A stretch of DNA of 56,318 bases, taken from NCBI GenBank assembly GCA_017619615.1, contig JAFZRY010000012.1:1-56318 (forward strand), in the 5' to 3' direction. The notes beneath the pieces were generated by a model, which saw nothing but the letters and a program-made list of their open reading frames with translations, searched no databases and was not told where the DNA came from. Source of the stretch: Lachnospiraceae bacterium. Lineage in GTDB: Bacteria > Bacillota > Clostridia > Lachnospirales > Lachnospiraceae. Shown piece by piece: positions 1 through 56,318 of the stretch. How positions within the stretch are numbered: position 1 is the stretch's first letter; each line of letters starts with the position of its first letter. A program made the translations under genes and the position numbers.

Positions 1-35
1 GTTCATCCTGAGCCAGGATCAAACTCTCTTGTTGA
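1..35 (-). rRNA. rrs: 16S ribosomal RNA, 5' end only
   Basis: The reverse complement of the first bases contains the universal 16S 5' signature AGAGTTTGATCCTGGCTCAG followed by GATGAAC. The gene therefore runs on the minus strand and leaves the window at position 1. The exact 5' boundary near position 35 is estimated from the usual distance to this motif. Confidence 0.95.
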
Positions 36-219
36 AATTGATCCGTATCAGTCATCGCTGACTTGATCCGTTTTTACTTTGTTTGTTTTGGTCGCTTTCA
101 TGACCTCTGTAATTCCTCACGCATCTGTACGTAATGCGCCGCGGTTTTGACTCCGTCCCGGTGTGAGCCCGGTCAGATGTCCCGCTGTTTTAAAGGAATT
201 TTCAGGGTTGGAATGCATC

Positions 220-238
220 ATTTAATTGTCAAGGTGCC
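220..238 (-). other. rRNA leader processing/antitermination-like motif
   Basis: On the minus strand the leader contains ACCTTGACAATTAAAT, which resembles the CCTTGA(A/C)AA-type boxes that recur in 16S leaders and 16S-23S spacers of Firmicutes and pair during rRNA processing. It starts with TTGACA, but no good -10 follows at 17 bases, so I prefer a leader element to a second promoter. Confidence 0.4.
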
Positions 239-266
239 ACACGCCGATTTGAGCGGCGCATTGAAA

Positions 267-295
267 AATTTACCACAACGGCAGGGGGTTGTCAA
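267..295 (-). promoter_or_regulatory. rrn operon promoter
   Basis: Minus-strand TTGACA (290-295) and TAAATT (267-272) are separated by 17 bases, about 230 bases upstream of the 16S 5' end. This is the best sigma-A-type promoter in the gene-free stretch 36-414. The rest of that stretch is rRNA leader plus the terminator of the S1-domain gene. Confidence 0.6.
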
Positions 296-368
296 CAGTT
301 TTTTTGCATTTTTTGAAACTTTTTTTCTTCGGCAAAAAAGCTGCATTTCCGGCCGGGCGGAGATGTGA

Positions 369-394
369 AAAGGGGCGGCCGGAGCCGCCCCTTT
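369..394 (-). terminator. terminator of the S1-domain gene
   Basis: AAAGGGGCGGC and its complement GCCGCCCCTTT flank a 4-base loop just past the stop codon of the S1-domain gene. The T-run on the minus strand is short (TTTT, then CACATC), so it may act with partial efficiency before the rrn promoter region. Confidence 0.6.
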
Positions 395-414
395 CCTCTT
401 GGATCCGGGTGCTG

Positions 415-1335
415 TCAGTCGTCCAGTTTGATGCCACTTAACAGGTCGCCCAGAGAAGTGGAAGCCTTGCCGGTCTCCTTGTAGTTGAACACCTCTTCGC
501 GTTCTCTGCGTTCGCGGGGGCGTCTTTCGCGGTCGCCTTCGCGGGGCTCGCGCTCCGGACGGTCGCCGCGGGGGGCTCTTTCCTTGCGGGCAGGCGCTTC
601 TTCCAGCGCTTTCTTGCTTAAGGAGATCTTGCCGTCCTTCACACCGATGATCTTCACGGTGATCGGGTCGCCTTCCTTCAGCACGTCCGAAGGCTTCGCC
701 ACGCGTTCATGGCTGATCTGAGACACGTGCAGCAAGCCGGAAACGCCGTTGTTCAGCTTGATGAATGCGCCATAGTCCATCAGGGAATCTACGACACCTT
801 CCAGGACGGCGCCTTCCACGCATTCCGCCATGGCGGCGGCGCGGCTGGCTTTTTCCTTGCGGCGCAGGGCGTCACGGACGGACAGGACCAGCTTCTTGCC
901 GGCGCGTTCCGCGGTGATGACGACTGCTTCGGTCTCCAGGCCCTTTAAGGTCTCCAGGTCTTCCACGCGGGAAGCGGCGGCCTTGGAGGCGGGGATGAAG
1001 GCGCGGATGCCGTCGATAGTCGTGGTCACGCCGCCTTTGACGACGGCTTCGATCTTGACCGGGATGGCTTCCTTGCTGGCCAGCAGTTCCTCAAACCGGG
1101 CCCAGACCGGGTCGTCGGTAGGCGGTCCCTGCTTCAGGGATGCTTCCAGCTCGTCCTTGAGGTCGGCCATGGATTCCGTGGCTTCCTCTTTGACGGCTTC
1201 TGCCTTTTCGCTCAGTTCGGTTACCGCCTGGGCCACGACAGTTTCTGCAGCCTCGGCTACCGGCTCGGCTGCTTCCTTCGCCGCTTCCTGGACTTCGGCG
1301 ATGATCTCTTCTTTGACTTCTGTTACTTGATTCAT
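415..1335 (-). CDS. S1 RNA-binding domain protein (ribosomal protein S1-like)
   Basis: 306-residue protein that probably binds single-stranded RNA through S1 (OB-fold) domains. The N-terminal ~80 residues are an acidic Ala/Glu-rich coiled-coil-like tail. A degenerate S1-like segment follows (AVVKGGVTTTIDGIRAFIPA), then a canonical S1 domain (VLEGVVDSLMDYGAFIKLNN...GLLHVSQIS). Next comes a basic Arg/Glu-rich disordered region, and the protein ends in SLGDLLSGIKLDD. Clostridial S1-like proteins often have two to four S1 domains instead of the six of E. coli S1. The start was set at 1335 because AGGGAGGG lies 4 bases upstream; the in-frame ATG at 1386 would lie at or upstream of the inferred transcription start. 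The gene is monocistronic. I cannot tell a translating-ribosome S1 from a regulatory homologue. Confidence 0.85.
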   Translation of the reverse strand: MNQVTEVKEEIIAEVQEAAKEAAEPVAEAAETVVAQAVTELSEKAEAVKEEATESMADLKDELEASLKQGPPTDDPVWARFEELLASKEAIPVKIEAVVKGGVTTTIDGIRAFIPASKAAASRVEDLETLKGLETEAVVITAERAGKKLVLSVRDALRRKEKASRAAAMAECVEGAVLEGVVDSLMDYGAFIKLNNGVSGLLHVSQISHERVAKPSDVLKEGDPITVKIIGVKDGKISLSKKALEEAPARKERAPRGDRPEREPREGDRERRPRERREREEVFNYKETGKASTSLGDLLSGIKLDD

Positions 1336-1386
1336 AAATCCCTCCCTGAGAACTATAAAAAGGCTTTCGCCCCGTTTTTCTGGCAT

Positions 1387-1415
1387 AGTTTAGCACTTTT
1401 TTCGCGTGCTGGCAA
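1387..1415 (-). promoter_or_regulatory. promoter of the S1-domain gene
   Basis: Minus-strand TTGCCA (1410-1415), 17-base spacer, TAAACT (1387-1392). The implied transcript begins near 1380, which supports translation starting at 1335. Confidence 0.55.
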
Positions 1416-1456
1416 GCAGAATTTGTATTTTTAGCGATTTTTCCGGCGGCGGGCCG

Positions 1457-2200
1457 TCACCGGGACGCCTCCACCAGTTCGCGCGTGTACGGATGGACGG
1501 GCGCGTCGAAGATCTGGTCGATGGGGCCTTCCTCCACCACGACGCCCTTGCGCATGACGATCACGCGGTCGCAGAGCTGGTACACGACGTTCATATCGTG
1601 CGAGATGAAGAGGTAGCTCAGGCCGTATTCCTCCTTCATCCGCGCCATGAGTTCCAGGATCTGGGCCTGGATGGTGACGTCCAGGGCCGAGACCGGCTCG
1701 TCCGCCACGATGAAGCGGGGCTCCATGATCAGGGCCGCCGCGATGGAGATGCGCTGGCGCTGGCCGCCGGAAAGCTGGGACGGCCGGCGGGTCAGATAAC
1801 TCTCGTCCAGGCCCACTTTTTCCAGCATTTCGGCGATGCGGGCCCGGCGCTCCGCCGGTTCGTTCTTCCCGAGCGCGCGCAGCGGCTCGCCCAGGATCCA
1901 TTCCACGGTGCGGGCCGGATTCAGGGCCGTGTAGGGGTCCTGGAAGATGACCTGCGGGCGTTCGGAGTAGTGGGTGATCTTCCCATCATATTTGGGAAGG
2001 AAGCCCAGGATGGCACGGGCGAGGGTGGTCTTGCCGGAGCCGCTTTCGCCTACGAGGCCCAATGCCTCGCCTTCGTACAGGTCGAAGCTCACGTCGTGCA
2101 GGACGTGCTGGATCTTCACCTGCCCCATCGGGGATTTGCGGGTGTAGGAGGTGGAAACGTTCCGGACTTCCAGGATCTTGTTGTTGGATTCAGGCGCCAT
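1457..2200 (-). CDS. oligopeptide/dipeptide ABC transporter ATPase (OppF/DppF type)
   Basis: 247-residue cytoplasmic ATPase that energises peptide uptake together with the two upstream permeases. It shows Walker [11 protein letters not shown]-loop [12 protein letters not shown], signature [15 protein letters not shown], Walker [13 protein letters not shown] and switch histidine ISHDM. It is shorter than classical OppF (~320 aa): the C-terminal Cys-rich oligo_HPY segment is missing, and it ends soon after the [11 protein letters not shown] motif. The start is 3 bases after the stop of the permease gene, so it is the last gene of the binding protein-permease-permease-ATPase operon. Nickel or dipeptide specificity cannot be distinguished from sequence alone. 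Confidence 0.93.
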
Positions 2201-2203
2201 GGC

Positions 2204-3019
2204 TTAGTCCTCCCGCCGCAGGCCTTCGCCCAGAAGGGAGAAGCCCAGGATGAGCAGCACGATGGTCAGGCCCACGAAGATCGCGTACCAGGGCAGGCCG
2301 CGCAAAATGTAGTTCTGGGAATCGGACAGCATCCGGCCGAGCGAGACTTCCGACGCGGAGACGCCCACGCCCAGGAAGCTCATACTGGCCTCCGCCAGCA
2401 CCGCGTTGTTGAAGCCGATGGAGACGGCGGGCAGCAGGACCGGCATGATGTTGGGCAGGATGTGCTTGAGCAGGATGCGCGGCGTGCTGATGCCCTGCAG
2501 CTTGGCCAGGGAAATATAGTTGAGTTTCTTGATGCGGGCGTATTCGGTGCGGACGATGCGGGCGAAACTGGGGATGAAGACCAGCGCCAGCACGCCGATG
2601 ACGTTCAGGCGGCCGGGACCCAGCACAGCCAGAATAATGAGGGCCAGCAGGACGCTGGGGAAGGCGGTCAGGGCGTCACAGATGCGCATCAGCACCTCGT
2701 CCACCACGCCGCCGAAATAGCCGGTCAGCGCGCCGACCAGCGTGCCCAGGCCGGCCCCGAGCAGCACCACGAAGAAGGCGATGACCAGCGTGGCGCCGGC
2801 GCCTTCCAGCACGCGGGAGAAAATGTCGCGGCCGAAGTAGTCCGTGCCCATCAGGTGGGCCAGGGACGGCCCCTGCGCCTTCGCGGCCGCGTCCATGGCG
2901 GCGGGGTCATAGGGCGTCCAGATCTGGCCGATCAGGACGAGCAGCACCATGAAGGCGGTGATGAAAAAGCCCGCCTTGAAGAACCAGTTGTCATGCTTGG
3001 CAAAGAGTTTTCTGATCAT
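2204..3019 (-). CDS. peptide ABC transporter permease (OppC/DppC type)
   Basis: 271-residue inner-membrane permease. It has an N-terminal transmembrane segment (FFITAFMVLLVLIGQIW), then a short loop with the family motif HLMGTDYFGRDIFSRVLEGA. The BPD_transp_1 core follows with about five further helices, and the EAA-type cytoplasmic loop is EYARIKKLNYISLAKLQGIS. The C-terminus carries EASMSFLGVGV, typical of OppC/DppC. It lies between the OppB-like permease (12-base gap) and the OppF-like ATPase (3-base gap), so the three are cotranscribed. Confidence 0.94.
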   Translation of the reverse strand: MIRKLFAKHDNWFFKAGFFITAFMVLLVLIGQIWTPYDPAAMDAAAKAQGPSLAHLMGTDYFGRDIFSRVLEGAGATLVIAFFVVLLGAGLGTLVGALTGYFGGVVDEVLMRICDALTAFPSVLLALIILAVLGPGRLNVIGVLALVFIPSFARIVRTEYARIKKLNYISLAKLQGISTPRILLKHILPNIMPVLLPAVSIGFNNAVLAEASMSFLGVGVSASEVSLGRMLSDSQNYILRGLPWYAIFVGLTIVLLILGFSLLGEGLRRED

Positions 3020-3031
3020 CCCGCGGCCCCC

Positions 3032-3967
3032 CTACGCTCTCCGGCGGGGGTCCAGCATCTCGCCCACGACTTCGCCGAGGAAGTGCACGAGCATGACCCA
3101 GACCGCCAGGATCATCACGATGGCTTCCACCACCGGGATGTCGCGGTTGCTGATGGACACCATGAGCAGGCGGCCGATGCCCGGGATCGAAAAGATCTGT
3201 TCGATCACGATGCAGCCCGCCAGCATTTCCGCCATGGTGGAGGCCATGAAGCTGATGACCGGCAGCAGGGCGTTCTTGAAGGCGTGGGCCTTCAGGGCGG
3301 ACTGCCGGTTGTGGCCCCGGCTGTAGGCCGTGCGCACGTAATCCTGCTGCATCTCGCCCAGGATGGAGGAGCGCAGCATTTTGGCCGTCATGGCGGTGCG
3401 GGGCACGGCGATGGACAGGGCGGGGAAGATCATGTAGAGCAGGAACGCGCCGGGGGATTCCTCGAAGGGGACGAAGCTCCCGGGCGTGAACAGGCGCAGG
3501 ACCACGCCGAACAGGACCATCAGCAGGATGGCCACGAAAAAGGCCGGCACCGCCATCACGATCTGGTTGACCACGGTCAGCAGGCGGTCCGCCCAGCTGC
3601 CTTCGCGGCGGGCGCCGTACACGCCCAGCGGCACGGAGAACAGCAGGGTCAGGGCGAAGCCCATCAGGGTCAGGAAGACCGTGACGCCCAGCTTATCGCC
3701 GATCATGCCGCTCACGGGGATGCGGTAGATGTAGGAGTCTCCCAGGTCGCCGGAAATAAAGCCCGTGAGCCAGCGCAGGTAGCGCACCAGCAGGGGCTTG
3801 TTCAGGCCCAGGCTTTCCCGGAGCGCCGCGACGTCCTCCGGGGAGGCGTTGGTGCCCAGGATCTGGTTCACCGGGTCGCCCACCATTTCGAACGCCGCGT
3901 AGGCGACGAAGGAAAGGATGAGGAGGGTGAGGAGGAGGGTGCCCAGTTTTTTGAGGACAAAGTTCAT
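3032..3967 (-). CDS. peptide ABC transporter permease (OppB/DppB type)
   Basis: 311-residue membrane permease. It begins with a hydrophobic helix (LLLTLLILSFVAYAAFEM), followed by the OppB N-terminal region with GDPVNQILG and LRESLGLNKPLLVRYLRWL. The BPD_transp_1 core contains the coupling loop MLRSSILGEMQQDYVRTAYS and ends FLGEVVGEMLDPRRR. All are normal for the family and the length is typical. A 119-base GC-rich gap separates it from the binding-protein gene upstream. That gap contains repeated GGCGG/CCGCC tracts that could fold, a common arrangement that lowers permease expression relative to the binding protein. Confidence 0.94.
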   Translation of the reverse strand: MNFVLKKLGTLLLTLLILSFVAYAAFEMVGDPVNQILGTNASPEDVAALRESLGLNKPLLVRYLRWLTGFISGDLGDSYIYRIPVSGMIGDKLGVTVFLTLMGFALTLLFSVPLGVYGARREGSWADRLLTVVNQIVMAVPAFFVAILLMVLFGVVLRLFTPGSFVPFEESPGAFLLYMIFPALSIAVPRTAMTAKMLRSSILGEMQQDYVRTAYSRGHNRQSALKAHAFKNALLPVISFMASTMAEMLAGCIVIEQIFSIPGIGRLLMVSISNRDIPVVEAIVMILAVWVMLVHFLGEVVGEMLDPRRRA

Positions 3968-4086
3968 GCGGTCAAAGGGTCCTTTTCAGGCGGCGGACAG
4001 GCCGCGCCGGCGGGGCGGGTCTATCGGGCGGCCGGCGGCTGCCCGTATGGTTTATTTCCCGGGGAGCCGATGGCCCCCTGCATTCA

Positions 4087-5625
4087 TCAGTACGTTACCT
4101 TGCTCAGGTCCATCACGTAGATGGGGTAGAATTCGTAGCCCTTCAGCGTGGAGCGGATCGCGACGAAGTCCGCCAGGTCCTGCAGATAGACGTTCACGGC
4201 GTCGTCGGACAGGCATTTGGCCGCAGCCTTGTACAGTTCGGTGCGGCGGGCGTCGTCCGTGATGGAGGCGGCTTCCTGCATAAAAGCGTCGAACTGGACG
4301 CTCTTGTAGGAGCACATATTCTTGGAGGAAGTGGATTCGTAACGGCCGAGGAGGGCGGCGGCGGTCAGGGTGGAGGCGTCGAAGCCGCAGACGGTGGCCT
4401 GGAACTTATGGCCCTGGTAGACGTCGGTCAGCCAGGTGTTCCATTCGACCTCCTGCACGGTGGCGCGGATCCCGACGGCCTTGAGCTGCTCCGCGAGCAC
4501 CATGGCGGTGTCCACGTGGGGCGTGTAGTTGCCGGGGACGGTGATGGTCAGGTCGAAGCCGTTCGCATAGCCGGCGGCCGCCAGCAGTTCTTTCGCCTTG
4601 GCTTCGTCGTGCGGGTAGGCGTTTACCAGGCTTTCATCGAAATATTTCTGGAAAGAGGGATAAATGGAGGAGCCCAGTTTATGGCCGTGGCCTTCCGCGG
4701 TGAGCGTCAGCATGGCGTCCACGTCGACGGCGTAGCACAGGGCGCGGCGCACGCGGATGTCGTTCAGGGGCGTCACTTCATGGTTCAGGTACAGGGCCTG
4801 CACCAGGTTCATGCTGCCTTCCAGGACCTGATAGTCTTTGGAGAGTCCCCCTACCTGGCTGATGCTCAGGTGGGCGACCAGGTCCAGCGCGCCGGCGTCC
4901 AGCGCGGTGACCAGGGCGGTCGCGTTTTCAAAGATCTTGAAGGTGACCTTGCTCAGGCCGGCCTTGTCTCCCCAGTAATCGTCAAAGCGGGAAAGCACGA
5001 TGTTGTCCTGCACGGTGCGGCTCTCGAATTTGAAAGGACCGGTGCCCACGGGCTGGGTATCCTGGTCCGTGTAGGCGGCGGGGGAGATGTAGACGGAGCC
5101 CACGTAGGCGATGAAATCGCTGTTGGGCTGGGCCAGGGTCATCACGACCTTGCCGCCGTCCTCTTTGATCCCGGTGACGTTCTCCAGGATCTTCTTGATG
5201 GAGCTGTCCACGGAGGAAGACGCGCAGGTGTTGTAGGAATAGATCACGTCCTGGGCCGTCATGACGGCGCCGTTGTGGAATTTGACACCTTCCCGCAGGG
5301 TGAAGGTGTAGGTCAGGCCGTCGTCGGAGACGGTGTAGCCGGTGGCCAGCGCGGGCTTGAAATCGCCGGTCCGGTCCGCTTTGTACAGGCCTTCGAAGAC
5401 GTTGAACATAACTTCCCGGGTGCCGGCCGTCGAAAGCTGGTAGGGGCCGAGGGAGCTGCTCAGATCCTGGGCGATCCCCACGTAGATCTCATTGGCTTCC
5501 TTCCGGGCGTCGGCGCCGGTGGAAGGCTTGGTCGCGGAGGTGGGCTTGTTGCCGCCTTCGCCGCAGGCGGTGAGGGTCAGCAGCAGCACGGCTGCCAGCA
5601 GCAGGGCCGGGATTCTTTTCTTCAT
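4087..5625 (-). CDS. peptide ABC transporter substrate-binding lipoprotein (SBP_bac_5, OppA/DppA type)
   Basis: 512-residue extracellular lipoprotein that delivers peptides (or nickel chelates) to the permease pair. The signal peptide is MKKRIPALLLAAVLLLTLTAC with the lipobox LTAC|G. A Thr/Ser linker follows, then the SBP_bac_5 fold with YTFTLREGVKFHNGAVMTAQDV, the classic family signature. The start at 5625 lies 7 bases after AAGGAG; the adjacent ATG at 5628 is also possible. Upstream in-frame Met codons would place the signal peptide internally and lie beyond the promoter. It is the first gene of the operon, with its own promoter at 5669-5697. Confidence 0.93.
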   Translation of the reverse strand: MKKRIPALLLAAVLLLTLTACGEGGNKPTSATKPSTGADARKEANEIYVGIAQDLSSSLGPYQLSTAGTREVMFNVFEGLYKADRTGDFKPALATGYTVSDDGLTYTFTLREGVKFHNGAVMTAQDVIYSYNTCASSSVDSSIKKILENVTGIKEDGGKVVMTLAQPNSDFIAYVGSVYISPAAYTDQDTQPVGTGPFKFESRTVQDNIVLSRFDDYWGDKAGLSKVTFKIFENATALVTALDAGALDLVAHLSISQVGGLSKDYQVLEGSMNLVQALYLNHEVTPLNDIRVRRALCYAVDVDAMLTLTAEGHGHKLGSSIYPSFQKYFDESLVNAYPHDEAKAKELLAAAGYANGFDLTITVPGNYTPHVDTAMVLAEQLKAVGIRATVQEVEWNTWLTDVYQGHKFQATVCGFDASTLTAAALLGRYESTSSKNMCSYKSVQFDAFMQEAASITDDARRTELYKAAAKCLSDDAVNVYLQDLADFVAIRSTLKGYEFYPIYVMDLSKVTY

Positions 5626-5668
5626 CATCTTTCTCCTTTTCAGACGCCGCTCGTGCGGCATTGTCCGT

Positions 5669-5697
5669 ACTATAAGATATTTCGGGGCGGATTGCAA
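5669..5697 (-). promoter_or_regulatory. promoter of the peptide-importer operon
   Basis: Minus-strand TTGCAA (5692-5697), 17-base spacer, TATAGT (5669-5674), about 45 bases before the binding-protein start codon. Upstream, between 5711 and 5755, GTCACTT(GGAC/CG) occurs three times in loose tandem; its role is unknown. Confidence 0.6.
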
Positions 5698-5752
5698 GGG
5701 ATATCGGGGGTCACTTGGACGGGTCGTCACTTGGACAGGGCCGTACAGGCCG

Positions 5753-6388
5753 TCACTTCGCGAAGTCGCACAGGATGCGGGGATCCAGCAGGTCTTCAAA
5801 GAATTCCGCGTCCCGGCGCTGGCCGACGATGTCGCCGTAATGGGTGGGGACGGCCACGCCCGGGCGGATGGCGTTCGCCAGCGCCGCGGCTTCCTCCGCC
5901 GTCATCGTGTAGGTGCCGCCGACGGGCAGCAGCGCGACGTGGCAGCGGACGCGGCGCACGTCTTCGTTATCGTCCGTGTCGCCGGCAATGTAGTAGCGGC
6001 GGCCGAGCATTTCGATCACGTAGCCCAGCCAGGCCCTCTCCTGCGGGTGGAACTTCTTGTTCACGTTGTAGGCCGGGACGGCTTCGATGACGATCCCCTG
6101 CCAGGTCAGGTGCTCGCCGGGGCTCATCAGCAGCAGGCGCTCCTCCGGCAGGCCGGCTTCCAGGGCCTTATCCCGGCAGGTCTCGGGCAGGACGTACCAG
6201 GTGTCCGGGCCGGCCGCGCGGGCGATGTCTTCGGGCGAGAGGTGGTCGTAGTGGTCGTGCGTGACGCAGATGAGGTCCGCGTCGTGCGGCGCTCCGGTCA
6301 GGTGGAAGGGGTCGACGTAAACGGTCTTCGGGCCCTGAATGCGGACGGCGCTGTGGGCCGGGACGGTCACTTCGGGTACGATGCGCAT
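5753..6388 (-). CDS. metallo-beta-lactamase-fold hydrolase (UPF0173/YtkL-like)
   Basis: 211-residue cytoplasmic hydrolase of the lactonase-like MBL group. The metal-binding motif is THDHYDHLSPED; further ligands are expected in YYIAGDTDDNEDV and in PTHYGDIVG. No signal peptide. The start at 6388 follows AAAGGAGACCACC; the longer in-frame start at 6427 lacks such a site. It sits between a peptide-transport ATPase gene and the binding-protein gene, about 90 bases from the former, so it may be read from the upstream surface operon. Substrate is unknown. Confidence 0.82.
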   Translation of the reverse strand: MRIVPEVTVPAHSAVRIQGPKTVYVDPFHLTGAPHDADLICVTHDHYDHLSPEDIARAAGPDTWYVLPETCRDKALEAGLPEERLLLMSPGEHLTWQGIVIEAVPAYNVNKKFHPQERAWLGYVIEMLGRRYYIAGDTDDNEDVRRVRCHVALLPVGGTYTMTAEEAAALANAIRPGVAVPTHYGDIVGQRRDAEFFEDLLDPRILCDFAK

Positions 6389-6476
6389 GGTGGTCTCCTT
6401 TCGGGGGCGGGCGGCGCTGCGGGTCATCGGACGGGCGGGCGGCCGCGGTCATAAGAATGCGGCGCGGCCCTGCGGG

Positions 6477-7289
6477 TCAGGTGCGGGTCTTCAGCTGGGT
6501 CAGGTGGCGGTCCCGCGCGGGGATCGAGGCGATAAGCTTCTGCGTGTACGGATCCTTCGGATGCAGGAAAACGTCCTCCACGCTCCCCTCTTCCACGATC
6601 TTCCCCCAGTGCATGACCAGCACGCGCTCGCTCAGCTTGCGGATGACGCTCATGTTGTGGGAGATGAAGAGGATGGAGGTCCCTTTGGTCTTGTTGATCT
6701 TCTTGAGCAGGTCCAGGATCTGGCCCTGGATCGTCACGTCCAGGGCGGTGGTGGGCTCGTCCGCGAGCAGCAGCTTGGGCGAATGGATCACCGCGGCGGC
6801 GATCATGGCGCGCTGCAGCATGCCGCCGGACAGCTCGTGGGGGTATTTTTCGTATACGATCTCCGGTTCGTCCAGTTCCGCGTCCGCGAGCGCCGTGAGG
6901 GCGGCGGAGCGCCGGGCGCCGGGCGACATTTCCGGATGATGGACCAGCAGGCTCTCCTCGACCTGGCGGCCGATGGTCATGATGGGGTCGAAGGCGCTCA
7001 TGGGCTCCTGGAAGATCACGCCGATGGTGTCGCCCTGCATCTGCCGCATGGCTTCGCGGTCCATGCTGAGCAGTTCCACGCCGTCCAGCCAGATCTCGCC
7101 GGTGTATTCGCTCTTGCGGCGGGGCAGCAGGCCGCTGATGGCCATCGCGGTCACGGATTTGCCGGAGCCGCTTTCGCCGACCAGGCCTACGATCTCGCCG
7201 TCGCCCACGGTAAAACTGGCGCCGTCGACGGCAAAGCGGTCGGGGGCGGCGTTCAGGAAGTGGACGCGGAGGTTTTTGACTTCGAGCAT
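6477..7289 (-). CDS. oligopeptide/dipeptide ABC transporter ATPase (OppD/DppD type)
   Basis: 270-residue ATPase, the probable partner of the OppF-like ATPase at 1457-2200. Walker A is GESGSGKSVTAMAI, Q-loop FQEPMSAFDPIM, signature ELSGGMLQRAMIAAA, Walker B LLLADEPTTALDVT and switch ISHNM. The SGGMLQR variant and the DPIMTIGRQVEE region are characteristic of OppD/DppD. It lacks the longer C-terminal extension of typical ~330-residue members. It starts only 6 bases after the DHHW-type gene, so it appears cotranscribed with the surface operon instead of with the other transporter genes. Confidence 0.92.
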   Translation of the reverse strand: MLEVKNLRVHFLNAAPDRFAVDGASFTVGDGEIVGLVGESGSGKSVTAMAISGLLPRRKSEYTGEIWLDGVELLSMDREAMRQMQGDTIGVIFQEPMSAFDPIMTIGRQVEESLLVHHPEMSPGARRSAALTALADAELDEPEIVYEKYPHELSGGMLQRAMIAAAVIHSPKLLLADEPTTALDVTIQGQILDLLKKINKTKGTSILFISHNMSVIRKLSERVLVMHWGKIVEEGSVEDVFLHPKDPYTQKLIASIPARDRHLTQLKTRT

Positions 7290-7295
7290 AATGGT

Positions 7296-8699
7296 TTATT
7301 CTCCCAGCGGGCAGAGGTAACGTTCGCCGCCGCTCTCCACGCAGAGGGTAAGGGCGGGGCTGTCTGCCAGCAGTTCTTTCGGCAGGTACAGGGACCAGCC
7401 GTTATCTTCGGTTTCGGCGGCACCGAGGAGTTCTTTTTCGTAGATGGGGAAGGCTTCATAGGCCTGCGGGGAGGCGGTGTCGCCCAGCAGCAGGTATACG
7501 CGGTAGGTGTCGCCCAGCAGGGTCTCATCCACGGTGCCGTACAGGTGCGTGTAAAGGCCGGCGTCTTCCCGGACCAGGGTGGCGCGGGCAGCGGAGACGG
7601 GGCGGGCCTCGCCTTCCAGTTCCGTCTGCGGCGCGGGCATCTGCGGCGCGCGGAAGACGTAGCTGCCCAGGCTGCGCTCCGTGACCTGCAGGACGGTCAG
7701 GTCCGCCTGCTGGCGGCCGATCAGGTCCGCCTGGTAAGGAAGGGCGCGCGCGAACAGGGCTTTATCGAAATTTTCGGCCAGGTAGGCCTGCATCGTATTC
7801 GCGAAGGAATCCCGGTACATCACCAAGCTGCCGTTGCCGCCGGAGTGGTAAGTTTCCAGCGTCAGGCTGTCCACCGCGGTGTTGCGGGAACTGTAGCCGT
7901 AGGTGAAGATATAGTTCGGGTAAGCCTGGACGTCAGGCTCCGCGCCTTCGCCGTAAAGGTAGACGGCCAGGTCGGCCGGCCAGTTGCGCTCTTCGGTGAA
8001 GGTCAGGCCGGCGAAATAGTTGAAGGGGAGGCCGGAGGCGGACAGGATGGTGCGGTAGCCGATCAGGGCGCCTTCGTAAGTCCAGTGGCTGTCCTGCTTC
8101 TGGTACAGTTGTTTGTCCACTGCGTCGAGCGCGGGCTTGACGTCCACGTAATTGACGCCTTCCGCATCCAGCGCCTTCAGGAACAGTTCGCGGCTGCCCT
8201 CGGTGTCGCGCGGGACGTAGTAGTAGGGCATGTATTCGCCGTAGACCGAGTTCTTGTTGGGCAGGAAGGCCAGCAGGAAGCGGCTGCCCTGGGATCCGGC
8301 GTAGGCCTGGAACATCGCGGTGGTGTGCGCGGCGTTGGCGGCGTTGCGTTCGGTGATGGTGGGGACGTGCAGGTAGTCGTCCACGCTCTCATAATAGAAG
8401 AGCCAGCCGTCTTTGCCCACGACGATGTCGTCCGTTGCGCCCTGGCTGAAGAGGCCGGTGCGCAGGCGGCTGTTCGCGGTGACCATCAGGTTGCGGAAGC
8501 CGATGTGCTCCTGGATCCAGGTGTTCATCTCCACGGAGAAGCGCTGGTTGAAGGAGCCGTCCTCCTGAATGATGGCGGGGAGCTCGCTCAGTTCGCGTTT
8601 TTCCGTATTGACCGCGTTCCGGAAGAGCGGCATGGTGGCCGCGGGCACCGCCATCAGCAGGACCGCGAGGATGATGAAAATGATGTGCAGTTTCTTCAT
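7296..8699 (-). CDS. DHHW/AlgX-AlgJ-like SGNH protein, MBOAT partner
   Basis: 467-residue exported protein with an N-terminal signal anchor (LHIIFIILAVLLMAVPAA). The AlgX/AlgJ-like SGNH fold is indicated by the opening RELSELPAI and GFRNLMVTANSRLR, by KDGWLFYYES, by the D-x-H motif in QKQDSHWTYEGA, and by a candidate nucleophile serine in MYRDSFAN. Such proteins finish O-acyl transfer onto secreted polysaccharide after an MBOAT protein has moved the acyl group across the membrane. The MBOAT gene ends 9 bases upstream, which supports this pairing. Which glycan is acylated is not shown. Confidence 0.85.
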   Translation of the reverse strand: MKKLHIIFIILAVLLMAVPAATMPLFRNAVNTEKRELSELPAIIQEDGSFNQRFSVEMNTWIQEHIGFRNLMVTANSRLRTGLFSQGATDDIVVGKDGWLFYYESVDDYLHVPTITERNAANAAHTTAMFQAYAGSQGSRFLLAFLPNKNSVYGEYMPYYYVPRDTEGSRELFLKALDAEGVNYVDVKPALDAVDKQLYQKQDSHWTYEGALIGYRTILSASGLPFNYFAGLTFTEERNWPADLAVYLYGEGAEPDVQAYPNYIFTYGYSSRNTAVDSLTLETYHSGGNGSLVMYRDSFANTMQAYLAENFDKALFARALPYQADLIGRQQADLTVLQVTERSLGSYVFRAPQMPAPQTELEGEARPVSAARATLVREDAGLYTHLYGTVDETLLGDTYRVYLLLGDTASPQAYEAFPIYEKELLGAAETEDNGWSLYLPKELLADSPALTLCVESGGERYLCPLGE

Positions 8700-8708
8700 G
8701 CGGCCCTC

Positions 8709-10163
8709 CTAGAAGCGGAAATAGATGAACGGGTTGTAGCTGTCCGTGGCCAGCTGCATCAGGCTGAGCACCAGCAGGCACAGAGCGGCGGCCATGGTCG
8801 CGCCCATGAAGACCATGGAGGCGGTCTTCCGCCCCGCCAGCCGCAGCCGCACCTTCCGCCAGCCGTCGCGGAACAGCGGCAGGGAGAAGAAGACGGACAG
8901 CACCAGCAGGGTCAGGTAATACGGGCCGAAATACGCGGAGACCAGGCTGTAGGTCTGGCCGCTCATCGGGCCGCCGAAGCCGAAGAAGGCCTTCAGCATC
9001 TGGCCGGCGTAGGCCAGGGAATCCGAGCGGAAAATGATCAGGCCGACCAGCATCACGAGCATGGTATAGATATTGCCGGTGATCTTGTTCTTCACGAACG
9101 GCACCAGTTTCAGGCGTTCCAGGATGATGAAGCAGCCCTGGAACAGGCCCCAGACGATGTAGGTCCAGGCCGCGCCGTGCCAGATGCCCGTGAACAGGAA
9201 GACCAGCCACAGGTTCAGGTACGTGCGGGCCTTGCCCTTGCGGTTGCCGCCCAGCGGGAAGTACAGGTATTCCCTAAACCAGGTGTTCAGGGAGATGTGC
9301 CAGCGCCGCCAGAATTCGCTGCAGCTGGTGGAAATGTACGGATAATTGAAGTTTTCCTTAAAGCGGAAGCCGAACATCTGGCCCAGGCCGATGGCCATGT
9401 CCGAGTAGCCGGAGAAGTCGAAATAGTCCTGGAACAGGAAGCCCACGGCCCCCATCCAGGCGCCCAGCGTGCCCAGGCCCGCGGCGGGCAGCGCGAAGAT
9501 GCTGTCCGTCACCACGGCCATGCCGTTGGCGATCAGGACCTTCTTGGCCAGGCCCGTGATGAAGCGGACCAGGCCTTTGCTCATCCCGGACGCGGTCAGA
9601 ACGCGGTGATCCATCTGCTCCGCGATGTCGTGGTATTTCACGATGGGGCCGGCAATCAGCTGCGGGAAGAACGACACGTACAGCAGCAGGGAGATGAAAT
9701 TCCGCTGCACCGGCGTTTCGCCGCGGTACACGTCCACCAGGTAGGACAGGATCTGGAACGTGTAGAAGGAAATGCCGATGGGCAGCGCCAGGTGCGGCAC
9801 GGCCAGCTGCAGGTTCGCCGGGAGGAGGCGGTTCAGTTCCCCGACCAGGAAGCCGGAGTATTTGAAGACGCCCAGCAGCGCGATGTTGAAGGCGACGCCA
9901 AGCGCCATGATGAGCTTGTCATGGTTGCGCGCGCGGGACTTTTTGTCGCGGGTCGCGCGGTCTTTGAGGCCCAGGCCCAGGAAGTAGTTCACGGTGACCG
10001 AGCCCAGGAGCAGGATCACGTAAAGCGGCTCGCCGTAGGAATAAAAAAGCACGCTGGCGATCATCAGCAAAACGTTCCGGGCCTTGTTGCTGCGGATCAG
10101 GGTGTGCAGCAAAAAGACCACGGGCAGGAATATGCAGAGGAAGGGCAGCGAGCTGAATACCAT
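8709..10163 (-). CDS. MBOAT-family O-acyltransferase (AlgI/DltB-like)
   Basis: 484-residue polytopic membrane protein with roughly ten or more hydrophobic segments. It carries the MBOAT signatures PIGISFYTFQILSYLVDVY, EFWRRWHISLNTWFREYLY and the catalytic histidine in FTGIWHGAAWTYIVWG. AlgI-type members pass acyl (usually acetyl) groups through the membrane for modification of exopolysaccharide or cell-wall glycans. It is followed after 9 bases by its DHHW/AlgJ-like partner and preceded by two lipoprotein genes, so the cluster looks like an envelope-modification operon. DltB is unlikely because dltA/C/D are absent here. Confidence 0.93.
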   Translation of the reverse strand: MVFSSLPFLCIFLPVVFLLHTLIRSNKARNVLLMIASVLFYSYGEPLYVILLLGSVTVNYFLGLGLKDRATRDKKSRARNHDKLIMALGVAFNIALLGVFKYSGFLVGELNRLLPANLQLAVPHLALPIGISFYTFQILSYLVDVYRGETPVQRNFISLLLYVSFFPQLIAGPIVKYHDIAEQMDHRVLTASGMSKGLVRFITGLAKKVLIANGMAVVTDSIFALPAAGLGTLGAWMGAVGFLFQDYFDFSGYSDMAIGLGQMFGFRFKENFNYPYISTSCSEFWRRWHISLNTWFREYLYFPLGGNRKGKARTYLNLWLVFLFTGIWHGAAWTYIVWGLFQGCFIILERLKLVPFVKNKITGNIYTMLVMLVGLIIFRSDSLAYAGQMLKAFFGFGGPMSGQTYSLVSAYFGPYYLTLLVLSVFFSLPLFRDGWRKVRLRLAGRKTASMVFMGATMAAALCLLVLSLMQLATDSYNPFIYFRF

Positions 10164-10205
10164 GGGGCCTCCGTCTCACGGTCCGGGCGTGCCGGGCCGG
10201 AAGGG

Positions 10206-11021
10206 TCAGTTCTGGGTGTGGTTGTAATCGATCCCGGAAAGGATCCCGCCGTCAAAGCTGAAGGACACGAGGATCTCGCCGGCGCTGTAGCGGTCCGTGC
10301 GGCCGAAGGAGCCGTCCGGGTCGCCGTATATGCGGTGCAGGGTGTCGCGGTCGGTCTTGCCGATCTCCGCGCCCTGAGCGGTGGTGAAGCCGGGTTCGTC
10401 GATAAAGATGTCGTAGATCACCTGCTCGCCGGTATCGCCCAGCGTGGAGACGGCGAGGTGGTCGCCGAAGTAGTAGTTTTCATCGTAGCCGCCGCCGATG
10501 CAGGCCTGGGCCTTTTCGATGCGGGGACTGCCCCAGGCTTCTTCAAAGTCCGTGTAGACGAAGACGTCGTCGACCTGGATGGTCCGGCCTTTGTAGGTGA
10601 AGATCAGGTCTTCGGCGGTGAAGATGCCGGGGAAGGAGGGGGCGGCGGTTTCTCCCGGGTCGGCGGTGGTCTCGGCGGGGTCGCCGGTGGATTCGCCGGC
10701 CGGGTCCGCGGTCTCACCGGACGGGGCAGTGGTGACGCCTTCGCCGGGGGCGAGGCCGGTGGAGATCACGGAAGGCTGGGTGGCGGGAGCCGGGGCGGCA
10801 GTGGTCTGCGCCGCGGAGTCCGTTTCAGCGGGTTCCGTGGCGGGGTCCGTTTCCGCGGCGGACGGGGTGGCCGCCTCGGTGGGGGCGGCTGTGGTTTCCG
10901 GCGGTTCGACCGGTTTCACGTAGGTGCCGTCCGCGGTCTGCGCGGGGCTGCCGCCGCAGGCGGACAGGGCCAGAACGGCGGCGAGGCAGAGGCATAAAGC
11001 GGTTCTGTATATCTTTTTCAT
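10206..11021 (-). CDS. lipoprotein of unknown function with Thr/Ala/Glu-rich linker
   Basis: 271-residue lipoprotein. The signal peptide ends in LALSAC|GG. Residues ~25-125 are a low-complexity linker rich in Thr, Ala, Pro and Glu. The folded C-terminal ~145 residues begin near FPGIFTAEDLIFTYKG and contain IGGGYDENYYFGD, YDIFIDEPGFTTA and GEILVSFSFDGG. I do not recognise this domain; its beta-rich look and GxIYGDPD segment resemble small lipoprotein domains that monitor or bind envelope components. It lies 15 bases after the transglutaminase lipoprotein gene and 42 bases before the MBOAT gene, in one operon. Confidence 0.8.
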   Translation of the reverse strand: MKKIYRTALCLCLAAVLALSACGGSPAQTADGTYVKPVEPPETTAAPTEAATPSAAETDPATEPAETDSAAQTTAAPAPATQPSVISTGLAPGEGVTTAPSGETADPAGESTGDPAETTADPGETAAPSFPGIFTAEDLIFTYKGRTIQVDDVFVYTDFEEAWGSPRIEKAQACIGGGYDENYYFGDHLAVSTLGDTGEQVIYDIFIDEPGFTTAQGAEIGKTDRDTLHRIYGDPDGSFGRTDRYSAGEILVSFSFDGGILSGIDYNHTQN

Positions 11022-11036
11022 GCGGTTGAATACTCC

Positions 11037-12749
11037 TTAGGGGTCGGTATCCTGCCCGCCCTCAGTCTCCTCGGGGGAGGTTTCCTCCGGCGGGGCTTCT
11101 TCGGTAGGAGCTTCCGTCGGCGCTTCCGTAGGGGCTTCCGTGGGAGATTCGGTGGGGGCTTCGGTAAGCGCTTCGGTGGGGGCCTCAGTCGGGGCCTCAG
11201 TGGGGGCTTCGGTAGGCGCTTCGGTGGGGGCCTCAGTCGGGGCCTCGGTGGGCGCTTCCGTCGGTTCCTCGGTCGTTGCCTCCTCGGTGGTCGGCTCCTC
11301 CGTGGTCGGCTCTTCCGTCGTCGGTTCCTCGGTCGTCGGTTCTTCCGTCGCCGGCTCTTCCGTGGTCTCCGGGGCGGCAGTCGTCTCCGACGCCTGCGGG
11401 CCGTCGCCGCGGCCGGTGGTGGTCGTGCTGGTCCACTGCGTGGTGTCCCAGTGGAAGTTCACGCCGTAGGGGTTGTCGTGCTTGGCGAGCAGTTCCGCGT
11501 CGGTCAGGTTGTAGACGTGGTAGTTCTTGCGCATGGTGTCCATATGGCGCCAGACGCCCGGCGACATTTCCACCAGCAGCCAGTAATGGCCCAGCTCGCC
11601 GCGCACCCACTGGGTCGCGTAGCCCGCCCGGTTGAGCAGCATCTCGGTGATGGCGCAGAAGTTCAGGCAGGAGCCGTAGCCGGTATTGAACATGTGGATG
11701 GCCAGGTTGCGGACCGAATCCCAGCCCATGACCGTGTAGGCGTAGTTCTGGGAGACGTAATCGTAGATATTGCGCGGTGAGCGGCCGTAGGCGGCCAGGA
11801 TGGAGTCCACGTAGGCGTCCAGGTTGGCGTCCGTGACCTCCGCCGCGTCGCGGTGGCAGATGCCGCTGCCGTCGATCCGGTAGATGCCGACGGTGGTGTT
11901 GCGCACCATCTTGAAGCTGCCGGTGTCGAAATAGCGGAGCGAGCCGTCCACGGGGATGAAGCCGCCCTTCAGCGCGCCCGTATCCTCCGCGTAATACCAG
12001 TCGCCGCCTTCCTCAAAAAAGCCTTCGCCGCGGCGGCCGTCTGAGCGGAACAGGTACCAGCTGCCGTTCAGCAGGTATTTGCCGGTCAGGACGTTGCCGG
12101 CGTCGTCCGCGTAATACCAGGCGCCGTCGATCTCGCGGAGGCCGGTGACGAGGACGCCGTGCTCGTACAGTTTGCCGTTCACCGCGCCGTGCAGGGGGCG
12201 GAGACCTTCAGTGGTCTCGGCCGGAGTCCCTTCGGTCGGGGCCGTCGGTTCCGGATCGCCGAGGCGGCGGCCGGTGATTTCATCGAACTCCATGACGGTG
12301 CCGCGCACGCGGTGGCGGCCGGTCTGCAGGATGCCGTCCTTAAAGTAGTAGAACGCGCCGTCGATGCGGGTAAGGCCTTCCCGGCGGGCTTCGTCAAAAT
12401 ACATATAGCCCGCTTCGGTCTGCAGCCAGCCCGTGTAGCGGACGCCCTCTTCGGGGTAGTAATACCACTTGCCGTTTTCCTTCACGAAGCCGAGGCGGAT
12501 CTTCTGCTCCGCGGCGGGCTCGGTCGGATTCTCCGTGGAGGGATCCGTTCCGGAGGAAGGCTCCGTGGCGTCCGGGGAGGTCGGCGCGTCCGTTTCCGTC
12601 GGGTCCGCCTGCGTTTCCGCGGGGGTCTGCGCCTTGATGTAGACGGGGTCGCCCAGGGTCTCCGCTTCCACGTTAACGGGACCTCCGCACGCGGCGAGGG
12701 TCAGGCAGATCGCAAGCAGGATGGACAGCAGGGCAAACGTTTTTTTCAT
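11037..12749 (-). CDS. cell-surface lipoprotein with glucan/choline-binding-type repeats and a transglutaminase-like domain
   Basis: 570-residue lipoprotein (lipobox LTLAAC|GG). After a Thr/Pro/Glu linker come cell-wall-binding-type YG repeats (GKWYYYPEEGVRYTGWLQ, GAWYYADDAGNVLTGKYL, GDWYYAEDTGALKGGFI). A transglutaminase-like core follows at about residues 300-440 with all three expected catalytic positions: Cys in GYGSCLNFCAI, His in GELGHYWLL and Asp in WRHMDTM. The last ~110 residues are EEPT/EAPT tandem repeats. Family members act as peptidoglycan-associated proteases or crosslinkers. It is first in the surface operon, with a strong promoter at 12792-12820. Confidence 0.85.
   Translation of the reverse strand: MKKTFALLSILLAICLTLAACGGPVNVEAETLGDPVYIKAQTPAETQADPTETDAPTSPDATEPSSGTDPSTENPTEPAAEQKIRLGFVKENGKWYYYPEEGVRYTGWLQTEAGYMYFDEARREGLTRIDGAFYYFKDGILQTGRHRVRGTVMEFDEITGRRLGDPEPTAPTEGTPAETTEGLRPLHGAVNGKLYEHGVLVTGLREIDGAWYYADDAGNVLTGKYLLNGSWYLFRSDGRRGEGFFEEGGDWYYAEDTGALKGGFIPVDGSLRYFDTGSFKMVRNTTVGIYRIDGSGICHRDAAEVTDANLDAYVDSILAAYGRSPRNIYDYVSQNYAYTVMGWDSVRNLAIHMFNTGYGSCLNFCAITEMLLNRAGYATQWVRGELGHYWLLVEMSPGVWRHMDTMRKNYHVYNLTDAELLAKHDNPYGVNFHWDTTQWTSTTTTGRGDGPQASETTAAPETTEEPATEEPTTEEPTTEEPTTEEPTTEEATTEEPTEAPTEAPTEAPTEAPTEAPTEAPTEAPTEALTEAPTESPTEAPTEAPTEAPTEEAPPEETSPEETEGGQDTDP
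11095..11360 (-). repeat. 12-bp tandem repeats encoding (T-E-E/A-P) units
   Basis: The 3' end of the transglutaminase lipoprotein gene is built of about twenty 12-base units coding TEEP or TEAP, with small variants (TEAL, TESP). Such a disordered acidic tail is unusual at the free C-terminus of a lipoprotein, and the perfect unit length makes copy-number variation by slippage likely. Confidence 0.85.
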
Positions 12750-12791
12750 AAGGACACCACATTAAATGCCGGCAATAACGGCATTATCCAC

Positions 12792-12820
12792 ATTATACGG
12801 AGTTCATGCGGGAAAGTCAA
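12792..12820 (-). promoter_or_regulatory. promoter of the transglutaminase/MBOAT surface operon
   Basis: Minus-strand TTGACT (12815-12820), 17-base spacer, TATAAT (12792-12797): close to the sigma-A consensus. It is divergent from the promoter of but, with about 28 bases between the two -35 boxes. Confidence 0.8.
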
Positions 12821-12847
12821 TCTTTCGCGCGGGAACTTGAATTATTC

Positions 12848-12876
12848 TTGTTTTTTCCCGTGCGCGCCGTTATAAT
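12848..12876 (+). promoter_or_regulatory. promoter of but
   Basis: TTGTTT (12848-12853), 17-base spacer, TATAAT (12871-12876), then AAGGAGGA ending 5 bases before the ATG at 12903. Confidence 0.65.
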
Positions 12877-12902
12877 GAAGCCAAAGCACAAGGAGGACCG
12901 TT

Positions 12903-14246
12903 ATGCAGAACTGGGCAGAAATGTATCAGCAGAAATTAACGAGCGCCGAAGAGGCGGTGAAGGTCGTCAAATCCGGCGACTGGGTGGACTACGGCTGGGT
13001 CACGGGGCATCCCGTGGCGCTGGACGAAGCGCTGGCCGCCCGCCTGCCGGAGCTGGAAGATATCAAATTCCGGGGCGGCATCGCCCTGTGGGAGCCGGCC
13101 GTGTTCAAGGTGCCGGACGCCGGGAAACACATGTGCTGGAACTCCTGGCACATGGGCGGGCTGGAACGCCGCGCCGTGGACAAGGGCTTCGCGTTCTACA
13201 ATCCCCTGCGCTACTCCGAGCTGCCGCGCTATTACCGCGAGCACATCGCGCCGCCGGACGTCGCCATGATCCAGGTCGCGCCGATGGACCGCCACGGGTA
13301 TTTCAGCTTCGGGCCGAACGCGTCGCACCTGGCCGCGGTCTGTGAAACGGCGAAATACGTGATCGTGGAAGTCAACCGGAACATGCCGCGCTGCATCGGC
13401 ACCACGGAGGCGGAGGTCCATATTTCCAAGGTCGATGCCATCGTGGAAGGCAATAATCCGCCGCTGGGGCAGATCCCGTCGGGCGGCGCGCCGACGGACG
13501 TGGACGTCGCCGTGGCAAAGCTCATCGTGGAGCAGATCCCGGACGGCGCGTGCCTGCAGCTGGGCATTGGCGGCATGCCGAACACCGTCGGGGCCATGAT
13601 CGCGGAGTCCGACCTGAAGGATCTGGGCGTGCATACGGAAATGTACGTGGATGCGTTCGTGGACATGGCCATGGCCGGGAAGATCACCGGCAGCAAGAAG
13701 AATATCGACCGGGGCCGCCAGGTCTACGCCTTCGGCGCCGGCACGCAGAAAATGTACGATTATCTGGACAGCAACCCCGAACTGATGGCGGCGCCGGTGA
13801 ATTACACCAACGACGACCGGGTCATCGCCCAGATCGACAACTTCATCTCCATCAACAATGCGGTCAACGTCGACCTCTTCTGCCAGGTGGCCTCGGAAAG
13901 CTCCGGACTGCGGCACATCTCGGGCGCCGGCGGCCAGCTGGATTTCGTGCTGGGCGCGTATCTGTCCAAAGGCGGCAAGAGCTTCATCTGCCTGTCCTCT
14001 ACGTTCACCGACAAGAAGGGCAACCTGCAGTCCCGCATCCTGCCCACGCTGGCGGAGGGCACCGTCGTGACCGACGCGCGGCCCAACGTGATGTACGTGG
14101 TCACGGAGTACGGCTGCGTGAACCTGAAGGGCCTCTCCACCTGGGAGCGGGCCGAAGCGCTGATCTCCATCGCGCATCCCCAGTTCCGCGAGGAACTGAT
14201 CCGTTCTGCGGAAGCCATGAAGATCTGGCGCCGCAGCAACAAATAA
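12903..14246 (+). CDS. but: butyryl-CoA:acetate CoA-transferase (family I CoA-transferase)
   Basis: 447-residue cytoplasmic enzyme, predicted to transfer CoA from butyryl-CoA to acetate in the final step of butyrate formation. The length, the [20 protein letters not shown] segment and [13 protein letters not shown] match the But group of gut butyrate producers. The likely catalytic glutamate is Glu246 in [11 protein letters not shown], corresponding to Glu238 of the clostridial 4-hydroxybutyrate CoA-transferase. The [20 protein letters not shown] CoA-site region is intact. 4-Hydroxybutyrate or propionate CoA-transferases are close relatives and cannot be excluded without phylogeny. Acetate kinase elsewhere in the window fits acetate/butyrate exchange. 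Confidence 0.8.
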
Positions 14247-15611
14247 ATGAAGCGGCGGCGTCTGCTGTCCTTCCTTTTAGGGTTCCTGCTCCTGGCGGGA
14301 GCCCTTCTTCCCGTTGCGCAGGCCGCGAACGCCCCCATCCGGCTGGCGGACGCGATGGCGCTGCCGGAAGCCCCGGAGATCCAGGCGGAATTCGCCATCC
14401 TGATGGAACTCAAGTCCGGGACCATCCTCTATGAGAAGAACGCCCGGGAGCGGGCCTATCCCGCCAGCACCACCAAGATCCTGACGGCGCTGCTGACCAT
14501 GGAGAACTGTCAGCTGGAGGACAGCGTCACGTTCTCCTTCCGCGCCACCCACGAGATCCCGCCGGACAGCAGCACCATCGCGCGCACGGAGGGCGAGGTC
14601 ATGACCGTGGAGGAATGCCTGTACGGCATGATGGTCTCCTCGGCCAACGAGGTCGCGCAGGCGCTGGGCGAACACATCTCCGGCTCACTGGAAAGCTTCG
14701 CGGCGCTGATGACGCTCCGCGCGTACGAGCTCGGCGCCGTCAATTCGCACTTCGCCAACGCGCACGGCTACTACGATCCCGAGCATTACACCTGCGCCTA
14801 CGACCTCGCCCTGATCATGCGCGAGGCCATGCAGTACGACGTGCTGAAGACCATCATGGGCACCGAGCGCTGGGAGATCCCGCCCACCAACAAACACGCC
14901 GAGACCACCTATCTCCGCATGAAGCACCCGCTCCTCTCCAACGCGGAGGAGATGAAATACCCCTACGCCGTGGCCGGCAAGACCGGCTACACGCCCGAAG
15001 CGGGCAACACGCTCGTCACCTACGCGAAACAGGGCGACCTGGACCTGATCTGCGTCGTCATGCGCGATCCGAACTCCAAAGCCACCGGCGAAGACAGCGT
15101 GGCCCTGTTCAATTACGGCTTCCAGAACTTCCAGTGCCTGAGCCTGAGCAGCGCGGAAAGCATCCACCAGAACAAGGAGGACGATTTCCTGGATGACGAC
15201 CTGCTGCGCCTGACCGGTTCGTCCGACGCCTGGTGCACGCTCCCGGCCGGCATGAGCCTCTCCGACCTGCGCAGCGAAGTCATCCTGATGGGCGGCACGG
15301 AGGAGGACAGCGCGCTGGCGGCCCGCATCTACTACCTGGGCGACCAGGAGGTGGGGCGCATCCGGCTGAGCGCGGTGCCCATCGAGGAGCGCATCAGACT
15401 GGAGCCGGTGGTGCGCGTGGAGCCCAGCCGCAAGGAGATCCTGCGGCGCGTGTATCTGGGGCTGCCGCTCATCTACTGGATCCTGATCGGCGGCGGCGTG
15501 GTGGTGCTGGTCATCCTCCTGCTGATCGTCCTGTTCATCCGGCGGCTGTTCAAGCAGCGGAAGCGCCGGCAGGAGCAGGCGCGGCGGGCGCTGAACCGCA
15601 TCGCGGAATAA
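14247..15611 (+). CDS. serine-type D-Ala-D-Ala carboxypeptidase (PBP5/DacF-like, peptidase S11)
   Basis: 454-residue envelope enzyme that trims the terminal D-Ala from peptidoglycan stems. A signal peptide (LLSFLLGFLLLAGALLPVAQA) is followed by the S11 catalytic motifs: S-x-x-K in YPASTTKILTAL, S-x-N in MVSSANEVAQAL and K-T-G in AGKTGYTPEAG. A beta-rich C-terminal domain follows, then a real transmembrane helix (YWILIGGGVVVLVILLLIVL) and a basic tail; classical PBP5 has only an amphipathic anchor. Its ATG directly abuts the TAA of but and no SD is visible, so translation is probably coupled to but. Confidence 0.93.
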   Translation: MKRRRLLSFLLGFLLLAGALLPVAQAANAPIRLADAMALPEAPEIQAEFAILMELKSGTILYEKNARERAYPASTTKILTALLTMENCQLEDSVTFSFRATHEIPPDSSTIARTEGEVMTVEECLYGMMVSSANEVAQALGEHISGSLESFAALMTLRAYELGAVNSHFANAHGYYDPEHYTCAYDLALIMREAMQYDVLKTIMGTERWEIPPTNKHAETTYLRMKHPLLSNAEEMKYPYAVAGKTGYTPEAGNTLVTYAKQGDLDLICVVMRDPNSKATGEDSVALFNYGFQNFQCLSLSSAESIHQNKEDDFLDDDLLRLTGSSDAWCTLPAGMSLSDLRSEVILMGGTEEDSALAARIYYLGDQEVGRIRLSAVPIEERIRLEPVVRVEPSRKEILRRVYLGLPLIYWILIGGGVVVLVILLLIVLFIRRLFKQRKRRQEQARRALNRIAE

Positions 15612-15623
15612 CGGAGGCGCGGC

Positions 15624-16211
15624 ATGAGGAACATCTGCCTGCTCCTGGGCAGCCCCCGCAAGGGCGGCAACACCTGGCAGCTGGCCCGCGTCTTCAAAGA
15701 GGAGGCGGAGCAGCTCGGCTGCAGGGTCACGCAGTTCGACCTGATCGACATGGACCTGCGCCCCTGCCTGGCCTGCCGCACCTGCCAGCGGGACTGGGCA
15801 GACTTCGGCTGTCCGCAGGACGACGACATGGGGCGCATCTTCCGCGCCGTCCTGGCCTGCGACGTCCTGGTCCTCGCCACCCCAATCTACTCCTGGTACT
15901 GCACCCCGCCCATGAAGGCCGTCCTGGACCGTCTGGTCTACGGCATGAACAAATATTACGGTGCGGAAAAAGGCCCCGCGCTCTGGGCCGGCAAAGAACT
16001 GGCCCTCATCACGACCTGCGGCTACCCGCCGGACAAAGGCGCGGATCTCTGGACGGAGGGCATGAAGCGCTACGCGAAGCACTCGCAGCTGATCTGGCGC
16101 GGCGCCCTGACGGAGCGCCACCTGGGGTACGGCACGGAGTTCATGGATCACGGCAAGGAGATCCGGGCCGCGCTGTTTGCCCGCGAGATCTGCACGAAGT
16201 GGGGCGTATAA
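15624..16211 (+). CDS. flavodoxin-fold NAD(P)H-dependent FMN reductase / iron-sulfur flavoprotein family
   Basis: 195-residue cytoplasmic flavoprotein. The FMN phosphate loop is LLGSPRKGGNTWQLA; the second FMN-contact region is LATPIYSWYCTPPMKAVLDR. Between them CLACRTCQRDWADFGC holds four cysteines in the arrangement seen in iron-sulfur flavoproteins and their relatives, which may be redox-active or bind a cluster. It starts 12 bases after the carboxypeptidase gene, behind GGAGGCGCGGC, and precedes a strong terminator, so it is last in the but operon. Substrate unknown. Confidence 0.87.
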   Translation: MRNICLLLGSPRKGGNTWQLARVFKEEAEQLGCRVTQFDLIDMDLRPCLACRTCQRDWADFGCPQDDDMGRIFRAVLACDVLVLATPIYSWYCTPPMKAVLDRLVYGMNKYYGAEKGPALWAGKELALITTCGYPPDKGADLWTEGMKRYAKHSQLIWRGALTERHLGYGTEFMDHGKEIRAALFAREICTKWGV

Positions 16212-16252
16212 ACTGAACGAAGCAGCGCACCGATATGACAGACAACAGAAAA

Positions 16253-16282
16253 GAGCGGACCCGGAGGTCCGCCCTTTTTTTC
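16253..16282 (+). terminator. bidirectional terminator between convergent operons
   Basis: GCGGACC / GGTCCGC stem with a 4-base loop followed by CCTTTTTTTT on the plus strand. On the minus strand the same stem is followed by GCTCTTTTC, so it can also serve the SPFH gene. Confidence 0.88.
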
Positions 16283-16292
16283 CGGCCCGCTC

Positions 16293-17261
16293 TTACTGCG
16301 GATCCGCCTCGCCCAGCCCCACGATGGTGCTGACATTCTCGCTGCCCATGTAGTAGGTGGGCAGGATGCCGTTCCACTGCTGGACGTAGTAGTAGGTGAG
16401 CAGGTCCTTGGTCAGCCATTCGGCGATGGCCTTGTTCTTGGCGGCTTCCTTCTGGCCCGCGTATTCCGCGGCGTCCGCCTGGATCTTGGTCACGGCCAGA
16501 TCGGCCTCGGCCTGGATCTTCGCGACGTCCGCGGCCGCGTTGGCGTCGATGACGTTCCGTTCGGCCTGCGCCTTCTGCTCCATGGTCTTCTGCGCCTGCT
16601 CGATCTCCGCCTGCAGGCGGTTCTGCGCCGCGACCTGCTTGGCTTCCACCGCGTTGGTGAAGGCGTCCGTGAAGTCCATGTTCTCGATGGAGGTGCCGAC
16701 CACCACGATGTTGTAGTGCGCCAGTTTCTCGCTCAGCAGCTGCTCGATCGCCGCGTTCAGCTCATCGCGGGCGGACACCAGGTTCTCCGCCGTATAGCGC
16801 GCCGTCTTGACCTTCACCGATTCGGAGATGTTCGGCACGATCACCGTGTCGTAGTACGACGTCCCGATGGTGCTGTAGATCGTCATGGCGTTCTCCTTGC
16901 TGATCTGGTAGTTCAGCGTGTAATCCACGGTCACTTCCTGAATGTCAGAGGAGAAGCAGCTCAGCTGCACCGCTGCCTTCTGGACCCGGTTGTCCAGGTT
17001 CACCACCTTCTGCCACGGCAGCTTGGGATGGATGCCGGCGTCCAGGGTGAAGTTCTCCACCCGTCCGAAGGTGGTCACCACTCCCGTGTGTCCCGTGGGG
17101 ACCGAGGTGAAGCACGCGCTGGCCACCAGCAAGGCGGCGATCAGGGCTGCCCCGGCCACGGGAAGGGTGAAGCTCCGTTTGGTCCCGTTGCGGTCCTTCA
17201 GAATGTTTCCTATCACGATACCCACGATCAGGACGATGACTGCAATGATCACTCTTTCCAT
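16293..17261 (-). CDS. SPFH/prohibitin-domain membrane protein
   Basis: 322-residue protein with two N-terminal hydrophobic helices (VIIAVIVLIVGIVIGNIL and AALIAALLVASACF). The SPFH/Band 7 domain follows (VPTGHTGVVTTFGRVENFTL...QLSCFSSDIQEVTVDYTLNY). A long Ala/Glu/Gln-rich coiled coil then extends to about residue 275 (AEIEQAQKTMEQKAQAERN). Such proteins form ring-like membrane assemblies that scaffold proteases or organise lipid domains. The two tandem helices before the SPFH domain are slightly unusual; most have one. The start follows AAGGAGGAACCAAAC. A TATAAT box lies at 17288-17293, but I see no convincing -35. Confidence 0.9.
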   Translation of the reverse strand: MERVIIAVIVLIVGIVIGNILKDRNGTKRSFTLPVAGAALIAALLVASACFTSVPTGHTGVVTTFGRVENFTLDAGIHPKLPWQKVVNLDNRVQKAAVQLSCFSSDIQEVTVDYTLNYQISKENAMTIYSTIGTSYYDTVIVPNISESVKVKTARYTAENLVSARDELNAAIEQLLSEKLAHYNIVVVGTSIENMDFTDAFTNAVEAKQVAAQNRLQAEIEQAQKTMEQKAQAERNVIDANAAADVAKIQAEADLAVTKIQADAAEYAGQKEAAKNKAIAEWLTKDLLTYYYVQQWNGILPTYYMGSENVSTIVGLGEADPQ

Positions 17262-17304
17262 GTTTGGTTCCTCCTTTTCTTTCCGCCATTATAGCGCGCC
17301 CGCC

Positions 17305-17341
17305 GCAAAATAAAAGAGCCGCCGGAGAAAAATACCGGCGG
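17305..17341 (-). terminator. terminator of the HTH regulator operon
   Basis: CCGCCGG / CCGGCGG stem (17319-17325 and 17335-17341) followed on the minus strand by CTCTTTTATTTT. Confidence 0.85.
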
Positions 17342-17372
17342 TTATTTTGTCCGTTTCGGGGGAATGGGTCCT

Positions 17373-17882
17373 TTACGGGTTTTTATATCTCTCATACAGT
17401 TCCATATTGATATGGCCCTCCGCAAGCATCCGTTCGGCCCAGAGGCGCAGGCCCTCCGCGGTCTCGGATATCTTCGCGAGATTCTCCTGAATGCGGACGA
17501 AATCTTCCACTTCTTCGTCCTCTACCTGGCCGTTGGAGGTGATTTCGATCAGGCGGTCGCGCTTCTGCTGCATCGCGTTCAGGGAGGCCAGCATCTCCAG
17601 GACGATCTGGGGCAGGCTGCGCGGGGCGATCTCCGGCACGTGGGTCTGCCCGATGGGACACTCGCGCGCGCAGAAATAATTGCAGAGCGCCGGGGCCTTG
17701 TAGCCGCGCGCCATCAGCAGCACCTCGTCCGGATGCGGCACGCTCTTTTCGCTCTCGATCTTCTCGATGCGCTCCGGGGAGAGCCCCTCCAGCAGTTCCG
17801 ACGCCTTTTCGCGCGACAGGCCCAGTTCCTCCCGCTTCAGCTGGTACATGTTTTTATTTTCCTTGACCGATACGCGTCCCAT
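17373..17882 (-). CDS. XRE-type helix-turn-helix protein with Cys-rich insert
   Basis: 169-residue cytoplasmic protein. Residues ~12-60 form a Cro/C1-type HTH (LKREELGLSREKASELLEGL...IEKIESEKSVPHPDEVLLMA). The segment NYFCARECPIG that follows occurs in a clostridial family of small HTH proteins; its two cysteines may bind metal or sense redox. The C-terminal half is helical (LPQIVLEMLASLNAMQQKRDR) and may mediate oligomerisation. The start at 17882 follows GGAAGGAG. It lies 27 bases after the small membrane protein gene, so the two are probably cotranscribed. Target genes unknown. Confidence 0.85.
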   Translation of the reverse strand: MGRVSVKENKNMYQLKREELGLSREKASELLEGLSPERIEKIESEKSVPHPDEVLLMARGYKAPALCNYFCARECPIGQTHVPEIAPRSLPQIVLEMLASLNAMQQKRDRLIEITSNGQVEDEEVEDFVRIQENLAKISETAEGLRLWAERMLAEGHINMELYERYKNP

Positions 17883-17909
17883 AAAACTCCTTCCGCGGCC
17901 GCGCCGCCT

Positions 17910-18452
17910 CTATACTTCGTCGAAAGCCACCCGCACAGCCAGGTCCGTCAGTTCGAGTCCCAGGATGTACACGTGGAAACTCAGGTGGTGCGGCGGATCC
18001 ATCAGCAGCGTAACGCTGATCCCGATGCTGAGCAGCGCCTGCAGGATGTGGAGGACGTGCCCGATCTCCTTGCCGTCCCGGTGGATCAGCCCGAACAGCG
18101 CATGGCTGATATGCCGCGCCGCCAGGAGCAGCGCCAGGATCCCCCAGACCGCGCCGATCAGGTTGTCCGTATCGTTCCGGCGCAGCAGCACCACCACCGC
18201 CAGGATCAGGAAAATGATTGCGTTCGCGATCTCGTCCGTATCCTCCGTGTCGTAGCTTTTGTCTTTCAGCGCCTCCCACAGATAATCTCCCGCGATGATG
18301 AACAGCATCGCGCCTAGGATGAACGGCAGCCCCTTCCGGATCACATCCGACAAAAAGAAGCAGATCACCCCCGCGGCAAAAATGACCCCCGCCGAGAACA
18401 GCCGGGTCCTCCGGATCAGTTTTTGATGGTGCTGCGGTAAATGTCGCTGCAT
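17910..18452 (-). CDS. small integral membrane protein (DUF308/HdeD-like)
   Basis: 180 residues with about five hydrophobic segments: FSAGVIFAAGVICFFLSDVI, GLPFILGAMLFIIAGDYLW, IANAIIFLILAVVVLL, NLIGAVWGILALLLAARHI and ILQALLSIGISVTLLM. The repeated two-helix pattern with short loops resembles DUF308 proteins such as HdeD; this family call is tentative. The SD AAGGAGAGG precedes the ATG. It is upstream of, and likely cotranscribed with, the HTH gene. Confidence 0.75.
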   Translation of the reverse strand: MQRHLPQHHQKLIRRTRLFSAGVIFAAGVICFFLSDVIRKGLPFILGAMLFIIAGDYLWEALKDKSYDTEDTDEIANAIIFLILAVVVLLRRNDTDNLIGAVWGILALLLAARHISHALFGLIHRDGKEIGHVLHILQALLSIGISVTLLMDPPHHLSFHVYILGLELTDLAVRVAFDEV

Positions 18453-18514
18453 GGTCCTCTCCTTTTCTCCGAAGAAATCTTAACACAAAAAAACCCGCCT
18501 GTCACCTGTTCATT

Positions 18515-18567
18515 TGCAAAAACAGGGCCACTGAGGGGAGGCACTTCGTAAAGAAGTCGCCTCCCTC
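18515..18567. repeat. dispersed palindromic repeat, copy 1
   Basis: GCAAAAACAGGGCCACTGAG leads into a hairpin of GAGGGGAGGCACTTC (18533-18547), 5-base loop, GAAGTCGCCTCCCTC (18553-18567). Related copies lie at 27713-27801 and 32904-32970, and a relative at 28092-28116. It could also terminate the LysR transcript on the minus strand. Confidence 0.75.
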
Positions 18568-18606
18568 GCTTTTATCATCAGCCTGAATGAGCGTCCTGCA
18601 GGTTTA

Positions 18607-19497
18607 TCAAGTCACAGGAGACGTAACTATACTTCTAAAATCTTCAATGAAGTCCAGCACTTTCTTCCGTGCATCCTTTTTCCAGATCAAGCCACAGGGG
18701 ACGGTCCAATCCCATTCCACCGGCAGATTCACAAGCCCCGGGTGAATATTGTTCCAACAGTCTAAAAAGAGTACTATCCTCTTTTCTTCTATGCATCGGT
18801 TCATACTTTTTAAATCATAATAGACTGACGGAGATACAATTTTGATCTCAGGATGTTCTTTTCTCATGATGGAAGAAAAAGCCATGGCAAATCTGGGGTT
18901 ACCGCGTGATGGAAAATACAGAGTCTCTCCTTCCAGATCAGAAATGGTCAAACGATCCTTCTGCGATAACGGATGACCTACCGGTACAGCGCAAGTTAAG
19001 TGATATTTCGTAAACGGCAGAAAATCTGTTCCGTCGAAAGCGCCGATATTCGGCTCAATACCAAAAGAAATCTCCGCGGATTCTGCACCTGTTGATACGT
19101 CCAGATTCAATTCATGCTCCAAACTTATCATCTGCATTGCATAACTCTGAAGGCTGGCACTGGAACGGCAGATCCGATTGAATTCCTCAATGGGACTTAA
19201 GAGAGAGGTCCCGATTCGAATGGGAGCAGATTCCGAATCAGCAAGACCTCTTGTTTTTTGAAGGATATCTTCCGAAACATCTATCAGGCGATGGCATTCC
19301 TGCAGAAACATCTTACCATGTCCGGTCAGTGTACTTCCTTTCTTTCCCCGCTCAAATAGTGAGACACCAACCGATTTCTCCAAAGCGCTCATCTGCTTCT
19401 GGATTCCCGTCGATGAAAGATGAATCAGTTCAGAGGCTTTGTGAAAACTGCCACAAGCGACAACAACTAAAAAAGTGTCGATATAATGATTATACAT
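18607..19497 (-). CDS. LysR-family transcriptional regulator
   Basis: 296 residues. The N-terminal winged HTH is recognisable (YIDTFLVVVACGSFHKASEL...STGIQKQMSALEKSVGVSLF), followed by RGKKGSTLTGHGKMFLQECH. The rest is a LysR-type effector domain with two alpha/beta lobes (IRIGTSLLSP, CAVPVGHPLSQKDRLTISDL). The start at 19497 follows GAGGTGG with an 8-base gap; the upstream in-frame codon at 19509 overlaps that SD. It is divergent from the secreted-protein gene and the usual LysR arrangement suggests it controls that gene and the transporter genes. Effector unknown. Confidence 0.9.
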   Translation of the reverse strand: MYNHYIDTFLVVVACGSFHKASELIHLSSTGIQKQMSALEKSVGVSLFERGKKGSTLTGHGKMFLQECHRLIDVSEDILQKTRGLADSESAPIRIGTSLLSPIEEFNRICRSSASLQSYAMQMISLEHELNLDVSTGAESAEISFGIEPNIGAFDGTDFLPFTKYHLTCAVPVGHPLSQKDRLTISDLEGETLYFPSRGNPRFAMAFSSIMRKEHPEIKIVSPSVYYDLKSMNRCIEEKRIVLFLDCWNNIHPGLVNLPVEWDWTVPCGLIWKKDARKKVLDFIEDFRSIVTSPVT

Positions 19498-19540
19498 ATA
19501 GCAGACCACCTCGAATAAATGATTTTAGTGAAAACCTTTG

Positions 19541-19588
19541 GTTGTCACAATGATAACATATTGGTTCTTCCAATACAATAAATACAAT
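19541..19588 (+). promoter_or_regulatory. LysR-type operator candidates and promoter of the cargo operon
   Basis: In the divergent spacer, ATTGG-TTCTT-CCAAT (19560-19574) is a perfect dyad containing a T-N11-A LysR box. Just left, GTTGTCA-CAA-TGATAAC (19541-19557) is a dyad with one mismatch. A plausible plus-strand promoter, TTGGTT (19561-19566), 16-base spacer, TACAAT (19583-19588), overlaps the first dyad. Confidence 0.5.
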
Positions 19589-19694
19589 GCTAAAATTTTC
19601 AACAGAAGCAATGGGATGAAACTACATAACACAATAAGGTGACAACAAAGGCAAGTATTACAGAAAACAACAAAAGAAAGCGAGGTAATTATTT

Positions 19695-20219
19695 ATGAAG
19701 AAAAGATGGTTAGCATTAGCAATTGTTTGTGTCCTTTGCATAAACTTTTGGGGACATACAGCAAGAGCAGGCTGGAACTGGAGTTCTGTAAAGCTTTCTG
19801 AAGCAAGCACTGCAGGCACATTTACAACGTTTTCATCACTTCAAAGATTAACATATGGTTCTAATTATTCTTATGTTTGTGGCGGTGATGTACAAGCGAC
19901 TTTTGATACCGGATATGTTGGATTACAAGGATCATTTGTCCGAAGCACTGATCGTTATGACTTTGTTATTTTAATGGAAATGGATGGAAATACTGGAACT
20001 TCAGCTCGCTCCTACACCGGATTGTTCCAAGTGGATTATGCCGGCAGATATCTTCCGATGGGCTTTTACTGCGACATGGTTTATAATACTTCGACGTCCA
20101 TCGAAAGCGATGGAGAAGTCGAATTAAAGATAAGATCCTATGTGTCTACCAATATATATGATACCTCGACTTCTGTTCCTGCCCAGATTTTTAAATACCA
20201 AGTGGGTGTAATCAATTAA
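19695..20219 (+). CDS. secreted protein of unknown function, AT-rich gene
   Basis: 174 residues. A clear Sec signal peptide (MKKRWLALAIVCVLCINFWG...TARA) is probably cleaved before GWNWSSV, leaving a ~148-residue secreted domain. That domain is rich in Tyr, Ser, Thr and Gly, with few charges and likely beta-rich (SYVCGGDVQATFDTGYVGLQ, YDFVILMEMDGNTG, FKYQVGVIN). It has only two cysteines after cleavage (in YVCGGD and FYCDM), which could form a disulfide. I recognise no family. The AT-rich codon use is unlike the surrounding genome. It heads a run of lipoprotein and two ABC genes, so it could be the exported product or a surface partner of that transporter. Start chosen after GCGAGGTAATTATTT. 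Confidence 0.82.
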   Translation: MKKRWLALAIVCVLCINFWGHTARAGWNWSSVKLSEASTAGTFTTFSSLQRLTYGSNYSYVCGGDVQATFDTGYVGLQGSFVRSTDRYDFVILMEMDGNTGTSARSYTGLFQVDYAGRYLPMGFYCDMVYNTSTSIESDGEVELKIRSYVSTNIYDTSTSVPAQIFKYQVGVIN

Positions 20220-20296
20220 TGCTTTTTTTTCATCGATTTTTTACACTAACAAGAGAATATTGGTTTTCACAACTATCTAACGGGTAGGATAAAACA

Positions 20297-21403
20297 ATGA
20301 GAAAAGCTCGATTCTCACATATAGTACTTTATATTCTTATAGGGCTTACTTTGACAGCTTGCGGGTCTGAATCTGCTCATTCGGATAGTGTGCAGAGTAC
20401 GGAAGAGAAGGCAACATTAGACTGGGGAGTCGCAGACGGGACCAGGGATACACAATCCGCTGTCGCCAGTTATCAAACCAAGACGCCTCTAAATGTCACC
20501 GCCTGGAACGCTCCTTTTGATCCGGACAGTCAGATCGGTTTTTATCGCCAGATCGCTTCGCACATGGATGATGAGACCGGTTGGTATTTTCAGTTTTGCC
20601 GGGAAGGGATCAAAAGTGACCCTGAAGAGTATCAGTACATCTGTCACGGAATGAATCTGCGGTACCGGTACAAGGATAATTATTGGGATGTGACATATTT
20701 GCAGGACAAAAAGGGAGACGGGACTGCCGTTTTCAAGAAAATAAAGTCAAAACCCGGGACGATCCATTTCGGCTTGGGTGGTGAAGATGAGAAAGCAGAT
20801 CGGGACGTGATCAATACGCTCCTGCGAAAAAAACTCCCCCCGAAGGAATTGATTGCAGAAGATCCGGATCGGTATGAATTCAAGCTGATCGATAAAAATA
20901 TGTTTTTCGATCTGATTCGGGAAGCCTTAAGCAATCCTCCTGTGGAGAACACAACTTATCTTGACTGGCCGATGTGGGCTATGCAGGTGGAACCGGAATA
21001 CATGGACGGATATAGATTTCAAATAGGTTTCTACTGCAAAATGGGCTTAATTGATGAGATTTATATCGACGTGCTGTATAAAACCGATTCCAGGTATGAC
21101 GGGTATGTTCAGCTATCTGATTTGGTAGAAGAAGGAAAAGCGGACAAAGGTCAGCAGGAAGCTTTTGAACTGATTCAAAATGTGCGTTCGGCGATTAAAA
21201 ACGAAAATCTGTTTATTGCACAGGAAGAGATGTACAAGAATAAGGAAATCGGAGGAATCGATCTTTATCGGCTGTACACATTTCTGAATGCGATCCATAC
21301 AAAAACGGATGATAATTATTACGATCTGCCGGCGGACGCCCCGCTGATCGTAGAAGAGATCTCGGAAGAAGAGTTTATAGCTGCAGGCAATACCGTTCAT
21401 TGA
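20297..21403 (+). CDS. lipoprotein of unknown function in the ABC cargo operon
   Basis: 368 residues; signal peptide with lipobox LTLTAC|GSES. A ~50-residue Ser/Glu/Thr-rich linker is followed by a folded region containing DSQIGFYRQIASHMDDETGW, DNYWDVTYLQDKKGDG and, later, DGYRFQIGFYCKMGLIDEIY. The two FYC/GFY-type segments suggest an internal duplication of a mixed alpha/beta domain. No known family recognised. The start follows GGTAGGATAAAACA. It lies between the secreted-protein gene and the first ABC fusion, on the same strand. A role as extracellular partner, sensor or immunity lipoprotein is inference from position only. Confidence 0.8.
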   Translation: MRKARFSHIVLYILIGLTLTACGSESAHSDSVQSTEEKATLDWGVADGTRDTQSAVASYQTKTPLNVTAWNAPFDPDSQIGFYRQIASHMDDETGWYFQFCREGIKSDPEEYQYICHGMNLRYRYKDNYWDVTYLQDKKGDGTAVFKKIKSKPGTIHFGLGGEDEKADRDVINTLLRKKLPPKELIAEDPDRYEFKLIDKNMFFDLIREALSNPPVENTTYLDWPMWAMQVEPEYMDGYRFQIGFYCKMGLIDEIYIDVLYKTDSRYDGYVQLSDLVEEGKADKGQQEAFELIQNVRSAIKNENLFIAQEEMYKNKEIGGIDLYRLYTFLNAIHTKTDDNYYDLPADAPLIVEEISEEEFIAAGNTVH

Positions 21404-21469
21404 CAGGTCCAATAGGAAAGTCCTGCTGATGAATCGAGGAACCGTCAGATTGAAAGCGCCGGAGGAAAT

Positions 21470-23392
21470 ATGATTACGTGCTCCGATCTGACAAAAACAT
21501 ATGACGGCGAATGTGTGATAGACCGTTTCTCCGGTCAGTTTCCGGAAAGCGGTCTGGTTCTGATGCTCGGAGAAAGCGGCAGCGGGAAGACTACCTTCCT
21601 GAATCTGCTGGCCGGATTCCTGCCGTTTGAAGGCGGAAGTATTCAATGGGGAGAAGAAGTGTACACAGAAAGAGTGCAGCATCCGGCAGCGGTTCCCTTT
21701 GATTATATTACACAAGACAGTTGTTTCGTGGATTTCCTGACGGTGGGAGACAATCTTTATCTGCTGGGCGGCGGTGACTACCGGTCTCTTTTACAGCGCT
21801 TTGGTTTGGAGGATAAGGTTGCCTCCTATCCTCTCATTCTTTCAGGCGGGGAACGGGCAAGACTGGCGGTCATCCGAGCCCTGCTGAAAGGAAAGAGGGT
21901 ACTGCTGCTGGACGAGCCGACCGCGGCGCTGGATGAAGAGAACAAGAAGACGGTTTTCGAGACACTGGATAATTTGAAAAAAGAAGTGCTGATTTTCTGC
22001 GCGACGCACGATGAGGCGGCGATCCCATACGCCGATGTGGTGCTGCATTTTTCCAAGGCGGAAAAGACGCCGTGGTCCGAAGACCGAAGAAAACCTTGTG
22101 AGCCTGAAATCAGAAAGGGAACACCGGAACCGGAACAGGAGATCCTTGTGCCGTCACCGCAGGGAAACATTGACCTGCCGGATCCCTGGCCTTTCCTGAA
22201 AAAATGGTTCACCTCCTCCCGGCGGGAGCAGCATGCCAAGTGGCTGTATCTGGTGTTTCTGACCGTCTCGGTCCTGCTGCTTCTGCTGGGTGACACACCG
22301 GCGCATAAATCGGCTGCCACGGGGGAAAACATGTATCGGATCAATACACTGGATCTGAGGATGACGAAGGGTGTGCAGCTGAGTGATCTGACTTTTGACA
22401 GGAGCGAGACGGCGGAGATCGTGGTGGACTACCGCGAGAGCTGCCCGACTGAACTGGACGGATTTATTTGGACTCTCCCCGAAAACCGGGATCTTTTCAA
22501 ACTCTCGGATGCTGTTGCGTACGGTACGTATTATACCAAACCGGAACAGGTGATCCTGAGTTATGAAATGGCGGAGTCCATGATGCACGGACAGGCGGAA
22601 CGGCTGATCGGGAAAAAGATTTCGCGAACGTTTTTCAAATTGGGAGAAGTGGAACTGGAGATCGTGGGGATCCTGAGGAAACTGAACCGCAGGGAAATGA
22701 TTTATATGAATTCCTGCGGTGCGGAGTATCTTCCGGAGAATTACGAAGCGCTGACATATGATAATCTTGTATTTGTCAATGCGGCACTCTTCCGGGATCT
22801 CACGGACGATCCCGGCCTGTACCGCGATGAAGGACAGCGGGGCTTCCGCTTTTATTTTGATTCCTATGCGGCAAGGACCCGTTTTCTGCGGAAGCATCAG
22901 GCGGCTTTCCGGGAGCAGTTCTGCTATTTGCAGTCTGACGTGCTGCATTCGATCGAGGAGTGGGAGATCCCGTATCTTTTCTGGATCCTTCTGCCGCTTT
23001 CCGTTCTGACCGCACTGTTTACATTGTTTTTCTATGCCGAATTGAACCGGATGGAATTAGTCTATAACAATTCATTCCTTTCTGTCTTCGAATATGCGGG
23101 TCATGACAGAAAGCGCCTGCTTTGGGAAATGACGAAGACCGGAACAGCGGAGTTTCTGAAACTGCTCGGGCTGGCGTTGCTTCTGGCCGGGCCGGCGGCG
23201 ATCATTGGAAACCTGCTCAATCACCGCTTCCTGTGGGTGGATTTTGAATTGTTTTCCTGGAATATTCCCCTGCTGGCCGCTTATTTCGTGCTCATGACCG
23301 CGCTGACCGTCCTGCTGCTGACACTCCGGCTGCGGAAGGTCCGATTGCTCAATTGGTATGAGAACCTGATTCGGAACAGGGATGTCCTGTGA
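21470..23392 (+). CDS. MacB-like ABC transporter, ATPase-permease fusion, subunit 1
   Basis: 640 residues. The N-terminal ATPase has Walker [19 protein letters not shown], signature LSGGERARLAVIRALL, Walker B VLLLDEPTAALDEE and switch FCATHDE. A ~40-residue linker leads to helix 1 (~258-276, YLVFLTVSVLLLLLGD). A large extracytoplasmic domain spans ~277-500, and three C-terminal helices sit near 500-524, 560-583 and 597-620. This ATPase/1-TM/ectodomain/3-TM order is the MacB/type VII ABC plan, which acts by mechanotransmission on lipoproteins, peptides or antibiotics instead of transporting through a membrane channel. The start follows GGAGGAAAT. Its stop lies 11 bases before the ATG of the next fusion, so a heterodimer is likely. 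Confidence 0.88.
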   Translation: MITCSDLTKTYDGECVIDRFSGQFPESGLVLMLGESGSGKTTFLNLLAGFLPFEGGSIQWGEEVYTERVQHPAAVPFDYITQDSCFVDFLTVGDNLYLLGGGDYRSLLQRFGLEDKVASYPLILSGGERARLAVIRALLKGKRVLLLDEPTAALDEENKKTVFETLDNLKKEVLIFCATHDEAAIPYADVVLHFSKAEKTPWSEDRRKPCEPEIRKGTPEPEQEILVPSPQGNIDLPDPWPFLKKWFTSSRREQHAKWLYLVFLTVSVLLLLLGDTPAHKSAATGENMYRINTLDLRMTKGVQLSDLTFDRSETAEIVVDYRESCPTELDGFIWTLPENRDLFKLSDAVAYGTYYTKPEQVILSYEMAESMMHGQAERLIGKKISRTFFKLGEVELEIVGILRKLNRREMIYMNSCGAEYLPENYEALTYDNLVFVNAALFRDLTDDPGLYRDEGQRGFRFYFDSYAARTRFLRKHQAAFREQFCYLQSDVLHSIEEWEIPYLFWILLPLSVLTALFTLFFYAELNRMELVYNNSFLSVFEYAGHDRKRLLWEMTKTGTAEFLKLLGLALLLAGPAAIIGNLLNHRFLWVDFELFSWNIPLLAAYFVLMTALTVLLLTLRLRKVRLLNWYENLIRNRDVL

Positions 23393-23402
23393 GGAGGGGA
23401 GC

Positions 23403-25220
23403 ATGCAGCTCACGCTCAGCCATCTGAATAAGAGCTTTGCGAAGCCGGTCCTCCGGGATATTTCCTATACGTTCGAGTCCGGGAGGCTTTACGTGATCAA
23501 AGGCATCAGCGGTTGCGGAAAAACGACGCTTCTGAACATCCTTGGCGGGATCGATGCGGAGTATGAGGGGGAGGTCCGGCAGGAGAAACCGCTTATCTGC
23601 GGTTATGTATTTCAAAAGAGCCTGCTTCTGACCGGTCTGACGGCACGGGACAACCTGCTGCTGATCCGGAACGATCCAGTGCGGGCGGAGCGGCTGGCAG
23701 CGGAATTTGGCGTCAGTTCTCTGCTGGATAAGTATCCGTCCGAATTGTCCGGCGGAGAGCGGCAGCGGGTCTCCGTGGTCCGCGCATTGCTGAACGAGCC
23801 GCAGCTGATTCTGGCGGACGAGCCGACCGCGTCGCTGGACGGGGAAAATTCGGCAAAGATCGCAGCAATGCTAGCAGGGCTGAGGCGCTCAGACCGGATC
23901 ATCGTCGTGGCCACGCATGAGAACTGCTTTGACGAACTGGCTGACGTGATCCTGCGGCTGGATTACGGGGTACTGGCAGAGGCGGCCGCTGACAGGGGGA
24001 TCCGGCCGAACTCCACAGAGACTGTCCCTTCTCCTGATCAAACAGAAAAGCGCTGCGCCGGAAAACGACTGGTGCACTGTTCTCTGAAACGCCATCCCGA
24101 ACTGCTGAAACTCAAGTCGCTCCTGCCGCTCACACTGGCTTTTCTGATGCTTTTTCTGGCCGGATCGCTACAGCAGAACTACAAAATGGAAGCGCTGCGC
24201 TTTTTTACGAAGCGTTATCCGATGGATATAGTGGTGTTTTCTAAGGAGCAATATGAAGCATTTGCCCATAAAGAATGGATCACGCTTTATGATTATCTGG
24301 AGGCGCAGGAAAACGGCGTCACTGCTTATTACCTGATGCCGGAGAAGGATTCAGTCCTGCATGCGGAAGGCATGCTGGCGTTCGGTGGTTTCCCGCAGAA
24401 AAAAGACGATGCGATCCTGACGCGGGAAGCGGCGGATATTCTGTTCCCGGGTGTTTCCTATGCGGATTGCATCGGACAGTCTTTTCTCTTTTGTGGCCGT
24501 GACTGGACAATCAGTGCGGTGACGGCAGTCCGTGACGCGCAGTTCAATACCAGTTTCCGGACGGATATCTATTATGCCTATGCGGAGCAAGCTGCCATTT
24601 TCATCGCTTATGACGTGCTGCGTGAATTGGCCGAGGTCAAAGACCCGCCTGTATATTCCAACTCCCGTATGGCGGTGGTAGAAGGGATGGCGCTGGATCC
24701 GGTGAAGCAGCAGGCGGTGAAGGAAGCGCTGACCGTCCGGGTCAAGATGCCTCCCGGCCTGGAGGAGGAAGGCGAAGAGATCGAAGGCTTTGCCAATATG
24801 TTTTACAGCCTGATCAGTGCTTCGCAGGACCGTATCGATGAAATCATGAAATACTTTTATCTGATATTTGGGCTGATCTGCTTCCTGATTTGCCTTTATA
24901 TGGTCTCAGTGATCCGTACGGAACTGTTTTACCGTCGGCAGGAACTTGGGTATCTGCAGATATTCGGTCTGCCCCGCCGGGACGTGCTGCGTATGCTGCT
25001 CGGAGAGCATGCCGTGCGTTTGCTTGCTGCTTTGGGACTTGCTTGTGCCGATTATATTGTCCTGGCCGCAGTCTATTTTATTCTTTTCGGAGGGATGCTG
25101 TATCCATCTTTCGTTACCGCCTTGCTTTGTGTTTGTGTGATAGCGCTGTATCTGCTCTTTGTCCTTTTCACTGCGCATAGGTTTCTACGGCAGAATGTAC
25201 GGGGACTGATTTCAGAGTGA
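23403..25220 (+). CDS. MacB-like ABC transporter, ATPase-permease fusion, subunit 2
   Basis: 605 residues. Walker A KGISGCGKTTLLNILGGI (~35-42), signature ELSGGERQRVSVVRALL (~115), Walker B LILADEPTASLDGE and switch VVATHEN are all intact. The first transmembrane segment is near residue 240 (LPLTLAFLMLFLAGSL), followed by an ectodomain (~260-480) and three C-terminal helices near 483, 537 and 569. The first ABC protein has the same architecture but diverged sequence, so a heterodimeric pump with two competent ATP sites is expected. The start at 23403 has GAGGAGGGGAGC immediately upstream; the in-frame ATG at 23382 lies inside the preceding gene. No two-component system is encoded next to it, unlike bacitracin-type MacB-like exporters. 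Confidence 0.88.
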   Translation: MQLTLSHLNKSFAKPVLRDISYTFESGRLYVIKGISGCGKTTLLNILGGIDAEYEGEVRQEKPLICGYVFQKSLLLTGLTARDNLLLIRNDPVRAERLAAEFGVSSLLDKYPSELSGGERQRVSVVRALLNEPQLILADEPTASLDGENSAKIAAMLAGLRRSDRIIVVATHENCFDELADVILRLDYGVLAEAAADRGIRPNSTETVPSPDQTEKRCAGKRLVHCSLKRHPELLKLKSLLPLTLAFLMLFLAGSLQQNYKMEALRFFTKRYPMDIVVFSKEQYEAFAHKEWITLYDYLEAQENGVTAYYLMPEKDSVLHAEGMLAFGGFPQKKDDAILTREAADILFPGVSYADCIGQSFLFCGRDWTISAVTAVRDAQFNTSFRTDIYYAYAEQAAIFIAYDVLRELAEVKDPPVYSNSRMAVVEGMALDPVKQQAVKEALTVRVKMPPGLEEEGEEIEGFANMFYSLISASQDRIDEIMKYFYLIFGLICFLICLYMVSVIRTELFYRRQELGYLQIFGLPRRDVLRMLLGEHAVRLLAALGLACADYIVLAAVYFILFGGMLYPSFVTALLCVCVIALYLLFVLFTAHRFLRQNVRGLISE

Positions 25221-25260
25221 ATATGCAAAACTTTTACACAACTATCTAAAACTACATACA

Positions 25261-25614
25261 GGGTCTCAGGGGCAAGGCCCATGACAAGTGGTGAGCGGAC
25301 GGCGGGAGCCGTACACTTACGTTGCTTGTTGGGACAATGCCAAGCCCTGCGAGTCTGTCTTTTTTCATACATAAAAACCGATCTCCGGCACCTCTGACAT
25401 CAGGAGATCAGCTCCAGCCTCTTGACGAAAACAAACATTTGTTCTATATTTATCTTCGCCACGCATTGACTTACAGGCCATCCTTCACAGAGATAGTACT
25501 GCTCCGGCCAATCAGGATAAGTTACATGGCATTGTCCCAACAAGCATCGCCTTCGTACGGACATTGCCTGCAATGCCGGTACGAACGCACTTGTCAGGGA
25601 CTGCCCTGAGACCC
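25261..25614. repeat. 354-bp element bounded by long imperfect inverted repeats
   Basis: This is most of the gene-free stretch 25221-25634. The outer ends are GGGTCTCAGGG (25261-25271) and its exact complement (25604-25614). Inside, ATGACAAGTG faces CACTTGTCA, and GCTTGTTGGGACAATGCCA (25324-25342) has an exact 19-base complement at 25527-25545. The arms together span roughly 80-90 bases around a ~185-base centre. The arms also hold small internal hairpins such as ACGGC-GGGA-GCCGT. No convincing ORF is present. It could be a MITE-like insertion or a structured RNA; no target-site duplication was evident. Confidence 0.7.
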
Positions 25615-25634
25615 GGAAGAGGAAAGGAAATCGA

Positions 25635-25922
25635 ATGGAAAAGACAAATGACGCTGACAGTATGCAGGACCGTCCGGAAATAAAACAGCTGCTTCAGGAG
25701 ATCACAGACCTTCTGGCCGCCATGACTAAAGAAGAACGGATCGCCTGGTTCAAGCAGACCGCGTACTCGCCGCCCGTGGAATTCGTCCGGGAGATGGATG
25801 GCACGGTCTATATCGTACGGTCCCTGTTTGACCCGGATGCCTCGGAGAACATCCCCGAAAAGGTGGAGCGGATCCTTTCAAAACCTTCTCCGGAAGGAAT
25901 TGAAGGGGGACGGCAGATATGA
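25635..25922 (+). CDS. TnpW-like transposon-encoded small protein
   Basis: 95 residues, acidic, no signal peptide. The core VEFVREMDGTVYIVRSLFDP and NIPEKVERILSK matches the small TnpW family found beside TnpX-type recombinases of Tn4451-related and other clostridial integrative elements. The family's role is not well defined. The SD AGGAAAGG precedes the ATG. A perfect hairpin follows immediately, and the recombinase starts 56 bases downstream, which is the expected neighbourhood. Confidence 0.75.
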   Translation: MEKTNDADSMQDRPEIKQLLQEITDLLAAMTKEERIAWFKQTAYSPPVEFVREMDGTVYIVRSLFDPDASENIPEKVERILSKPSPEGIEGGRQI

Positions 25923-25954
25923 TATGATCGTCTTACCTGCAAGACGATCATATC
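25921..25954. promoter_or_regulatory. perfect 14-bp inverted repeat before the recombinase
   Basis: GATATGATCGTCTT (25921-25934), loop ACCTGC, AAGACGATCATATC (25941-25954). It begins at the tnpW stop codon and ends about 20 bases before the recombinase SD. There is no T-run, so an attenuator, a protein-binding operator or a recombination site are all more likely than a terminator. Confidence 0.7.
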
Positions 25955-25963
25955 TGGCTGTGA

Positions 25964-27628
<1,665 letters not shown>

Positions 27629-27650
27629 CAGCAGCAAAAGAACGCAGAAA

Positions 27651-27675
27651 CGGCGTGACCGTTCCGATCACGCCG
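27651..27675 (+). terminator. hairpin after the recombinase gene
   Basis: CGGCGTGA (27651-27658) and TCACGCCG (27668-27675) form an 8-bp stem with a 9-base loop, 23 bases after the stop codon. No T-run follows, so intrinsic termination is uncertain. Confidence 0.4.
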
Positions 27676-27712
27676 ATAGAACAACAAACAACGATCAATT
27701 CAAATACAAAAG

Positions 27713-27801
27713 AGGTCCCGGGAGCGACTTCCTTATGGAGTGGCGCCCAGGGACGGTTCTTTCCGGCAGTGCCACCGGGAACCGTCCCCAAATGGCCCTG
27801 T
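27713..27801. repeat. dispersed palindromic repeat, copy 2
   Basis: Read on the minus strand this begins GGCAAACAGGGCCATTTGGG, continues GGACGGTTCCCGGTGGCACTGCC and ends with the CATAAGGAAGTCGCTCCCGGG half-hairpin. It shares blocks with the copies at 18515-18567 and 32904-32970. Internally GGGACGGTTC (27750-27759) faces GAACCGTCCC (27779-27788). Confidence 0.75.
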
Positions 27802-27870
27802 TTGCCTCTTGTTTTTTCGTAAAAGAGGGAGTATACTGCATTCGAAAACTATCCGGGAGGTGAAACGCAT

Positions 27871-28077
27871 ATGGAAGTGACGAAGGATACCCAGATCGGG
27901 GAACTGCTGATGGAGGATTACGGCTGCGCGGCCATTCTGATGGGCGCCGGCATGCACTGCGTGGGATGCCCCGCTTCGCAGATGGAGTCCATCGAGGAGG
28001 CGTGCATGGTCCACGGAATGGACAGCACGCAGCTGGTGAACGCGCTGAACGAGTATTTCCAGGCCAAGGAAGGCTGA
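27871..28077 (+). CDS. DUF1858-domain small redox-type protein
   Basis: 68 residues, probably cytoplasmic. It opens with the typical TKDTQIGELLMEDYGCAAIL, followed by GAGMHCVGCPASQMESIEEA. The CVGC pair plus an upstream Cys match the DUF1858/ScdA N-terminal-like family, which is thought to take part in disulfide or Fe-S chemistry. The start follows GGGAGGTGAAACGCAT. It stands alone between the right edge of the putative mobile element and a bidirectional terminator. Confidence 0.85.
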   Translation: MEVTKDTQIGELLMEDYGCAAILMGAGMHCVGCPASQMESIEEACMVHGMDSTQLVNALNEYFQAKEG

Positions 28078-28091
28078 GGCGCTTAGAAATC

Positions 28092-28116
28092 TGACAAAGG
28101 AACCGTCCCCCTGTCA
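28092..28116. repeat. short GGGACGGTTCC-type palindromic repeat
   Basis: TGACAAAGGAACCGTCCCCC followed by TGTCA: the ends TGACA/TGTCA are inverted and the centre is the same AACCGTCCCC core as in the larger dispersed repeat. A degenerate relative (TGACAGGGGGCAGTTCCCTT) occurs at 56099-56118. Confidence 0.65.
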
Positions 28117-28127
28117 GAAAAGGAAAA

Positions 28128-28160
28128 GGCGGGCCCGTGCAGGGTCCGCCCTTTTTTATT
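28128..28160 (+). terminator. bidirectional terminator between DUF1858 gene and ackA
   Basis: GGCGGGCCC (28128-28136) and GGGTCCGCC (28142-28150) followed by CTTTTTTATT on the plus strand and by TTTTCCTTTTC on the minus strand. Confidence 0.88.
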
Positions 28161-28173
28161 GCCTGAGTCCGGC

Positions 28174-29364
28174 TCAGCCGACGATGGCCACGGTCTCGCG
28201 CGCGATCGCCAGTTCCTCGTTGGTCGGAACGACCATCGCGATGACCTTGGAATCCGGGGTGGAGATAATGCGTTCTTCGCCGCGGATGTTGTTGGCTTCG
28301 GGATCCAGCTTGCAGCCCAGGAAGCCCAGGTAGGACAGGATGGTCGCCCGGACGCCGATGTCGTTTTCACCGATGCCGGCGGTGAAGCAGATCACGTCCA
28401 CGCCGTTCATGGCCGCCGCATAGTAGCCCACGAATTTGGCCACGCGGTAGGTGAACACGTCCAGCGCTTCCTGCGCGCGCTCATTGCCTTCCTTCGCAGC
28501 GCCTTCCAGGTCACGGAAGTCGCTGGAAACGCCGGAAATGCCCTGTACGCCGGACTTCTTGTTCAGCACGTTCAGCACTTCGGGAAGGGTCATATGCTCC
28601 TTGGCCGCGATGTATTCGATGATGGCGGGGTCCAGGCCGCCGGAACGGGTGCCCATGGTCAGGCCTTCCAGCGGGGTGAAGCCCATGGAGGTGTCGACCG
28701 ACTTGCCGCCGTCCACCGCGCAGATGGACGCGCCGTTGCCCAGGTGGCAGACGATGATCTTCAGATCCTTCACGTCCTTGCCCAGGATCTCCGCCGCCCG
28801 CTTGGACACGAAGCTGTGCGAAGTGCCGTGGAAGCCGTAGCGGCGCACGCCGTATTTTTCATAATATTCGTAAGGCAGACTGTACAGGAAGGCCTTGGGA
28901 GGCATGGTCTGATGGAACGCGGTATCGAACACGCCCACCATGGGGACGCCGGGCATCAGTTCCTGGCAGGCCCGGATGCCGATGATGTTAGCCGGGTTGT
29001 GCAGGGGAGCCAGTTCGCTGCAGGCTTCCACTTCCTTGATGGCCTCTTCCGTCAGCAGCGTGGAATGCGCGAATTTCTCGCCGCCGTGCACGATGCGGTG
29101 GCCCACCGCGCCGATCTCGGCCAGGGAGCCGATCACGCCGATCTCCGGATCCGTCAGTTTCTTCAGCACGCTGTCGACCGCCACGGTGTGGTTGGGCAGC
29201 GGATCCTCAAACACATGCTTCCCGCCGCCGGCCGGAGAGTAAGTCAGCCGTCCGTCGATGCCGATCCGTTCGCACAGACCCTTCGCCAGCACCTGCTCGG
29301 TGTCCGAATCGATCAGCTGGAACTTCAGGGAAGAACTGCCGCAGTTGATAACCAGAACCTTCAT
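28174..29364 (-). CDS. ackA: acetate kinase
   Basis: 396 residues, the standard length. It catalyses acetyl phosphate + ADP to acetate + ATP, the ATP-yielding end of acetate fermentation. The ASKHA-fold phosphate-binding start [58 protein letters not shown] and the ATP-site [20 protein letters not shown] are all intact. The start at 29364 follows TAGGAGG; longer in-frame starts lack an SD. It has its own promoter, and pta is not adjacent. Acetate made here could feed the But reaction. Confidence 0.97.
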
Positions 29365-29410
29365 ATTTATTTGCCTCCTAACGCTTTTGATGGCGCCGCG
29401 CGCCATTTTC

Positions 29411-29439
29411 ATTGTATCAGATTGCCCCGCCAAAAACAA
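29411..29439 (-). promoter_or_regulatory. promoter of ackA
   Basis: Minus-strand TTGTTT (29434-29439), 17-base spacer, TACAAT (29411-29416), about 45 bases upstream of the ackA start. Confidence 0.6.
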
Positions 29440-29488
29440 GGGAAGAAGCCCCGGAAATGCTGTTTTCCGCAAGGTTTTCCGATTTTTC

Positions 29489-29517
29489 TTTACTTTTCTT
29501 CCGTTTTATTCTATAAT
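29489..29517 (+). promoter_or_regulatory. promoter of the zinc-ribbon membrane protein gene
   Basis: TTTACT (29489-29494), 17-base spacer, TATAAT (29512-29517); SD GGAAGG lies 9 bases before the ATG at 29572. Confidence 0.65.
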
Positions 29518-29571
29518 CGCTTTCGCAAGCCCTGATAATGACAATGAAATGTGTGAAAGGAAGGTATTGTT

Positions 29572-30012
29572 ATGGCTTTTTGTCCGAATTGCGGTTCCCA
29601 GCTTCCGGAAGGCGCGGAAACGTGCCCCAACTGCGGCGCGCCCCTGACGGCCCCCCAGCCGGTCTACGCCTATGACCCTTCGGATCATACCGCGGAATTC
29701 GACCCGCAGGATATCGGAACCAATAAACTGTACGCGATGGCCTCTTACGTGCTGAGCCTGATCGGCGTGCTGTTCACATTCCTGGTGGCGAAGGAATCGC
29801 CCTTCGCCATGTTCCATGCCCGCCAGTCCCTGAAGATCTCCCTGTGCGAAGTGCTGCTGTGCGTCTGCATGATCGTCCCGATCCTGGGCTGGATCGCCGC
29901 CCCCGTCGGCTGGATCATCCTCTTCGTGATCCGCGTCATCCTCTTCTTCCAGGCCGCCAAAGGCCAGGCGAAGGACGCGCCGATCGTGGGAAGCCTGGGA
30001 TTCCTGAAATAA
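29572..30012 (+). CDS. zinc-ribbon domain integral membrane protein (DUF4870-like)
   Basis: 146 residues. The N-terminus is a zinc ribbon with two CxxC pairs (MAFCPNCGSQLPEGAETCPN followed by CGAP). Three hydrophobic segments follow (AMASYVLSLIGVLFTFLVA, VLLCVCMIVPILGWIAAPVG and WIILFVIRVILFFQAA), with an FHARQSLK motif between the first two, as in DUF4870/Tic20-like proteins. Function unknown. It is monocistronic with a promoter and a strong terminator, and is convergent with the caspase-like gene. Confidence 0.88.
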   Translation: MAFCPNCGSQLPEGAETCPNCGAPLTAPQPVYAYDPSDHTAEFDPQDIGTNKLYAMASYVLSLIGVLFTFLVAKESPFAMFHARQSLKISLCEVLLCVCMIVPILGWIAAPVGWIILFVIRVILFFQAAKGQAKDAPIVGSLGFLK

Positions 30013-30031
30013 GGAAGCCCGCAGATAGGAA

Positions 30032-30059
30032 AACAGAGGCCGGAAGGCCTCTGTTTTTT
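30032..30059 (+). terminator. terminator of the zinc-ribbon membrane protein gene
   Basis: AACAGAGGCC / GGCCTCTGTT stem, GGAA loop, TTTTTT tail. Confidence 0.92.
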
Positions 30060-30109
30060 GTTGTCTGGGATGAAGCGTAGGGGCCGCTGCAGGGGCGGCC
30101 CTGCCCCGC

Positions 30110-32443
30110 TTACTTAAACAGCTCGTAGCTGCTGTTTTCGGGATAGACCTGCGCGTGCTGATAGTAGTCGACGCCGTCGGACGTGTAAGGACCCAAAGCG
30201 TGCGTATATACATAGTTATACAGCTCATTGAGCGTGACCGTACCGTTCCCGTCCCCTTCCTCATCCGCAGGCTTTCTTCCGAGCGGGCCCAGTGCAAGAT
30301 ACCACCCGAAATAGGTATAGTTCAATGCCGAAGTGCCCCAGCTCATTTCCTGATGCGCAGCGGCAGTGATAACATAGAACTTCGGATCGATGAATTCGCC
30401 GGTATTGGGGGAGGCCGGAGAACCTTCCGCTTCCGCAAAGGCGGAAATCACCGTTTCGTTAAAGGCGTTCCCTTCCCATATGGCAGCGCCTGTACCGCAT
30501 GCATCCAGGAATACGATGACCTTGCCGGGGACAGCCCGCAGCCAGTCGGCCAGCATATCCATCCTGCAATAGACGTCGCCGTACGGGCCGCTCAGGAGCA
30601 GTTGACCGGCTTTATTCCCGGAAGCATGATCGATCGCCCCGTGAGTGGAAATGTAAAACAGCGAAACATCATTGTCATCGGCACCGGCATAGGCATTTTC
30701 GACGGCATCCTGCAGACCGGCCAATCCTACATCCGTCACGCTGGAAACGGTATAGCCGCGCCCCATCGGGCCTGTGACGCTTTGCAGCATATTTGCCACC
30801 AGGTCGGCGCTGCCCTGGTGGCGGGGCGCGGGATCCAGGGTGGAATAGTTGACTTCCGCGACGACCAGCGCGCGATATTTGACGGGGTTGACCGTCATCG
30901 TGACCGTATTCGAATAGACCGAGTATTCGCTGTTGTAGACCCTGCAGCGGTACTGATAGCCGTTCTGGGAATATTTCGCGCTGTTGACAGTAAAGCCCTG
31001 TGTCGTGACGCTGAGCTCGTTCCACTCACTGCTGCTGTTTTTCCGCCAGTACCACTGGTAACCGTCTTCATACCGGGTCTGCACGAAGAAGTACGCTTTT
31101 TCGCCTTCCCCGACGGTCACGCTCTTCGGCTGGGTCTTGATCACCGGGACGTGCCGGGCGGTGATGGTCAGACTTACGCCAAGAGTCCACTGCACGCCTT
31201 CGCTGTTCGTCAGTTTGCAGCTAAAGATATAATTGTTCCAGGAATATAAAACGTCGTCATACTGCAGGGTATTCGTGGTGGCGCCGTGACCCGAGCAGGG
31301 CGACCAGCGGCTTTCGCTTTCTTTCCACCAGTACCACTGGTAACTGTCCACGTTTTTGCCCGTGACCGTGAAGGTGGCGGTCCCGCCCTCGGTGATGGAA
31401 ACGCTTTTGGGCGGATCGACGATCACGGGCAGGCCGTTGACGGTCAGCGTGGCGGCTTTTGAATAAACGTAGCCGTTGTCGTTCGAGACTTTGCAGCGGT
31501 ACTGATAGCCGTTTCGGGCCATGGTGGCCGGGATCGACAGCGTGGCGGTCTTGTTTCCGGTCCTCGTGCTCTTCTGCCAGGTGCCGCTGCTATCCTCGCG
31601 CCAGTACCATTGATAACCGGTCGCGCCTGTCGCCTTGACGGTGAATTTCGCGGTCTCGCCCGCATTCTTCGTGATGCTCTTCGGCTGGGCCGTGATCACG
31701 GGTTTGAGGAGCACGGTCAGGGTGGCGGGTTTGGTGTAAACATACCCGTTGCTGTTGGAGACTTTGCAGCGGTACTGGTAGCCGTTGCGCGTTTTCGCGG
31801 CCGGGACGGACAGGGTCGCGGTCTTGTTGCCGGTCATCGTGCTTTTCGCCCAGGTGCCGCTGCTGTCCTTGCGCCAGTACCACTGGTAGGTTTTCGCGCC
31901 GGCGGCTTTGACCGTGAATTTCGCGGTCGCGCCTTCCTTGACCGACGTGCCGGCCGGCTGTGTCGTGACGACGGGTTTCGGGGTGACTGTCAGGGTCGCG
32001 GCGGAGGTGTAGACATAGCCGGAGGAGTTGGAGACTTTGCAGCGGTACTGATACCCGTTGCGGACCGTCGCGGCCGTGACCGTCAGGGTGGCGGTCGCGT
32101 TCCCGGTCATCGTGCTCTTGGCCCAGCTGCCGCTGCTGCTCTTACGCCAGTACCACTGATACGTTGTCGCACCGGTGGCTTTGACCGTGAATTTCGCGGG
32201 GCAGTTTACGGACATGGTGACATTTTTCGGCTGCGCGGTGATCGTCGGCTTGGCGTTGACGACAGCCGCGGTGACGGCAGCGGTGTTTTCCGGTGTGGAC
32301 AGGGATGCCGCATTCGCCGCGACGGCCGCACTGCCGTCCGGAAGCAGTTCAGCCTCCCGCTGAGAAGCGGCAGCAGGGATATACGTGCCCAGCATCACCA
32401 GGCACAGCAGCAGAGACAAAAACCGTTTCGTACTCGGACGCAT
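30110..32443 (-). CDS. secreted caspase-like (clan CD) cysteine peptidase with five Ig-like repeats
   Basis: 777 residues with a signal peptide (FLSLLLCLVMLGTYIPAAAS). Residues ~65-520 contain five ~90-residue Ig-like domains, each marked by YQWYW(R/W)(K/E) and most by GYQYRC(K/R)V. The C-terminal ~240 residues look like a caspase/C11-gingipain-type fold. They begin RALVVAEVNY, with the catalytic His in LFYISTHGAIDH (~601) and the catalytic Cys in VIVFLDACGTGAA (~647). The His-Cys spacing of ~46 suits clan CD. DGNGTVTLNELYNYV near the end resembles an EF-hand calcium loop. No sorting signal or membrane anchor is visible, so it is probably released or held by the Ig repeats. Substrate unknown. 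Confidence 0.85.
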   Translation of the reverse strand: MRPSTKRFLSLLLCLVMLGTYIPAAASQREAELLPDGSAAVAANAASLSTPENTAAVTAAVVNAKPTITAQPKNVTMSVNCPAKFTVKATGATTYQWYWRKSSSGSWAKSTMTGNATATLTVTAATVRNGYQYRCKVSNSSGYVYTSAATLTVTPKPVVTTQPAGTSVKEGATAKFTVKAAGAKTYQWYWRKDSSGTWAKSTMTGNKTATLSVPAAKTRNGYQYRCKVSNSNGYVYTKPATLTVLLKPVITAQPKSITKNAGETAKFTVKATGATGYQWYWREDSSGTWQKSTRTGNKTATLSIPATMARNGYQYRCKVSNDNGYVYSKAATLTVNGLPVIVDPPKSVSITEGGTATFTVTGKNVDSYQWYWWKESESRWSPCSGHGATTNTLQYDDVLYSWNNYIFSCKLTNSEGVQWTLGVSLTITARHVPVIKTQPKSVTVGEGEKAYFFVQTRYEDGYQWYWRKNSSSEWNELSVTTQGFTVNSAKYSQNGYQYRCRVYNSEYSVYSNTVTMTVNPVKYRALVVAEVNYSTLDPAPRHQGSADLVANMLQSVTGPMGRGYTVSSVTDVGLAGLQDAVENAYAGADDNDVSLFYISTHGAIDHASGNKAGQLLLSGPYGDVYCRMDMLADWLRAVPGKVIVFLDACGTGAAIWEGNAFNETVISAFAEAEGSPASPNTGEFIDPKFYVITAAAHQEMSWGTSALNYTYFGWYLALGPLGRKPADEEGDGNGTVTLNELYNYVYTHALGPYTSDGVDYYQHAQVYPENSSYELFK

Positions 32444-32508
32444 CGCGTTTCCCTCCTTTGGTCGTTTATTCCGTATCGGCGCAGGATTCCTTATATTTCT
32501 CCATTATA

Positions 32509-32538
32509 AATATACCGTAAGGCGGAGAACGCTGTCAA
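32509..32538 (-). promoter_or_regulatory. promoter of the caspase-like peptidase gene
   Basis: Minus-strand TTGACA (32533-32538), 18-base spacer, TATATT (32509-32514); the SD AAAGGAGGG lies before the ATG at 32443. Confidence 0.65.
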
Positions 32539-32555
32539 GGAGCGGAGACTTTCGA

Positions 32556-32585
32556 GAACAAAAACCCGGAGCCGAAAGCTCCGGG
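32556..32585 (-). terminator. terminator behind the ilvD remnant
   Basis: CCCGGAGC / GCTCCGGG stem with a 5-base loop followed on the minus strand by TTTTTGTTC. It is placed as expected for the original ilvD gene and survives although the gene is truncated. Confidence 0.85.
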
Positions 32586-32608
32586 GATCGGGTTGATGAG
32601 TCCGGTTT

Positions 32609-32791
32609 TTACCTGGTTTCCGGGCAGGTCAGCACCGCGCCTTTGTCCGCGGACGTCACCAGCGCGGCGTAGCGGGCCAGGGCGGGCGTGCGCTCCTTCA
32701 CCGGGTGCTGCTCGGTCTCCAGGCGGCGGCGGATCTCGTCGTCCGGGACGCAGAGGGTCAGGGTGCGGTTCGGGATGTCGATGATGATCCT
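32609..32791 (-). pseudogene. ilvD: dihydroxy-acid dehydratase (ilvD) C-terminal remnant
   Basis: About 60 residues (RIIIDIPNRTLTLCVPDDEI...RYAALVTSADKGAVLT) match the extreme C-terminus of IlvD, whose DGD-x-IxIDIP and LxKYAxLVSSAxxGA motifs are recognisable. Intact IlvD is ~550 residues, so roughly the first 90% is missing. Homology breaks off near 32791, where the sequence turns abruptly AT-rich for ~110 bases before a copy of the dispersed repeat. Reading continues in frame to an ATG at 32830, but those 13 residues look fortuitous and no good SD is visible. A functional protein is very unlikely. Confidence 0.8.
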
Positions 32792-32903
32792 GGACTGGTA
32801 TGGATAATAATATTGGTTTGTGTATTGCAACTATTTGAGTGATTATGCTTCAACAACTTAATTTACACGTGCAAGACAATCATTCTGACATCTTAATAAT
32901 ACC

Positions 32904-32970
32904 GGGGAGGCGGCTTCCTTACGAAGTGCCTCCCCTCAGTGGCAGTGCCATGAGGGGACGGTTCTTTTTT
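32904..32970. repeat. dispersed palindromic repeat, copy 3
   Basis: Hairpin of GGGAGGCGGCTTC (32905-32917) and GAAGTGCCTCCC, then CTCAGTGGCAGTGCCATGAG and GGGACGGTTCTTTTTT. On the minus strand the order and sequence match copy 1 (CACTGAGGGGAGGCACTTCG) almost exactly. Confidence 0.78.
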
Positions 32971-32991
32971 GGTCTCGTTTTCAGGTCCGGT

Positions 32992-33540
32992 TTATTCCTC
33001 CGCAGCTTCGCGGCGCGACGGGCAGTCGGTGACGAAGCAGGTGCGGCAGCGGCTGACGAGGGAGTCGTCGGGATGGAAGCTGACGCCGGCGATGCGGGTG
33101 GCGGTGAAGGCGTCCTCGGGGACGCCGGGCCAGCGCCAGGGAAAGTGCGGGGTCAGGACGGCGCCGCCGGGGCGGAGGATCTTCTCTTTGTGGTCCAGGT
33201 AAGACTCGATCAGGGCGTCGAGGCGCTCGGCGGCCAGGCCCTGCCAGAGGATGGCTTTTTCGGGTTCATCGGATTCCTGCACGAGTTCGCGGAACGCGTC
33301 GCCCAGGCGGGCCGTGAAAATGATGACGGATTCGCAGCTTTGGAAGGTCTCGCGGAGCGGGTCGTCGCCGAGGATGTCCAGCGGGCGGTTGCGCTCGGTG
33401 ATCTTATAATCCAGGACGTATTCGGCGTCGCGGCGGCATTCCGCGAAGAGGCGGAGCTCCTCCTCAGAAGGGCGGAGCATGGCGGAGCGGCGCAGGACTT
33501 CGTCGCGGCGGATGGGGTTGATGCGGAAGGGAAGGGGCAT
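32992..33540 (-). CDS. vitamin B12-dependent methionine synthase activation-domain-like protein
   Basis: 182 residues, cytoplasmic. The segment CESVIIFTARLGDAFRELVQ followed by ILWQGLAAERLDALIES resembles the core of the MetH reactivation-domain family, which Clostridia often encode as a separate small protein. The usual C-terminal SAM-binding signature is not obvious. Instead the end carries RCRTCFVTDCPSRRE, a Cys cluster that could bind metal. No metH is nearby. The start at 33540 follows AAAGGAGACCTCCC. The family call is tentative; the alternative is a B12- or corrinoid-associated protein of unknown role. Confidence 0.5.
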   Translation of the reverse strand: MPLPFRINPIRRDEVLRRSAMLRPSEEELRLFAECRRDAEYVLDYKITERNRPLDILGDDPLRETFQSCESVIIFTARLGDAFRELVQESDEPEKAILWQGLAAERLDALIESYLDHKEKILRPGGAVLTPHFPWRWPGVPEDAFTATRIAGVSFHPDDSLVSRCRTCFVTDCPSRREAAEE

Positions 33541-33657
33541 GGGAGGTCTCCTTTCCGGGCCGGCGGAACATCGGCCCCTGCGGGAATACGGCACGGGGGC
33601 GGGCATGGCCCTCCCCCGTTTATTGTAGCGCAGTCTATGGTTTTTGCAAGAAATATC

Positions 33658-35811
33658 TTAGCGTCTCCAGCCGCCTCCGCCCGGGCCGCCCCAGCTGCTG
33701 CCGCCGCTGCCGACGGACTGGGAGGTCTGGCTCCAGCTGTACACGCTGCTGCCGTCCTTCAGGATCTGATAGGAACCGCCCTGGGACAGGGTGTTCGAGG
33801 CGATCCAGCCGCTCTGGCAGGAAGCGTCCACGGTGAAACTGAACAGGGTCTTCGAGCCGTCGGTGACGGTGTATTCGCCGGCCGCGAAGCTCTGGCCGCT
33901 CATCAGGACCGTGCAGCAGTCGCCGGAGCCGTTCGGGGTCTCGCAGATCCCGCCCAGCGCGACCAGGGTGCCGCCGGTGACGGAAATGGTGCCGTCCAGG
34001 TCCACGGAGCCGGCCATGCCGCCCATGGAGGAGCCGCTCTGCACCAGCACGAAGCCTCCGGTCATCACGATGTTGCCGTTGGAATCCATGCCGTCCGTGT
34101 CGCCGGAGCCGACGGTGACCTTCAGCAGGCCGCCGTTGATCTGGATCAGGGGCGTGGACGAGCCGCTCTTCGCGTTGACGCCGTCGTCCTTCGCGTTCAC
34201 GTAGGTCTCGCCGCCGTTGAAGACGACCACGTTGCCTTCCACGCCTTCGTACGCGGTCAGGATATTGATCACGCCGCCGTCGACCGTCACGGTCCCGTCG
34301 CCGTGGATGCCGTCGTCGCCGCTGGACAGGGTCAGCGTGCCGCCGGCGATCGTCACGTTGCCGAGGCCCTGCGAACCGTTCTCCAGCGTGACGTCATCGT
34401 TGGCGTGGATCGCGTCGTCCGTGCTCTGGATGGTCAGCGTGCAGTCCGCGATCAGGATCTCATTGTCCGCCTTGATGCCCTTCGCGGAAGAGGTGGACGA
34501 GCCGGAGAGGCTCAGGGAGACGTAGTCGCCGCTCAGGGCGTTGCCCGACTCCTGGAGCAGGATCGCGTTCACGGTGCGGTTCACGGTACCGCCGCCAGTG
34601 GTGGCGGCGTAGGCCTCGGTGGAGGGCGTGTCAGAGTCGAAGGCAAAGTACGCGACGTTTTCATAGCCGGACGGCGCCGTCAGGGACAGGGCCGCATAGG
34701 CGGTGCGGCCGCCGTAGACTTCCATGGCGTAGGACGCTTTGGCCCAGACGCCGGCCGATTCGTCATCATTGTAGTAGTAAGCCGCGAACAGGCTGTGGCT
34801 CTGGTACAGCGACTGGCTCATGATCAGGTAGAACTTCGTCCCGGTGCTCAGCGCTTCGCCGGTGTAAGGGGAATAGGTGTCGGTGTAGATGTTCAGGACC
34901 GCGTCGCCCTTGGAGATCACGGCGTCGTACGCCGCGTCGATGCCGTCGCAGGCCGCGTAGATGTCGATGGTTCCGCCGGAGACCGTCACCGTGCCGCGCT
35001 GATTGCCCTTGGACGAAACGTCGCTGTCCTCGGTCTTGATGCCGTCGCCGCCGCTCGAGATCAGCAGCAGGCTGCCGGATTCCACGGTCACGGAATCGTT
35101 GCCCTTCAGGGCGTTGTTGGGAGCGCTCACCTTCAGCGTGAGTTCCTTCACCTTCAGATCCTTGGTGGTGTGCACGCCGTTGTTGTAGCCGCCGGTCACG
35201 ACCAGGCTGCCGGTGCCGGCCAGGGTCAGGTCGCACTTCGCGTAAACGGCGCCGCCGGCCGCCTTCTCTTCGGCTTCCGCCTCGTCGTCCGTGCGCAGCG
35301 CGCGGGCGTCGGTCACTTCGTTGTAGCCTTCTACGGTGATCGTGACTTTGTCCGCATCCAGGATCTTGATGGGGGCATCCGTGGAGCAGCTGATCGCCGC
35401 GCCGCTCAGGATGATCTCCACCTTCTGATCCGGCGCGTTGACCACGATCTGCCCGTCGCTCAGGGAACCGCTGAAGGAATATTTGCCTTCCGCGGTGATG
35501 GTGTAGACCGAGCCCTCCTGCGTGACGCCGCCGCTTACGGCAGCCAGGACGGTGAAGTCACCCGTCGCCGCGGTCCCCTGCGAAGCGGGATCCGTCGCGT
35601 GGGCCGGCTCCGAGGTGGCGGGGGTCGTGCCCGCCTCGGTGATGCTGGCCGCGGTGGTCTGATCCGAAGCCGCCGTGGTCTGGTCCGAAGCCGCACTGCC
35701 TTGCTGCGCGGATGTAGTCGGACTGGTCCCGCGGCCTCCGCACGCCGAAAGTACTAATATCGTCGCCAGGATCATGGCGGTCATTTTCAATAAGCAATTG
35801 TTCTTGTTCAT
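33658..35811 (-). CDS. Cthe_2159-type (DUF4353) carbohydrate-binding lipoprotein
   Basis: 717 residues. The signal peptide ends LVLSAC|GG and is followed by a long Thr/Ser/Ala linker. The body is a repetitive parallel beta-helix-like sequence with recurrent motifs: ITVEGYNEVTD, LKGNDSVTVESGSLLLISSG, GDGIKTEDSDVS, TIQSTDDAIHANDDVTLENG, GDDGIHGDGTVTVDGGVIN. This matches the family of Clostridium thermocellum Cthe_2159, reported to bind cellulose and acidic polysaccharide with calcium. The end is Gly/Ser/Trp-rich (SVGSGGSSWGGPGGGGWRR). The start at 35811 follows AGGAGGTGACCCC. It may anchor plant or host glycans at the cell surface. Confidence 0.88.
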   Translation of the reverse strand: MNKNNCLLKMTAMILATILVLSACGGRGTSPTTSAQQGSAASDQTTAASDQTTAASITEAGTTPATSEPAHATDPASQGTAATGDFTVLAAVSGGVTQEGSVYTITAEGKYSFSGSLSDGQIVVNAPDQKVEIILSGAAISCSTDAPIKILDADKVTITVEGYNEVTDARALRTDDEAEAEEKAAGGAVYAKCDLTLAGTGSLVVTGGYNNGVHTTKDLKVKELTLKVSAPNNALKGNDSVTVESGSLLLISSGGDGIKTEDSDVSSKGNQRGTVTVSGGTIDIYAACDGIDAAYDAVISKGDAVLNIYTDTYSPYTGEALSTGTKFYLIMSQSLYQSHSLFAAYYYNDDESAGVWAKASYAMEVYGGRTAYAALSLTAPSGYENVAYFAFDSDTPSTEAYAATTGGGTVNRTVNAILLQESGNALSGDYVSLSLSGSSTSSAKGIKADNEILIADCTLTIQSTDDAIHANDDVTLENGSQGLGNVTIAGGTLTLSSGDDGIHGDGTVTVDGGVINILTAYEGVEGNVVVFNGGETYVNAKDDGVNAKSGSSTPLIQINGGLLKVTVGSGDTDGMDSNGNIVMTGGFVLVQSGSSMGGMAGSVDLDGTISVTGGTLVALGGICETPNGSGDCCTVLMSGQSFAAGEYTVTDGSKTLFSFTVDASCQSGWIASNTLSQGGSYQILKDGSSVYSWSQTSQSVGSGGSSWGGPGGGGWRR

Positions 35812-35944
35812 GGGGTCACCTCCTGCGGAAGATATGCTTCCGTTTTCCGCAGTATATCCGCCAAATGTGTCAAAACTGTGTTTATCCGGTGATGAAAAGC
35901 GGAATTGTTGCGATTCCGGCCCGGATCTGCGGCCGCTTTTCATC

Positions 35945-35982
35945 GAAAATACAAAAGAAAACCGTGACATGCCCGTCACGGT
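35945..35982 (-). terminator. terminator of the hypB-hypA oxidoreductase operon
   Basis: ACCGTGAC (35961-35968) and GTCACGGT (35975-35982) with a 6-base loop, followed on the minus strand by TTTCTTTTGTATTTTC. Confidence 0.85.
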
Positions 35983-36029
35983 CTTCTCTTTCTTCCGGCT
36001 TTCTGCCGGCTTCCTTCCGGCTCTCCGCC

Positions 36030-38945
36030 TTACTTCGGCATCATCTCGTTGATGTCCACGGCGTTGCCGGTATGCGGCTTGTTCGGATCCTTCTTGAACG
36101 CGCGCCGTTTGGCCGCCATCTCTTTGGCCTCCTTCGAGCCGCTGTTCAGAACGATCTTCACCGCACGCGGGATCGCGTAAGAGATCAGGCCGGTGATTTT
36201 GTCCTCCGCGCGGCGGTAATCCGTCATTTCCGGATGATCGCGCACGAGGTGGATCGCGTCGAATTCGCACCGCGTGGTGCAGAGGCCGCAGCCGATGCAG
36301 CGGTTGGCGTCCACGATGGTCATGCCGCAGGACAGGCAGCGCGAGCATTCCGTCCTGACCTGCTCCTCGGTAAAGACCACGCGCGGATCATAGAAGGAGT
36401 GGCCCGGATCCTCGATGGCTTCGCAGCCGGGTTCCTGACGGCCGGCTTCGTCGTAGGACTCGATCGTGACGTTGTCGGTGTCGAGCGCCTTGAAGTAACG
36501 GCGGTCGCGGCCCACGGTCTGCGGCACGTTGTAATCCGAGACGTAGCGCATCAGGGACTCCGCCGCCTCATGGCCGGCGCCGATCGCGTTGATCACGAAC
36601 TTCGGGCCGGTAAACACGTCGCCGCCCACGAAGATCGACGGATCCGAGGTCTGGTACGTGAAACCGTCCGCCGCCGGATAGTTGCCCCGGCCGAACTTCA
36701 CGCCGGTCCCCTCCAGCAGGCCGCCCCATTCGATGGCCTGGCCGATGGCGAACACGATATGGTCCGCTTCCACCGTGACCGTCTCGCTCTCATCATACTT
36801 CGGCGAGAACGCCCCTGTTTCGGGATCGATCGTGGACACGCAGCGCTTGAACACGATGCCCTTCACGTGACCGGCCTCATTCACCAGGACCTCCTTCGGG
36901 CCCCAGCTGGGCTCGATCTTGATATCTTCCTCTTCGGCTTCGAAGATCTCATTTTTGGACGCGGGCATGGTCTCGCGCGACTCCAGGCAGTACATCGAAA
37001 CGCTCTCCGGGCGGAACCGGTGCGCGGTCCGCGCGCAGTCGATCGCGACGTTGCCGCCGCCGACCACCACGACTTTGCCGTCCATCCGCCGGTCCGGATC
37101 GCTCAGCGCGTTCGCCAGGAAATTCACCGCAAAATCCGTGCCTTCCGCATGATCGTTCGGCACGTTCGGATACCGGCCGCCCTGGCAGCCGATCGCGATA
37201 TAGAAGGCCTGATAGCCCTGCTCCTTCAGCTGCGGGATGGTCACGTCCCTGCCGACCTCCACGCCGCATTTGATCTCGACGCCCAGGTCCCGGATCACTT
37301 CGATCTCCGCATCCACGACGTTCTTCTGCAGTTTGAACGTCGGGATGCCGTACGTCATCATGCCGCCGGGCTTGGCGTTCTTCTCGAACACGGTCGGATA
37401 ATACCCGCGCGCCGCCAGATAGTAGGCGCAGCTCAGGCCGGCCGGGCCCGCGCCGATGATCGCGATCTTCTTGTCGGACCAGTCGCCGATCACGCGGTTG
37501 ATCACCTTCTTCGGCACGCAGCGCGTCGCCGGATCCAGGTCGCGCTCGGCCAGGAATTTCTTGACTTCGTCGATGGACACGGGCTTGTCGATGACCTTGC
37601 CTCTGGTGCAGGCGTCCTCGCAAAGTTTGTTGCAGACGCGGCCGCAGATGGCGGGGAACGGGTTCTCCCGCTTGATCAGCGCCAGCGCCTCGTCGTAGCG
37701 GCCTTCCTTCGCCATCTTCAGATAGCCCTGGACCGGCACGTGCGCCGGGCAGGCGGCCTTGCAGGGCGACGACCCCGTCTTATGCGTATTGACGCGGTTC
37801 GTATCCCGGTAGTTCTCGTTCCAGGCGTATTTGCCCCAGCGGATCTTATCCGGCAGCGGCTGCTTCGGATACTGGATCGGCTTGCCTTCCTTGTCGCAGA
37901 GCTTCTGCCCCAGCTTGATGGCGCCGGCCGGGCAGTATTCCACGCAGCGGTTGCAGGCCACGCATTTATCCTTATCCACGTGCGCGGTATAGGCGCTCTT
38001 GGACATGTTCGGCGTATTGTACAGCTGCGAGGTGCGGATCGCGTTGCAGATCTGCGGGTTGCAGTTGCAGATGTCAAAGATGTGGTCGTCGCCGTCGATA
38101 TTGGTGGTCTGGTGGACGAAGCCGTTCTCCTCGGCCTTCTGCAGGATCTCCAGTGCCTCTTCCCGGGTGATCCAGCGCGCCCGCCCGGTCTCCACGGCGT
38201 AATCCGCCATGTCGCCGACCTGGATGCACCAGTCCTGCTCGCAGTCCGTGCAGCCCTCGCCGAGCACCGCGCGGGAATAGCGGCAGGAGCAGATGCCCGC
38301 GGACAGATGGCCCTCGTATTTCTGCAGCCAGTAGGAGATCTTCTCCAGCTTGTTGGCCTCCGGATGCAGGCTCACTTCCTTTTCGACCGGGATGACGTGC
38401 ATGCCGATGCCGTCGCCGCCCGGACGGACCATGGACGTGATGTCCTCCAGCGGCAGGAACGTCATCCGCTCAAAGAACGACGCCACCGGCGGGTTCTTGT
38501 CCACGCGGTCCGTGGTCGAGTTGAACAGCTCCGCGCTGCCGGGCACGAAGAACGAGAGCCGGAACCGCTGCTCGCCCCTGTCCGGGCGGGTCGGGCCGTT
38601 GTCGTCGTAATTGTCGCCGTAGTCGTACTCGACGATGCCGTGCACCGCGGCGAGCTCCAGCAGTTCCTTCACCCGCTCCGGGGTGAACTGGGACTTGTTC
38701 AGCTCGCACAGCTGCTCATAGGTGTACCATTTGCGCAGCTTCATCCGGAGGAGCATGTCGACCTCGTCCTCGGTCAGGATCTCGCGGAGGCCCCAGTACT
38801 CGGGATCGGTCGCCTTGACGCCCGGGATCTTGGTCTTCACGTTATCGGTGATCTTGCGTGCGAGCTTCGCGTATTTCTTCTTGAAATCCTTCTCGCCGTT
38901 GTACTTGGAAATCGTTATTTCCCTGCTGTCGTATATCTCCGGCAT
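36030..38945 (-). CDS. large Fe-S/FAD NAD(P)H oxidoreductase (glutamate-synthase small-subunit-like fusion)
   Basis: 971 residues, cytoplasmic. An N-terminal ~200-residue helical region is followed by Cys clusters SAGICSCRYSRAVLGEGC and TDCEQDWC (~217-238) and CNCNPQICN (~298). A ferredoxin domain (DKCVACNRCVEYCPAGAI, ~320) and the GltD-type Fe-S segment (PCKAACPAHVPVQGYLKMA, CGRVCNKLCEDAC) come next. The FAD site is KIAIIGAGPAGLSCAYYLA (~495) and the NAD(P) site VVVVGGGNVAIDCAR (~625). A C-terminal 2[4Fe-4S] ferredoxin (CSRCLSCG...CIGCGLCTTRC, ~870-895) precedes the basic tail. It should shuttle electrons between NAD(P)H and a partner. The start follows AAGGAGACTGAA, 1 base after hypA. Confidence 0.9.
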   Translation of the reverse strand: MPEIYDSREITISKYNGEKDFKKKYAKLARKITDNVKTKIPGVKATDPEYWGLREILTEDEVDMLLRMKLRKWYTYEQLCELNKSQFTPERVKELLELAAVHGIVEYDYGDNYDDNGPTRPDRGEQRFRLSFFVPGSAELFNSTTDRVDKNPPVASFFERMTFLPLEDITSMVRPGGDGIGMHVIPVEKEVSLHPEANKLEKISYWLQKYEGHLSAGICSCRYSRAVLGEGCTDCEQDWCIQVGDMADYAVETGRARWITREEALEILQKAEENGFVHQTTNIDGDDHIFDICNCNPQICNAIRTSQLYNTPNMSKSAYTAHVDKDKCVACNRCVEYCPAGAIKLGQKLCDKEGKPIQYPKQPLPDKIRWGKYAWNENYRDTNRVNTHKTGSSPCKAACPAHVPVQGYLKMAKEGRYDEALALIKRENPFPAICGRVCNKLCEDACTRGKVIDKPVSIDEVKKFLAERDLDPATRCVPKKVINRVIGDWSDKKIAIIGAGPAGLSCAYYLAARGYYPTVFEKNAKPGGMMTYGIPTFKLQKNVVDAEIEVIRDLGVEIKCGVEVGRDVTIPQLKEQGYQAFYIAIGCQGGRYPNVPNDHAEGTDFAVNFLANALSDPDRRMDGKVVVVGGGNVAIDCARTAHRFRPESVSMYCLESRETMPASKNEIFEAEEEDIKIEPSWGPKEVLVNEAGHVKGIVFKRCVSTIDPETGAFSPKYDESETVTVEADHIVFAIGQAIEWGGLLEGTGVKFGRGNYPAADGFTYQTSDPSIFVGGDVFTGPKFVINAIGAGHEAAESLMRYVSDYNVPQTVGRDRRYFKALDTDNVTIESYDEAGRQEPGCEAIEDPGHSFYDPRVVFTEEQVRTECSRCLSCGMTIVDANRCIGCGLCTTRCEFDAIHLVRDHPEMTDYRRAEDKITGLISYAIPRAVKIVLNSGSKEAKEMAAKRRAFKKDPNKPHTGNAVDINEMMPK

Positions 38946-38946
38946 T

Positions 38947-39321
38947 TCAGTCTCCTTCCTGTTCTTCCGGATCCGCCGTTTCGGCTTCGATCTGTTTGAT
39001 GATGCACTCGTTTCCCTGGATGAGCCACGTCTCGCCGCTGCCGCAGTGCGGGCAGGTCTTCCCATGCGGGAGGGTGCTGTAGTTCCGGCCGCAGGCGTCG
39101 CAGTGGGTGATGGCGGGGATCGTTTCGATCTTCAGCACCGAGTCCTCCATCAGCGGGTGCTTCTTCTTGAAGTAGTCCCAGCATTCGGAGAAATAATCGG
39201 TCACGATGCCGGACACTTCGCCAATGGAGAGCGTCACGGAACCGATCCGCGTCACGTGGTTCTCCTCCGCGACCTTGTCCAGCGTTTTCGCGAGATGGAT
39301 GATGATCCCCATTTCGTGCAT
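38947..39321 (-). CDS. hypA: nickel metallochaperone HypA
   Basis: 124 residues. The MHE N-terminus, whose His2 binds nickel in characterised HypA proteins, is intact (MHEMGIIIHLAKTLDKVAEE). The zinc site is present as CDACGRNYSTLPHGKTCPHC. The conserved IGSVTLSIGEVSGIV segment follows the helix. The C-terminus is slightly extended and acidic (IKQIEAETADPEEQEGD). HypA hands nickel to hydrogenase (or urease) maturation together with HypB, which is encoded two genes upstream in the same operon. No hydrogenase gene is in the window. Confidence 0.95.
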   Translation of the reverse strand: MHEMGIIIHLAKTLDKVAEENHVTRIGSVTLSIGEVSGIVTDYFSECWDYFKKKHPLMEDSVLKIETIPAITHCDACGRNYSTLPHGKTCPHCGSGETWLIQGNECIIKQIEAETADPEEQEGD

Positions 39322-39333
39322 GGCTGTCCCTCT

Positions 39334-40746
39334 TTAGAAGAATCTCTCGACCAGGTCCTTGGACGCCGCGCAGGTATCTTCCATGTCGCCGAAGCTGATG
39401 ATCTCGCCGGCGTACCAGGTGTGCTGTTTGCCCTGCATCGCCTCCAGCTTGTCATACCAGCCGTCCGCGTAATCCGCCGGGCTCACGTGCGGGCAGTAAT
39501 AGGATTCCTGCTCATACAGGCGCTGCTTGACGGGGAAGCCGCAGAGCTTCATGTCTTCCATCATGTAGTCGATGGTCTTGTCGTACGGCACGTCCTCGGA
39601 GCCCAGATGGTTGCGCAGCGCGTAGACCGGGCTCGGGCAGTTGCCCTTTAAGTCTTCCCAGCGGTGATAGTAGACCATGGCGTGGCCCAGCCGGTCCACG
39701 GTCATGTTGTCGAAGATGTAGCCGGAGATATCGGGGCCGGCGTCCTCTTCGAAGGTCGCGATGAAGTCGACGTATTTCTCGTGGATGATCTTGGAGAATA
39801 GTTCCTTCTCTTCTTCTCTCGCGTCCGCGAATTTCGCGAAGTGATCCAGCGGGGTGGTGACGATCAGCTGGTCGAACTCTTCCACGCGCTCGCCCTTCTC
39901 GTCTTTGACCGTGACCAGGATCTTGCCTTCCGTTCCTTCCGCGGGGCGCTGTACCTTGACGACTTCCGTCTTCAGGTGGGCCGGGTTCTTCAGCTTCTTA
40001 TTCGCGGCTTCGTAGATGGACTGGGTGCCGTCCTTCCAGGTCCACAGGCGCATGTTGATGAATTCGATGGCCGTGGTCGTGTCCAGATATTTCATGACGT
40101 AGGCCGCCGGGATCTCGTCGAAATAGCCGTAGCCGAAAGAGGTGTACGGGCCGATCCAGATGCGCATGACTTCTTCCACGCCGTTCAGCTTGCAGAACTG
40201 GTCAAACGGAAGCGCCAGGTCCTTCAGGTTCGGGTTCTCGCCTTCGATGAGCTGCAGCGGGTTGTCCAGCTGCTTGGAGAGGCCGGAATAGCGGCCGGCG
40301 GCGACGCCGCGGTGGCCGTAGCAGTCGTAGCCTTTGTACTTGGTCTCCATGATCTCGACCAGCTTCTTCATCTGCTTTTTCAGCTTGATGAGGCCGAAAA
40401 GCTTGCTGAGGGAGAAATCCTTCTTGGGCTCGAACGGGAAGATCTCCTTGCCGTTCTTGTCGCGGTACATCCGCCGCATGTTCGGGCCATCGTCGTGGCC
40501 CACGCCGGCGAACTGTTCGACTTCGTGGACAGCGTGATACGTCACCGCGCCCATGATGGCACCGGTCTCGTAAGATCTTTCCTCGCCGTGCACGGGGATC
40601 TTCGGGGAGAAGCACTTGCCGCCGATCTTGTTCAGCCGCTCGTAGATCTCGTAGTTTTCATACCCCTTCTTCTGAAGGTACATCGCCGCGGAAATGCCCG
40701 CGGGGCCGCCGCCGATGATGCAGATGCGGTCGTTCAGGTTTGCCAT
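39334..40746 (-). CDS. NAD(P)/FAD-dependent oxidoreductase, amine-oxidase-like
   Basis: 470 residues, cytoplasmic. The dinucleotide-binding start is DRICIIGGGPAGISAAMYLQ, followed by an ERLNKIGGKCFSPKIPVHG segment; the GGK(C)xS arrangement is that of flavin amine oxidase/phytoene desaturase-like folds. LIVTTPLDHFAKFAD and the C-terminal HTWYAGEIISFGDMED provide the second FAD-contact region. No signal peptide. It lies 12 bases after hypB and 12 before hypA, so it is embedded in the nickel-chaperone operon. Substrate unknown; a redox partner for the large Fe-S/FAD protein downstream is plausible from position. Confidence 0.87.
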   Translation of the reverse strand: MANLNDRICIIGGGPAGISAAMYLQKKGYENYEIYERLNKIGGKCFSPKIPVHGEERSYETGAIMGAVTYHAVHEVEQFAGVGHDDGPNMRRMYRDKNGKEIFPFEPKKDFSLSKLFGLIKLKKQMKKLVEIMETKYKGYDCYGHRGVAAGRYSGLSKQLDNPLQLIEGENPNLKDLALPFDQFCKLNGVEEVMRIWIGPYTSFGYGYFDEIPAAYVMKYLDTTTAIEFINMRLWTWKDGTQSIYEAANKKLKNPAHLKTEVVKVQRPAEGTEGKILVTVKDEKGERVEEFDQLIVTTPLDHFAKFADAREEEKELFSKIIHEKYVDFIATFEEDAGPDISGYIFDNMTVDRLGHAMVYYHRWEDLKGNCPSPVYALRNHLGSEDVPYDKTIDYMMEDMKLCGFPVKQRLYEQESYYCPHVSPADYADGWYDKLEAMQGKQHTWYAGEIISFGDMEDTCAASKDLVERFF

Positions 40747-40758
40747 GAATGGGCCTCC

Positions 40759-41430
40759 TTATTGTTTATTCTTTCTGATCTCACGCCTGAGCCACGCGGC
40801 CCATTCGTCAAAGCCTTGTCCGGTCTTCGCCGAAACGAAGATGATGTCGCAGTCCGGGTTCCGCAGGCGGATGCGCTCGGTCACGCGTTCTTTGCTGAAG
40901 TCGTCGAACACGGGGAGCACGTCGCATTTGTTGACCAGGACGACGTCGCTGATCTGGAACATCAGCGGGTATTTGAGGGGTTTGTCGTCGCCTTCCGGGA
41001 CGGACAGGATCATCGCGTTCTTCGCGGCGCCCGTGTCGAATTCGGCGGGGCAGACCAGGTTGCCGACGTTCTCCAGGAAGACCAGATCCAGGTCCTTCGT
41101 CCCGAATTCGCGGATGCCCTGGCGCGTCATGTCCGCGTCCAGGTGGCACATGCCGCCCGTATGGATCTGGATGACGCGGGCCCCGGTGTCGGAAATGGTG
41201 CGGGCGTCCACGTCGGAGTCGATGTCCGCTTCCATGACGCCGATGCGGAACTCGTCCTTCAGCATCGCGATGGTCCGCACCAGCGTGCTGGTCTTGCCCG
41301 CGCCGGGGGAGGACATCAGGTTCAGGAGGAAGGTGCCCTCCGCCTTCAGTTCCTGCCGGAGCGCTTCCGCGTCCGCGTCATTGTCCGCCAGGATGCTTTC
41401 TTTGACTTCTATGACTTTGTAGTCTTTCAT
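40759..41430 (-). CDS. hypB: nickel-handling GTPase HypB
   Basis: 223 residues, cytoplasmic SIMIBI-class GTPase. P-loop is LLNLMSSPGAGKTSTLVRTI; switch and metal site are VMEADIDSDVDA and HTGGMCHLDADM; then FLENVGNLVCPAEFDTG; the guanine-specificity motif is LVNKCDVL. The N-terminal His-rich nickel-storage stretch of some HypB proteins is absent. The start at 41430 is supported by the promoter and the alignment with short HypB; longer in-frame starts add a non-conserved Pro/Ser stretch. The SD (AAAGGCAG) is weak. It is first in the operon. Confidence 0.95.
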   Translation of the reverse strand: MKDYKVIEVKESILADNDADAEALRQELKAEGTFLLNLMSSPGAGKTSTLVRTIAMLKDEFRIGVMEADIDSDVDARTISDTGARVIQIHTGGMCHLDADMTRQGIREFGTKDLDLVFLENVGNLVCPAEFDTGAAKNAMILSVPEGDDKPLKYPLMFQISDVVLVNKCDVLPVFDDFSKERVTERIRLRNPDCDIIFVSAKTGQGFDEWAAWLRREIRKNKQ

Positions 41431-41556
41431 GGGACTGCCTTTCTGACAGCAAAATGACGGCCGGGAGGGATCGGGGCCGTTCATCGTGCTCTTCGTTTAC
41501 AAGGTTCCGTTTCTGTTAATCATGTACGCACGCATCGCGTTGTTTCAGGTAGTTGT

Positions 41557-41585
41557 ATTATACCCGTCCCGCCCGGTTTAGTCAA
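41557..41585 (-). promoter_or_regulatory. promoter of the hypB operon
   Basis: Minus-strand TTGACT (41580-41585), 17-base spacer, TATAAT (41557-41562). The leader to hypB is about 120 bases, long enough for a regulatory structure, but I recognise none. Confidence 0.82.
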
Positions 41586-41605
41586 TCTATCCGGGGGAGG
41601 GGGAT

Positions 41606-41634
41606 AAAAAAAACTCAGGACGTGTCATCCTGAG
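41606..41634 (-). terminator. repeat-derived terminator of the proC-histidine phosphatase operon
   Basis: CTCAGGA (41628-41634 on the minus strand) TGACACG TCCTGAG (41614-41620), followed by TTTTTTTT. The stem is made from the CATCCTGAG repeat unit. Confidence 0.88.
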
Positions 41635-41695
41635 CGGGAAACGTCAGAACGTGTCATCCTGAGCGAAGGCTCCTGCGGAGCCGGAGTCGAAGGAT
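41614..41695. repeat. CGTGTCATCCTGAGCG direct repeat cluster
   Basis: CGTGTCATCCTGAGCG occurs at 41621-41636 and again at 41650-41665 (29 bases apart). The second copy continues into AAGGCTCCTGCGGAGCCGG and GTCGAAGGATCTTA. The TCATCCTGAGCGAAG...CGAAGGATCT arrangement is a repeat I know from many unrelated bacterial genomes. Confidence 0.75.
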
Positions 41696-41696
41696 C

Positions 41697-42266
41697 TTAC
41701 GGCAGCGGCGTGACCGCCGGCGCGTCGTCCGCGATCTCGAAGCGGATGGGCTCCGCGTTCGGGGTGAAGATCGACTTCATGGGCCGGCCCTCCGGCATCC
41801 CGTTAAAGTAGCAGTGGACCGCGCGGGCCGCACCTCCGTGCATCGCGAGCATGACGCATTTCCCGGGGTATTCGCGGCGGATGTCGTCCAGGCATTCGTA
41901 GACACGCGCGAACACTTCTTTCACGGTCTCCGCGTTCGCGACCTCTACGTTGCGTTCATAGTCCCAGAACAGCACACCGGGGTACACGCTGTAACTCTGC
42001 GCCTCGAAAATGCCGTAGTTGCGCTCGCGCAGGCGCGGTTCGGTGATGATGGGGACGCCGTGCGCTTCGTTGATGATCTCCGCCGTCCGGTAAGCGCGGA
42101 TGAGCGGGGAGGAGAAGATAATATCGAGCGGGATGTCCTTCATCAGGTCCCGCGCGCGGGCGGCCTGCGCCAGCCCGGTCTCGTTGAGCGGGATGTCGGT
42201 GACGCCCTGCACGATCTCGCGGGCGTTCCAGTCGGTCTGGCCGTGCCGCACCAGGTAAAAGATCAT
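41697..42266 (-). CDS. histidine phosphatase family protein (phosphoglycerate mutase-like)
   Basis: 189 residues, cytoplasmic. The catalytic RHG motif is at the N-terminus (FYLVRHGQTDWN), the substrate-site arginine in SSPLIRAYRTAEI, the acid residue in RERNYG and the second histidine in LAMHGGAARAV. Members dephosphorylate sugar phosphates, alpha-ribazole phosphate or proteins; the specificity is not visible. It lies 48 bases after the flavodoxin-like gene and is probably last in the proC operon. Confidence 0.9.
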   Translation of the reverse strand: MIFYLVRHGQTDWNAREIVQGVTDIPLNETGLAQAARARDLMKDIPLDIIFSSPLIRAYRTAEIINEAHGVPIITEPRLRERNYGIFEAQSYSVYPGVLFWDYERNVEVANAETVKEVFARVYECLDDIRREYPGKCVMLAMHGGAARAVHCYFNGMPEGRPMKSIFTPNAEPIRFEIADDAPAVTPLP

Positions 42267-42314
42267 GGTTTTGTCCTCTTTGAGCGATGTTATGTTTCGG
42301 ATTGCAGGCCGCTG

Positions 42315-42854
42315 TTAAATCGTCCGGCAGAACGCTTCTATTTCTTCTTTCCGGACAGTTGCTGCTTCTTTGAATTCGACCGAGCACAGCCCGATCCCGC
42401 CGCCGTACGCAATCTCCAGATGGCCGTAAAAATGCGCGACCGTGCCCAGGATCTTTTCGCATTCCTTCATTCCCGGCCCCGTCCGCAACGCGATGGCGTA
42501 ACCCTTTTTTCCGGCAGGCAGCGCCTTATGCGGCTCGTGCGTATTGCTCCACGGCGTGCAGCGGTCGATGAACGCCTTGAACTGGCCGGGGACGTCCGCC
42601 CAGTAGGACGGGGAAACCGCGAGGATGACGTCCGCGCGCGAAAATTCTTCCATCAGCTCGTCCGCGCCGTCCTGCTGCGCGCATTCCGCCGTGGTATGGC
42701 AGCGGCGGCAGCCCTTGCAGAAACCGATCTGATAGTCGTCGATACACACTGTCTTCACGGTATACCGCTCCGCGAGCTGCTCCGCAGCGATCCGCACGAT
42801 CTCCGCCGTCGCCCCGTTCCGGACGGGGCTGCAGTTGATGACCAGCGCGTTCAT
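42315..42854 (-). CDS. flavodoxin-fold NAD(P)H-dependent oxidoreductase
   Basis: 179 residues. The FMN phosphate loop is LVINCSPVRNGATAEIV, the cysteine pair is in FCKGCRRCHTTAEC, and the second FMN segment is LAVSPSYWADVPGQFKAFID. It is related to the plus-strand protein at 15624-16211 but is not a close copy. It overlaps the stop of the GH2 gene by 4 bases (ATGA), so translation is coupled. Electron acceptor unknown. Confidence 0.87.
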   Translation of the reverse strand: MNALVINCSPVRNGATAEIVRIAAEQLAERYTVKTVCIDDYQIGFCKGCRRCHTTAECAQQDGADELMEEFSRADVILAVSPSYWADVPGQFKAFIDRCTPWSNTHEPHKALPAGKKGYAIALRTGPGMKECEKILGTVAHFYGHLEIAYGGGIGLCSVEFKEAATVRKEEIEAFCRTI

Positions 42855-44545
42855 GATTCCTCTTCCCGCACCGCTTCCTGCAGCGCTTCCGCAATGCCGG
42901 CCAGTTCTTCTGGGCTGACCTTCCGCACCTTCCGGTCGTATGTCAGCAGGCCGTTGGTCTCATCCTCCACGTCGGAGACCTGGGTGTAGATGGCGGCGCA
43001 CAGGCCGGCGCGCGCCAGCGGGATCACCTGCTCTTCGTAGATTTTCCTCAGGCCGGCGGCCAGTTCCTCGCGGGTCCGGAAGATCTTGTAGCCGTAGGTC
43101 TTGTCCGGGTCGGCACTGTGGTCCGGGTCTTTCCAGACAAAGCCGCCGAATTCCGAAAGGACCTGGGCGCGGTTCTCACGGCCGAGCTTCAGCGGTTTGA
43201 AATAGATGTGCAGGCTGTCCACGTCGCTCTTCCGCTGGTGGAACCAGCCGGAGGTCGCGTCCGTGATCCGGCTCCGGTCCAGATGCAGCAGCGCCTTGTA
43301 CAGCTTGTCCGCCTCGAACTGGCCCCAGCCTTCGTTGAAGATGGTCCAGTAACAGATGCAGGGGTGGTTCCCCAGGTGCTCCACGGTCCCCGCCATGCCG
43401 CGGACGAAACGGGTGCGGGTCTCCGGGTCGCGGTTCAGGCGGCTGTCCTTCCGCCGCTGCCAGACCTGGGGCAGCGCGGAATCCCGCAGGAAATGATAAT
43501 CGCCGTTGTTCACCATGTCCTGGAAAACGATCATGCCCAGGCGGTCGCAGTCGTAATAAAACCGCTCCGGTTCGATCTTGATGTGCTTGCGCAGGGTATT
43601 GAAGCCGAGCTCCTTCACGGCAAGGATATCGTCCTCATAGCATTCCGGCGCCGCGGGCGTGTAGATGCCGTCGCTCCAGTAGCCCTGGTCCAGCAGACCG
43701 TGGAAGAAATACGGTTTCCCATTGAGGCAGATGCGTTTTTTTCCGGCCACTTCGCGCACGCTGACATCGCGCAGGGCAAAATACGAGCGCACTTTGTCCT
43801 CCCCGCTCTCCAGCGTGAACCAATAGAGTTTCGGCTCCTCCGGGCTCCAGAAGACGGGGTCCGCCACCGGGAAAACGGCCAGGCCGTCCCGCAGCGGGAT
43901 CCGCTCCCCGGTCTCTTCCAGGGTCAGCGTCCCCTCTTCGGTCCCGAACGCCTGCACGCGGACTTCCGTGCCCCAGGTCGTGATCTTCAGCCGTTCGATA
44001 TATTGTTCCGGCACGGATTCCAGCCACACGGTCTGCCAGATGCCGCTCACCGGCGTGTACCACATGCCGCCCCGGTTTTTCTTCTGCTTGCCCCAGGGAT
44101 AGCGGTGGTCCAGAGCGTCCGTCGCGACGACCCGCAGGGTGTTTTCGCCGCCGGTCAGCAGGTCCGTGATATCCAGCGTGAAGGGCAGGTAGCCGCCCTC
44201 GTGCGAGCCGGCGGGCGAGCCGTTGACGAAGACTTCCGCCAGCTGGTCCACGGCGCCGAAATGCAGCAGGATACGGCGGTTTTCGCACGGGAGGCGGAGC
44301 GTGAAGCGGCGCTCGTAATAAAAGCGGGTCTCTGTCTCAAAATCGCGCCGGATGCCGGACAGCCGGCTCTCCGGGCAGAACGGCACCAGGATCTCCTCCC
44401 GCATCGCCTCGTCCGTGCCGAAGCGCCAGCGGCCGTTCAGGCACTGCCATCCTTCGCGCACCAGCTGCGGGCGGGGATAGGCGTTCCAGAGCGAGGCGGG
44501 CAGAGCCGCGCCGCGCGCAGTCAGCAAATGTTTCAGGGCCGCCAT
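42851..44545 (-). CDS. glycoside hydrolase family 2 (beta-galactosidase/glucuronidase-like)
   Basis: 564 residues, cytoplasmic, no signal peptide. It shows the GH2 three-domain order: sugar-binding jelly roll (FYYERRFTLRLPCENRRILL...VFVNGSPAGSHEGGYLPF), immunoglobulin-like middle domain, and TIM barrel. The acid/base Glu is in TIFNEGWGQF (~403) and the nucleophile is probably the Glu in LSEFGGFV (~464). The short length resembles intracellular beta-glucuronidase- or mannosidase-type GH2 enzymes rather than LacZ. It starts right behind the MFS gene, so it probably cleaves the imported glycoside. The start at 44545 follows GGAAGATTGAC; a start at 44578 is possible. Confidence 0.9.
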   Translation of the reverse strand: MAALKHLLTARGAALPASLWNAYPRPQLVREGWQCLNGRWRFGTDEAMREEILVPFCPESRLSGIRRDFETETRFYYERRFTLRLPCENRRILLHFGAVDQLAEVFVNGSPAGSHEGGYLPFTLDITDLLTGGENTLRVVATDALDHRYPWGKQKKNRGGMWYTPVSGIWQTVWLESVPEQYIERLKITTWGTEVRVQAFGTEEGTLTLEETGERIPLRDGLAVFPVADPVFWSPEEPKLYWFTLESGEDKVRSYFALRDVSVREVAGKKRICLNGKPYFFHGLLDQGYWSDGIYTPAAPECYEDDILAVKELGFNTLRKHIKIEPERFYYDCDRLGMIVFQDMVNNGDYHFLRDSALPQVWQRRKDSRLNRDPETRTRFVRGMAGTVEHLGNHPCICYWTIFNEGWGQFEADKLYKALLHLDRSRITDATSGWFHQRKSDVDSLHIYFKPLKLGRENRAQVLSEFGGFVWKDPDHSADPDKTYGYKIFRTREELAAGLRKIYEEQVIPLARAGLCAAIYTQVSDVEDETNGLLTYDRKVRKVSPEELAGIAEALQEAVREEES

Positions 44546-44546
44546 G

Positions 44547-45860
44547 TCAATCTTCCTTTCTGCGGCGCACGCCTTCATGAAAACTCAGCAGCGCGATGAG
44601 CAGGAACACGACCGCCAGCGCCGCCATAAAAATCTTCGCATTGGGCAGGAACGAAGTCGTGCCGTCATCGTTCGTAATGGTCGCGGCCCCGCGCAGGACC
44701 GCCGCCCCGATGGCCGGCCCGATCAGCCCGGGCACCAGCACCTGGGACAGGATCCGCAGGCCCTGGAAGCGGCCCGCCATGCCTTCCGGCGTCTCGTTCC
44801 GGAGCCGCGCGCCGAACACCGCCATCCCGGACAGATAGCCGCTCATCATCAGCAGCGAGCCGATGAAGACCGGCAGCTTCATCGCCAGCCCTTCCGTACG
44901 GATGCGGGCCGGGAACAGCCAGAGCAGGATGAAGCCCAGCGCCAGCATGTACAGCGGCCCGAATACGGTCTTTTCAAAGCCCTTTTTGTCCACGAGCCGC
45001 CCGTAGAACGCGGTCACGACCGCGGCCAGGATGATGGCCGGCGCCATGATCAGCACGTAATCGCTCATGCCCAGGCTCTTTTCGTAATAAATGATCAGGT
45101 AGGGCATGAAGATCTGGATCGCGATGTTGAACACCGCGAAGGCCAGCATGGACCAATACAGTTTTTTATTCCGCTTCACCACTGCGGGCCGGAAGCCGTA
45201 AGCGATGGTGGCGAAATAACCCAGTTCGTCCGGGGCCTTGGCCGGCGCTTCCTGCACCAGGAAAAAGCCCGCGATGCCGATCAGCAGCACCAGCACGCCG
45301 ATCACGATGTAGATCGTCGTCCAGCTTTCCGCCCGGTCCAGGTCGAAGCCCATGAAGCCGCCGAAGACCGCCAGGATCGCGATCAGCGGCATCATCGCGT
45401 TGATGCCCTCCGCCGCGCCGCGGTTCTCCGGCGTGGTGGAATCCGTCAGCCAAGCGTTGAAGGCCGCGTCGTTCGCCGTGGAGCCGAAGAACGTCATCAC
45501 GCAGTCCATTATAATGACCAGCGAGATCCCCACGGACGCCGCGCTGGCCGCCGCGCCGAACAGGCCGCCGATCACGTCCGCCCGGATGAAGGCGAAGCTC
45601 AGGATCGAGATGCCCCACGCGATATAGCCCGCGCACATGAAGATCTTCCGCTTCCCCAGCCGGTCCGACAGCGCGCCGATGAAGATGGTGGTCAGGGTGG
45701 CCGCCACGGCGCTGGCCTGCACCATCAGGGAGATGTCCGAAGCCGAGGCGTGGAACATCTTGTAGATGAAGACGTTGAAATACATGTTTTCCACGACCCA
45801 GGCGATCTGCCCGGTCAGGGAAAAGATAACGAGGGCGAGCCAGAAGCGCTTATTTTTCAT
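44547..45860 (-). CDS. MFS transporter, probable sugar/glycoside permease
   Basis: 437 residues with about twelve predicted helices. It includes SLMVQASAVAATLTTIFIGA followed by the MFS loop LSDRLGKRKIFM, and RLVDKKGFEKTVFG at the equivalent position in the second half. The 11-base overlap with proC upstream and the one-base gap to the GH2 gene point to cotranscription. The neighbouring intracellular glycosidase suggests an oligosaccharide or glycoside substrate; that is inference. Confidence 0.9.
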   Translation of the reverse strand: MKNKRFWLALVIFSLTGQIAWVVENMYFNVFIYKMFHASASDISLMVQASAVAATLTTIFIGALSDRLGKRKIFMCAGYIAWGISILSFAFIRADVIGGLFGAAASAASVGISLVIIMDCVMTFFGSTANDAAFNAWLTDSTTPENRGAAEGINAMMPLIAILAVFGGFMGFDLDRAESWTTIYIVIGVLVLLIGIAGFFLVQEAPAKAPDELGYFATIAYGFRPAVVKRNKKLYWSMLAFAVFNIAIQIFMPYLIIYYEKSLGMSDYVLIMAPAIILAAVVTAFYGRLVDKKGFEKTVFGPLYMLALGFILLWLFPARIRTEGLAMKLPVFIGSLLMMSGYLSGMAVFGARLRNETPEGMAGRFQGLRILSQVLVPGLIGPAIGAAVLRGAATITNDDGTTSFLPNAKIFMAALAVVFLLIALLSFHEGVRRRKED

Positions 45861-46635
45861 AACCCATCACCGCATCCACCGCCGCCTGGCACGCCGCCCG
45901 CAGGCCGTGCGCCTCCAGCGCCGTGACGCCGCGGATCGTGCTGCCGCCGGGCGAGCACACCGCGTCCTTGAGTTCCGCCGGATGGCGGCCGGTATCGCGC
46001 TGCAGCTTGGCCGCGCCGAGCAGCATCTGGCTGGCCAGCGCATACGCCGCGTCGCGGGGCAGGCCGTATTTCACGCCCGCGTCCCCGAAGGCCTCGATGA
46101 TCATGTCCGCGAAGGCCGGGCCGCAGCCGCTGATCGTGCCCGCGATCCCCATCAGGTGCGACGGCATCACCATCACCTTGCCGATGCCCGCGAACAGCAG
46201 GCGGCTGACCTCCTCTTCCTCCTCCGTCAGGCTGTGCACGTCCTCCAGCAGGAAGACGCCCTCACCCACTTCCGCGGGCGTGGACGGCATCACGTAACGG
46301 ACGCGCTGCGCCGATCCCAGCACGCTGTGATAGCGCGCGAAATCCCAGCCCAGCGCGATCGAAAGCAGCGGTTTTTCCTGCAGCAGGTCCGCCGTTTCGG
46401 ACAGCACGCTCTCCACCTGGTACGGCTTACAGGCCATGATGACCAGGTCCGACGCCGCCACCAGGTCGCGCGGGGAATCCGCGGCGGTGAAGCCCAGGCG
46501 GGCGGCGTTGTCCAGCAGTTTTTTACGGTGCGGCGCGTAGGCGAGGATCTCCTCCGCCTCCTGCTGGCGGGTCGCGTTCCAGCCCGAGACCAGCGCCTGC
46601 GCCATATGGCCCATTCCGATAAATCCGATCTTCAT
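45850..46635 (-). CDS. proC: pyrroline-5-carboxylate reductase
   Basis: 261 residues, cytoplasmic. It makes proline from pyrroline-5-carboxylate with NAD(P)H. The Rossmann motif is MKIGFIGMGHMAQALVSG; the conserved VIMACKPYQV, SIALGWDFARY, RYVMPSTPAEVGEG and the C-terminal dimer/active-site region VCSPGGSTIRGVTALE are all present. The start at 46635 follows GAGGGAGATGCT. It is the first gene of an operon that continues into sugar transport and glycosidase genes, an odd combination. Confidence 0.95.
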   Translation of the reverse strand: MKIGFIGMGHMAQALVSGWNATRQQEAEEILAYAPHRKKLLDNAARLGFTAADSPRDLVAASDLVIMACKPYQVESVLSETADLLQEKPLLSIALGWDFARYHSVLGSAQRVRYVMPSTPAEVGEGVFLLEDVHSLTEEEEEVSRLLFAGIGKVMVMPSHLMGIAGTISGCGPAFADMIIEAFGDAGVKYGLPRDAAYALASQMLLGAAKLQRDTGRHPAELKDAVCSPGGSTIRGVTALEAHGLRAACQAAVDAVMGYEK

Positions 46636-46713
46636 AGCATCTCCCTCTTGTATCCGGGATCCCGGTCTTCCCGGTCCCTTATTTGCCAAGTTCCCGGCCC
46701 GGCCGGTCCTTCT

Positions 46714-47943
46714 TTATTCGCTCCATTCTACCCAAAAGGTCACGGTCACGTCACCGCTGCCGAAGGCCTCCAGCAGTTTGTCCCGCGTCACGTTCCCGAT
46801 CCGGGCCAGACGCGTGAAGTTCCATTGGTTCGTGTCATAGTATATTGTGATCTGGTTCCCCTGGTACAGGATCACGTCGCCGGGGACCGTGGTGATGTCC
46901 TCGTCGCTGCGCGTCAGGGTCCAGGGCAGGGGGCCGACTTTTTCGAAATTGCCGTAATCGCGCATGGCCACTTCGATCGCGCCTTCGCGGCTGAGTTTTT
47001 CGATGAATTCCGCGGCAGAGGGATTGTCCTCCGGGTGCGCGTAAAAGGTGCGGCCGTTCACTTCGATGACCAGTTCCGGGGTAGGCCGGATGACTTCATC
47101 GGTCGCCCGGGTTCCGCCCGAGACCTCGTAAATGACGGGTTCGGAGACGGTGATGTTCAGCGCGCCGTCAACGGTCACGTAATAGGCCGCGTCGTAATTG
47201 TCCGCGATGGGGGATCGCGCGAGGACGGTGAAGGTCGCGCTGCCCTCTTTCAGCGCGTGCAGGGTAACGATCACGTCGTAGGCGGCGCCGTCGATCTTGT
47301 CGTGGTCCGGGCTGCCGTATTCGCGTGTGACGTCCCAGCTGATGACGGACGGCTCGTCCGTGATGAAATCGTATTCGGGGCCGCCGCCGTCAAAGGAACT
47401 GAAGGTCAGGGTGGCCGCACAGCCGCCGGGGTCCGCCGGGCCGACCGGCCGTGTACCGGGCTCTGCGCCCGCCACGGTCTCGCCCGTCCAGTCCAGGATC
47501 CCGCCGAATTCATAGATGTTCGTATAGCCGATCTGCGCCAGCTTTTCCGCGGCTTCCTTGCTGCGGCGGCCGCTGCGGCAGTAGACCAGCAGGACCTGAT
47601 TCAGATCCGGAAGCGCCGCCGGCATTTCCGTGCCGATCTCCTCGTTCGGGACGCAGACCGCCCCGGGGATGTGCCCCGCTTCGTATTCGTCCTGCCGGCG
47701 CACGTCCACGATCAGGAGGTTTTCCCGCATCGTCATGCGCTGCGCCGCGTCTTCCTGGGAGATCTGCTCCCAATGTCCTTTCATGGTAGTCTCCTCCGTA
47801 TTCTGGGGCGGCCGGGTTTCCTGAGTTTCCTGCGTCTGCTGTGTCGGCTGCGTATCCTGCGTCGGCTGCGTCTTTCCGCTGCAGCCTCCCGGCAGAAGGA
47901 GCAGGATGGCCGCGGCCGCGGCCGCGATCACTCTCCGTTTCAT
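46714..47943 (-). CDS. rhodanese-cyclophilin-like lipoprotein
   Basis: 409 residues. The signal peptide ends LLLLPGGC|SG, followed by a Gln/Thr linker. A rhodanese domain comes first (LLIVDVRRQDEYEAGHIPGA, active-site Cys in LLVYCRSGRRSKE, ~121). A middle beta-rich segment follows (SVISWDVTREYGSPDHD, SATFTVLARSP). The C-terminal ~115 residues are a cyclophilin-like fold of the bacterial Cyclophil_like2 type (LVIEVNGRTFYAHPEDNPSA...VILYQGNQITIYYDTNQWNF). This is not a classic prolyl isomerase. The start at 47943 overlaps the lipase-like stop by 4 bases, so both are made together. Sulfur handling or a redox role outside the cell is possible but unproven. Confidence 0.82.
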   Translation of the reverse strand: MKRRVIAAAAAAILLLLPGGCSGKTQPTQDTQPTQQTQETQETRPPQNTEETTMKGHWEQISQEDAAQRMTMRENLLIVDVRRQDEYEAGHIPGAVCVPNEEIGTEMPAALPDLNQVLLVYCRSGRRSKEAAEKLAQIGYTNIYEFGGILDWTGETVAGAEPGTRPVGPADPGGCAATLTFSSFDGGGPEYDFITDEPSVISWDVTREYGSPDHDKIDGAAYDVIVTLHALKEGSATFTVLARSPIADNYDAAYYVTVDGALNITVSEPVIYEVSGGTRATDEVIRPTPELVIEVNGRTFYAHPEDNPSAAEFIEKLSREGAIEVAMRDYGNFEKVGPLPWTLTRSDEDITTVPGDVILYQGNQITIYYDTNQWNFTRLARIGNVTRDKLLEAFGSGDVTVTFWVEWSE

Positions 47944-50597
47944 CCTTTTCCGCCTCCTTCCGACTTTTTCTTCCACACCAGCAGGCCGGCCAGACAGCCT
48001 CCGGCGGCCAGCAGGCCGGCGGCGACCCACAGGACCGTCTCGCCGCCCTGCCCGGTGCCGCCCTCATCCGGCGCGGTCTCCGGCGGGATCCCGGACGGTT
48101 CCGTTTCCGGCCGGGCGCTTTCCGCCGGCGTGCTCTCCGCTTCCGCGCTGCTGCCCGGATTCACCGTCGTCACCGGCGGCTGCGGGTCCGCTTCTGTTTC
48201 GCGCGGGATGACCAGGTCCGCTTCCGTCAGTTCCTCCTTCAGGAAACAGTCCGCGAAATACCGCTTTTCGCCGCCCTCCCGCAGGATCCAGTGCTCGCGC
48301 ACGCCGTCCTGTTCGTAATCCGCGGGACGGCCGGCGTCGTGCGTGATGCCGTGCTCCGCCTCCGTACCGGCTTCCGCTTCCGCCCGCATCCGGGCGATGT
48401 ATCCCTCGTTGTAATGGGCCGAGGGGATGATCTTCGCGTTGCAGGCCAGCGTGCACGCATTCGCCAGCGCCTGCGCGGTGCTGAACGGTTCGCCCTCCGT
48501 GTAGAACAGCGCATAGGCGGCGGTCTTCCGCAGGCGGCCGATCCCCTCTTTCAGGGCTTCCAGATGCCGCAGGATGTCCGCGCGGTACGCGCTTCCGAAA
48601 ACGGCGCCGGCCTTTTCCGCCAGCGGGCCGATCACGCTGTCCAGCGCCTCCGTCAGCGCCGCGTCAGCCGCTTCGGTCACGGAGTTGTACACCGTTTCAT
48701 TGCCGGCCTCATCCGTTGCTTTCAGCAGCAGCGGCAGGAAAGTCTCCACCGCTTCGCCGAACGGATGCGTGCCTTTATCCTTCAGAATGTCCCCGATTTC
48801 CAGATCCGTGAAGGCCAGCACCAGCGGGCCGACCGTGTACAGGATCGACCGGGCGTCCTTCGCCGTGGGACAGCTTTTCGCCATGCTGCAGTCCGGGTCC
48901 GGTCCGTTCGCGCAGGCCCGGATATAGGCCCGGATGGCATCGGCCGCGGAGACCGGTGAAAACACGGAATTGTCCTTATGGAAGCCTCCCAGGAAGCTGC
49001 TCACGATCCCCGCGGCTTTCTCCGGGATCGCCCCGGTCAGGGCGTCGAAAGCCGCCGTGCCCAGCGGGTCGGTCTCGTGCTCCGTCAGCCAGACGGCGAG
49101 GACCTCCAGGAAATCATCCACGGTAAAGCTTTCGTGACGGATGTCCCGGCCGGACAGCCAGGCCAGCACGTCCTCCAGCGCCATCGTCACGCCTTCCGTT
49201 TCGTCCTGCGCGCCGCGCTCCTCCTGCATGCGTTCAGCCGCATAGCTCAGGACGAGCAGGACGGCGGGACGGACAAAGTCCGCGGCTTCCGCCTGCACGC
49301 TGTCCGACGGAAGCCCCAGCAGCAGACCGGCCAGCCCGGCCGCATGCACCATCGTCTCCTGATATCCTTCACTGACGTACAGCGCGTTGGACGCACAGCC
49401 CGCCGTCAGGCCCGGCACCCGGCTTTCCATGAATTCCCCCATGGTCCGCGCGCTGTGCGCCGCCTTGTCCGGGACCAGCTCCAGGCTGGTCAGATCAAAG
49501 GTATACCAGGCAAATGTTCTATAGTCACCGCCTTCCGTGAAGGCTTTATATGCGTTCTTTCCAAACGCCTGCAGCGCCGCCAGCACGTCCTCTTCCGCGG
49601 CGTCCTGACCGGCCGCGAGGTCCGTGCCGTAATGGCCGAAGCCCCAGCCCGCGGGCGGGAGTTTGGGGATCGCGTCTTCGTCAAAAATGTAATTCCGGAT
49701 GCCGCCGTAGATCTCCGACGACAGATCGGCCGTGCTGGACGCATCGGCCGTATAGGCCTCTCCCGGCGTGTCCGCCGCATAGGCCGCGCCGCTGCGGGCT
49801 CCGGCCACGCTCAGCTCCGCGCGCCGGTCCGGCTGCGCCTTGACCGCGCGGGGCGCCGCATAGGTATAACAGTACACGTCCTCCGGCGCCAGGCTCACCA
49901 GGCCGCCGAAATACGATACGCCGCCGCCGGCCAGAAAGCCGCCCAGCAGGTTGGCGACCGCGCCGCCCCGGCTGTGGCCGGCCGTCCAGATCTTCAGTTC
50001 CCCGCCGATGTCATGCTTTTCCAGGTACTGCTTCATGAACCGCAGCACCTCGTCGCGCGCGGCCTTGTACCCCTCGTGCATAACGCCGCCGCCCACGGTG
50101 AAATTGCCGGCCCATTCCTGTTTATAGCCCGCGCTGCGCGGGATCACGGCCAGCAGGGTGTATCTGTGCCCGAAGGCTTTCACGGTACGCCGCGCCACGG
50201 CGACGCCGATCGAATTCTCCTGTGTCGCCAGCGCATAATAGCGGTTGGTCTCCACGTCTTCGAACCCGGCCGCGTTCAGAAAAGCGGTCAGATTGTCCGC
50301 GCTGTCCGCGGGATCCGATCCCGCCCCGGTCAGCCCGGAAGACGCCATCGCCGCCTGCGCGGAAAGCTCCGCCAGATGCGCGCATCCCAGGAAGGAAGAT
50401 CTCATGAAGCAGTCCTCGCGGAACACGAAACGGTCCTGCTCCTGCAGGTCCTTTCCCCCGCCGGTCGTGTACGCGTACACGCCTTCCGTGACAAAACTGT
50501 CATCCGTCTCCGCCGCCCGTGCGCGCACGCCGAAACTGCCGGCCGCCAGCAGGACGGCCAGGAAGAGAGCCATGATTTTTCTTATGGACCGGTTCAT
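47940..50597 (-). CDS. large secreted lipase-class-3-like protein with C-terminal membrane anchor
   Basis: 885 residues. Signal peptide: KIMALFLAVLLAAGSFGVRA. An alpha/beta-hydrolase region lies at ~110-300 with the nucleophile elbow TAGHSRGGAVANLL (~207), preceded by AVIPRSAGYKQEWAGNF, as in class 3 lipases. The following ~550 residues are helical and unfamiliar, and the end is LWVAAGLLAAGGCLAGLLVW followed by KKKSEGG, a C-terminal anchor with stop-transfer lysines. There is no LPxTG. It starts just inside the stop of the tyrosine phosphatase gene and overlaps the rhodanese lipoprotein gene, forming a tight operon. Substrate unknown. Confidence 0.83.
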   Translation of the reverse strand: MNRSIRKIMALFLAVLLAAGSFGVRARAAETDDSFVTEGVYAYTTGGGKDLQEQDRFVFREDCFMRSSFLGCAHLAELSAQAAMASSGLTGAGSDPADSADNLTAFLNAAGFEDVETNRYYALATQENSIGVAVARRTVKAFGHRYTLLAVIPRSAGYKQEWAGNFTVGGGVMHEGYKAARDEVLRFMKQYLEKHDIGGELKIWTAGHSRGGAVANLLGGFLAGGGVSYFGGLVSLAPEDVYCYTYAAPRAVKAQPDRRAELSVAGARSGAAYAADTPGEAYTADASSTADLSSEIYGGIRNYIFDEDAIPKLPPAGWGFGHYGTDLAAGQDAAEEDVLAALQAFGKNAYKAFTEGGDYRTFAWYTFDLTSLELVPDKAAHSARTMGEFMESRVPGLTAGCASNALYVSEGYQETMVHAAGLAGLLLGLPSDSVQAEAADFVRPAVLLVLSYAAERMQEERGAQDETEGVTMALEDVLAWLSGRDIRHESFTVDDFLEVLAVWLTEHETDPLGTAAFDALTGAIPEKAAGIVSSFLGGFHKDNSVFSPVSAADAIRAYIRACANGPDPDCSMAKSCPTAKDARSILYTVGPLVLAFTDLEIGDILKDKGTHPFGEAVETFLPLLLKATDEAGNETVYNSVTEAADAALTEALDSVIGPLAEKAGAVFGSAYRADILRHLEALKEGIGRLRKTAAYALFYTEGEPFSTAQALANACTLACNAKIIPSAHYNEGYIARMRAEAEAGTEAEHGITHDAGRPADYEQDGVREHWILREGGEKRYFADCFLKEELTEADLVIPRETEADPQPPVTTVNPGSSAEAESTPAESARPETEPSGIPPETAPDEGGTGQGGETVLWVAAGLLAAGGCLAGLLVWKKKSEGGGKG

Positions 50598-51067
50598 AGG
50601 GTCTCCTGTTCCTGCAAATAAGCCAGCAGTCCCCGGCATCCTTCCTCAATATCCCGGTATGCCGTCTCGAAATCCCCCGTATACCACGGGTCCGACACTT
50701 CTCCGGGCCGCCCCGTAAAATCCATCAGCAGCCGGAATTTCCCCGCGTTCTTCTCGTACACGCTTCCCAGCGCCCGCCGCATGTTCCGCAGATTCCACTC
50801 CTCCATCGCCACGATCAGGCCGTACTCCCGCACGTCCTGCGCCGTGATCTGCCGCGCCGCGTGCCGCCCGTACGGGATCCCGTGCGCGGCCAGCACCCGC
50901 TTCGCCGGCGGGTAGATGTCGTTCCCGATCTCCTCCCGGCTCGTCGCCGCCGAATCGATGCGCATGCTCCGCTCGAGGCCGGCTTCGCGCACCATCGCAT
51001 TCATGATATGTTCCGCCATCGGCGAGCGGCAGATGTTGCCGTGGCAAATAAACAGGATTTTTGTCAT
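50594..51067 (-). CDS. low-molecular-weight protein tyrosine phosphatase
   Basis: 157 residues, cytoplasmic. The catalytic loop C-x5-R-S is ILFICHGNICRSPMAEHI, and the general-acid Asp is in GEVSDPWYTGD, where DP is standard. Such enzymes often regulate capsule or exopolysaccharide tyrosine kinases, or arsenate/stress responses. The ATG at 51067 was preferred to the GTG at 51073 because GAGAAAG lies 5 bases before it. Its stop overlaps the lipase-like start. Confidence 0.93.
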   Translation of the reverse strand: MTKILFICHGNICRSPMAEHIMNAMVREAGLERSMRIDSAATSREEIGNDIYPPAKRVLAAHGIPYGRHAARQITAQDVREYGLIVAMEEWNLRNMRRALGSVYEKNAGKFRLLMDFTGRPGEVSDPWYTGDFETAYRDIEEGCRGLLAYLQEQETL

Positions 51068-51077
51068 AGTCACTTTC

Positions 51078-51590
51078 TCACAACTCCCGCTGTGCAGCGA
51101 TTACGGCATACCGCTCCGTTTTATACACGGCGCCCGTCTCCGCAAAACCGTTCTTATGCCAGAAATGCTCCGCCTGTGGATTTCCCCGGACCCATCCGAG
51201 GCGGACCCGCGCGAACCCGTTCCCGGCCAGATAAGCGCACAGTTCGCCAATGATCCCGCTGCCGATGCCTTTTCCCTGGACTGACACGTCCATCATGAAA
51301 AAGCCGATGAAGGCGGTCTCTTTGTCCGGATACGCCAGGATGAGGTCCAGCACGGCGATCAGTTTCCCGCCGTCATAGTACCCCACATAGTACTTATCGG
51401 CCACCTCTTTTCCGGTCGGCAGTGCGTTCATGTCGTCCCGGATGCTCTGTTCGGAAACGAACGGCGGGCAATACCGGTAATACATGCGGTTTTTCCCGCA
51501 CAGCGCCAGAATGTCCGGAACATCCGTTTCGGACAGCCTCCTGACGCTATATACCCGGGAAAACAACGTGATATCCATCATACATACCAT
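51078..51590 (-). CDS. GNAT-family N-acetyltransferase
   Basis: 170 residues, cytoplasmic. The acetyl-CoA-binding motif A is FMMDVSVQGKGIGSGIIGEL (Q/R-x-x-G-x-G/A pattern), followed by LGWVRGNPQAEHFWHKNGF, the usual motif B. Acceptor unknown. The start is uncertain (51590, 51581 or 51578); SD-like AGGGGA is nearest to 51590. It is 10 bases upstream of the tyrosine phosphatase gene. Confidence 0.88.
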   Translation of the reverse strand: MVCMMDITLFSRVYSVRRLSETDVPDILALCGKNRMYYRYCPPFVSEQSIRDDMNALPTGKEVADKYYVGYYDGGKLIAVLDLILAYPDKETAFIGFFMMDVSVQGKGIGSGIIGELCAYLAGNGFARVRLGWVRGNPQAEHFWHKNGFAETGAVYKTERYAVIAAQREL

Positions 51591-51599
51591 TCTGTATTT

Positions 51600-52355
51600 T
51601 TATTCCCCTAGCAAGTACTCCATAAACACCGGGATCCTCTCCTCCCAGTACGCCTCGCTGTGCAGCGCGCCGGGCACGACGCGGGCCGCTACGTGGACGC
51701 CGGCGGCCGAAAGACGGGCGGCGGTGCGGAACATCAGGGCCCAGTCGGCCGGGCGCTCGTCCGTCTCGCCGCTGCCGTAGTCCATATAGATGCGGGTAGG
51801 CTGCGCGAGCGGGGTCTGTTTGATGAGTTCGTTCATGCGGCGCGTGTTGAAAAACAGGCACGGAGAGAGGGCTGCGGCGCGCGAGAAGACGTCGTTGTAC
51901 GCGACGGCCGCGTAGACGGTCATCAGGCCGCCCATGGAGCTGCCCGCGATGAGGGTGTGCTCCCGGTCCGGAAGGGTGCGGAATTCCGCGTCGATCTGCG
52001 GTTTCAGGGTCCCGGTCATCCACTCCATCGTGAGCGGACCGCGGCCCTCGAACGGGCCGTAGCGGCCGACGGAAAAAGTCCAGGGAGTATATTCGCAGAG
52101 GCGGTTGTCGCCCTCCGGGTTGCATTCGATGCCGACCACGATCAGCGGGGTCTTCGTCTTCTGCAGGTATTCCTTCATGCCCCAGCTCTTGCCGTAGGTC
52201 GCGTGGCTGTCGTAGAATACGTTGTGGCCGTCGAACATGTAGAGGACGGGGTAGCGGGCGTCCGAGTCCTCATATCCTTTCGGCAGATAAATGTAAAGCC
52301 GGCGCGGTTTCTGCGTCGGGAGGCCGGGGATCTGGATTTTTCTGACGATGATCAT
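51600..52355 (-). CDS. esterase-D/enterochelin-esterase-like alpha/beta hydrolase
   Basis: 251 residues, no signal peptide. RRLYIYLPKGYEDSDARYPV and LYMFDGHNVFYD are typical of the PF00756 esterases. The nucleophile elbow is LIAGSSMGGLMTVYAA and the C-terminal histidine is in PGALHSEAYWEER. The start at 52355 follows AGGGGAATTGTC; the longer in-frame start at 52478 overlaps luxS in another frame and has no support. It is 11 bases downstream of luxS. Possible substrates include feruloyl or acetyl esters or siderophores. Confidence 0.88.
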   Translation of the reverse strand: MIIVRKIQIPGLPTQKPRRLYIYLPKGYEDSDARYPVLYMFDGHNVFYDSHATYGKSWGMKEYLQKTKTPLIVVGIECNPEGDNRLCEYTPWTFSVGRYGPFEGRGPLTMEWMTGTLKPQIDAEFRTLPDREHTLIAGSSMGGLMTVYAAVAYNDVFSRAAALSPCLFFNTRRMNELIKQTPLAQPTRIYMDYGSGETDERPADWALMFRTAARLSAAGVHVAARVVPGALHSEAYWEERIPVFMEYLLGE

Positions 52356-52366
52356 GACAATTCCCC

Positions 52367-52843
52367 TCACATATCCGGCTCCGGGTATTCCAGACGCCGG
52401 TTCTCCGTCAGTTCCTGCAGATAGCGGCGCGTATAATACTTCGCCATATTCAGGTTCTGCTCGGAATAATTCCCGCACTCCTCCGGCCGCGCGCCGGGGA
52501 TCTCTCCCTCAAAGCTCAGGATAAAGCGGCAGAGATCCTCCGCGAGCGGAAGCACGTCCGCAGCGGTCAGTTTGCCGAACATGACCAGGTAGAAGCCGGT
52601 GCGGCAGCCCATGGGGCCGAAGTAGATCACTTCGTCCTTGCGGGCGTGGTTGCGCAGGAAGGTGGCGCCGAGGTGCTCGATGGTATGGACGGCCGACATG
52701 TCCATCACCGGTTCCCGGTTGGGGGCGGTGAAGCGCAGGTCGAAGGTGGTGACGGGGCAGGCGGCGCCGCCGTCGCGGCGGGAAACATAGAGGCCGGGGA
52801 GCAGGCGCAGGTGGTCGATCTGAAAGCTGGCGATCTTATCCAT
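52367..52843 (-). CDS. luxS: S-ribosylhomocysteine lyase
   Basis: 158 residues, the standard length. It converts S-ribosylhomocysteine to homocysteine and the autoinducer-2 precursor DPD. The metal site HTIEH (with the upstream LGATF) and the catalytic Cys in FGPMGCRTGFY are intact, as is the C-terminal ECGNYSEQN with the third metal-ligand Cys. The start follows AAGGAGGGATTTTC. It is 13 bases downstream of the ADP-ribosylglycohydrolase gene. No pfs is adjacent. Confidence 0.96.
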   Translation of the reverse strand: MDKIASFQIDHLRLLPGLYVSRRDGGAACPVTTFDLRFTAPNREPVMDMSAVHTIEHLGATFLRNHARKDEVIYFGPMGCRTGFYLVMFGKLTAADVLPLAEDLCRFILSFEGEIPGARPEECGNYSEQNLNMAKYYTRRYLQELTENRRLEYPEPDM

Positions 52844-52856
52844 GAAAATCCCTCCT

Positions 52857-53969
52857 TTATTCCGCCGGGCCGGCCAGTGCATCCGCCAGGCGGAGGATCA
52901 CGTCGTGCAGTTCCAGAGCGGTCTTCCACTTATCATCCAGAGCGTCGTAGCCGTGCAACGCGCCGAGGATGTTGCCGGTGACGGCGCCGGTGGAATCACT
53001 GTCGCCGCCGTGGTTGACGGCCGCGATGAGGGCGGCGGAGAAATCGCCGGTGTGCCGCAGCGCGCAGTACAGGGCGATGCCCAGCGTTTCTTCCGCGACC
53101 CAGCCTTCGCCGATGAGATGGATGTTGTCCAGATCCGGCGCGTCGTTTTCGGACAGTTCAACGGCCAGATCGATGATGTTAAGCAGGTCCTCCTGATACT
53201 CATAGCCCCGGAACAGTTCCGCAGCAGTCTCCCGCGCTTCCCGGACGATCTCCTTCAGGGACAGGCCGTCCGGGCCGAAGACCAGGCGGTGGATGATCTG
53301 CGCCGCCACGGCCGCGGTCATGTAGCCCAGCGGGCCGCCGTGGGTGATAGCTGCGATCTGGGCGCCTTCCCACGCCACGTTCCGGTCCTCTTCCCCGGGA
53401 CAGCACAGCCCGAGCGGCGCGACGCGCATGATGCCGCCGCAGCCTTTGCGGTCGTTCTGCGGTTCCCGGATAAAATCATCGGGCAGATGCTGTGTCTCTT
53501 TTTGCGTGCGCAGGGCACCCAGACAGGTGCCGCCCGGCGCGCGCCAGTTGTAGAGGTCAGGGATCAGGCGGAGGGGCGTTCCGCTCCCGTTTTGTCCGGG
53601 CTGTCCGGCGCCTCCCTCCTGTCCGTCCGCTTCCTGAAGTTTTTTCCGGGCCTTTTCCCAGCTCATCTCCTGCGTGCGCAGCCAGTCCTGATAGGCGCGG
53701 GCCACGGCATGACGCATCCGGGTCCGGTCCTCCGGGTATTTCTCCCCGAGGTCCGCTGCCAGCAGACCTTCGGCGGTAAACAGGGTCATCTGGGTATCGT
53801 CGGAGATCCGGGCCCGGCCCCTGCGGTCCGTTTCATATTTCGATATGCCGGCGCGGCCGAAGCGGGAGAAGATCTCGTCCTCGTCCCGGAATTCGATCAC
53901 ATAGCCCAGCGCGTCGCCGGCGGCGCCGCCTATCAGGCAGCCTCGGATCTTATCTTTTGTCGTTATCAT
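52857..53969 (-). CDS. ADP-ribosylglycohydrolase family protein (DraG-like)
   Basis: 370 residues, cytoplasmic. The di-metal-site motifs are visible: IGGAAGDALGYVIEF, ISDDTQMTLFTAEG and the C-terminal AAVNHGGDSDSTGAVTGNIL. An insertion rich in Gly/Gln (KKLQEADGQEGGAGQPGQNG) interrupts the region around residue 115. Family members remove ADP-ribose from arginine or other protein residues or act on related metabolites; the specificity is not visible. No ADP-ribosyltransferase is evident in the window. It is 10 bases downstream of the M29 aminopeptidase gene. Confidence 0.9.
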   Translation of the reverse strand: MITTKDKIRGCLIGGAAGDALGYVIEFRDEDEIFSRFGRAGISKYETDRRGRARISDDTQMTLFTAEGLLAADLGEKYPEDRTRMRHAVARAYQDWLRTQEMSWEKARKKLQEADGQEGGAGQPGQNGSGTPLRLIPDLYNWRAPGGTCLGALRTQKETQHLPDDFIREPQNDRKGCGGIMRVAPLGLCCPGEEDRNVAWEGAQIAAITHGGPLGYMTAAVAAQIIHRLVFGPDGLSLKEIVREARETAAELFRGYEYQEDLLNIIDLAVELSENDAPDLDNIHLIGEGWVAEETLGIALYCALRHTGDFSAALIAAVNHGGDSDSTGAVTGNILGALHGYDALDDKWKTALELHDVILRLADALAGPAE

Positions 53970-53979
53970 GTTTTCCCTC

Positions 53980-55215
53980 TCAGATCACGTAATTCCCTTT
54001 CCGGAACACCGGCACGCGGGTGCCGTCCGGCAGGATGCCGTCGATGTCCATGTCGGCGGTGCCGAACATGAAATCGCAATGGGTCATGGAATTGTTGGCC
54101 CCGTGCGCGGCGAGTTCTTCCTCGCTCATCTCCGTGCCGCCCCGCAGGTTCTCCGGGTAGCAGGCGCCGAGGGCCAGGTGGCAGGCGGCGTTTTCGTCGT
54201 ACAGTGTGTTGAAGAACAGGATGCCGGAGCGGGACACGGGCGAGTCGTAGGGCACGAGCGCCACTTCGCCCAGGTAGGACGAGCCCTCGTCGAATTCCAC
54301 GAGTTTACGCAGCGTATCAACCTCCTTCTCCGCGCCGAAGTCCACGACTTTTCCGTTTTCGAAGCGCAGCCAGAAGTTTTCAATCACGCGGCCCTGGTAG
54401 CTGAGCGGCTTGGAGGCGTACACGATCCCGTTCGTCCCGGTCTTTTCGGGCATGCAGAAGCACTCTTCCGTGGGGATATTGGGATCGAAATACACGCCCT
54501 TGGGAGTGAAGCAGCCGCCGCCCACCCAGATGTGGTCCTTCACCAGGCCGACCGTGATGTCCGTGCCCAGGCCGCTGGTGAAATGCAGGGCGGTGAACTG
54601 GCGGTCCGTGAGTTTTTTGCCATAGCCCATGAGGTTGCTGTCGTGCTCGTCCCAGGCGGCGATGGGGTTGCCGTCCGCGGTGACGCGGGAGACGGCGAAG
54701 ATGGCCTCTTCCAGCTTATCGAAGGCCTCCTGCGCCGGCAGGTCCGGGAAGATCTTCACGGCCCATTCGACGGAGGGCAGGCCGAAAATGCACCACTGGC
54801 CCTCGTTGTTCATCGTATAATTCCGCAGCGGGCGCATCTTCCGGGAGACCGCGACGTTGACGGCGTGGATCTTCTCCGGGTCCAGGCCGTCCAGGGCGCC
54901 GGGGGCATCGGAGCGGACGGTCAGGTAGCAGGCGCCGGCCTCGTTGTCGGTCTTCCGCCGGTCGTAGAGCCACTGCGGGACGTCCTGCAGCGTCTCCAGG
55001 GACTGGTAGGTGTAGTCCATGCGGGTCAGCTCGACGTCGCTCCAGTTTACTTCCACGTAGCGGGCGCCGGCCTCATAGGCCTCTTTGACCAGCAGGCGCA
55101 CGAACGCGGCGTCGCGCACGCAGGCACTGATGACCACGGGCTGGTCCTTCTGCACGTTCACGCCCTTGCGGACGGCGAGTTTCGCAAGCTTTTCATAATA
55201 TACCCAGGGCAGCAT
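53980..55215 (-). CDS. M29-family aminopeptidase (AmpS/thermophilic metallopeptidase type)
   Basis: 411 residues, cytoplasmic. The fold begins YYEKLAKLAVRKGVNVQKDQ, as usual. The metal ligands lie in GGGCFTPKGVYFDPNIPTEE, VEFDEGSSYLGEVALV, NTLYDENAACHLALG and the C-terminal HCDFMFGTADMDIDGI. It releases N-terminal residues from peptides imported or generated inside the cell. The start follows AAAGGAGTTCTTGTC. It is the first gene of a run to the lipase/rhodanese genes and is divergent from the metallo-hydrolase gene. Confidence 0.92.
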   Translation of the reverse strand: MLPWVYYEKLAKLAVRKGVNVQKDQPVVISACVRDAAFVRLLVKEAYEAGARYVEVNWSDVELTRMDYTYQSLETLQDVPQWLYDRRKTDNEAGACYLTVRSDAPGALDGLDPEKIHAVNVAVSRKMRPLRNYTMNNEGQWCIFGLPSVEWAVKIFPDLPAQEAFDKLEEAIFAVSRVTADGNPIAAWDEHDSNLMGYGKKLTDRQFTALHFTSGLGTDITVGLVKDHIWVGGGCFTPKGVYFDPNIPTEECFCMPEKTGTNGIVYASKPLSYQGRVIENFWLRFENGKVVDFGAEKEVDTLRKLVEFDEGSSYLGEVALVPYDSPVSRSGILFFNTLYDENAACHLALGACYPENLRGGTEMSEEELAAHGANNSMTHCDFMFGTADMDIDGILPDGTRVPVFRKGNYVI

Positions 55216-55285
55216 GACAAGAACTCCTTTCCGATCATGAAATGTACATACTGAATCTTTTTTATCATACCAAATCGCAGAGGGA

Positions 55286-55314
55286 TTGAAAAGCGGAAGC
55301 GGAAGAATTATACT
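55286..55314 (+). promoter_or_regulatory. promoter of the MBL-fold gene
   Basis: TTGAAA (55286-55291), 17-base spacer, TATACT (55309-55314). The ATG at 55324 is only 9 bases past the -10 box. Confidence 0.7.
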
Positions 55315-55323
55315 GAAAGCGCT

Positions 55324-56100
55324 ATGAAAGTCATTGTTTTATCGGAAAATACGACGAACGATCCCCGGCTGGGGGCGGAGCACGGCCTCTCGCTTTACCT
55401 CGAAGCCTGCGGGAAAAAGATCCTGTTCGATACCGGGCAGGGCGATTTGTTTGCGGAAAACGCGAAGACGCTGGGCGTGGACCTGGCGGCAGTGGACTTC
55501 GCGGTGATCTCGCACGGGCATTACGACCACGGCGGCGGGATCAGGCGTTTTTTACAGGAGAACCGGACGGCGCCCGTCTGGCTGAACCCGCACGCCTTTG
55601 AGCCGCATTTCAACGCGGCGGGCAAGGATATCAGCCTGGATCCCGCGCTGTTGGACGACCCCCGCATCCGCTTCGCGGAGGAAGGGACCTCGCCCGCGCC
55701 GGGCATCACGCTGTATGCGCGCGCAGACCGGCCGTGGCTCTTCCCGCTGCAGACCGGCGGCCTGCAGCAGGGGACGCCGGATCATCTCCTCCCGGAGGAC
55801 TTCCGCCACGAGCAGTACATGCTGGTGGAGGAAGACGGCAGGCGCGTGCTTTTCAGCGGCTGCTCGCACCGCGGCATCCTGAACATCGCCGCCTGGTTCA
55901 AGCCCGACGTCCTGATCGGAGGCTTCCACTTCTTCCGCCTCCCCCTGGACGACACCCTCGCCTCCTACGCCGCCCGCCTGGACCGCACCGGCATCCGCTT
56001 CCTCACCTGCCACTGCACCGGCGTGGAGCAATACGAATTCCTCAAGCCCCGCATGTCCCGGCTGGAATATCTGGCCGCGGGAGATGAAGTAGAGATCTGA
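55324..56100 (+). CDS. metallo-beta-lactamase-fold hydrolase (dihydropterin/MptA-B-like, archaeal-type MBL subgroup)
   Basis: 258 residues, cytoplasmic. The metal-binding motif is VISHGHYDHGGGI; further ligands are in VLFSGCSHRGILNI and FLTCHCTGVEQYE. LSLYLEACGKKILFDTGQGD opens the fold. The SHGHxDHxGG and SGCSHxGxxN patterns match the subgroup often annotated as a beta-ribofuranosylaminobenzene 5'-phosphate-related MBL protein, widespread in anaerobes with unknown substrate. No SD precedes the ATG, which lies so close to the -10 box that the mRNA may be essentially leaderless. Confidence 0.87.
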   Translation: MKVIVLSENTTNDPRLGAEHGLSLYLEACGKKILFDTGQGDLFAENAKTLGVDLAAVDFAVISHGHYDHGGGIRRFLQENRTAPVWLNPHAFEPHFNAAGKDISLDPALLDDPRIRFAEEGTSPAPGITLYARADRPWLFPLQTGGLQQGTPDHLLPEDFRHEQYMLVEEDGRRVLFSGCSHRGILNIAAWFKPDVLIGGFHFFRLPLDDTLASYAARLDRTGIRFLTCHCTGVEQYEFLKPRMSRLEYLAAGDEVEI

Positions 56101-56123
56101 CAGGGGGCAGTTCCCTTATGCAG

Positions 56124-56154
56124 GGGCCGTTGTTCCAACGGCCCGTTTTATTTG
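56124..56154 (+). terminator. terminator of the MBL-fold gene
   Basis: GGGCCGTTG / CAACGGCCC stem with TTC loop, followed by GTTTTATTT. Confidence 0.88.
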
Positions 56155-56180
56155 AAAATAAAAAGGTGACAGAAGAACTG

Positions 56181-56318
56181 ATATGTACCCAGTTTCCTGG
56201 ACACATTGATCTATGACCGAGGCTCAACGAGTGGATGCCATTCTGTATTTAACAGGTGGCATCCACTTTGTTTTTGCCTGGATGCGCTCATTGTTGTAGT
56301 AGTCAATGTATTCGGCCA
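56181..56318 (-). mobile_element. IS3-family insertion sequence, right end only
   Basis: The sequence from about 56181 (TGTACCCAGTTTCCTGGACA) begins with TGTA and looks like the terminal inverted repeat of an IS3-family element; the rest of the element leaves the window. The precise end and any target duplication cannot be determined from one side. Confidence 0.6.
56224..56318 (-). CDS. IS3-family transposase (OrfB, integrase core), C-terminal fragment
   Basis: On the minus strand the open frame entering at the window edge reads AEYIDYYNNERIQAKTKWMP then PVKYRMASTR and stops. The YNxxRxQ motif (here YNNERIQ) followed by KxxPxxYR is typical of the end of DDE transposases of the IS3 (IS150-like) group. 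Only 31 codons lie in the window, so activity cannot be judged. Confidence 0.85.
   Translation of the reverse strand, partial: AEYIDYYNNERIQAKTKWMPPVKYRMASTR

Follow-up and report, generated by a model that had tools for sequence, protein, structure and literature searches.

The cassette described here lies in a 56,318-nucleotide stretch of Lachnospiraceae DNA, referred to below as the window. It consists of a divergently oriented LysR-type regulator gene (18607-19509, minus strand; Pfam HTH_1, 4.1e-13, plus LysR_substrate) and four genes on the plus strand. The first of these encodes a 174-residue secreted protein, which we call the cargo and propose as the effector (19695-20219), with relatives at five loci including the window. 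It is followed by a 368-residue lipoprotein, the proposed capture and immunity protein (20297-21403), whose outer domain is reused in receptor-like proteins, and by two ATPase-permease fusions, ABC1 (21470-23392, 640 residues) and ABC2 (23382-25220, 612 residues). A sequence-only reading of this DNA had named the same five genes, and all are present at their positions; the LysR gene lies just beyond the interval that the reading had outlined (19541-25220). The divergent intergenic region (19510-19694) contains an 11-bp inverted repeat (19538-19548/19639-19649). Promoter-like sites (12 versus 7.9 in shuffled expectation) and terminator-like sites (8 versus 7.2) occur at near-chance numbers. Alignments with relatives of ABC2 begin at its residue 8, so its true start may be at ~23403.

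Read by eye, the N terminus of the cargo is a Sec-type signal and the lipoprotein carries a lipobox-like LTAC. The cargo has no Pfam or NCBIfam match at E ≤ 1 and nothing of note among PDB sequences. For the lipoprotein, there is no Pfam or NCBIfam family above cut-off and no recognised family among PDB sequences, the sole Pfam trace being 26 residues of DUF6896, below cut-off. Apart from that trace, these searches agree with the earlier placement of both proteins outside recognised families. Judged from its sequence, the cargo looks like a family that has not been described before. The mature cargos are acidic (pI 4.4-5.0), a type from which many bacteriocins differ. Crude Chou-Fasman sums labelled the cargo strand-rich, which is not counted as evidence.

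ABC_tran matches both ABC1 and ABC2, and neither has lost any of the Walker A, LSGGE, Walker B, and H-loop motifs. Pfam FtsX matches ABC2 only (27.5 bits, cut-off 25.5); ABC1 is assigned to FtsX via its homology to ABC2, the permease halves of the two proteins being homologous over 315 columns (hhalign 97.6%). This homology fits a pair acting as one transporter. By hydropathy, a single TM stretch is followed in each protein by a long outer region, and the C terminus holds a cluster of TM segments. The MacB-type (FtsX) plan is therefore present in both, and the earlier description of two different ATPase-permease fusions with this plan is borne out by domains, motifs, and hydropathy. MacB-type transporters likewise have an N-terminal ATPase, one TM, a large outer domain, and a C-terminal TM cluster; however, the operon of the cassette encodes two such proteins that differ from each other, a MacA-like gene was not recognised in the mobile element described below, and the scores lie far under the MacB model cut-off. 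A role in anti-phage defence was also considered and rejected, as the PADLOC matches were confined to the ATPase parts (best mad3, 5e-23 and 8.7e-25), which were taken as generic, and PADLOC gave no match for the cargo, the lipoprotein, or the LysR protein.

The cassette is carried by a mobile element

Downstream of ABC2 are genes for TnpW (25635-25922, plus strand; Pfam TnpW, 1.9e-07, 31.1 bits, cut-off 25) and a large serine recombinase (25979-27628, plus strand; Resolvase, Recombinase, Zn ribbon, and DUF4368). Contig 51 of a close relative, genome G633, presents the empty site: the flanks of the cassette (16293-18539 and 27750-29379) abut there, matching at 90-96%. From this abutment, we define a 9.2-kb serine-recombinase element at 18536-27753, which has an imperfect terminal inverted repeat and GGGA at both ends; GGGA is found once at the G633 empty site. 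The GC content is 39-45% across the LysR, cargo, and lipoprotein genes versus ~58-62% in the flanks. What had been called an apparent mobile element is thus confirmed by TnpW, the DUF4368 serine recombinase, and the empty site.

A second copy of the element in G633 (contig 23; L060, 4683-11416), with 95% identity over the TnpW-recombinase region, holds a different passenger. This passenger encodes 2078 residues with RHS repeats (E 9.9e-24) and, at 1835-1923, an Rhs_assc_core; behind it comes a 172-aa ORF that matches no family. An Rhs-type gene with a small following ORF is the usual polymorphic toxin/immunity plan. Recombinase DNA that is 68-72% identical was found in four other genomes of 299, with a partial match in a fifth. 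Among four distant copies examined, one contig ended early, and the others have a relaxase-type gene and other passengers (L071 by eye): L068 carries a DNA methylase, for example, and an MFS transporter lies near the copy in L070. Since the distant copies carry other passengers, the passenger argument draws on the two close copies only. The element shares with Tn4451/TnpX-type elements TnpW, a large serine recombinase with DUF4368, precise insertion, and exchangeable passengers. Unlike the L068 and L070 copies, the window copy has no relaxase among its recognised genes.

Several features surround the element. Short dispersed repeats lie at 27749-27803, which the right end of the element abuts, and at 28086-28121; most of the 62 G633 matches of window positions 25300-31000 are short pieces at these two spots. 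At 30110-32443 (minus strand) lies the gene for a 777-aa protein whose immunoglobulin-type domains (Ig_3, 4.6e-36; I-set) are most familiar from animals; G633 contig 51 matches part of this region at two further places. The genes at 7296-12749 (minus strand) may form a cluster for acylating the cell surface: they encode an AlgX-type SGNH hydrolase, an MBOAT acyltransferase, and a protein with choline-binding repeats.

Conservation of the gene order

A search for the cargo in 299 genomes of the family Lachnospiraceae (E ≤ 0.01) gave matches in five: its own genome, G279 and G266, which are clear and belong to other genera, and two that are weak and were not counted. The order cargo-lipoprotein-ABC1-ABC2 is complete in G279 and G266 and thus, with the window, occurs in three genera. 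Identities to the window proteins in G279 and G266, respectively, are ~37-39 and 30-31% for the cargo, 34 and 33% for the lipoprotein, 37 and 34% for ABC1, and 39 and 37% for ABC2. The co-occurrence that a neighbourhood survey was to look for is therefore conserved in two other genera, the LysR gene excepted. Deeper profiles, run against the same 299 genomes, found the cargo in five genomes (three strong and two weak matches) and the lipoprotein at seven places in five genomes. A scan of a species-genome collection with patterns from the lipoprotein alignment yielded 47 matching stretches and from them nine loci, two of which are G279 and G266 again; a cargo-profile search of nine genomes gave strong matches in five. 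When the first lipoprotein profile was run against 392 genomes from across the order, strong matches came from its own genome only, with two weak ones elsewhere, which indicates that the family is rare and narrow. The named relatives presumably come for the most part from goat-gut or rumen assemblies, of Lachnospiraceae and of other Clostridia. Plasmids gave no cargo or lipoprotein match, and phages gave none for the lipoprotein; in viral contigs, 28 stretches fit the lipoprotein patterns and none was a relative. One viral-contig match to the cargo (L006, 25 residues) has phage-like neighbours and was taken as chance.

In all, 14 distinct strong loci were examined (the window, L034, L007, L008, L013-L019, L046, L047, and L048). 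L014 and L048 reach contig ends, L015 and L017, from two assemblies, are near-duplicates of each other, and L014 and L015 come from one assembly. Weak matches to the cargo (L004, L005, L028, L044, and L045) and to the domain (L010 and L011) were left out of the counts. The cargo is found at 5 of the 14 loci (the window, L007, L008, L014, and L019), with two genes at L014 and so six in total, and every one of the six lies directly 5' of a lipoprotein gene. The remaining nine loci, including L048 at its contig end, lack it. At nine loci (the window, L034, L007, L008, L013, L015, L017, L046, and L047), the ABC pair comes immediately after the domain gene; six of these have no cargo gene. The lipoprotein is thus often found without the cargo and the cargo never without the lipoprotein, a pattern as in toxin/immunity genes.

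Some of these loci are rearranged or broken. L014 is an array of cargo, lipoprotein, cargo, lipoprotein, and two extra lipoprotein genes, one of them split over two frames. L019 has a cargo gene, a lipoprotein gene, and a broken ABC1 gene and adjoins relaxase and integrase genes. Among the ABC-pair loci, L034 has a stop in ABC1, and ABC2 of L046 is split in two. Because most relatives are metagenome assemblies, some of the breaks may be assembly errors. Two neighbouring features were also recorded. Directly 5' of the lipoprotein-ABC1-ABC2 set of L046 (4418-9797) is a gene for a short lactococcin-972-type ATPase (3719-4267; 213.3 bits, cut-off 254.85). Beside the L014 array (3656-5384, minus strand) are an ECF sigma gene and genes for a DUF4367 protein and a 167-aa secreted-looking protein without a Pfam family.

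Over eight loci, ABC1 and ABC2 distances correlate with r = 0.99 and ABC-lipoprotein distances with r = 0.88-0.89; without L017, the values are 0.98 and 0.80. The lipoprotein domain, ABC1, and ABC2 are inherited together. Cargo and lipoprotein distances give r = 0.16, a value reached in 198 of 720 permutations (six saturated pairs, which have little power). This result speaks against strict cargo/lipoprotein co-evolution; exchange of cargo genes would look alike.

Regulators and receptor-like reuse of the lipoprotein domain

The LysR protein had no BLAST match at E ≤ 0.01 among the ORFs of the other loci, and the regulators differ there, so control by LysR, which had been put forward as part of the unit's description, does not define it. 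At L008 and L047, genes for a GHKL kinase and a LytTR regulator diverge from the cassette. The absence of a two-component system, claimed previously, therefore holds for the window but not for these two loci. At L014 an ECF sigma gene lies further off, L013 has a sigma-factor fragment, and some loci have no recognised regulator among their neighbours.

At L034, L016, and L018, the lipoprotein domain itself is fused to a signalling protein or encoded behind a sigma-factor gene. L034, on contig 5 of the window's own genome (4419-10657), is a second, cargo-less version in which a 648-aa protein with BlaR1 M56 (E 9.8e-47) has the domain at its C-terminal end. Its order is a BlaI-type repressor, the BlaR1 M56-domain fusion, ABC1 with the in-frame stop, and ABC2. 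At L016 and L018, the domain gene comes directly after an ECF sigma gene and the domain follows a hydrophobic stretch; from this position, the proteins may have an anti-sigma role. The variety of signalling proteins to which the domain is attached is consistent with a role in ligand binding. L015 (13522-16457) and L017 (14668-16844) have, close behind their ABC genes, a separate BlaI/BlaR1-type pair whose outer domain is a different one.

Comparison with known systems

The best NCBIfam model of both ATPases is TIGR03608, the lactococcin-972 ATPase, which would suit a diverged locus of the true lactococcin-972 family. However, the scores (105.1 and 139.9 bits) are far below the cut-off of 254.85. 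The cargo does not match TIGR01653, PF09683 is unmatched across its own genome, and TIGR01654 is absent among the best 25 of 192 and the best 25 of 190 families matched. True lactococcin-972 genes do occur in Lachnospiraceae, where PF09683 exceeds its cut-off in 3 of 250 genomes, and two true loci encode TIGR03608 (265.1 and 260.5 bits) and TIGR01654 proteins above cut-off. Profile comparisons with these loci gave nothing significant, at the low power of two sequences each; for the cassette permeases, hhalign reached at most 11%, which is non-significant, in a comparison run without an unrelated 592-aa membrane protein. Based on the three family models and the weak profile comparisons, we rejected membership and consider a diverged family locus extremely improbable. 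The cassette may work alike but, having failed these models, is not filed as a member. In both the lcn972-orf2-orf3/scbABC loci and the cassette, ABC genes with a presumed immunity role come after the gene for an unmodified secreted protein. The ABC part alone is kept at lactococcin 972-like loci in 157 of 571 pneumococcal genomes (PMC11796350). In contrast to those loci, the cassette has a cargo of another family and about twice the size, an extra lipoprotein, and two ATPase-permease fusions where those loci have a single double permease and a separate ATPase.

The plan also resembles lantibiotic immunity, in which a lipoprotein and an ABC transporter are encoded with a secreted antimicrobial (NisI/NisFEG and SpaI/SpaFEG); this is a likeness of plan only. 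In nisin producers, the nisin-binding lipoprotein NisI and NisFEG are reported to act together (PMC4828448). The cassette differs in that no modification enzymes were recognised in the element, the rest of which is LysR, TnpW, and the recombinase; that LanF, E, and G are separate genes whereas its own transporters are FtsX-type fusions; and that no lipoprotein family was found to match its own. In BceAB modules with YsaD/YxeA, too, FtsX-type ABC protection is tied to signalling, and some of them include a small secreted protein; a BceAB-like pump protects Lactococcus lactis against lactococcin 972 (PMC7438565). BceB is described as having 10 TM helices with an outer loop between TM 7 and 8 (PMC7438565), a plan that the hydropathy of ABC1 and ABC2 (one TM, outer domain, TM cluster in each) does not follow. 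No description of the cassette itself was found in the titles and abstract beginnings searched, which does not prove that it is unpublished.

Discussion

With the gene order conserved, the domain present in fusions, some copies lacking the cargo, the unit mobile, and another copy of the element carrying a different passenger, we propose that the cassette is a mobile competition unit: a secreted bacteriocin-like protein with a lipoprotein/paired MacB/FtsX-type ABC module for immunity and sensing. We put the chance that this proposal is right at about even. The cargo would be secreted by Sec and act on the envelope of neighbouring cells. The lipoprotein, given its lipobox, gene pairing, and receptor-like reuse, may sit on the outer face of the producer membrane and capture the cargo, and ABC1 and ABC2 could form a paired, ATP-driven transporter that strips captured cargo from its membrane or wall target or pushes it off. 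Such action would be like that of LanI/LanFEG and BceAB, with other protein families. On the BlaR1-type protein or behind ECF sigma genes, the same domain may sense the cargo and switch on protection. Against this reading are the acidic cargo, the lack of a correlation between cargo and lipoprotein distances, the ATPases far below cut-off, the small number of cargo sequences (six), the restriction of strong order-wide matches to the window's own genome, and a passenger argument built on two close copies.

Other readings account for part of the data. The cassette could serve resistance or envelope-stress sensing against foreign antimicrobials, its cargo being an accessory modulator like lactococcal YsaD rather than a toxin. 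YsaD is secreted, encoded with a detoxification ABC transporter of the Bce type, and seems to modulate its signalling (PMC7438565). The commonness of cargo-less cassettes and the recurrence of the domain in sensor-like proteins favour such a role. However, the cargo matches neither TIGR01655 (YxeA) nor any other NCBIfam model at E ≤ 1, the L014 array holds two different cargos, each with its own lipoprotein gene, and the cargo is missing at six of nine ABC-pair loci and is therefore not needed there. Overall, we regard a modulator as unlikely. The cargo might instead be a signal or adhesion protein in cell-cell communication or surface binding, for which the lipoprotein would act as receptor while the ABC pair transduces the signal; the receptor-like reuse of the domain and the Agr-like regulators at two loci would agree with this. 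The cargo-lipoprotein array with extra lipoprotein genes and the element type that also bears an Rhs gene fit competition better, which makes a signal or adhesion role quite unlikely. It should be noted that strings of immunity genes have been described for type VII toxins (PMC9484751).

Export was weighed as well. The MacB/LolCDE-like plan and the adjoining genes would suit a secretion unit in which the ABC pair exports the cargo or releases the lipoprotein. At L034, however, the ABC pair follows the domain in its BlaR1-fused form, a protein that is no lipoprotein, and export of the cargo by the pair is unlikely because the cargo has its own Sec-type signal and six of the nine ABC-pair loci are without it. 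We thus hold a secretion unit to be a poor prospect, slightly more so than a signal or adhesion role. These results divide the original suggestion of an export/self-protection or envelope-signalling unit: a single unit, self-protection or envelope signalling, and a cargo that is likely the effector all gain, and export by the ABC pair loses. The four-gene order in two other genera and the domain in signalling proteins support one unit for self-protection and signalling.

The competition reading can be extended to the family as a whole. On this broader and more tentative proposal, to which we give clearly less than an even chance, gut Clostridia would have an undescribed family of ~150-residue acidic, Sec-secreted antibacterial proteins, with one reusable receptor domain as both shield (lipoprotein and ABC pair) and alarm (BlaR1/ECF), a system that moves between genomes and does so here on a serine-recombinase element. 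If true, gut Clostridia would be credited with a further type of protein weapon and with a receptor domain for immunity, and one receptor domain would act as shield in a free lipoprotein and as alarm in BlaR1-type and ECF-linked proteins. A profile of the domain could then locate further secreted effectors through their gene neighbourhood.
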